Positions 1 to 22,560 of a DNA stretch of 22,560 nt are shown piece by piece (the stretch's first letter is position 1; each line of letters starts with the position of its first letter). The notes under the pieces were generated by a model, which was not told the origin of the DNA, did no database searches, and saw only the letters and a program-made list of their open reading frames with translations. Where the stretch lies: positions 1 through 22,560 of IMG/VR virus record IMGVR_UViG_3300046167_000340; one strand, given 5' to 3'. The position numbers and the translations under genes are program-made. This stretch comes from a virus.

Positions 1-2
1 GG

Positions 3-317
3 TCAATACTTGAGTGCTCTACTGCCAGTGATCAAGAAATTATTGAGATACTTAAGGGTCAAAAGATTATTAGTTTCTTTGGGAATATCATGGGTTATGA
101 CGGGTGCACGATTGACGGCCATGCCAGAAACATTGCCTATAATGAAAGAATAGGCTTGACAGGCTCCCTCTATATTGGTAAAAAAGAATACAAGGCGTTA
201 CAAGAAGAGTACGTCAAGGCCGCAAGTATGCGAACTACTAATGGTAGAAACCTCAAGGCGTTTGAAATGCAAGCAGTGGTATGGGTAGTATGGAGACGCA
301 TCCATAATATAACTTAA
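3..317 (+). CDS. Partial conserved phage protein, 5' end outside the window
   Basis: The reading frame is open from the first base of the window, so the gene begins upstream; the ATG at 90 is probably internal. The frame before it encodes a helical stretch followed by FFGNIMGYDGCTIDGHARNIA. This resembles from memory the DUF7178-type phage proteins, which carry a conserved N-I-...-TIDGHA pattern of unknown role, but I could not verify it. The rest is a mixed helical tail ending in a Trp/Arg-rich segment (VVWVVWRR). Nothing catalytic is evident. It leads a run of small co-directional genes, with the next start 27 nt downstream, consistent with an early operon. Confidence 0.7.
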   Translation, partial: SILECSTASDQEIIEILKGQKIISFFGNIMGYDGCTIDGHARNIAYNERIGLTGSLYIGKKEYKALQEEYVKAASMRTTNGRNLKAFEMQAVVWVVWRRIHNIT

Positions 318-344
318 ATAAATTAACTTAAAAGGATAAAGACA

Positions 345-551
345 ATGATAATATTTCCATATAGATCAAAAAAAGAAATGAAAGAGATGATTGGCACACG
401 ACTAAGAGTAGTTGAAACAAGTGTTTTCGGTAGTCAGTATATCCCTAATGGCACAATGACGGGTGCCAATAGACCACACATAACTAATATGGGTAGGGAA
501 TTTTTCGCACAGGTAACCGTTAAAGATGGCATCATAACAAAGGTAGAATAA
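345..551 (+). CDS. Hypothetical small phage protein (68 aa)
   Basis: The start ATG follows an AAAGGATAAAGACA leader, the Shine-Dalgarno form used repeatedly in this genome (also near 1975, 2272, 3285 and 10755). The protein is basic at the N-terminus, with no transmembrane segment or signal peptide, and a C-terminal half likely to be beta strand (FFAQVTVKDGIITKVE). I recognise no family. It sits in a tight early cluster and ends 1-2 nt before the next possible start. Confidence 0.6.
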   Translation: MIIFPYRSKKEMKEMIGTRLRVVETSVFGSQYIPNGTMTGANRPHITNMGREFFAQVTVKDGIITKVE

Positions 552-552
552 A

Positions 553-747
553 ATGACTGAGGTAAATAATATGTCAAAAGAAAGTAACATCATGCTACAG
601 TTAAAGTCTATACTGTGGCATGCCCAGAGTATGGATCGCAGTGAAATAAGTGATCCAACTTATTACACGAATGGTAACAAAGAAAAGGATCAAAGGCTGA
701 TGCGTGACATGAAGGACGCATTTAAAAAAGATCTTGATAAACTTTAA
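553..747 (+). CDS. Hypothetical small phage protein (58-64 aa)
   Basis: Two starts are plausible: ATG 553, right after the previous stop and preceded by an AGGTAGAATAAA leader also seen before the gene at 1416, or ATG 571, preceded by GAGG at a good distance. The second gives a 58-residue protein. It is charged, Met-rich and helical, with a Lys-rich C-terminus (KKDLDKL). No motif is recognised. Position and strand suggest a member of the early small-gene operon. Confidence 0.55.
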   Translation: MTEVNNMSKESNIMLQLKSILWHAQSMDRSEISDPTYYTNGNKEKDQRLMRDMKDAFKKDLDKL

Positions 748-762
748 TAAAGGAATAAACCT

Positions 763-1005
763 ATGTTTTTAATTACGATTGTAGAAAAAAATGGTGAGTT
801 CGAATATACACACCACATGTTAGTACCAACATTAGAAGGCACCAGTAACAAAGAATTAATATCGCAGTTTTACGGGGATGATGATGTCGATGAAGAGTTC
901 CAGGTAGGGGGTTATTATTGGGTATGGGGTGAGTTATTAGCCCGTGTTAAGAGTACCCAGACCCTGACGGATGATGAAGCAGTAACACTTATTAAATTTT
1001 TATAG
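763..1005 (+). CDS. Hypothetical acidic phage protein (80 aa)
   Basis: An AAAGGAATAAACCT leader precedes the ATG. The protein starts with a short beta-like segment (FLITIVEKNGEFEYTHHMLV), then an acidic central stretch (GDDDVDEEF) and an aromatic YYWVWGE patch. This looks like a small globular cytoplasmic protein. I know similar unnamed proteins with an N-terminal strand followed by HH and acidic residues from other phages, but I cannot give a function. Confidence 0.6.
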   Translation: MFLITIVEKNGEFEYTHHMLVPTLEGTSNKELISQFYGDDDVDEEFQVGGYYWVWGELLARVKSTQTLTDDEAVTLIKFL

Positions 1006-1018
1006 AGGATTACGACTA

Positions 1019-1207
1019 ATGAGAGAGAGCTTTACAGCAGACAGTAAAATTAAAATCATAGACTGTGCACGGGATGTAGTCTACAACGTATCTACCATGA
1101 CAGGTGTATATGAAAGTAACGTACAGCGTGAACTTGAGAATAATTTAGTGGCCTTAATTGAGGCCGTCATAGATGACAGAATAGGAGTACTGCACGATGA
1201 CAAATAA
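1019..1207 (+). CDS. Hypothetical small phage protein (62 aa)
   Basis: An AGAGGATTACGACTA leader supports the ATG. The protein is probably all-helical and mixed-charge, without motifs I recognise. Its last 11 nt overlap the start of the next short gene (ATG at 1197), a coupling pattern common in this window. Function unknown. Confidence 0.55.
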   Translation: MRESFTADSKIKIIDCARDVVYNVSTMTGVYESNVQRELENNLVALIEAVIDDRIGVLHDDK

Positions 1208-1373
1208 GAATATGGAACTAAGGATAGAAGTAAAAAATATTTATGGTAGGGAAATGATTTATCCTGCCTGTGAAAAGTCAAAGCTATTTGCCCTACTAGC
1301 AGGAAATCGTACACTAACTACTGATGTACTTGCAATAATAAAACAATTGGGTTATAGTCTTACAAAGGATTAA
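1197..1373 (+). CDS. Small conserved phage protein (58 aa)
   Basis: This 58-codon gene starts at ATG 1197 inside the 3' end of the previous gene and runs to TAA 1371-1373. The protein has the pattern KNIYGREMIYPACEKSKLFA followed by a TLT..-IKQLGY end. This resembles a widespread family of roughly 60-residue phage proteins (variants of V-K-N-x-Y-G-x-E/x-YP...LA-G-x-x-T-L-T...LGY) that I know only as hypothetical. That resemblance, plus the coupling to its neighbour, is the reason to accept such a short gene. Confidence 0.65.
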   Translation: MTNKNMELRIEVKNIYGREMIYPACEKSKLFALLAGNRTLTTDVLAIIKQLGYSLTKD

Positions 1374-1415
1374 TTAACCCTGTAAAAAGTTAGACCAACA
1401 CAAAGGTAGAATAAA

Positions 1416-1874
1416 ATGTCATTCGAATCAAACATTAAAAGCACTAAGAAAACAGACGGAAAAACTCAATACTTCTTCGGAATATACCAAGGGGAAATAG
1501 TCTGGTTAACCGAGGCATCATGGGACTGTGACTGGTACTGGGGTTTTGGTTATATCGGAAACCGCAATTGCCACCATCATTTTGACAGTATGTTTAAAGA
1601 TGTTCCATTTTATGATGATGAAAGCAACCTAGCCGAAAAGGGTGACTTTGTAGCACCACACTTGACACAAACTGAGCGTTGGAAACTAGCAGACCTTTTC
1701 AAGTCATTCTATACGCTTAACGAAGCGGCGGCGGTGGTGGCTCATGGCGGCTCTCATCTCTCATACATTGAAAGCTTCGACACTAGCGAGGCGATGGCCT
1801 GTGAGATTAACAAGCTTATGTTACCTGCAATATTCAAAGAGATTTACGCAATACTAACACCAAAGGAAAAATAA
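1416..1874 (+). CDS. Conserved hypothetical phage protein (152 aa)
   Basis: The largest protein of the early cluster. Residues about 32-60 are very aromatic (WLTEASWDCDWYWGFGYIGN) and are followed by a histidine cluster (NCHHHFD). The second half is helical with an LADLFKSFYTL segment. I recall proteins with the same W-D-x-x-W-Y-W-G-F-G-Y core in several unrelated phages, always unnamed. The Cys/His content might bind metal, but no standard metal motif is present. No signal peptide or membrane span. Confidence 0.65.
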   Translation: MSFESNIKSTKKTDGKTQYFFGIYQGEIVWLTEASWDCDWYWGFGYIGNRNCHHHFDSMFKDVPFYDDESNLAEKGDFVAPHLTQTERWKLADLFKSFYTLNEAAAVVAHGGSHLSYIESFDTSEAMACEINKLMLPAIFKEIYAILTPKEK

Positions 1875-1875
1875 T

Positions 1876-1968
1876 ATGAACTATGTGCCATTAACTACAA
1901 TAGACATTGTTAGTGCTGTTGTGCTAGCCATCGTATTAACTTTTATACTTTACAAAATAATTGATTAA
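1876..1968 (+). CDS. Tiny single-pass membrane protein (30 aa)
   Basis: ATG at 1876, directly after the previous stop, with AAAGGAAAAATAAT just upstream. The 30 residues consist almost entirely of one hydrophobic helix (about residues 10-26, IVSAVVLAIVLTFILY) with a short polar N-terminus and a KIID tail. Such mini membrane proteins are common in early phage regions, where some alter the host membrane or inhibit host enzymes. No specific role can be assigned. The good ribosome site and clean hydrophobic span are the support. Confidence 0.5.
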   Translation: MNYVPLTTIDIVSAVVLAIVLTFILYKIID

Positions 1969-1988
1969 CCCTAATAGGATAAAATAAT

Positions 1989-2210
1989 ATGAAGTATCAA
2001 CCAACACTTAACATCTGGAATAGGCAGATACAAGATGATGTACTATCAGGTAAGCTTAAATTACAGCGTGGTCAGTGGCTACGCTGTGGTGACAGTGTGA
2101 AGCCTTGCAGGTATGTCGGTGTAAATATCGGACGTTCTATTGACGTAGTACACTGGCAAGGAAGCCCTGAGGAAACTAATGCTTTATTCATTAGACGTGC
2201 ATCAAAATGA
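1989..2210 (+). CDS. Hypothetical small phage protein (73 aa)
   Basis: An AATAGGATAAAATAAT leader precedes the ATG. The protein is basic, with a QRGQWLRCGDSVKPCRYVGV segment containing two cysteines, and probably beta-rich in its C-terminal half. No family recognised. Its stop codon TGA overlaps the ATG of the next mini-gene (ATGA junction at 2207-2210). Confidence 0.55.
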   Translation: MKYQPTLNIWNRQIQDDVLSGKLKLQRGQWLRCGDSVKPCRYVGVNIGRSIDVVHWQGSPEETNALFIRRASK

Positions 2211-2272
2211 ATATACCACTATTAATTGCCATCCTGATTGGCTCAATGAATTATGCAACCATTTGTTATTAA
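2207..2272 (+). CDS. Possible hydrophobic micro-protein (21 aa)
   Basis: An ATGA overlap with the preceding stop leads into a 21-codon frame encoding a mostly hydrophobic peptide (IPLLIAILIGSMNYATI). The overlap would allow translational coupling. The frame is too short for its length to be evidence, so this rests only on junction geometry and hydrophobicity. It is the second hydrophobic mini-frame in this cluster, after the one at 1876. Confidence 0.25.
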   Translation: MNIPLLIAILIGSMNYATICY

Positions 2273-2284
2273 AGGATAATTAAA

Positions 2285-2626
2285 ATGAACATCAAAGAAT
2301 ACACAGTCGAAGAATTAATAAACATAAAAGAAAATGCTTTATCAAGTGCCAGAACTACAGCCCTCCAGTACTTGGAGGAGAATGGAGAAGATCCGTACTG
2401 TGGTTTCGCATGGGTTAATATCTATGGAATAAAGGGCAGTACAACCCTGGGTAGACGTATGAAAAAGGCAGGATTTGAAAAAGATTATTCGGGTGCATAC
2501 TCTATCTGGAACCCTAGTGGATTGGGCACACAGTCCATGAATGTGAAAGAAGCAGGTGCACAGGCGGCCGCTAAAGTTTTTCAGGAAGCAAACTTTAAAT
2601 GTTATGCAGGTTCAAGGGCAGATTAG
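2285..2626 (+). CDS. Conserved hypothetical phage protein (113 aa)
   Basis: An AAAGGATAATTAAA leader precedes the ATG. The N-terminal 40 residues are helical. The core has FAWVNIYGIKGSTTLGRRMK and then KDYSGAYSIWNPSG, ending with an A-A-KVF helix and YAGSRAD. This set of motifs (W-V-N-I-Y-G-x-K-G, Y-S-G-A-x-S-I-W-N-P-S-G, Y-A-G-S-R) is familiar to me from a widely spread phage family found in many Pseudomonas and marine phages. To my knowledge it has no assigned function. Confidence 0.7.
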   Translation: MNIKEYTVEELINIKENALSSARTTALQYLEENGEDPYCGFAWVNIYGIKGSTTLGRRMKKAGFEKDYSGAYSIWNPSGLGTQSMNVKEAGAQAAAKVFQEANFKCYAGSRAD

Positions 2627-2637
2627 GAGAATATAAT

Positions 2638-2808
2638 ATGAGTGCAATTAAAAATTGGATTATGGATATGGAAGAAGACCTAGAGGATGGCTTCACCAGA
2701 GAACAGATGGAAGAAAAGCATGGGTATGATGGTGCCTATAGGTATGATTGCTACCATGGGTATGAAACTTTAAACAACAGGAGAATTACTAATGAAGATA
2801 GATATTGA
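2638..2808 (+). CDS. Hypothetical small acidic phage protein (56 aa)
   Basis: The ATG at 2638 is chosen because AGGAGAATATAAT lies just upstream; an earlier in-frame codon at 2599 lies inside the previous gene. The protein begins with an acidic helix (MDMEEDLEDGF), followed by REQMEEKHGYDGAYRYDCYHGYE, rich in Tyr and Gly. No family recognised. It overlaps the next gene by 17 nt. A 21-nt segment of it (2703-2723) recurs exactly at 8142-8162. Confidence 0.6.
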   Translation: MSAIKNWIMDMEEDLEDGFTREQMEEKHGYDGAYRYDCYHGYETLNNRRITNEDRY

Positions 2809-3079
2809 AAAGTATATTCGAGGCCAACAGATCAAGGAGATCATTAAGAATTACTACAAGGATACCGATGTAGTAGTTACCTTTGAGGATGACGAGTACA
2901 TAAGCATTACTAAGGGTACATATGGTGTCTTGGTTTCTTTAAAAGATTGGGTGTCGTGGAAGATAGACCGTAATCTTATACAGAATGTACTTCCTGACAT
3001 GAGCCTGGATCAAAGAGAGTTTCTAATTTCAGGCATGACACCGACTGACTGGCTCACATACCAACTGACTGGAGTGTGA
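2792..3079 (+). CDS. Conserved hypothetical phage protein (95 aa)
   Basis: The start ATG follows CAGGAGAATTACTA. The final third reads DMSLDQREFLISGMTPTDW. This REFLISG-x-T-P-x-x-W signature occurs at the C-terminus of a common family of small phage proteins, which I know only as hypothetical. The N-terminal part is predicted to be mixed helix and strand. The stop codon lies inside the first copy of the 19-bp repeats, so this gene ends the early cluster and borders the control region. Confidence 0.7.
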   Translation: MKIDIEKYIRGQQIKEIIKNYYKDTDVVVTFEDDEYISITKGTYGVLVSLKDWVSWKIDRNLIQNVLPDMSLDQREFLISGMTPTDWLTYQLTGV

Positions 3080-3130
3080 CATTTATAACACAGTGTGACA
3101 TTTATAACACAGTGTGACATTTATAACACA
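3074..3130 (+). repeat. Three tandem 19-bp repeats (possible iterons or operators)
   Basis: Three perfect head-to-tail copies of GTGTGACATTTATAACACA at 3074-3092, 3093-3111 and 3112-3130. Each copy begins TGTG and ends CACA, so both single copies and copy junctions are partly symmetric. They are followed by the palindrome GTGAT-N6-ATCAC at 3131-3146 and then AT-rich DNA up to the promoter at 3184. The first copy includes the stop codon of the preceding gene. Such arrays are typical of binding sites for an initiator or repressor. Which applies here is not decidable from sequence alone. Confidence 0.85.
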
Positions 3131-3183
3131 GTGATATATTAATCACAATCTAAATTAAAATGAACGTCAGTGTAAATTAAGTA

Positions 3184-3212
3184 TTTACTTTGATAAAGAT
3201 TTATGATATAGA
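3184..3212 (+). promoter_or_regulatory. Candidate sigma70-type promoter of the replication block
   Basis: TTTACT at 3184-3189, a 17-nt spacer, and TATAGA at 3207-3212 with TG one base upstream of the -10 (extended -10 form). Each hexamer matches consensus at four of six positions. Transcription would start near 3219, immediately before the inverted repeat at 3226. It is the only reasonable promoter between the early genes and the primase block. Confidence 0.5.
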
Positions 3213-3225
3213 TACCTATATAGTT

Positions 3226-3270
3226 TACCCTTAAGAAGAAAGACATTAAAGTTAATCAGTCTTAAGGGTA
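3226..3270 (+). promoter_or_regulatory. 11-bp inverted repeat forming a 5'-leader hairpin
   Basis: TACCCTTAAGA (3226-3236) and TCTTAAGGGTA (3260-3270) are perfect complements separated by 23 nt. A third related arm, ACCCTAAGG, follows at 3272-3280 and can compete for the 3' arm. No T-run follows, so this does not look like a simple terminator. Placed between the candidate promoter and the start codon at 3295, it would be a leader structure affecting mRNA stability or attenuation, or a DNA-level operator. Confidence 0.65.
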
Positions 3271-3294
3271 CACCCTAAGGTAATAAAGGATAAG

Positions 3295-3444
3295 ATGATG
3301 ACTAATGAACATGAGCATGAAGAAGACTACCTACAGGAACTACTAAAAGAGTATGGTATAGAAGAGATGTTATCTAAGAATGATACCCTTGAAGATACTA
3401 TACTACCACCACAGGATGAACTACCCGAATGGTTGAAGGACTAA
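3295..3444 (+). CDS. Small acidic protein (49 aa)
   Basis: Starts at a double ATG (3295 and 3298) preceded by AAAGGATAAG and ends at TAA 3442-3444. The protein is strongly acidic: Glu/Asp residues dominate, and it ends ELPEWLKD. First gene behind the 3184 promoter, immediately ahead of the replication genes. Acidic mini-proteins in this position in phages can be DNA mimics or inhibitors of host enzymes, but that is only an analogy. No family recognised. Confidence 0.6.
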   Translation: MMTNEHEHEEDYLQELLKEYGIEEMLSKNDTLEDTILPPQDELPEWLKD

Positions 3445-3490
3445 TAATCCTCGTAGATTTCATGATTATAACTTTTAAGGAGCACTACTA

Positions 3491-3757
3491 ATGAGCAAAC
3501 AAGAATTAATAGAAGATAATATTGCACTACCTATCATGTGGGCATCGACTGCTGATGTAAGCCATGATAACGATGTTGAAATGAATAACTATATCGACTG
3601 TACAGAGACGTTGACGTTGAGTGTATTGAAATGCCCAGTTGATATTGGCTTTGACTTTGTTATGGTTACTGACCCTGACAAACCGTACACACAACGGACA
3701 GGGTGGATGGTGATGTCGGATGTAGAGGAGTGGAATGAGGAGAACTTAAGTGACTAA
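3491..3757 (+). CDS. Hypothetical acidic phage protein (88 aa)
   Basis: An AAGGAGCACTACTA leader gives a strong ribosome site. The protein is acidic, has no membrane span or signal peptide, and shows no motif I recognise. A beta-rich middle (TLTLSVLKCPVDIGFDFVMV) suggests a small globular fold. The end overlaps the next gene by 8 nt, indicating coupled translation into the replication operon. Confidence 0.6.
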   Translation: MSKQELIEDNIALPIMWASTADVSHDNDVEMNNYIDCTETLTLSVLKCPVDIGFDFVMVTDPDKPYTQRTGWMVMSDVEEWNEENLSD

Positions 3758-4028
3758 GGTATATGAAGTAACAAGAAGCTACACAACGTGTGAAGTACAT
3801 CTTGTTGAAGCTAACAACGAAGAAGAAGCAAAAAAGAAAGTGGTTGTACTAGGACAGTACACTACGCAAAAGAGTTATGATGGTGATTACGATGACCTGG
3901 TGACCGTTTCGGAAGTAACAGACAGTTTTGATACCTATGAGTATTGTGAGGAGTGCAACTGCATCCTACGTTGGAATGAGGCTGAGACTTTATGTAAATC
4001 ATGCGAAGAAAGAAAGGAAGAAGGATAG
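3750..4028 (+). CDS. Small protein with C-terminal zinc ribbon (92 aa)
   Basis: The start is a GTG at 3750, supported by GAGGAG about 8 nt upstream. Residues 1-65 look like an alpha/beta segment with a VHLVEANNEEEAKKKV stretch, as found in small phage proteins carrying an N-x-E-E-A repeat of strand and helix. The C-terminus holds CEECNC and, about 15 residues on, CKSC, a CxxC...CxxC zinc-ribbon arrangement. It may bind nucleic acid or a replication protein. Its stop overlaps the primase start by one base. Confidence 0.65.
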   Translation: MTKVYEVTRSYTTCEVHLVEANNEEEAKKKVVVLGQYTTQKSYDGDYDDLVTVSEVTDSFDTYEYCEECNCILRWNEAETLCKSCEERKEEG

Positions 4029-5659
4029 TGGGAACACTTGTAGATGAACAGATGCCGTGCCCTATGTGCCCTAGTAGTGATGCCTACTACACCTATGAAG
4101 AGGATGATGGCAACATCGTAGGTCACTGCTACTCATGTAATAATACTAATAAAGTATCGGGTGACTACGTGCCTGAGAAAGGAACTAAGATGACTCAAAA
4201 GAAAGAACGAACCATGTTGTGTGGCACACCAGAGGACTTACCCTCACGTAGGCTGACCATAGATACTTGTAAGAAGTTTGATATTGGTATTGGTAATGTC
4301 GATGGCAAGAGGTATGAAACCTTTGGTTACTATCGTGATGGACTTAAGGTTATGTCTAAGGTGCGTGGCCCTAATAAATGCTTCAACCCTCGTGAGGATC
4401 CAAGGTGTGGCCCAACAGGTGAGACTAATGCGGCAGTACTCTTTGGTATGCAATCCTTCAAGCCTAACCCTAACAAGAGTATCACCATTACAGAGGGAGA
4501 GTATGATGCGGCATCCTACTACCAGATGACTACCTTCCCTGCTGTATCTGTACGATCAAGTGGACAGGCACTCAAGGATGTTGAGGCTAACTATGAATGG
4601 CTCAATGGATGGAAAGAAGTGGTGATATGCTTTGATAGTGATGAACCTGGAAGGAAGGCTGCCCGTCTGATAGCATCTAAGTTCCCAGGTAAGTGTCGTG
4701 TCATGAAGATGACTTCACACAAGGATGCTAGTGATTATCTTGTCGCAGGGCACATCGAAAAGTTTAAGCAGGAATGGTTCGAAGCTCAGGCAATTAAGGT
4801 AGATGGCATGATTACAGGGGTATCATCCATCATGAAGTTAGCCATGAAGAAACCACAGAAGGGCATCTCTACAGTATGGGATGGTCTGACTAGTATAACC
4901 AGAGGTGTAAGGCTTCAAGAGGTGTGGACTATTGGTGGTGGTACAGGACTTGGTAAGTCTGAGACACTGAAGGAATTTCTGTTTGATATCATGAAGGTAC
5001 ACAAGCTTAAGACAGGTAGTATAATGCTAGAAGAAAGTAGTGAGCGTACTGTTCAGTGCTACCTTGGTAAGGAACTTAACAAGAGATACTACTTGGAGGA
5101 CGTTGAGTTTCCAAGTGATGCTGAGCTGATGGATGCGGCCACAACCCTTGCACCCTACATGACTATCGCAGACAGGTGTAAGTCTGAGTGGTCTGAGGTC
5201 AAGTCTAAGATTGAGTACATGGTTAATGCACTAGGTATTCAGTACATATGTATTGATCACCTGACTGCAATAGCAGAGGGTAAGTCTACTGATGTAAACA
5301 GTACACTACACAAGATCCTTGAAGACTTGAACCACATGGCTGTCGCACTTAATTGTACGTTCTTCTGTGTTAGTCATCTTAATCAGGCCGCAAACAAAAA
5401 CTACACTGAGGGAGCACATGTATCCTTACGTGACTTCTATGGTAGTGGTGCCATCATGCAACGCAGTAACTTTGTATTCGGATTTGAGGGTGACCTTGAG
5501 GGTGAGAAGATACCAAAGAATACTCGTATCATGCGATGCCTTAAGGATCGTAATGCAGGTGATGGTGGTGGTAAGAAAGTCTTACTCAAGTATGACATTG
5601 AAACAGGTAGACTCAATGAGTTTGAAGCAGAGAGTGATGAGGAGATAGAAGATGAATGA
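4028..5659 (+). CDS. T7 gp4-like DNA primase-helicase
   Basis: Bifunctional replisome enzyme that primes the lagging strand and unwinds DNA as a hexamer. The GTG at 4028 is preferred: it overlaps the upstream stop, follows AAGGAAGAAGGATA, and puts the zinc finger at the N-terminus; ATG 4001 is the alternative. Numbering from the GTG, the zinc-binding cysteines are C11, C14, C34 and C37. The TOPRIM primase core has TEGEYDAAS (E157) and DSDEPGRKA (D203, D205). The DnaB-type helicase has Walker A GGGTGLGKSE (K310) and Walker B-like ICIDHL, with VSHLNQ after it. The tail is acidic (ESDEEIEDE), as in T7 gp4, where it contacts polymerase and SSB. At 543 aa it is near the usual T7-like length. Polymerase and SSB genes follow in the same direction. 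Confidence 0.95.
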   Translation: MGTLVDEQMPCPMCPSSDAYYTYEEDDGNIVGHCYSCNNTNKVSGDYVPEKGTKMTQKKERTMLCGTPEDLPSRRLTIDTCKKFDIGIGNVDGKRYETFGYYRDGLKVMSKVRGPNKCFNPREDPRCGPTGETNAAVLFGMQSFKPNPNKSITITEGEYDAASYYQMTTFPAVSVRSSGQALKDVEANYEWLNGWKEVVICFDSDEPGRKAARLIASKFPGKCRVMKMTSHKDASDYLVAGHIEKFKQEWFEAQAIKVDGMITGVSSIMKLAMKKPQKGISTVWDGLTSITRGVRLQEVWTIGGGTGLGKSETLKEFLFDIMKVHKLKTGSIMLEESSERTVQCYLGKELNKRYYLEDVEFPSDAELMDAATTLAPYMTIADRCKSEWSEVKSKIEYMVNALGIQYICIDHLTAIAEGKSTDVNSTLHKILEDLNHMAVALNCTFFCVSHLNQAANKNYTEGAHVSLRDFYGSGAIMQRSNFVFGFEGDLEGEKIPKNTRIMRCLKDRNAGDGGGKKVLLKYDIETGRLNEFEAESDEEIEDE

Positions 5660-5840
5660 TCTAGATGAGGGTTGCATCTGTGGTGAGGAGCATCGTATAT
5701 GGGTTCCTTACGGTGATGGCCCGACTGATGAGGAGTTTGAAGCGATGACTGAAGAGGAGTACTCTGTTCACTGGGATAAACGACCTTGGTACTGTGCATC
5801 TTGTGGCTATGATGTAACACATCTTATAAGAAAGGAATGA
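5652..5840 (+). CDS. Small zinc-ribbon-like protein (62 aa)
   Basis: Overlaps the primase-helicase gene by 8 nt and lies just ahead of the polymerase. It has an N-terminal CICGEEH and a C-terminal CASCGYD, a spacing compatible with one structural zinc site. The middle is acidic (GDGPTDEEFEAMTEEE). No enzyme motif. Position between helicase and polymerase suggests a replication accessory role, but this is inference from neighbours only. Confidence 0.6.
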   Translation: MNDLDEGCICGEEHRIWVPYGDGPTDEEFEAMTEEEYSVHWDKRPWYCASCGYDVTHLIRKE

Positions 5841-5842
5841 TC

Positions 5843-7933
5843 ATGAGGAAAGTAATATATGATATCGAAGCTAACAGCCTTACACCTACTAGGATCTGGT
5901 GTGTTGTAGCTAAGGATATTAACACTGATGAAGTGTTTACTTTCTTAGAGGATGACAAGGATAAGTTTGTTAAATTTTGTTCTGAAGTTCAACAGTTTAT
6001 AGGTCACAACATCCTTCAGTATGATAACTATTGGATGAATAAATTATGGGGTACTAACATTACAGTTGACCAGACACTTGACACTCTCGTGCTTTCTCGA
6101 CTGCTTAACTCTTGTAAAGAAGTTAAGGGTAAGATTGAACTTAAACGTGCCAAGAACCAACACTCTCTTCAAGCATGGGGTGATGGACAGTGTGCCGATT
6201 GGTATGATAAAGAGTTTACTATAGAGGAGGAGAAGTTATCCCCCTCGTTTCCTGATCTAACTGACGCAGTTGACTACGCCATGAAGATAAACAATTCGGA
6301 GAACATGAAGGCATCTCTTCCTTATAACGAATGGAAGGACGATGAACTATCCCATTACCACGATTTGTCTAACTACTACTTGGAAGATCATGACAGACCT
6401 ATGGAGTCCTGGGTGGTGCCTTATACAGTTTCTCGTAAGGAAGTTAGAAAGGTTAACCGATACTCAAAGATAGACTTTAATGAGTTTGATAAGTACACAC
6501 CTGAGATGTTGGTCTATTGTAAGCAGGATGTTGAGCTAAACCATAGAGTGTACTGTGAACTTAAGAAAGAAAGTAAGGGCTTTTCTTATCAAAGCATCAG
6601 GCTTGAGCATGCCCTCCAGGATATTCTTTGTAATCAAATGCGTAATGGATTTAAGATAGACGTTCCCTCTGCTAAAAGATTATTAGATAAATGCTCCACT
6701 AAGTGTAAAGAACTAGAGCAACAGATGCAGAAAGACTTCCCACCCGTGGCTAAACTCAAGAAAACTTATACTCCAAGGTTTAATTCTGATGGAGTAACTC
6801 ACAACATGGCATCCCTAGGACCTATGAAAACAGCCTATGGTTTTCAGTATAAGGGTGAAGCCTACAGTTATATAGATTGGGTTCCCTTTAATCTTAGCAG
6901 TCCAACACAGGTGGTAGAAAGACTGGAAGGACACTGGGATCCCAAGGAGAAGACAACTAAGGGTGCATACAAACTATCAGATAAGAACATTGCAACCATT
7001 AGAGATACTGCACCAGATAGTATCAAACAAATTAAACTATATCGTATGTACTCATCACGATGTAACGAACTTAAACAATGGATAGAAGGAGCAGAAGAAC
7101 ATGAAGATAGGAGACTTAGGGGACGTATTGTCCACATTGGTAGCTGGTCTGGTAGGGCTAGTCATTCTAAGCCTAACACTGCTAATATTTCTAGCGTGTC
7201 TATGCGTAAACTTAATGATGGATCAGGTAAGAAAGTTCCAGTCATGGGTGAAGAAGGTGGCTTTGGGTGGGAATGTCGATCCGTCTGGACAGTAGAAGAG
7301 GGTAATGTTCTTGTCGGTTGTGATGCATCGGGTATTCAACTACGAATACTTGCACACTACCTTAACAATCCAGTATATACTAAGGCTGTACTCAATGACA
7401 TTCATGACTTCAATGCTAAGACACTGGGTGTTAGTCGTGATGATGCTAAGACATTCATCTACTCCTGGCTACTAGGTGCAGGAGTTGTTAAGACTTCTGA
7501 GATACTTAACTGTTCAGTTTCTGAGGCTGTCAAGAAGAGAGAGAAGTTTGTTAACCTGACCCCAGGACTTGGAGACTTCTTAAAGATTAAGACTTTGATG
7601 GCTGATCGTGGTTGGTACCTTGGTCTTGACGGACGTAAGGTCTACCTACCTAGTGATCACCTGGCACTGACAGCATACCTTCAGAATGGTGAGCATGTTA
7701 TAATGGCACTGTCTAATATCTACTGGACTAAGTGGGCCAAGCAGAGAGACATACCGTTCAAGCAGTGTGGTTACATACATGATGAGTGGCAGGTTGAGAC
7801 ACCCACTAAGTATGCTGATACACTAGGCAACCTCATGAAACAATCGTTTCGAGTAGCAGGTGAGTATCTTAAACTTAACTGTCCATTAGATGGAGAATAT
7901 AATGTTGGAAGAAACTGGGCAGAGACCCACTAA
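5843..7933 (+). CDS. Family A (T7 gp5-like) DNA polymerase with 3'-5' exonuclease
   Basis: Replicative polymerase. ATG 5843 is chosen because AAAGGA lies at normal distance; ATG 5837 would sit one base from it. Exonuclease motifs are DIEANSL (D7, E9), FIGHNILQYDN and YCKQDVE, so proofreading looks intact. Polymerase motif A is CDASGIQLR (D494), motif B RDDAKTFIYSWLLGAG (K536, Y540), motif C YIHDEWQ (H646, D647, E648). The residue equivalent to Klenow F762/T7 Y526 is Tyr, as in T7. The position equivalent to Klenow E710 is Gln (Q499) and that of Y766 is Leu (L544), both unusual. The segment corresponding to the T7 thioredoxin-binding insertion is present but shorter. Length 696 aa, close to T7 gp5. 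Confidence 0.95.
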   Translation: MRKVIYDIEANSLTPTRIWCVVAKDINTDEVFTFLEDDKDKFVKFCSEVQQFIGHNILQYDNYWMNKLWGTNITVDQTLDTLVLSRLLNSCKEVKGKIELKRAKNQHSLQAWGDGQCADWYDKEFTIEEEKLSPSFPDLTDAVDYAMKINNSENMKASLPYNEWKDDELSHYHDLSNYYLEDHDRPMESWVVPYTVSRKEVRKVNRYSKIDFNEFDKYTPEMLVYCKQDVELNHRVYCELKKESKGFSYQSIRLEHALQDILCNQMRNGFKIDVPSAKRLLDKCSTKCKELEQQMQKDFPPVAKLKKTYTPRFNSDGVTHNMASLGPMKTAYGFQYKGEAYSYIDWVPFNLSSPTQVVERLEGHWDPKEKTTKGAYKLSDKNIATIRDTAPDSIKQIKLYRMYSSRCNELKQWIEGAEEHEDRRLRGRIVHIGSWSGRASHSKPNTANISSVSMRKLNDGSGKKVPVMGEEGGFGWECRSVWTVEEGNVLVGCDASGIQLRILAHYLNNPVYTKAVLNDIHDFNAKTLGVSRDDAKTFIYSWLLGAGVVKTSEILNCSVSEAVKKREKFVNLTPGLGDFLKIKTLMADRGWYLGLDGRKVYLPSDHLALTAYLQNGEHVIMALSNIYWTKWAKQRDIPFKQCGYIHDEWQVETPTKYADTLGNLMKQSFRVAGEYLKLNCPLDGEYNVGRNWAETH

Positions 7934-7949
7934 AAGGAGGATAAAGACA

Positions 7950-8189
7950 ATGCCTAAGACTGTTAAGATTACAGATAGAATGATCCATTTACAATATGAC
8001 TATGCGATAACTCCTATGGGTATTTACTTATCGGATGGGGCTTACTTAAGTCCCCAAGAATACTATGCAATGGATAATCAGATTTTCGACTGGGAGTATG
8101 TGGGTAAAAAATATAAAGATCACTACGGTTATGACGAGGAGACAGATGGAAGAAAAGCATGGAGAAGAAAGAGCCAAACGCAACTGTGA
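7950..8189 (+). CDS. Hypothetical small phage protein (79 aa)
   Basis: ATG 7950 follows a strong AAAAGGAGGATAAAGACA leader; an in-frame codon at 7890 lies inside the polymerase gene and is unlikely. The protein is Tyr-rich (IYLSDGAYLSPQEYYAMDN, WEYVGKKYKDHYGYDEE) and ends in a basic tail. No family recognised. It is the last gene before the promoter at 8221. Confidence 0.55.
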   Translation: MPKTVKITDRMIHLQYDYAITPMGIYLSDGAYLSPQEYYAMDNQIFDWEYVGKKYKDHYGYDEETDGRKAWRRKSQTQL

Positions 8190-8220
8190 TATCAATGGTT
8201 GTTTTTGAGAATATTAATAC

Positions 8221-8249
8221 TTGACAGACTAATCAAGATGTGCTATAAG
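8221..8249 (+). promoter_or_regulatory. Strong sigma70-type promoter (HTH-SSB operon)
   Basis: Perfect TTGACA at 8221-8226, a 17-nt spacer, and TATAAG at 8244-8249. Transcription would start near 8256, giving a leader with the hairpin at 8265 and then the HTH gene at 8300. It would also serve SSB and the nucleases downstream. Confidence 0.85.
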
Positions 8250-8264
8250 AGTTCATCATAAAGA

Positions 8265-8295
8265 GAACCATTACGGTTCATACATTTGGAGACTA
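8265..8295 (+). promoter_or_regulatory. Leader hairpin plus GGAGACTA ribosome site, copy 1
   Basis: GAACC (8265-8269), loop ATTAC, GGTTC (8275-8279) form a perfect 5-bp stem. Eight nucleotides later comes GGAGACTA (8288-8295), the ribosome site of the HTH gene. The same element with identical spacing precedes SSB at 8578-8608. The shared geometry suggests a translational control element acting on both genes. Confidence 0.65.
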
Positions 8296-8299
8296 CACC

Positions 8300-8566
8300 A
8301 TGACTAACGCTGAATATGTTTTACAAGAGCTACAAAAAGGACGTACAATAACAAGACGAGATATCTATAATGAGATTGGATACTTTAAAACTCCTACTGC
8401 AGTCAGTAGACTGAGAGCTGAAGGACACAACATAAAAGGTACGTCAGTTAAGTTTACTAATATTTTAGGAAATAAATGTAGATATCATTCTTATGTCCTT
8501 GAAGAAACATATGAGAGTAAAGATGAGGATACACTATTACAGAGTGATCTCTTTTCATCACAATAA
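8300..8566 (+). CDS. Winged-helix/HTH DNA-binding protein (88 aa)
   Basis: Residues about 3-50 (YVLQELQKGRTITRRDIYNE, then a VSRLRAEGHNI recognition-helix-like segment) match the small helix-turn-helix family that includes HTH_39-like phage proteins: a first helix, T-x-x-D-I motif, S-R-L-R-x-E-G-H-x-I, then a beta wing (YHSYVLEE). The C-terminus is acidic. It is the first gene behind the strong 8221 promoter and carries its own leader hairpin, so it may be an autoregulator or control the SSB operon. This regulatory role is inference; DNA binding is a family expectation. Confidence 0.75.
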   Translation: MTNAEYVLQELQKGRTITRRDIYNEIGYFKTPTAVSRLRAEGHNIKGTSVKFTNILGNKCRYHSYVLEETYESKDEDTLLQSDLFSSQ

Positions 8567-8577
8567 TTTATTAAACA

Positions 8578-8608
8578 GAGCCGCTAAGGTTCACATAACA
8601 GGAGACTA
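8578..8608 (+). promoter_or_regulatory. Leader hairpin plus GGAGACTA ribosome site, copy 2 (SSB)
   Basis: GAGCC (8578-8582), loop GCTAA, GGTTC (8588-8592) form a 5-bp stem with one G-U pair. GGAGACTA (8601-8608) follows after 8 nt, as in the copy at 8265. The stem position that differs (A to G) keeps pairing, which favours an RNA structure. SSB translation is the direct target. Confidence 0.65.
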
Positions 8609-8613
8609 TACTA

Positions 8614-9186
8614 ATGGCCAACACACAAACATTCAAGACTTTAAAGCTAGATGGAGAAGCCCTCTACCTGAAGCCCTGGCAGAACCAACGGGGTGAACTC
8701 TATGGTCCAACTGATAGGGATCAGTATGAGGTTACACTTGTTAACCTTACAGAGGAATCAATGGCTGCAGCTAAGGCAGCAGGACGAGCACCTACTGTCT
8801 CTAGTCCTAACTCAAGTAAACACAACGCAGGTATCCTTGAGTACTACAAAATTACATCTCAATACCCTATTAAGTTTGCTGATTCACAGGGTAATCCTAT
8901 TGAGGATGGAACTCATGTGGGTAACGGAAGTAAGATACGTGTCTACGTTGAGGTTCGTGAGATCAGTAAGGAGTATCAGAAGGGTAACACTCACAAGTTT
9001 TATGCTACTGCTGTTCAACTTATTAAACTGGTAGAGATGCCAGAAGATCCAAACTTTGTAGCCAGTGGTGGTGTACAGTTTGATAAGGTTGATAACGGGT
9101 ACGTTACAACAGCACCAGAGGCTAATGGATTTACTGAAGTAAAGCCTGAGTTTGATACGATAAGTGATGATGAGATACCGTTTTAA
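8614..9186 (+). CDS. Single-stranded DNA-binding protein, T7 gp2.5-like
   Basis: 190 aa, the usual size of T7-like SSBs. The start has GGAGACTA upstream. The OB-fold body includes LYGPTDRDQYEVTLVNL at about residues 29-46, an Ala-rich helix (SMAAAKAAGR), and IRVYVEVREI near 107. The C-terminus is an acidic tail ending in an aromatic residue (DTISDDEIPF), the hallmark by which gp2.5 docks on polymerase and helicase. It coats ssDNA and organises the replisome. The stop codon TAA overlaps the ATG of the exonuclease by one base. A leader hairpin shared with the HTH gene suggests translational regulation. Confidence 0.85.
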   Translation: MANTQTFKTLKLDGEALYLKPWQNQRGELYGPTDRDQYEVTLVNLTEESMAAAKAAGRAPTVSSPNSSKHNAGILEYYKITSQYPIKFADSQGNPIEDGTHVGNGSKIRVYVEVREISKEYQKGNTHKFYATAVQLIKLVEMPEDPNFVASGGVQFDKVDNGYVTTAPEANGFTEVKPEFDTISDDEIPF

Positions 9187-10052
9187 TGGCGGTCCAAAAA
9201 GACATTGAAACCCTGGTGGATGATATCTATGACATGTTTAGAACAGGCAAAGACTTCACCCCAGGGGACACGGCAGAGCTGGCCTCACGGTTAGCTCGTG
9301 CCATCACCAAGAAGTTTAAGATTAGGAAAGGTCCTGCACGTAGGGATAAGCTACGTCCCTCTAACATAGGCCAACCTGATAGGCTTCTGTACTTTAATGT
9401 CAAGGCTGATCCTATTGAGGATAAGTTTGCACCTGAGCAGTTGCTTAACTTTCTCTATGGTGATATCTGTGAGGAGCTTATGTTATGGTTAGCAGAACAA
9501 TCAGGACATGAAGTAACTCATATGCAACATCCTGTTAATGGGTATGGTTTAAGGGGCTACATGGACTGTAGGATAGACGGTAAGAATGTTGATGCTAAGT
9601 CTGCTTTTGCCGCTAACTTTAAGAAGTTTAAGGATGGTTCGATCAAGGCACCAGGAAAGGATCCTTACGGTTACATTGCTCAACTGTCTTACTACGAACA
9701 GGTCCAAGGGGGTAGTGACACAGCATACTTTTTTGCCTTTAACAAGATTGGATCTTTGGCACTAACCGCTGTCAATCCTGTGGAACAGGTCAATGCTGAG
9801 GCAAGAGTTAAACACCTTACTGAAATACTTAAGAAGGATGAGCCACCCGAAGAGTTATGTTATGAGCCTGAGCCTGATGGTAAAGCAGGTAACATGAAGC
9901 TTGGTATCCACTGTAGTAGGTGTGATCACAAACGTAAGTGTCATCCTGACTTAAGAACTTTTGCCTACAAACCATGGAGGTATCTAACTCATGTTGAGAA
10001 GCTACCAAAGGTTGAAGAGGTTTTACCTATCGAAGAAGTTGAGCCAGCATGA
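9186..10052 (+). CDS. PD-(D/E)XK exonuclease, RecB/Cas4-like, with C-terminal Cys cluster
   Basis: 288 aa. The N-terminal region has RPSNIGQPDR, a conserved entry motif of phage RecB-type nucleases. Then come YGDICEELM (E96/E97), GYMDCRID (D127), NVDAKS (D136, K138) and YIAQLSYYEQ (Q166, Y169/Y170). Together these form the E, D, D-x-K and Q-xxx-Y pattern of the PD-(D/E)XK nuclease core. The C-terminus carries four cysteines, one in EELCYE and three in HCSRCDHKRKC. They could hold a zinc or Fe-S cluster, as in Cas4/AddB, but the usual N-terminal cysteine is replaced (GQPD). Likely role: host DNA degradation or end processing and recombination with SSB. Starts one base inside the SSB stop. Confidence 0.85.
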   Translation: MAVQKDIETLVDDIYDMFRTGKDFTPGDTAELASRLARAITKKFKIRKGPARRDKLRPSNIGQPDRLLYFNVKADPIEDKFAPEQLLNFLYGDICEELMLWLAEQSGHEVTHMQHPVNGYGLRGYMDCRIDGKNVDAKSAFAANFKKFKDGSIKAPGKDPYGYIAQLSYYEQVQGGSDTAYFFAFNKIGSLALTAVNPVEQVNAEARVKHLTEILKKDEPPEELCYEPEPDGKAGNMKLGIHCSRCDHKRKCHPDLRTFAYKPWRYLTHVEKLPKVEEVLPIEEVEPA

Positions 10053-10495
10053 AACACCACTGGAAAGGGCTGACACCTAACCCTAGTAAGTACTTTGGAT
10101 TTACTTATGTTATCAATGAGTTACCTACCAGTAAGTACTACGTTGGTAAGAAACAGTTTTGGATATCTAGTGGTAAGGTTAAGAAGGGTAGCCTCAGGCC
10201 TAACAAGTCAGAGGCTACCTGGAACCCACTTCACTGGAAGGAATCTAATTGGGCTTCATATACAGGTTCATCTAAGGAATTGAATAAGTTAATTAAGTCT
10301 AACCCTAAGAACTTTAAGTACATTATTATCGGACAGTACACATGTAAGGCTGACTTAGTTTACGCAGAATGTAAAGCTCAGTTTGACTACGATGTTATGG
10401 TTGCAAGGGATAAGAGTGGTGATCGCCTTTCCTACAATAAACAAATTGCAGCTATTAGGTTTATCCCACCCTGGAAAGATAGAGAAGAGTTATGA
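10049..10495 (+). CDS. GIY-YIG-like endonuclease
   Basis: 148 aa, overlapping the exonuclease by 4 nt. The N-terminus has FTYVINELPTSKYYVGKK, which fits a diverged GIY-YIG signature (TYV ... YVG). It is followed by W-x-SYTGSSKELNKLI and an IIGQY strand, then YAECKAQFDYDV with the likely catalytic Glu, and YNKQI. Phages encode related nucleases with this K-Y-(I/V)-G-K-K...Y-x-G-S-S pattern. Likely a structure-specific or nicking endonuclease functionally similar to the T7 endonuclease in the same part of the genome, though the fold differs. The enzyme class is fairly confident, substrate unknown. Confidence 0.7.
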   Translation: MKHHWKGLTPNPSKYFGFTYVINELPTSKYYVGKKQFWISSGKVKKGSLRPNKSEATWNPLHWKESNWASYTGSSKELNKLIKSNPKNFKYIIIGQYTCKADLVYAECKAQFDYDVMVARDKSGDRLSYNKQIAAIRFIPPWKDREEL

Positions 10496-10755
10496 GTACA
10501 AATAAACATAAGATAATGACTAAGTTGCACGATACTTCTGAGTTCAATGATGCAGTTAATCTTTTGATTACGATTGAGGATAATAAACTTATTATAGTTC
10601 CTTACGGAGGGACCTTTGACAACACACCTACTGAACAGGCTCGTGAAGTTTATCAGTTAGTTACATTACTTCTTCAAGTATTTGATGACTACGGTGGTGT
10701 TTCAGTTACAGATGATATGCTATCACAGCACATGAGTTCAAACATAAAACATTAA
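10492..10755 (+). CDS. Hypothetical phage protein (87 aa)
   Basis: Overlaps the GIY-YIG gene by 4 nt (ATGA), so it is translationally coupled. It starts with a basic stretch, has a beta-like LLITIEDNKLIIVPYGG segment and a helical EVYQLVTLLLQVFDDY segment, and is otherwise featureless. No family recognised. Operon position between two nucleases is the only clue to function. Confidence 0.6.
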   Translation: MSTNKHKIMTKLHDTSEFNDAVNLLITIEDNKLIIVPYGGTFDNTPTEQAREVYQLVTLLLQVFDDYGGVSVTDDMLSQHMSSNIKH

Positions 10756-10766
10756 AGGATATAGAA

Positions 10767-11552
10767 ATGGATAAACAAATTAAAATACTAACCTATGACA
10801 TAGAGACAGCACCTAAGTTGGCCAATGTCTGGGATATCTGGAATCAAAACATCCCTCCAAGTATGATGATGGAGGATGGATACATTCTAAGTTGGGCAGC
10901 TAAGTGGCTTGATTCAGATGAGATCCTAAGTAACTCATTGATTGAACACGATAATAAGATTGAGAATGAGGGCAAGATGGTTAAAGAACTCTACGATCTT
11001 ATGGAAGAGGCTGATGTCCTGGTGGGTTATAACTCTGATAAGTTTGACAGGAAGCATGTGAACACGGCATTCCTAAAGGCAGGGCTGACACCTCCCTCAA
11101 CCAGTAAGTCTATTGATCTCTTCAAGGTTGTCAAGTCTAACTTTAAGTTTACTTCTAATAAACTAGACTTTGTTCTTGGCAAGCTTGGTATTAAACAAAA
11201 GCTAAACCACAGAGGGTTTGACTTATGGAAAGGTTGCATGGAGGGAGACATGGAGTGTTGGGCTGAGATGGTAGAGTACAATGAACAGGATGTTGAAGTG
11301 ACTGAACTTCTTTACAAGAAGCTTCTACCCTGGATCAAGAACCACCCTTGTCGTAGCATGTACACGGATACTATAAACCTTAAACCTTCATGTAACAACT
11401 GCGGATCTACAAGGGTAATTAAGAAAGGATTAGAAGTACTTAAGTTTACATCTTACCAGAGATACAAGTGTACAAACTGTGGTAATAATATGAGAGGCAA
11501 GGAACTTCAGAATAGTCCAGAGAAAAGAAAAAGTATCTTAGTAAATGTGTAG
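10767..11552 (+). CDS. DnaQ-like 3'-5' exonuclease fused to a C-terminal zinc ribbon
   Basis: 261 aa with an AAAGGATATAGAA leader. The first ~190 residues form an RNase H-like DEDD exonuclease: YDIETAP (D11, E13), VLVGYNSDKFD (Exo II) and YNEQDVEVTELLY (Exo III, Y-x3-D). The C-terminal part has CNNCGS ... CTNCGN around a KFTSYQRYK linker, a zinc ribbon like those of transposases and HNH/homing nucleases. This is a second proofreading-type nuclease besides that in the polymerase. It likely processes DNA or RNA ends during replication or recombination; the ribbon would target nucleic acid. Last gene before the promoter at 11570. Confidence 0.85.
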   Translation: MDKQIKILTYDIETAPKLANVWDIWNQNIPPSMMMEDGYILSWAAKWLDSDEILSNSLIEHDNKIENEGKMVKELYDLMEEADVLVGYNSDKFDRKHVNTAFLKAGLTPPSTSKSIDLFKVVKSNFKFTSNKLDFVLGKLGIKQKLNHRGFDLWKGCMEGDMECWAEMVEYNEQDVEVTELLYKKLLPWIKNHPCRSMYTDTINLKPSCNNCGSTRVIKKGLEVLKFTSYQRYKCTNCGNNMRGKELQNSPEKRKSILVNV

Positions 11553-11569
11553 ACTTGTGGAGAATTATC

Positions 11570-11598
11570 TTGACAAATAACTTAAATTATGGTATAAC
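11570..11598 (+). promoter_or_regulatory. Strong sigma70-type promoter
   Basis: TTGACA at 11570-11575, 17-nt spacer ending TTATGG, and TATAAC at 11593-11598. It drives the short lipoprotein gene at 11629, which is closed by the terminator at 11970. The CTTGACAA ... TTATGGTATAA pattern is repeated in the promoter at 11992. Confidence 0.85.
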
Positions 11599-11628
11599 TA
11601 TTATACTTAAATACTCAAAGGAAATTAA

Positions 11629-11952
11629 ATGAAACTACTTGAAAATTTAAAAAAAGAAATTAAACAAATTATGGAGTGGAGAAAGTATGGCCGCAATACT
11701 CAGATTGCACTAGCTACACTCTTTGTTTTGATTGCCTTGCTTCTAATAACAGGTTGTTCTAGTTCTAAAGCTTACGCTGATGAGCTTACTGTTGAGGCCG
11801 TAGAAGAGGTTACTGTAGAAAAAACTAAAGAAGAAGATAAAGAAGGGCCTGTACTTAAAGACGTAGAGGGTAGTATCCCAAAGCTTACTTTAGTCGAACC
11901 TAATCCAGAGACTCCTCAACGGGTTTCGATAAGGTACTCTGCCCCCTACTAG
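11629..11952 (+). CDS. Small lipoprotein with long cytoplasmic-like N-terminus (107 aa)
   Basis: AAAGGAAATTAA precedes the ATG. Residues 1-25 are basic and amphipathic (LKKEIKQIMEWRKYGR), followed by a hydrophobic segment (IALATLFVLIALLLITG) leading into the lipobox LITGC. The Cys is at about residue 43. The mature part begins SSSKAYAD and is acidic and low-complexity (VEAVEEVTVEKTKEEDKEG), with Pro/Thr-rich end. It looks like an envelope lipoprotein translated as its own transcription unit. Unusual N-terminal length: either the true start is later, at M35-equivalent ATGs, or the region is a real cytoplasmic domain. No family recognised. Superinfection exclusion is one possibility, unsupported by sequence. 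Confidence 0.65.
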   Translation: MKLLENLKKEIKQIMEWRKYGRNTQIALATLFVLIALLLITGCSSSKAYADELTVEAVEEVTVEKTKEEDKEGPVLKDVEGSIPKLTLVEPNPETPQRVSIRYSAPY

Positions 11953-11969
11953 CTTGATCTACTAAAACT

Positions 11970-12010
11970 AAAGGGCTTGTAAAGGTAACTCTTGACAAGC
12001 CCTTTCTTTT
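11970..12010 (+). terminator. Rho-independent terminator overlapping the next promoter
   Basis: AAAGGGCTTGT (11970-11980) pairs perfectly with ACAAGCCCTTT (11995-12005), 11 bp around a 14-nt loop, followed by CTTTT. It lies 18 nt after the lipoprotein stop. The 3' arm contains part of the TTGACA -35 box of the next promoter. Confidence 0.85.
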
Positions 12011-12020
12011 ATGGTATAAG
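11992..12020 (+). promoter_or_regulatory. Strong sigma70-type promoter (DUF3310-RNR operon)
   Basis: TTGACA at 11992-11997, 17-nt spacer, TATAAG at 12015-12020. The -35 box lies inside the 3' arm of the preceding terminator, so read-through from upstream is stopped exactly where the next unit begins. A second TATAAT at 12028-12033 has no matching -35 box. Confidence 0.85.
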
Positions 12021-12058
12021 GATATCATATAATGATACTAAAATAAAAAGGAAATGGC

Positions 12059-12232
12059 ATGGACTGTTGGCACTGTAGAACGGAACTTATATGGGGTGGA
12101 GACATTGACGTAGAAGACATGGTACTAGGAGATATGATACACAGCAATCTATCCTGTCCTAATGAAGATTGCAGGGCCATGTATGAAGTGTACTTGCCCT
12201 TACAAAAGGAGAAAAATCATGAGCAAGACTAA
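12059..12232 (+). CDS. Small zinc-ribbon protein (57 aa)
   Basis: ATG 12059 follows AAAAAGGAAATGGC. An overlapping 19-codon frame at 12054 is less likely. The protein opens with CWHC and has CPNEDC near the middle, so CxxC...CxxxxC could bind one zinc. The C-terminal half is acidic. It overlaps the DUF3310 gene by 14 nt, consistent with coupling in the nucleotide-metabolism operon. Function unknown. Confidence 0.6.
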   Translation: MDCWHCRTELIWGGDIDVEDMVLGDMIHSNLSCPNEDCRAMYEVYLPLQKEKNHEQD

Positions 12233-12494
12233 AGAAGATCTGGTAAACCAACCCCCTCACTACACACAGGGAAGTATTGAGTGTAAGGATGCGATGATTG
12301 CAGCATTCGGTAGAGAGAAGTATGAAACCTTTTGTAAATTAAATGCTTTTAAATATCTATGGAGGAGTGACCATAAGGGTAACTCTACACAAGACATCGG
12401 TAAGGCTAAGTGGTACATGGATCAGATAGGTGCAAAACATACAAGCATAGTGCCGTATCCAAGAAGAGGGAATAAATTTGATGCTGACATTTAA
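12219..12494 (+). CDS. DUF3310-family protein (91 aa)
   Basis: ATG 12219 is chosen because AAAAGGAGAAAAATC lies just before it; an earlier in-frame codon is inside the previous gene. It has the family's VNQPPHYTQGSIECKDAM start, then FCKLNAFKYLWRSDHKGNS, and AKWYMDQIG. This N-x-P-x-H-Y ... G-x-I-E ... N-A-x-K-Y-L-W-R ... D-x-x-K-A-x-W-Y pattern is diagnostic of DUF3310. The family is common in phages and sometimes annotated as a nucleotide kinase, but its activity is not established. Co-transcription with a ribonucleotide reductase fits a nucleotide-metabolism role. Confidence 0.9.
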   Translation: MSKTKEDLVNQPPHYTQGSIECKDAMIAAFGREKYETFCKLNAFKYLWRSDHKGNSTQDIGKAKWYMDQIGAKHTSIVPYPRRGNKFDADI

Positions 12495-12648
12495 ACGAGT
12501 AACAGATGAAGACAGTGGAATGGATCTATACACATCTTACGGTAGCAACGGTGCTATCCTGGAGAAAGACTTAGATCATTGGACAGTCACAAGGATAATG
12601 AAGTACTTAGATATTTCAAATGTAACTTATAAGGAAGAAGACGAATGA
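12481..12648 (+). CDS. Hypothetical small protein (55 aa)
   Basis: ATG 12481 overlaps the DUF3310 gene by 14 nt, with AGAGGG about 11 nt upstream. The stop TGA 12646-12648 overlaps the ATGATG start of the RNR gene. The protein is mixed alpha/beta and acidic (ILEKDLDHWTVTRIMKYLD, ending KEEDE). No motif recognised. The overlaps on both sides argue for a real coupled gene. Confidence 0.55.
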   Translation: MLTFKRVTDEDSGMDLYTSYGSNGAILEKDLDHWTVTRIMKYLDISNVTYKEEDE

Positions 12649-14561
12649 TGAATGACTATCAAAAGTTTATAGCTATCAGTAGGTATGCCAGGTATAAAGA
12701 TGATGAAGGACGAAGAGAAACCTGGGAAGAAACTGTTGATCGTTATATGGAAAACATGAGTGACCACCTTTCTAAAAAGGTCAACTATAAAATTTCAAAA
12801 AGGATGTATGGTGAGTTACGTGACGCAATAGTTAACCTTGAAGTTATGCCTAGTATGCGTACCCTAATGACAAGCGGCCCTGCCCTCACTCGTGATAACA
12901 CATGTGCTTATAACTGTGCTTATACTGCAGTAGACAGTCCTCGTGCATTTGATGAATCTCTATACATCTTGATGTGTGGTACTGGTGTAGGCTTCTCAGT
13001 CGAAAGGCAGTACGTTAACAAACTTCCTGAAGTAGCAGAGCACTTTGAAAAAACTGACAGCACCATCCACGTAGCAGACAGTAAGTCTGGTTGGGCCAGA
13101 GGGCTTAAAGAATTAATTAGTATGTTGTATGCAGGACAGTCACCTAAGTGGGACCTGTCAGCAGTGAGACCTGCAGGAGCAAAGCTTAAGACTTTTGGTG
13201 GACGCTCGTCTGGACCAGGGCCTCTTGATGATCTGTTTACTTTTACTACTAAGATCTTTAATGAAGCAAGAGGACGTAGACTTACATCTATTGAGTGCCA
13301 TGACATCATGTGTAAGATTGGTGCAGTGGTAGTAGTAGGAGGGGTCAGACGATCCGCAATGATATCCCTATCTAATCTAAGTGATGATAGAATGAGACAC
13401 GCCAAGCACGGACAGTGGTGGGAACAGCACGGTCAGAGAGCACTGGCCAACAACAGTGTAGTCTATACGGATAAGCCTGATATGGGTGCGTTTATGAGGG
13501 AATGGGAGAGCCTGTATTCCAGCCAGTCTGGAGAGAGGGGAATCTTTAATCGTGAAGCATCACGAAAAAAGGTTGGAGAAAATGGACGCAGGGATACTGA
13601 ACATGAATTTGGAACTAATCCCTGTAGCGAAATTATACTTAGACCACAGCAATTTTGTAACCTTAGCGAGGTTGTTGTCAGACCTGGCGATGACTTCAAA
13701 ACTCTACAAAAGAAAGTTAAACTTGCTACAATCCTGGGCACATTCCAATCAACACTGACAGACTTCAAGTATCTGCGTAAGGTGTGGACCAATAATACTG
13801 AGGAAGAGAGACTACTTGGTGTTAGTATGACAGGCATCATGGACAATACTCTTACTTCTAGTACTGGTGGAGTTAGATCACCTAGCCTCGACACACTGTT
13901 AGTCAAACTTAAAGAGACTTGTGTTGAAACAAATAAAAATTTGGCTAAAGAATTATCTATCCCACAGTCTACTGCTATTACTTGTGTTAAACCTTCTGGT
14001 ACTGTTAGTCAGCTCGTTGACTCTGCTAGTGGGATCCACCCAAGATTTTCAGAATACTACATTCGAACTGTCAGAGGAGATATCAAAGACCCCTTAACTG
14101 ACTTTATGATTAGTAAAGGTATCCCATTTGAACCTGCCTTTGGAGCAGAAAAAAGTACAGTTGTGTTTAGCTTTCCACACAAGTCACCAAAAAATGTAGC
14201 TATACGTGATCAAGGTACTGCTATTGGTCAGCTTGAACTATGGTTAGCATATCAACGACACTGGTGTGAGCACAAGCCATCTATTACAGTCTATGTTAGG
14301 GAGCATGAGTGGATGGAGGTTGGTGCATTTGTATGGAAACATTTTGATGAGATGTCAGGCGTTAGCTTCCTCCCGTATGACAATGGCACATACAAACAAG
14401 CTCCCTACCAGGAGTGTACTAAGGAGGAGTATAAGGCAGCCCTAGCTCTGATGCCTAAGGAGATTGACTGGAGTGCATTTAAAGAAGAAGAAGACAATAC
14501 AGTAGCATCACAAGAGCTAGCCTGTGCAGGTGGTGTGTGTGAGGTTGTAGACGTTTCATAA
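12645..14561 (+). CDS. nrdJ: Class II (adenosylcobalamin-dependent) ribonucleotide reductase
   Basis: Reduces ribonucleotides to deoxyribonucleotides for phage DNA synthesis, using host adenosylcobalamin; no separate radical-generating subunit is needed. 638 aa, somewhat shorter than the ~740 aa monomeric Lactobacillus type. Residues visible: NCAY (C91, redox partner), MCGTGVGFSVE, VVGGVRRSA, the radical site NPCSEI (C327, E329, N325) and QQFCNLSEV (C338), the phosphate-binding CVKPSGTVSQ, and a C-terminal reducing pair CAGGVC (C627, C632). All expected catalytic cysteines are present. Start at the ATGATG overlapping the preceding stop. No thioredoxin or NrdAB gene lies in the window, so host thioredoxin would regenerate it. 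Confidence 0.93.
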   Translation: MMNDYQKFIAISRYARYKDDEGRRETWEETVDRYMENMSDHLSKKVNYKISKRMYGELRDAIVNLEVMPSMRTLMTSGPALTRDNTCAYNCAYTAVDSPRAFDESLYILMCGTGVGFSVERQYVNKLPEVAEHFEKTDSTIHVADSKSGWARGLKELISMLYAGQSPKWDLSAVRPAGAKLKTFGGRSSGPGPLDDLFTFTTKIFNEARGRRLTSIECHDIMCKIGAVVVVGGVRRSAMISLSNLSDDRMRHAKHGQWWEQHGQRALANNSVVYTDKPDMGAFMREWESLYSSQSGERGIFNREASRKKVGENGRRDTEHEFGTNPCSEIILRPQQFCNLSEVVVRPGDDFKTLQKKVKLATILGTFQSTLTDFKYLRKVWTNNTEEERLLGVSMTGIMDNTLTSSTGGVRSPSLDTLLVKLKETCVETNKNLAKELSIPQSTAITCVKPSGTVSQLVDSASGIHPRFSEYYIRTVRGDIKDPLTDFMISKGIPFEPAFGAEKSTVVFSFPHKSPKNVAIRDQGTAIGQLELWLAYQRHWCEHKPSITVYVREHEWMEVGAFVWKHFDEMSGVSFLPYDNGTYKQAPYQECTKEEYKAALALMPKEIDWSAFKEEEDNTVASQELACAGGVCEVVDVS

Positions 14562-14581
14562 ATTAGTATGGAGGATATGTA

Positions 14582-14839
14582 ATGAAAGACTCTTATGAAG
14601 TAATAGATGTAGAGCAAGGAAACAAAGACAATACAGTAATGGAGGACTTAATCCATCGCCCTAAGGTGGATCTTCATTACCACGATGACCTTGATGGACG
14701 TACAGGGATTACAATAAGAAAGACTTATCTTAATAGAAACGATATAGTTAAGGGCTCAGTAGTTACAGATCCTTCAGTAACAATCGTACTGAAGTTTATA
14801 CAAGAAGCCTTAGCCGCACTAAACAAAAAGGAAATTTAA
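14582..14839 (+). CDS. Hypothetical phage protein (85 aa)
   Basis: A strong TATGGAGGATATGTA leader precedes the ATG. Residues about 25-40 read IHRPKVDLHYHDDLDGRTGI, then a VTIVLKFIQEALAALNKK helix. No family recognised. It follows the RNR gene and ends one base into the next start, so it belongs to the same operon. Confidence 0.6.
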   Translation: MKDSYEVIDVEQGNKDNTVMEDLIHRPKVDLHYHDDLDGRTGITIRKTYLNRNDIVKGSVVTDPSVTIVLKFIQEALAALNKKEI

Positions 14840-15003
14840 TGGTAGATATTACAAGAGTAGCTTGCAAGCCTAAGGTACCTCATCAACTTAAGATGATGGC
14901 AAAAAAGATCTTGCGTAAACAAAACGGTACTGCTGATGATTGGAGAGACTTAGTGGATCAAACACACGAGGAGGTAATGAATGTCCCTGACAGTAACAGA
15001 TAA
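14839..15003 (+). CDS. Hypothetical small basic protein (54 aa)
   Basis: ATG 14839 overlaps the preceding TAA by one base, with AAAAGGAAATTTA upstream. The protein is helical and basic in its first half (CKPKVPHQLKMMAKKILRKQ) and acidic in the second. Its 3' end overlaps the next gene by 23 nt in another frame. No family recognised. Confidence 0.5.
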   Translation: MVDITRVACKPKVPHQLKMMAKKILRKQNGTADDWRDLVDQTHEEVMNVPDSNR

Positions 15004-15193
15004 AAGAAACCTGGCAGTTAACTTAACCAAATGGTACCTGGAGGATGGTAAAGGTTTAGAACTTTACGTCCTAAAGATGTTGTCTGGAAGGCTAGAAGTA
15101 GACGAAGAAAGCAAACAAGATATTATAAATATGTTACCTAGAGTAGAACTAACAATAGGTGGCACTAAAGATAAAGGACTTAAGTATGGCTGA
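14981..15193 (+). CDS. Hypothetical small phage protein (70 aa)
   Basis: The ATG follows GAGGAGGTAATGA, a strong ribosome site (an ATG at 14977 is out of frame). The protein is helical and mixed-charge (LTKWYLEDGKGLELYVLKML, EESKQDIINMLP). No family recognised. It overlaps both neighbours. Confidence 0.55.
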   Translation: MSLTVTDKRNLAVNLTKWYLEDGKGLELYVLKMLSGRLEVDEESKQDIINMLPRVELTIGGTKDKGLKYG

Positions 15194-15461
15194 ACAATTA
15201 AATAGAAAACCAGAGATGGTACGAGGAATGTCTTCAAGGCAGTCACGATTTAAACGAGATACACTTAACTTTCATCTGCAAGTATTTGATGAGAACAGGG
15301 GTGTTAACGCAGTGGAAACTTATAATTTTTTAATAGAACAAATAGGACTTACCCTACGTAAAGACTTATGCATTACAAAAGCAGACTTAATTAAACCAGT
15401 TGCTAAGGATCAGACTATTGAAAAAGATAAAGATAGAGTTAAGAACAAAGCTATTTCATAA
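15186..15461 (+). CDS. Hypothetical phage protein (91 aa)
   Basis: ATG 15186 is preferred over an upstream non-ATG codon at 15159 because AAAGGACTTAAGT lies before it. The protein is basic, rich in Arg/Lys, with a helical middle (AVETYNFLIEQIGLTLRKDL) and Lys-rich C-terminus. No family recognised; it could bind nucleic acid on charge grounds only. Confidence 0.55.
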   Translation: MAEQLNRKPEMVRGMSSRQSRFKRDTLNFHLQVFDENRGVNAVETYNFLIEQIGLTLRKDLCITKADLIKPVAKDQTIEKDKDRVKNKAIS

Positions 15462-15489
15462 AGAATCTAAGAACTTCTTAGACAAGTCT

Positions 15490-15834
15490 ATGATGAACCA
15501 CCCTGTAGGTACAGAATTTTATATTGAGATTGTACAGACAGGGTACCATCCCTTTACTAATGTAGAACTAGAAGATCAAGTTAGAGCTTGCTACGGTTCA
15601 CTTAATAGGAATATCTTTTTTACAAGTATCAGTAAACCAGATGAGACCTTCCGATCTTCCTTCTTAAATTTATCGAAGGATTCAGAAGGTCTCATTAAAA
15701 GACTCTTTATAGATGATGATGACTTAAGTTATAACGAAGTACCATCCGAAGTCTACCACTACCTTCAAACTTATAAGAGTAGGGTAAAGCAATTGAGAGA
15801 GTACCTAGTTAAAGAAGCAAGTCAAATAGTTTAG
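15490..15834 (+). CDS. Hypothetical phage protein (about 114-138 aa)
   Basis: The start is uncertain. ATG 15490/15493 is the first ATG in frame but has no ribosome site. A TTG at 15418 has AAGGA 8 nt upstream and would overlap the previous gene by 44 nt. The body is acidic to neutral with a beta-rich start (VGTEFYIEIVQTGYHPFT), an IDDDDLSYNEVPSE loop and a helical end. No family recognised. Its stop TAG overlaps the stop of the minus-strand gene at 15831, so transcription from both sides meets here. Confidence 0.55.
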   Translation: MMNHPVGTEFYIEIVQTGYHPFTNVELEDQVRACYGSLNRNIFFTSISKPDETFRSSFLNLSKDSEGLIKRLFIDDDDLSYNEVPSEVYHYLQTYKSRVKQLREYLVKEASQIV

Positions 15835-15950
15835 TAACCCATCTTCTTTTTAGAGGGCTTCTTCTTCATTGGTTTTTTCTTGTTGGCAGGTTTCTTCTTC
15901 ATTGGTGGCCTACCCATTGTCTTTCCGTATGTACCTTTACCTTGTGGCAT
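15831..15950 (-). CDS. Lys-rich micro-protein (39 aa)
   Basis: Starts at ATG 15950 (minus strand), preceded by AAAGGAAAAGAT, and ends at TAA 15833-15831. The sequence opens MPQGKGTYGKTMGRPP, followed by four KKK blocks and a GY end: 14 Lys, 1 Arg and no acidic residue. An MPQGKGTYG start with a Lys/Pro-rich tail is familiar to me from marine phage genomes, without function. The charge suggests DNA or RNA binding or a virion-internal role. Last gene of the minus-strand operon. Confidence 0.65.
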   Translation of the reverse strand: MPQGKGTYGKTMGRPPMKKKPANKKKPMKKKPSKKKMGY

Positions 15951-15960
15951 ATCTTTTCCT

Positions 15961-16245
15961 TTACCATTTAACTTTATCAGCCCAGTAGGCTGCACTCATT
16001 TTACCCTTCTTGATGTTCTTAGCGTGTCTAGCCTTAAAAGACTTACGCTTCTTCTTCATCTTGTCGGATTCTCCTGACTTGGGTTTACCTGCAGTAGAAG
16101 CTCCCTGCTCACCAAACCTAATAGTCTTTACCTTATCGCCCACCTTGGCTACTACAACATGTGATTTCTTAGGATGCTTAGGTGTTCTCTTTGGTTTGTT
16201 GTAACCACTCACACCTATTCTTTTTAAGACACTATCCTTTGTCAT
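15961..16245 (-). CDS. DUF6321-like basic protein (94 aa)
   Basis: Contains SGYNKPKRTPKHPKKSHVVV, KTIRFGEQG and the C-terminal KSFKARHAKNIKKGKMSAAY followed by WADKVKW, the combination I associate with DUF6321, a family of viral proteins with no established function. Strongly basic. Overlaps the DUF5872-like gene by 4 nt (ATGA) and leads with a 10-nt gap into the 39-aa gene. A DNA-binding or structural role is plausible from charge. Confidence 0.8.
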   Translation of the reverse strand: MTKDSVLKRIGVSGYNKPKRTPKHPKKSHVVVAKVGDKVKTIRFGEQGASTAGKPKSGESDKMKKKRKSFKARHAKNIKKGKMSAAYWADKVKW

Positions 16246-16487
16246 GATCTTTTCTTTCCTTTGTGTAGACCATGACTGGCAAACTGCTTACCCTTAGCCG
16301 TGGCTGCTCTTTTCTTTTTGTTTGCTGCTGCTAGTTTACGCTTACCCTTTGCAGTAGACTTAAGCTTTCTAATGGTTGCAGCAGGTGCATAAACTTCTCC
16401 AGTCTTAGAAGACTTTTTACCACTAGGGGTTCTCCACTTTTGTTTTGTCCACTTCTTTAAAGACTTCTGAGATTTTGCAAGAGCCAT
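16242..16487 (-). CDS. DUF5872-like basic protein (81 aa)
   Basis: The N-terminus (SQKSLKKWTKQKWRTPSGKK, then SKTGEVYAPAATIRKLKS) fits DUF5872, a short family seen in marine and large viruses with unknown function. The rest is almost pure Lys/Ala/Arg, with one acidic residue in the whole protein. The start ATG overlaps the preceding stop (TAATG) and the stop overlaps the next start. Likely binds nucleic acid; inferred from charge only. Confidence 0.8.
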   Translation of the reverse strand: MALAKSQKSLKKWTKQKWRTPSGKKSSKTGEVYAPAATIRKLKSTAKGKRKLAAANKKKRAATAKGKQFASHGLHKGKKRS

Positions 16488-16660
16488 TACTTTTTACCCT
16501 TTGCCTTTTTCTTAGCTGACTTAGAAAGCTCACTAAAATGAAATAGTTTTACACTTGTTTTTGTATGAGTTTTATTAGAGTGCAAAGAACCATCAGGCAT
16601 TTTGTGAGTACTTCCTTTATGTTCCGTGCCATCCTTCTTGTAATGTTTAACACCCTTCAC
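16487..16660 (-). CDS. Small conserved marine-phage-type protein (57 aa)
   Basis: A GTG start at 16660 overlaps the stop of the upstream gene (GTGA). The protein begins VKGVKHYKKDGTEHKGSTHK followed by MPDGSLHSNKTHTKTSVKLF and ends in a Lys-rich tail. I recall several phage proteins with this H-Y-x-x-D-G-T-E ... THKMP-G-x-LH ... THT-x-x-S-x-x-LFHF pattern, all hypothetical. The THKMP/HSGxTH-like repeats look like short beta strands with His; metal binding is possible. Ends overlapping the DUF5872-like ATG by one base. Confidence 0.7.
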   Translation of the reverse strand: MKGVKHYKKDGTEHKGSTHKMPDGSLHSNKTHTKTSVKLFHFSELSKSAKKKAKGKK

Positions 16661-16836
16661 TTGTATCCTCCACCCTTAGCCTTGTATTGTTTTGCAAGCA
16701 TCTGTGCTTTACGAGCAGACCACTGTCCTGCCTTACCGCCTTTAGTACCTGCCTTTATTTTATTAAATAAATTCTTTCGCATAGTAGGCTTGGTGTAGTT
16801 ACCTGCTGCGTTAACTTTACTCTTTGTCTTTGCCAT
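16657..16836 (-). CDS. Small basic protein common in marine phages (59 aa)
   Basis: ATG 16836 lies inside the DUF6356 gene (20-nt overlap). The sequence includes SKVNAAGNYTKPTMRKNLFN, KAGTKGGKAGQWSARKAQ and ends AKQYKAKGGGYK, with no Asp or Glu at all. The VNAAGNYTKP...R...LF-x-x-I-K-A-G-x-K-G-G-x-x-G-Q-W-S-A-R-K-A-Q pattern is a very common hypothetical in cyanophages and other marine phages, in my recollection. Probable nucleic-acid or capsid-associated role, unproven. Confidence 0.75.
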   Translation of the reverse strand: MAKTKSKVNAAGNYTKPTMRKNLFNKIKAGTKGGKAGQWSARKAQMLAKQYKAKGGGYK

Positions 16837-17113
16837 CTGCCTTTACTTTCATTGTATATGTACTCATAGATCTTTTCATTGGGACATACGAAGTTGCACA
16901 GGCACACTTTCTTTTGACTCTTTTAGTTATCTTGTCTGAGAGTCTAGCAATCATATCTCCACCAGTATTTGTAAATAAAAAGGGAAACAAACCGTGTATA
17001 AAGCAGACTAGTGCTGCTAGTAATAAAGTAGAAGAAAAGATTAAAGCCTGGAGCAGATGCTGTAAGTAAGACTCCCCTATTTTTTTAGGATGATCAGTAA
17101 ATGATAACTTCAT
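16817..17113 (-). CDS. DUF6356-like membrane protein (98 aa)
   Basis: ATG 17113 is chosen because GGAG of the preceding stop region lies 6-7 nt upstream; a GTG at 17125 inside the lysozyme end is the alternative. It starts SFTDHPKKIGESYLQHLLQA, continues into a hydrophobic segment (about residues 23-50, LLLAALVCFIHGLFPFLF) and then basic residues (RLSDKITKRVKRKCAC). The F-T-D-H-P ... Y-x-x-H ... C-x-x-H-x-x-x-P-F-x-F layout matches DUF6356. Following the holin-endolysin pair, it may assist lysis; the family function is unknown. Confidence 0.75.
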   Translation of the reverse strand: MKLSFTDHPKKIGESYLQHLLQALIFSSTLLLAALVCFIHGLFPFLFTNTGGDMIARLSDKITKRVKRKCACATSYVPMKRSMSTYTMKVKADGKDKE

Positions 17114-17115
17114 TT

Positions 17116-17529
17116 TTAACTCCACTTGCCTGTTCTAATTTGTTCAGTAACTTCTAATGCCCGATTGCCTACTTGCCTGGCCCATCGGCTGTCCATCATC
17201 TCGTCTGCCGCCTTATCCCAATCGCCTGACTGCATATAAGAAAGCGTGTTTTCAAACTTCTTAACTGTGCCAATGCCGACATTAAAAGTGAAATTTATCA
17301 TGGCACTTATTCGTGCATCGTTAAAGTCGCCCATCCAGGGGAAGGCGTGTAGCAGTTGCCTTGTAGCCTCTTGAATGTCGTGACGAAGTAACATACTAGC
17401 CTCGTCCTCTGAGATGCCTACATCCTCAAGATTTCTGCCAATTCCGATTGTTAGCTTACCTGCCGTACACTTGTAGGGCTTTAGCTTCATACCTTCGTGT
17501 ATCTTTAATTGTTCAATTAGCTTATTCAT
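17116..17529 (-). CDS. Endolysin, T4-like lysozyme (GH24)
   Basis: 137 aa, hydrolyses peptidoglycan at the end of infection. The catalytic region is IHEGMKLKPYKCTAGKLTIG: E12 corresponds to T4 lysozyme E11 and T27 to T26, while the T4 D20 position is a Cys (C21), a variation also found in other phage GH24 enzymes and tolerated in T4 lysozyme mutants. The C-terminal half has NFTFNVGIGTVKKF and W-x-R-QVGNRALE, both typical. No signal peptide, so it depends on the holin for access. Overlaps the holin gene by 4 nt (ATGA). Confidence 0.93.
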   Translation of the reverse strand: MNKLIEQLKIHEGMKLKPYKCTAGKLTIGIGRNLEDVGISEDEASMLLRHDIQEATRQLLHAFPWMGDFNDARISAMINFTFNVGIGTVKKFENTLSYMQSGDWDKAADEMMDSRWARQVGNRALEVTEQIRTGKWS

Positions 17530-17900
17530 TTTTTAGCTACACCTGACTTCTTTTCGTAGGAACGCATTGCACCCATTCCTAGCATACCCATTAACACTGG
17601 CGTTAACAGTGACGCATCAACTTCTGGAACTTCAAACCAGATGTTCAGTATCTGAGCTATGATGACATTATACAATAAACCCAAACCACATATCCATCCG
17701 ACAAATGGTCTCCAACCCCCAATAAATAGTGAGCCTGTCTCAGCCTCTGCCTTGTTTACTTCTAGCTGACCTTTGGCTAACTCCTGGGCGTGTCTCTCAG
17801 ACATGGTGGCTATCTCGTGTGCCAACTTAGCCGCCTGGTCTTTGTCTGTGATTACCTTGTCTAGCAACCCTGTGATTGGAGATATTAACTGACTTAACAT
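17526..17900 (-). CDS. Holin, GTA/3TM type (124 aa)
   Basis: Residues 1-55 are polar and helical (KDQAAKLAHEIATMSERHAQ, EVNKAEAETGS). Then the family signature FIGGWRPFVGWICGLGLLYN, a second hydrophobic span, and the C-terminal VLMGMLGMGAMRSYEKKSGV. This matches the GTA_holin_3TM layout (KAEA...S-x-F...WRP-x-x-GW...G-M-x-R-x-x-E-K). It would form membrane lesions that release the endolysin. A strong AAAGGAAATGAT ribosome site and the 17957 promoter directly precede it, making it the first gene of the lysis operon. Confidence 0.9.
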   Translation of the reverse strand: MLSQLISPITGLLDKVITDKDQAAKLAHEIATMSERHAQELAKGQLEVNKAEAETGSLFIGGWRPFVGWICGLGLLYNVIIAQILNIWFEVPEVDASLLTPVLMGMLGMGAMRSYEKKSGVAKK

Positions 17901-17928
17901 ATCATTTCCTTTAAGTTAATAACTACTT

Positions 17929-17957
17929 GTTATATCATACTTTTAGGTAAAAGTCAA
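17929..17957 (-). promoter_or_regulatory. Strong sigma70-type promoter of the lysis operon (minus strand)
   Basis: Read on the minus strand: TTGACT (17957-17952), 17-nt spacer, TATAAC (17934-17929). The start site would lie near 17922, 22 nt before the holin ATG. It begins 3 nt after the cyclase stop, with no terminator visible between, so read-through from the curli block may add to lysis expression. Confidence 0.85.
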
Positions 17958-17959
17958 GT

Positions 17960-19720
17960 CTAAATTGTATAAACTTTAATACCCTTGGTTTTACCCTTAA
18001 CAAAGATTTCATTTACAAACTGTAAGGTATAGTCTGTTTTTATCATAGTGTTTTCACTTATAAGTAAATCTACTTTATACTCTTTTGTAGAGCTTTCTAA
18101 TCGTGCTGCTGTATTAACAGCATCTCCAATAGCTGTGTAGTCAAACCTTGATTCACTACCCATGTTTCCTATTACTGCTTCACCAGTATGAATACCAATA
18201 CCAATTACTATCTCTGGCAGACCCTGTTCTTTTAGTTCTATATTAAGATCAACCATGTTTCTCTGTATCTCTAAGGCTGTATCTACTGCCTTTGTTTGAT
18301 GAAAGTCTTGGTCTAGTGGAGCATTAAAGATAGCCATCATTGCATCACCGATGTACTTATCTACCATGCCACCATTGTTCTGTACTGCTGACTGTTGTGC
18401 AGTGAGTGCCTTATTCATTATGTAAGTTACTTGTTCAGGTGGTAGGGTCTCTGACATACTGGTGAAGCCACGAACATCAGTGAATAAGAATGTTGCATGT
18501 CTCTTCTCACCCCCAAGTACTAACAACCCAGGGTTATCTTGCAGTTGTTTAACCTGTCTTGGATCTAAGTAATGTTCAAACTGTTTCTTAATTTGTTGTC
18601 GTAACTTATACTGCTGCCTAAACCTAAGATAGAAAGCTATAGTTGCAGTAATAAACTGACTAATCACAGCCCAGGTTACATCGATTAAGATACCCTGTTG
18701 TACCGTGTAAGCTCCTAGGAAGCCCGTCAGGGCCATAAGAGCTCCGACTAGGGTAACCCCCCATGAGATACCTAACCCATGCAGCAGGGACCATGTGAGG
18801 GCTACTGAGGTAATAAGTATAGTCAGCTCTGCAGCCAGGGCATAGTCAGGTATGTGAGGACTGTTAGGAATTAACATTGACTCTGATAGTGCAGCCTGTA
18901 TGTAGTGTGGCTCTAGTAGTCCAACGGGTGTAGCTAACTGAGGCATGACACCATTAGCTGTTACACCTACAAAGACATACCTTCCAAAAACATCTAACTC
19001 TTCCAGGTTAGTCTCGTGTGGCTTGACCCAGCTAATCCACTTACGTCCTAGACTATCTGTCTTAACAGGTGGCAGTCCCCTTACTGCTATCTCTTGTATG
19101 CCATTGTCATTAGTTGTTATAATATAACTTCTAGATCCTGTTACTGCTTTAAGAACCTGAGTCCCAAAGGATGCAACCCAACCATCTGGTGTCCTAAAGA
19201 GTAGTGGTATCCTTCTCACCAGGTTATCTACCTCAGTGGGGGCAACCGCAACACCCTCTAGTGCAGCATGAGATAGAACATTGAGGTTTGTTTTGACACC
19301 AGTGCTAGAAAGACCACCGACATCCTTGCCCTTTAGGATTGTACCTGTAGGCTTAGGATATTTTCCCTTACCATTTTCAAACATAGCAATAACACTTGGG
19401 CCAGATGAAAGCTCTACACTAAAGTCTACATCACCACCAAGTCTATCTTTTTGTGGAAAAGAAATAACCCAACCAACACCTAGTGCCCCCTTGTCCATGA
19501 TACTCTTGTGTATTTCTGCAAGCCTCTTCCTGGGAAAAGGGTAACCACCCTCACGCTCTACATCATCCTCAGTAATACTTAACACTGTAAAGTTGCCACT
19601 GGCTAGTGGAGTATCTACTAGAGCATCAAAGGTTTTAAGTTTTAAAACTTCAGTAGGAGTACTCTGCATTATTAAAGGTATGCTTAAAATTATTAGTATT
19701 AGTAGTATATATTTCTTCAT
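17960..19720 (-). CDS. CHASE2-domain transmembrane adenylate cyclase (class III)
   Basis: 586 aa. An N-terminal membrane anchor (about 4-19) is followed by a periplasmic CHASE2 sensor (about 25-285; KLKTFDALVD, EGGYPFPRKRLAE, KGALGVGW, VFVGVTA). Three transmembrane helices follow (about 295-315, 318-340, 345-366), then a class III cyclase domain (about 405-586). Catalytic features: FTDVRGF (D415, metal), VDKYIGDAMMAIF (K455 adenine-specifying, D459 metal), FDYTAIGDAVNTAARLES (D527, N536, R540). All are present, so it should make cAMP from ATP; the K/D pair favours ATP over GTP. The start overlaps the FecR gene by 4 nt. CHASE2-cyclases are chromosomal proteins in many bacteria; one on a phage is unusual. 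cAMP would act through the host CRP-type factor, if any. Confidence 0.93.
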   Translation of the reverse strand: MKKYILLILIILSIPLIMQSTPTEVLKLKTFDALVDTPLASGNFTVLSITEDDVEREGGYPFPRKRLAEIHKSIMDKGALGVGWVISFPQKDRLGGDVDFSVELSSGPSVIAMFENGKGKYPKPTGTILKGKDVGGLSSTGVKTNLNVLSHAALEGVAVAPTEVDNLVRRIPLLFRTPDGWVASFGTQVLKAVTGSRSYIITTNDNGIQEIAVRGLPPVKTDSLGRKWISWVKPHETNLEELDVFGRYVFVGVTANGVMPQLATPVGLLEPHYIQAALSESMLIPNSPHIPDYALAAELTILITSVALTWSLLHGLGISWGVTLVGALMALTGFLGAYTVQQGILIDVTWAVISQFITATIAFYLRFRQQYKLRQQIKKQFEHYLDPRQVKQLQDNPGLLVLGGEKRHATFLFTDVRGFTSMSETLPPEQVTYIMNKALTAQQSAVQNNGGMVDKYIGDAMMAIFNAPLDQDFHQTKAVDTALEIQRNMVDLNIELKEQGLPEIVIGIGIHTGEAVIGNMGSESRFDYTAIGDAVNTAARLESSTKEYKVDLLISENTMIKTDYTLQFVNEIFVKGKTKGIKVYTI

Positions 19721-20826
19721 CCACCCTGACTCATTTTAATGGTACTACCTCCACCACCATTAAGAGTTACTACTCTAGTCACCCCATCTTGAATTAAGAT
19801 AATCGTATAACCTGTTGTTTTATCTACATCTATTCGGATAAAGCTGCTAAGATCTTTTTGTAAACTTAACACTTCTCCGTTAATAAATGTAGTGATCTGT
19901 GTGTCTTTATCTTGACCAAACTCAGTACCCGTAATCTTAACTGAACCCGTGCTTTCTAGTTCATCTTCTTGCGTACTAACTGCTAGGGCATCTATCACAT
20001 CTAGTAAATCTTCCAGAAAGTTACCATCAAGGTAGTTAATATCCAACTCTGTAAATTCTAGTTCATCCTCACCTAAAAAATCTTTTGCAAGATAGTCTAC
20101 CTCAAGACCATTAAAGTCTAGTATGTTTTCTGCTTGTGCTAATCTTTCTTCTTCTAGTTCTTGCTCTTCCTTAGGAGGGGAAACGATTAACATATTATCT
20201 ATCATATTTAATGACAAGTCTAGTATTACAGGACTACTAGGAGCTGATTCAAATACAGATACTGTGGTAGCCTGGAAGGGTTTGTTTAAAGTAACAGTAC
20301 CCATTGCCGTAGTAACTTCTATTTCTCCACTTGAAAGACCTAATTCATTTGGCAAAAGTATAACAAGGCTACGCCCTAGCTCATCTACTGTTGCAGTAAA
20401 GTCAGTACCACGTATAGCAATATTAGCGGTGGGTGTTCTTAGTTTAATGTTCTGTTTGGAGATACGATTAAGGTTGCCTGTTATAAACCTGGCAGTACCT
20501 AACCCAAAGGTCAGTGCCATCTTAGACTTAGAAGGATCAGGATCGTAGATGTATTCATCTATATAGAGCTGGGAGTGCTCAGTTAATTTAACTGTACTAT
20601 CATCTAGAAATGTAATAGCCATTCTACCATTAGTTGTAACAGCTTCATCGTTACTCTGTATGGCAAAGTCTAATGCTGCATCGTATGGCTTGTCTCTTAG
20701 TACCTGTGCATTACCATTTAACTCAGAGATACCACCAATATCAACAGCTAGTTGTTGTGCCGCTGTCGTTCTGAATGACACAGACAGTGCCACTACTACC
20801 AGTAGAATTAATCTGAACCCAGTCAT
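19717..20826 (-). CDS. Periplasmic FecR-domain protein with acidic repeats
   Basis: 369 aa with a signal peptide (GFRLILLVVVALSVSFRTTA, cleavage around A22-A23). FecR domain at about residues 60-160: GRMAITFLDDSTVKL, MALTFGLGTARFITG, NIKLRTPTANIAIRGTDFT. Downstream are acidic segments including two related copies, LEVDYLAKDFLGED and ELDINYLDGNFLED (about residues 240-285), and a beta-rich C-terminus ending TIKMSQGG. FecR domains occur in periplasmic sensors and in polysaccharide or fibre-associated proteins, not only in iron regulation. The signal peptide is encoded inside the 3' end of the curlin-like gene in another frame (86-nt overlap). No iron-related partner is visible. Its overlap with the CHASE2 cyclase suggests it feeds that sensor. 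Confidence 0.85.
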   Translation of the reverse strand: MTGFRLILLVVVALSVSFRTTAAQQLAVDIGGISELNGNAQVLRDKPYDAALDFAIQSNDEAVTTNGRMAITFLDDSTVKLTEHSQLYIDEYIYDPDPSKSKMALTFGLGTARFITGNLNRISKQNIKLRTPTANIAIRGTDFTATVDELGRSLVILLPNELGLSSGEIEVTTAMGTVTLNKPFQATTVSVFESAPSSPVILDLSLNMIDNMLIVSPPKEEQELEEERLAQAENILDFNGLEVDYLAKDFLGEDELEFTELDINYLDGNFLEDLLDVIDALAVSTQEDELESTGSVKITGTEFGQDKDTQITTFINGEVLSLQKDLSSFIRIDVDKTTGYTIILIQDGVTRVVTLNGGGGSTIKMSQGG

Positions 20827-21481
20827 TGTTTAGTGTACTCTGCTGTTCTATGTTAAAAGTTCTGCTGCCACCAGTGTGATCAAGATACATGTATCCTCCT
20901 GCACTAGCTGAAACACCATCACCATCATAGGTTACAGTGTTATCAGACCCGTCAATATCCATAAAGTTTGTAGCATTATCAATATCTATGTTGGCTGTTA
21001 TAGTATTGTTACTTCCCTGTACTAACCAGTCAAGATCCAGGCTGTCTGCTAAGGCTGCAGTACCCTGGTTTAAAATAAAAGTATTGCTGCTACCTGTTAC
21101 CTGTACATTCTGGTTACTACTATCAGCACCATAGGTATTAGTAGGGTCAATTGTCAAAGTAAATGTATTAGTACTTCCAGTAAAGTTATAATTACCAATA
21201 AAGGTGTCAGCCCATATATCTCCAAGGAATTTATTAGTATCACCAATCATGTTGATGTCTAGTATCATCGATCCACCATCAAGGTCTAACGCTGTAGGTG
21301 TACCTGATACTCCTGATAAGCCTGTAATAAGGTTACCTGTACCAAGCTGCTCAAAGTCTATGTTTGCTGTTGCACCAGACTGGTCTACGTAGATCTCGTT
21401 GTCTTGTGCATATGCTGTTACAATACTTAAAATTGTAAACACTATAGTTAGAAGAACAATATTATTTAGTGTGTGTGTCAT
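20741..21481 (-). CDS. Curlin-like secreted beta-repeat protein (probable CsgG cargo)
   Basis: 246 aa. ATG 21481 is preferred (GGAG about 5 nt upstream); an earlier in-frame ATG at 21502 would add seven residues. Signal peptide NNIVLLTIVFTILSIVTAYA, cleavage before Q26. The mature part contains seven to eight imperfect repeats of about 22-28 residues with a core x-x-G-S-x-N-T-(F/I/V)-x: TGSTNTFTL (101), TGSSNTFIL (129), QGSNNTITA (155), DGSDNTVTY (177), TGGSRTFNI (203). It is rich in Asn, Thr, Ser and Asp with one Lys and one Arg, and ends in a CVIQNDSGTTTSC stretch. This fits the curlin beta-solenoid pattern (about 22-residue repeats with N/Q), but not the exact E. coli S-x5-Q-x-G-x2-N-x5-Q motif. 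Gene order after csgG supports the assignment; the amyloid property is inference. Confidence 0.75.
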   Translation of the reverse strand: MTHTLNNIVLLTIVFTILSIVTAYAQDNEIYVDQSGATANIDFEQLGTGNLITGLSGVSGTPTALDLDGGSMILDINMIGDTNKFLGDIWADTFIGNYNFTGSTNTFTLTIDPTNTYGADSSNQNVQVTGSSNTFILNQGTAALADSLDLDWLVQGSNNTITANIDIDNATNFMDIDGSDNTVTYDGDGVSASAGGYMYLDHTGGSRTFNIEQQSTLNNDWVQINSTGSSGTVCVIQNDSGTTTSC

Positions 21482-22280
21482 GACTCCAAAACTTTCTTTC
21501 ATATCCTACATTAATTAATTCTAAAACAGCACCCTCTATTGCCATCATTAAACTTACTGTTACTGAATCGTTTCGTGAGTTTCCTACCTCTACCTCAAGG
21601 AGTTCAGTTCCCATCTCTAAAAATATAAACACATCCTCAGATTGTCCATAGCTGAATACAGTTTTATTTGTTAGTACTTCTATTAAAACCTCGCCTGTTG
21701 CAACTGACACCATTCTAAGAGATACTGTTACGTTATCTTCACGATACTGGATGCTTTTACCTATGCCAAGGTACCTAGCACCAACACCACCTGTTGTTAA
21801 ATTTGTATCGTAAGAAATAACAGAACCCTCAAGCAATACTCCTGCAAAAAGTAAAGGCTGTAAAGGGTTACTTGTTTCTTTAAATTGTTCTCGTGCAGAT
21901 CTTATAAGCTGTCGTTCTTTAGTTAGGTTGTCTAGTCCAACCCTTTCTACTACTCTAAAAAACTTTCCATTACTTGCATGCTTTAGTGCTCTTATAAGCA
22001 GAGCTCCAGGATCTTGTGTTACAGCTGTACTAAATAAAGCAAATTGAGAATTACTTGCTCTTTGTCCAGTCTGATCCGTAAAGGATGTACTATAAACAGC
22101 TACGATAGGCTTAACTTTAGGTACTGGAGCACTAAGCAAAGCCTTGGAATGAAGCTCATTCACTTTTACAGTATTGTTTTCTTTATGTCTTTGTTGGTAA
22201 GTATCATCAAAGTTACTAAAGATTGCACAACTAGAAAGTAAAAGAACCGATAGGCAAAGAGATATCAGTCGTAGTGCCAT
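21462..22280 (-). CDS. csgG: CsgG, curli secretion outer-membrane lipoprotein
   Basis: 272 aa from ATG 22280 (a TTG at 22289 is the alternative). Lipoprotein signal RLISLCLSVLLLSSC with lipobox LSSC at Cys18. CsgG hallmarks follow in order: PIVAVYSTSFTDQTGQ, FSTAVTQDPGALLIRAL, FFRVVERVGLDNLTKERQLI, LLFAGVLLEGSVISYDTNL, GGVGARYLGIG, VSLRMVSVATGEVL, NKTVFSYG and AIEGAVLELINVG. It forms the nonameric pore that exports curlin subunits unfolded. Constriction residues differ from E. coli: at the Y51 and N55 positions I read Ser and Leu, F56 is kept. The 5' end overlaps csgF by 50 nt and the 3' end overlaps the curlin-like gene by 20 nt. Confidence 0.95.
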   Translation of the reverse strand: MALRLISLCLSVLLLSSCAIFSNFDDTYQQRHKENNTVKVNELHSKALLSAPVPKVKPIVAVYSTSFTDQTGQRASNSQFALFSTAVTQDPGALLIRALKHASNGKFFRVVERVGLDNLTKERQLIRSAREQFKETSNPLQPLLFAGVLLEGSVISYDTNLTTGGVGARYLGIGKSIQYREDNVTVSLRMVSVATGEVLIEVLTNKTVFSYGQSEDVFIFLEMGTELLEVEVGNSRNDSVTVSLMMAIEGAVLELINVGYERKFWSHDTHTK

Positions 22281-22548
22281 CCGAATCAACCACCGGTAGT
22301 GTTATAAGTTCACCATTACTAAAATAAGAAATAGTATTACCTTCAAGCTCTATGGTTCCTTCTGTCTTTGGATTTTCACCGAATAGATTGTCTACCATTT
22401 GTCTTGATAGCTGTGCGTAGACACGACTCTCCAGGTTACGAATGAAACGAGCTAGTGGTGTGTTGTTTTTATCTCTTTCAATCTTCTTCCAAGAGTGCTT
22501 CTTCTTGTTCTTTAATAGCTTTGACTCTACTATGTTCTTGGTTTTCAA
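22231..22548 (-). CDS. csgF: CsgF-like curli assembly protein, apparently frameshifted or 5'-broken
   Basis: The C-terminal ~85 residues (ARFIRNLESRVYAQLSRQMV, DNLFGE, EGTIELEGNTISYFSNGELI, then DGTTTDISLPIGSF) fit the CsgF C-terminal domain, which nucleates curli at the CsgG pore. The next gene is csgG, supporting this. The N-terminus in this frame is odd: the first possible start is TTG 22548, followed by a Lys-rich stretch (KNKKKHSWKK) with no signal peptide, whereas CsgF is secreted and starts with a plug segment. An in-frame TGA lies just upstream. The alternative frame at 22478-22560 gives a natural coiled sequence that would join smoothly after one base is skipped. Likely one csgF gene interrupted by a 1-nt shift near 22480. 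Confidence 0.7.
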   Translation of the reverse strand: MKTKNIVESKLLKNKKKHSWKKIERDKNNTPLARFIRNLESRVYAQLSRQMVDNLFGENPKTEGTIELEGNTISYFSNGELITLPVVDSDGTTTDISLPIGSFTF

Positions 22549-22560
22549 TTGTCAAGTAAT
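22478..22560 (-). other. Alternative reading frame continuing csgF upstream (partial)
   Basis: Minus-strand frame open from the window edge to TGA 22480-22478. It encodes a charged helical stretch (YLTIENQEHSRVKAIKEQEE, then ALLEED). A +1 shift just before the stop would continue as IERDKNNTPLARFIRNLE, i.e. into CsgF. It is therefore more likely the missing N-terminal part of csgF than a separate gene, but the upstream sequence is not available. Confidence 0.4.

Follow-up and report, generated by a model that had tools for sequence, protein, structure and literature searches.

A promoter-leader module with a conserved inverted repeat, present in two copies around an HTH gene upstream of ssb in a cobavirus-like virus record

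Introduction

Why do two neighbouring phage genes, one encoding a small HTH protein and the other a single-stranded-DNA-binding protein (SSB), begin with nearly the same leader? Both genes are found in a 22,560-base IMG/VR virus record, the whole of which is called the window below. In each leader a short inverted repeat, or dyad, that can pair as a 5-bp stem is followed at a fixed distance by the same Shine-Dalgarno sequence. A first-pass annotation of this DNA had taken the two leaders for a shared translational operator, bound by SSB or by the HTH protein.

Results

Two leader copies and the genes they precede

The HTH gene (8300 to 8566, plus strand) encodes an 88-aa winged-HTH protein assigned by profile matches to Pfam HTH_39 (PF14090, E=8.3e-5, 22.8 bits against a cut-off of 21.3) and to phrog_4973 (E=6.3e-10); its AlphaFold model, with the order HHH-EE, is of low confidence (pLDDT 52). 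The ssb gene (8614 to 9186, plus strand) encodes a gp2.5-like SSB of 190 aa with the acidic tail ...SDDEIPF. It matches phrog_112 'Gp2.5-like' (E=1.5e-6) and the profile of 1je5_A, 'helix-destabilizing protein' (E=2.4e-6), a chain which we take to be T7 gp2.5. No Pfam match was obtained for SSB, and its AlphaFold model is uninformative (pLDDT 33). A Cas4-domain exonuclease (9186 to 10052, plus strand; phrog_1990, E=1.1e-27) is the next gene after ssb, and the gene content of the window follows cobavirus order, with primase-helicase, PolA, gp2.5-like SSB, Cas4-type exonuclease and class II RNR.

Before the HTH gene, the dyad GAACC-ATTAC-GGTTC occupies 8265 to 8279 and GGAGACTA, the Shine-Dalgarno sequence, 8288 to 8295, with an 8-nt spacer between them (8280-8287) and the ATG at 8300. 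The second copy, GAGCC-GCTAA-GGTTC, is 313 bases away at 8578 to 8592, also on the plus strand, and is followed by its own 8-nt spacer (8593-8600), by GGAGACTA at 8601 to 8608 and by the ssb ATG at 8614; it lacks the conserved promoter in the window genome. The arrangement GA(A/G)CC-N5-GGTTC, 8 nt, GGAGACTA before both genes, as the first-pass annotation gave it, holds to the base. A pattern search of both strands found GARCC-N5-GGTTC at these two sites only (three matches in total, the HTH-side site being counted twice through its self-match on the other strand), against a mean of 0.04 in shuffled sequences, where three matches were reached in 0 of 100. These are also the only exact copies of GGAGACTA in the window; with one mismatch allowed it occurs at 21 places, which is chance level (20.8 expected).

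The hairpin itself is less distinctive. The isolated stems fold with -4.6 (HTH) and -5.4 kcal/mol (ssb), and at full length the two window leaders are no more stable than shuffled sequence (z -0.55 and -1.35). A stem of at least 5 bp, with G-U allowed, lies within 45 nt of the start codon at 15 of 41 gene starts, which were chosen by us, and the same was found in 659 of 2000 mononucleotide-shuffled leaders. Rfam gave no family match in the window at the gathering score. What goes beyond chance is that the two leaders match and that relatives conserve them; the hairpin alone is unremarkable. The frequency of such hairpins lends weight to a reading in which the dyad has no regulatory role: the 5-bp inverted repeat would have arisen by chance, persisted through recent descent and travelled together with promoter and Shine-Dalgarno sequence. 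This reading, which is weighed against the alignment below, also draws on the relatives being few and mostly close, and on the spacer being conserved among orthologues too.

Several features elsewhere in the window were recorded. At 3075-3131 a 19-bp unit (TGTGACATTTATAACACAG) stands three times in tandem without mismatch; the array begins at an ORF end, ahead of an AT-rich gap, and could be an origin or regulatory iteron. A run of small lysine-rich ORFs is found at 15831-16836 (minus strand); the one that was searched has no Pfam match. At 17960-22548 (minus strand) CsgF, CsgG, a curlin-like protein, FecR and a CHASE2-adenylate cyclase are encoded in a row, the curlin-like protein having no Pfam or PHROG match. 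A viral curli (T8SS) cluster that likewise includes FecR and adenylate cyclase is reported, in a part of PMC9599517, for uncultivated pelagiphages, and the row resembles it; here the row stands in a cobavirus-like record.

Relatives and history of the duplicated leader

SSB relatives were found in six IMG/VR contigs, five matching at 89-92% and one (L016, used in reverse as L026) at 70%. Over ssb and the HTH gene there is no difference between L004/L017 and L005/L019, which were counted as one observation. The first-pass annotation had named the region upstream of ssb in relatives as the place to look for the element, and there it is indeed present, in six of six contigs, with arms GAACC and GGTTC in each. 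The HTH gene was found in two of the six and not in the other four, all contigs being fragments. In those four the order is TTGACA-N17-TATAAG, 15-16 nt, GAACC-N5-GGTTC, 8 nt, GGAGACTA, ssb ATG. In the identical pair and in the window, the promoter and one leader stand before the HTH gene and a second leader, without that promoter, stands before ssb; one of the two HTH-bearing contigs begins inside the promoter. As the alignments have it, the likeness of the two leaders is one of common descent, with one promoter-leader module in two copies around an inserted gene. Since the HTH gene sits inside the ssb promoter-leader, a shared leader need not mean co-regulation. One half of the proposed shared translational operator is thereby retained, namely a single element common to both leaders and conserved before ssb; the other half, co-regulation, is not needed, and the leader stands before ssb in the four contigs where no HTH gene was found.

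Between the window and L019 the HTH gene has 98.1% nucleotide identity, with 32 of 32 four-fold sites the same, and ssb has 90.2%, with 62 of 74. Because the HTH gene is 98% and ssb 90% identical between the same two genomes, the HTH gene has spread recently. In segments of 60 nt, 57-60 positions are identical from 8221 to 8610 and 49-59 beyond. The PolA end (7801-7920) is also 55-60/60 identical to L019, with unaligned small-ORF sequence in between, so that the cassette has a sharp edge on the ssb side only. We infer that the cassette entered by recombination within the shared promoter-leader. The stretch from PolA to the ssb promoter (7890-8220) differs among genomes, holding a 99-aa ORF in the window, other sequence in L024 and almost nothing in L022 and L025, and is possibly a cassette hot spot.

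The predicted promoter upstream of the leader

A predicted sigma70-type promoter with an extended -10 (TTGACA-N17-TATAAG, TGn before the -10) lies at 8221 to 8249 on the plus strand. The perfect pattern TTGACA-N14-TGn-TATAA occurs three times in the window, always on the plus strand (8221, 11570 and 11992), where none is expected, and sites with one mismatch lie at 156-183 (plus, within an ORF) and 17957-17930 (minus, before the holin gene). Counted against a promoter is that, with up to three mismatches allowed, 15 extended -10 matches face 14.3 expected, which is chance. A general promoter scan was at chance as well (40 in total against 42.5), and the 8221 site is missing from its list because the scan rule requires T as the last -10 base; a promoter-like match (10/12) inside the HTH gene, at 8320-8349, where a further promoter for ssb might lie in HTH genomes, is to be read against that chance-level total. 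In the window, L019, L022, L024, L025 and L026 (five distinct sequences) the hexamers and the last seven spacer positions are invariant, and 7 of the 17 spacer columns vary at a fixed length of 17. From the position of the -10 alone, transcription would start near 8256-8257, and the HTH-side dyad would then lie at about +8 to +10. The distance from the -10 to the dyad is 15 nt, but 16 in L026.

Neither the remaining two perfect extended -10 promoters (11570, 11992) nor the one-mismatch promoter before the holin gene (17957-17930) is accompanied by a GAACC-N5-GGTTC dyad, and a general leader device was rejected on this ground. A promoter for a phage RNA polymerase is unlikely, as the dyad-leader is unrepeated at other genes in the window (about half of the genome); a passage of PMC6775973, which describes SIO1 as having no RNA polymerase, also counts against it. 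An intrinsic terminator was rejected too, since the dyad is terminator-like on the minus strand only (8279-8265); a terminator scan of 1-16000 gave 4 sites against 9.1 in shuffles. The second extended -10 promoter (11992-12019) forms a separate similarity island at 11961-12019 in L019, L025 and L026, and the flanking stretches vary in these contigs.

Constraint on the dyad

Variation was counted in seven leaders, six of them distinct, with the L019 HTH leader omitted as identical to that of the window. The variable columns are 1 of 10 in the stem, 4 of 5 in the loop, 5 of 8 in the spacer, 8 of 14 upstream, 2 of 5 after the Shine-Dalgarno sequence and 0 of 8 within it. The stem varies less than the columns elsewhere without the Shine-Dalgarno sequence (19/32; Fisher p=0.0098), also when the upstream part is left out (11/18; p=0.016), in tests that are small and post hoc, made after seeing the alignment, and that treat columns as independent. 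L026 and L022 agree at all 10 stem positions and at 36 of 60 four-fold sites in ssb; at that four-fold-site identity, a 10/10 match of the stems has a probability of 0.006. Constraint on the stem columns is thus supported by the alignment, and both results speak against a dyad that is kept by recent descent with no role, which we consider unlikely.

Over all eight leaders both half-sites are invariant in seven (five of six distinct rows), and four of the five centre columns vary. The Shine-Dalgarno sequence GGAGACTA is the same in all eight, and its distance from the dyad is always 8 nt, though the spacer varies in sequence, the HTH spacer differing from the ssb spacers at 4-5 of 8 positions. 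The only stem change is the GAGCC of the window ssb copy, which is away from the promoter; the ssb copy of L019 is intact. That this single difference keeps a G-U pair was noticed in the first-pass annotation, and it appears as the one G-U cell of the leader alignment. As for compensatory change, none of the five pairs is altered on both sides and four never vary, which on six distinct leaders is evidence neither for pairing nor against it.

RNA readings of the hairpin

Two readings would have the dyad work in the mRNA. According to the first, the ssb transcript has a short stem-loop near its 5' end that makes 5'-end-dependent decay slower and leaves the ribosome site accessible, the sequence of the stem being secondary. 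The stem-loop would begin about 8-10 nt from the predicted 5' end, all eight leaders keep the five pairs (one as G-U), the spacing from hairpin to Shine-Dalgarno sequence is constant, and centroid folds leave the leader downstream of the hairpin mostly unpaired; 5' UTR stem-loops are moreover described as mRNA stabilisers in a part of PMC7509114. However, the arms show no compensatory change and are invariant over a divergence that changed four of the five loop columns, whole leaders do not exceed shuffles in stability (z -0.55 to -1.48), and the ssb copy of HTH genomes, which lies within the transcript, is kept nonetheless (intact in L019). We regard such a stem-loop as possible, if somewhat unlikely.

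The second is the translational operator of the first-pass annotation, in which SSB, in the manner of T4 gp32, or the HTH protein would bind the leader hairpin and repress its own translation. The same hairpin and spacing before the HTH gene and ssb, the presence of the element before ssb in all six related contigs, and the near identity of the L026 and L022 ssb leaders from hairpin to start codon (23/24) agree with it. The T4 gp32 operator, as described in a part of PMC535899, consists of a pseudoknot of ~28 nt and an adjacent tract of >40 nt with UUAAA/UAAA repeats and the RBS. Both were looked for here and neither was found, so that the leader does not qualify as an operator of the T4 gp32 type; a looser analogy of function may still hold. 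Watson-Crick matches of 4-5 nt from the loop to the next 60 nt are absent from four of the eight leaders (both HTH leaders, window ssb and L026); the other four have a CTAA-TTAG match reaching into the coding sequence, with a second 4-nt match in L019 ssb, and no loop-to-downstream pairing is common to the leaders. The aligned leaders have just 20-21 nt between hairpin and start, with no UUAAA or UAAA in them. Further points against self-repression are that SSB is gp2.5-like, that the HTH spacer departs from those of ssb, that the window ssb copy carries the only changed stem, and that four of the six contigs, which are fragments, yielded no HTH gene. A narrow literature search, which is no proof of absence, found no report of gp2.5 autoregulation. 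We judge this operator quite improbable. A sequence-specific RNA operator for self-control by the gp2.5-like SSB or the HTH protein, combined with a promoter-leader that acts as landing pad for pre-wired cassettes, appears at least as doubtful.

A putative promoter-proximal DNA operator

The reading that we place first, ahead of the 5' mRNA stem-loop and then of translational control by SSB or the HTH protein, is that the dyad is a promoter-proximal DNA operator; it is proposed tentatively. In this model the ssb operon would have a 5' control region made up of a promoter of the host sigma70 type, the 15-bp dyad at about +8 and the fixed Shine-Dalgarno sequence. The dyad would work as DNA, its two 5-bp half-sites having their centres 10 bp apart, about one helical turn. 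Bound there, just past the start site, a dimeric repressor of HTH type would keep the ssb operon from being transcribed. The candidate regulator is the HTH protein where it is encoded; elsewhere another regulator, from phage or host, would have to act. In some genomes, as the comparison shows, the HTH gene lies inside the control region, so that promoter and one dyad-leader serve it and the second is left before ssb.

We favour the DNA operator because the arms are fixed in sequence and the centre is free, with a half-site spacing of 10 bp just after a promoter whose hexamers never change although its spacer varies at 7 of 17 positions. It is favoured also because the stem columns vary less than their surroundings without compensatory change, because the sole arm change, a single event, is in the copy away from the promoter, as would be expected of a site needed only beside a promoter, because promoter, dyad and Shine-Dalgarno sequence stand directly before ssb in the four of six contigs where no HTH gene was found, and because the other extended -10 promoters of the window are without a dyad. 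The conserved symmetric half-sites around a free centre at a conserved promoter are what an HTH operator would present; a candidate cognate regulator is encoded with the site in just two of the six contigs, which are fragments. Several observations count against it. The dyad-to-Shine-Dalgarno distance is fixed at 8 nt and the -10-to-dyad distance is 15 or 16 nt, which slightly favours RNA; GAGCC in the window breaks the DNA symmetry and keeps a G-U pair; the ssb copy in L019 is intact and only six leaders are distinct; and the dyad is kept in the four fragmentary contigs without a detected HTH gene.

A known host operator, either a LexA (SOS) box or an MqsA-like antitoxin operator, might have been borrowed by the phage. 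The Caulobacter LexA box, GTTC-N7-GTTC (passages of PMC12700426 and PMC9578287), is built from a half-site that also occurs in GAAC-N7-GTTC, and the MqsA operator AACCT-N3-AGGTT (a passage of PMC4894380) has a similar core. The half-sites are inverted here, whereas they are direct in the Caulobacter box, and the alphaproteobacterial direct repeat GTTC-N7-GTTC is not what the phage site presents; nor does the phage dyad contain an AACCT half. Borrowing of either kind seems to us very improbable.

Distribution beyond the clade

Cobaviruses (Zobellviridae, Cobavirinae; Siovirus P12053L, SIO1 and ICBM1) share with the window the order PolA, ssb-position gene, Cas4 exonuclease and, further on, class II RNR, and their exonucleases are 25.6-40.4% identical to that of the window; their ssb leaders, however, are without GAACC-N5-GGTTC and look unrelated by eye. 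The hairpin is absent from eight distant ssb-position leaders (P12053L, ICBM1, ICBM3, SIO1, CRP-13, CRP-9, CRP-4 and T5S1), whose genes were called SSB by position and, in several, by an acidic ...IPF tail, with no family search behind it. Outside this count are phiM6, where the start is uncertain, and Pseudoalteromonas phage HP1; FJ867914 (L062) resembles SIO1 at the ssb-position leader, and in HTVC115P and HTVC104P the exonuclease follows PolA with no annotated gene in between. TTGACA occurs within 110 nt upstream in all eight distant leaders, in some as part of the PolA stop, and TACAAT 17 nt after it was seen by eye only in the four Siovirus leaders P12053L, ICBM1, ICBM3 and SIO1. Three Siovirus leaders (L032, L039, L061) carry an inverted repeat ACACA-N6-TGTGT over TTGACA and spacer, possibly a separate operator, and SIO1 has a different inverted repeat.

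When ssb, HTH, PolA and the exonuclease subunit of the polymerase served as queries in wider searches, nothing was added to these contigs except L008-L014, where ssb matches at 41% over 85 residues and the element is absent from 460 nt upstream; phage isolates gave no ssb match at E 1e-5. Scanning IMG/VR with the long pattern yielded seven stretches, namely the six related contigs and L020, where the match is inside a 252-aa ORF; a shorter pattern yielded 18, six of the clade and 12 others, and the long pattern had three matches in GTDB contigs. For the 16 off-clade matches, the 60 nt upstream contain neither TTGACA nor TATAA, and tblastn (E up to 1) detected no SSB relative at any of their loci. 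Eight of them lie in an open frame of >200 codons and the other eight in frames of 83-174, with an ATG at most 15 nt after the match in two (L047, L051); genes at these loci are putative, and we read the matches as chance. The leader feature is ordinary in kind, modest and local to one small clade, with a neat duplication history.

Discussion

Should the dyad prove to be a genuine control site, it would mark a way in which T7-like marine phages of the cobavirus kind may use host promoters to set the timing of their replication operon. It would also be a tangible example of an operon that gained a small gene through a shared promoter-leader. Were the RNA reading true, a self-control circuit of SSB would exist outside the T4 group.

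Three other known systems each share something with this leader. The gene 32 operator of T4 and RB69 and the phage leader are both folded elements upstream of the RBS of an SSB gene, but T4 has a pseudoknot with a long UUAAA tract, whereas here a plain 5-bp hairpin stands 20-21 nt from the start of a gp2.5-like protein. An incidental parallel is the homing gene segG, a small mobile ORF just upstream of gene 32 that overlaps the operator (according to a part of PMC535899). With the stabilising stem-loops of ompA-type 5' UTRs the common feature is a short stem near the 5' end, which is a predicted one here; unlike them, the arms of the phage leader are conserved in sequence and one copy also lies inside a transcript. 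The palindromic operators of the MqsA type (a part of PMC4894380) differ from GAACC-N5-GGTTC in half-site and spacing, with AACCT-N3-AGGTT, and the cognate protein here is a candidate; the two are alike in their inverted 5-bp half-sites, their short centre and their position near a promoter.
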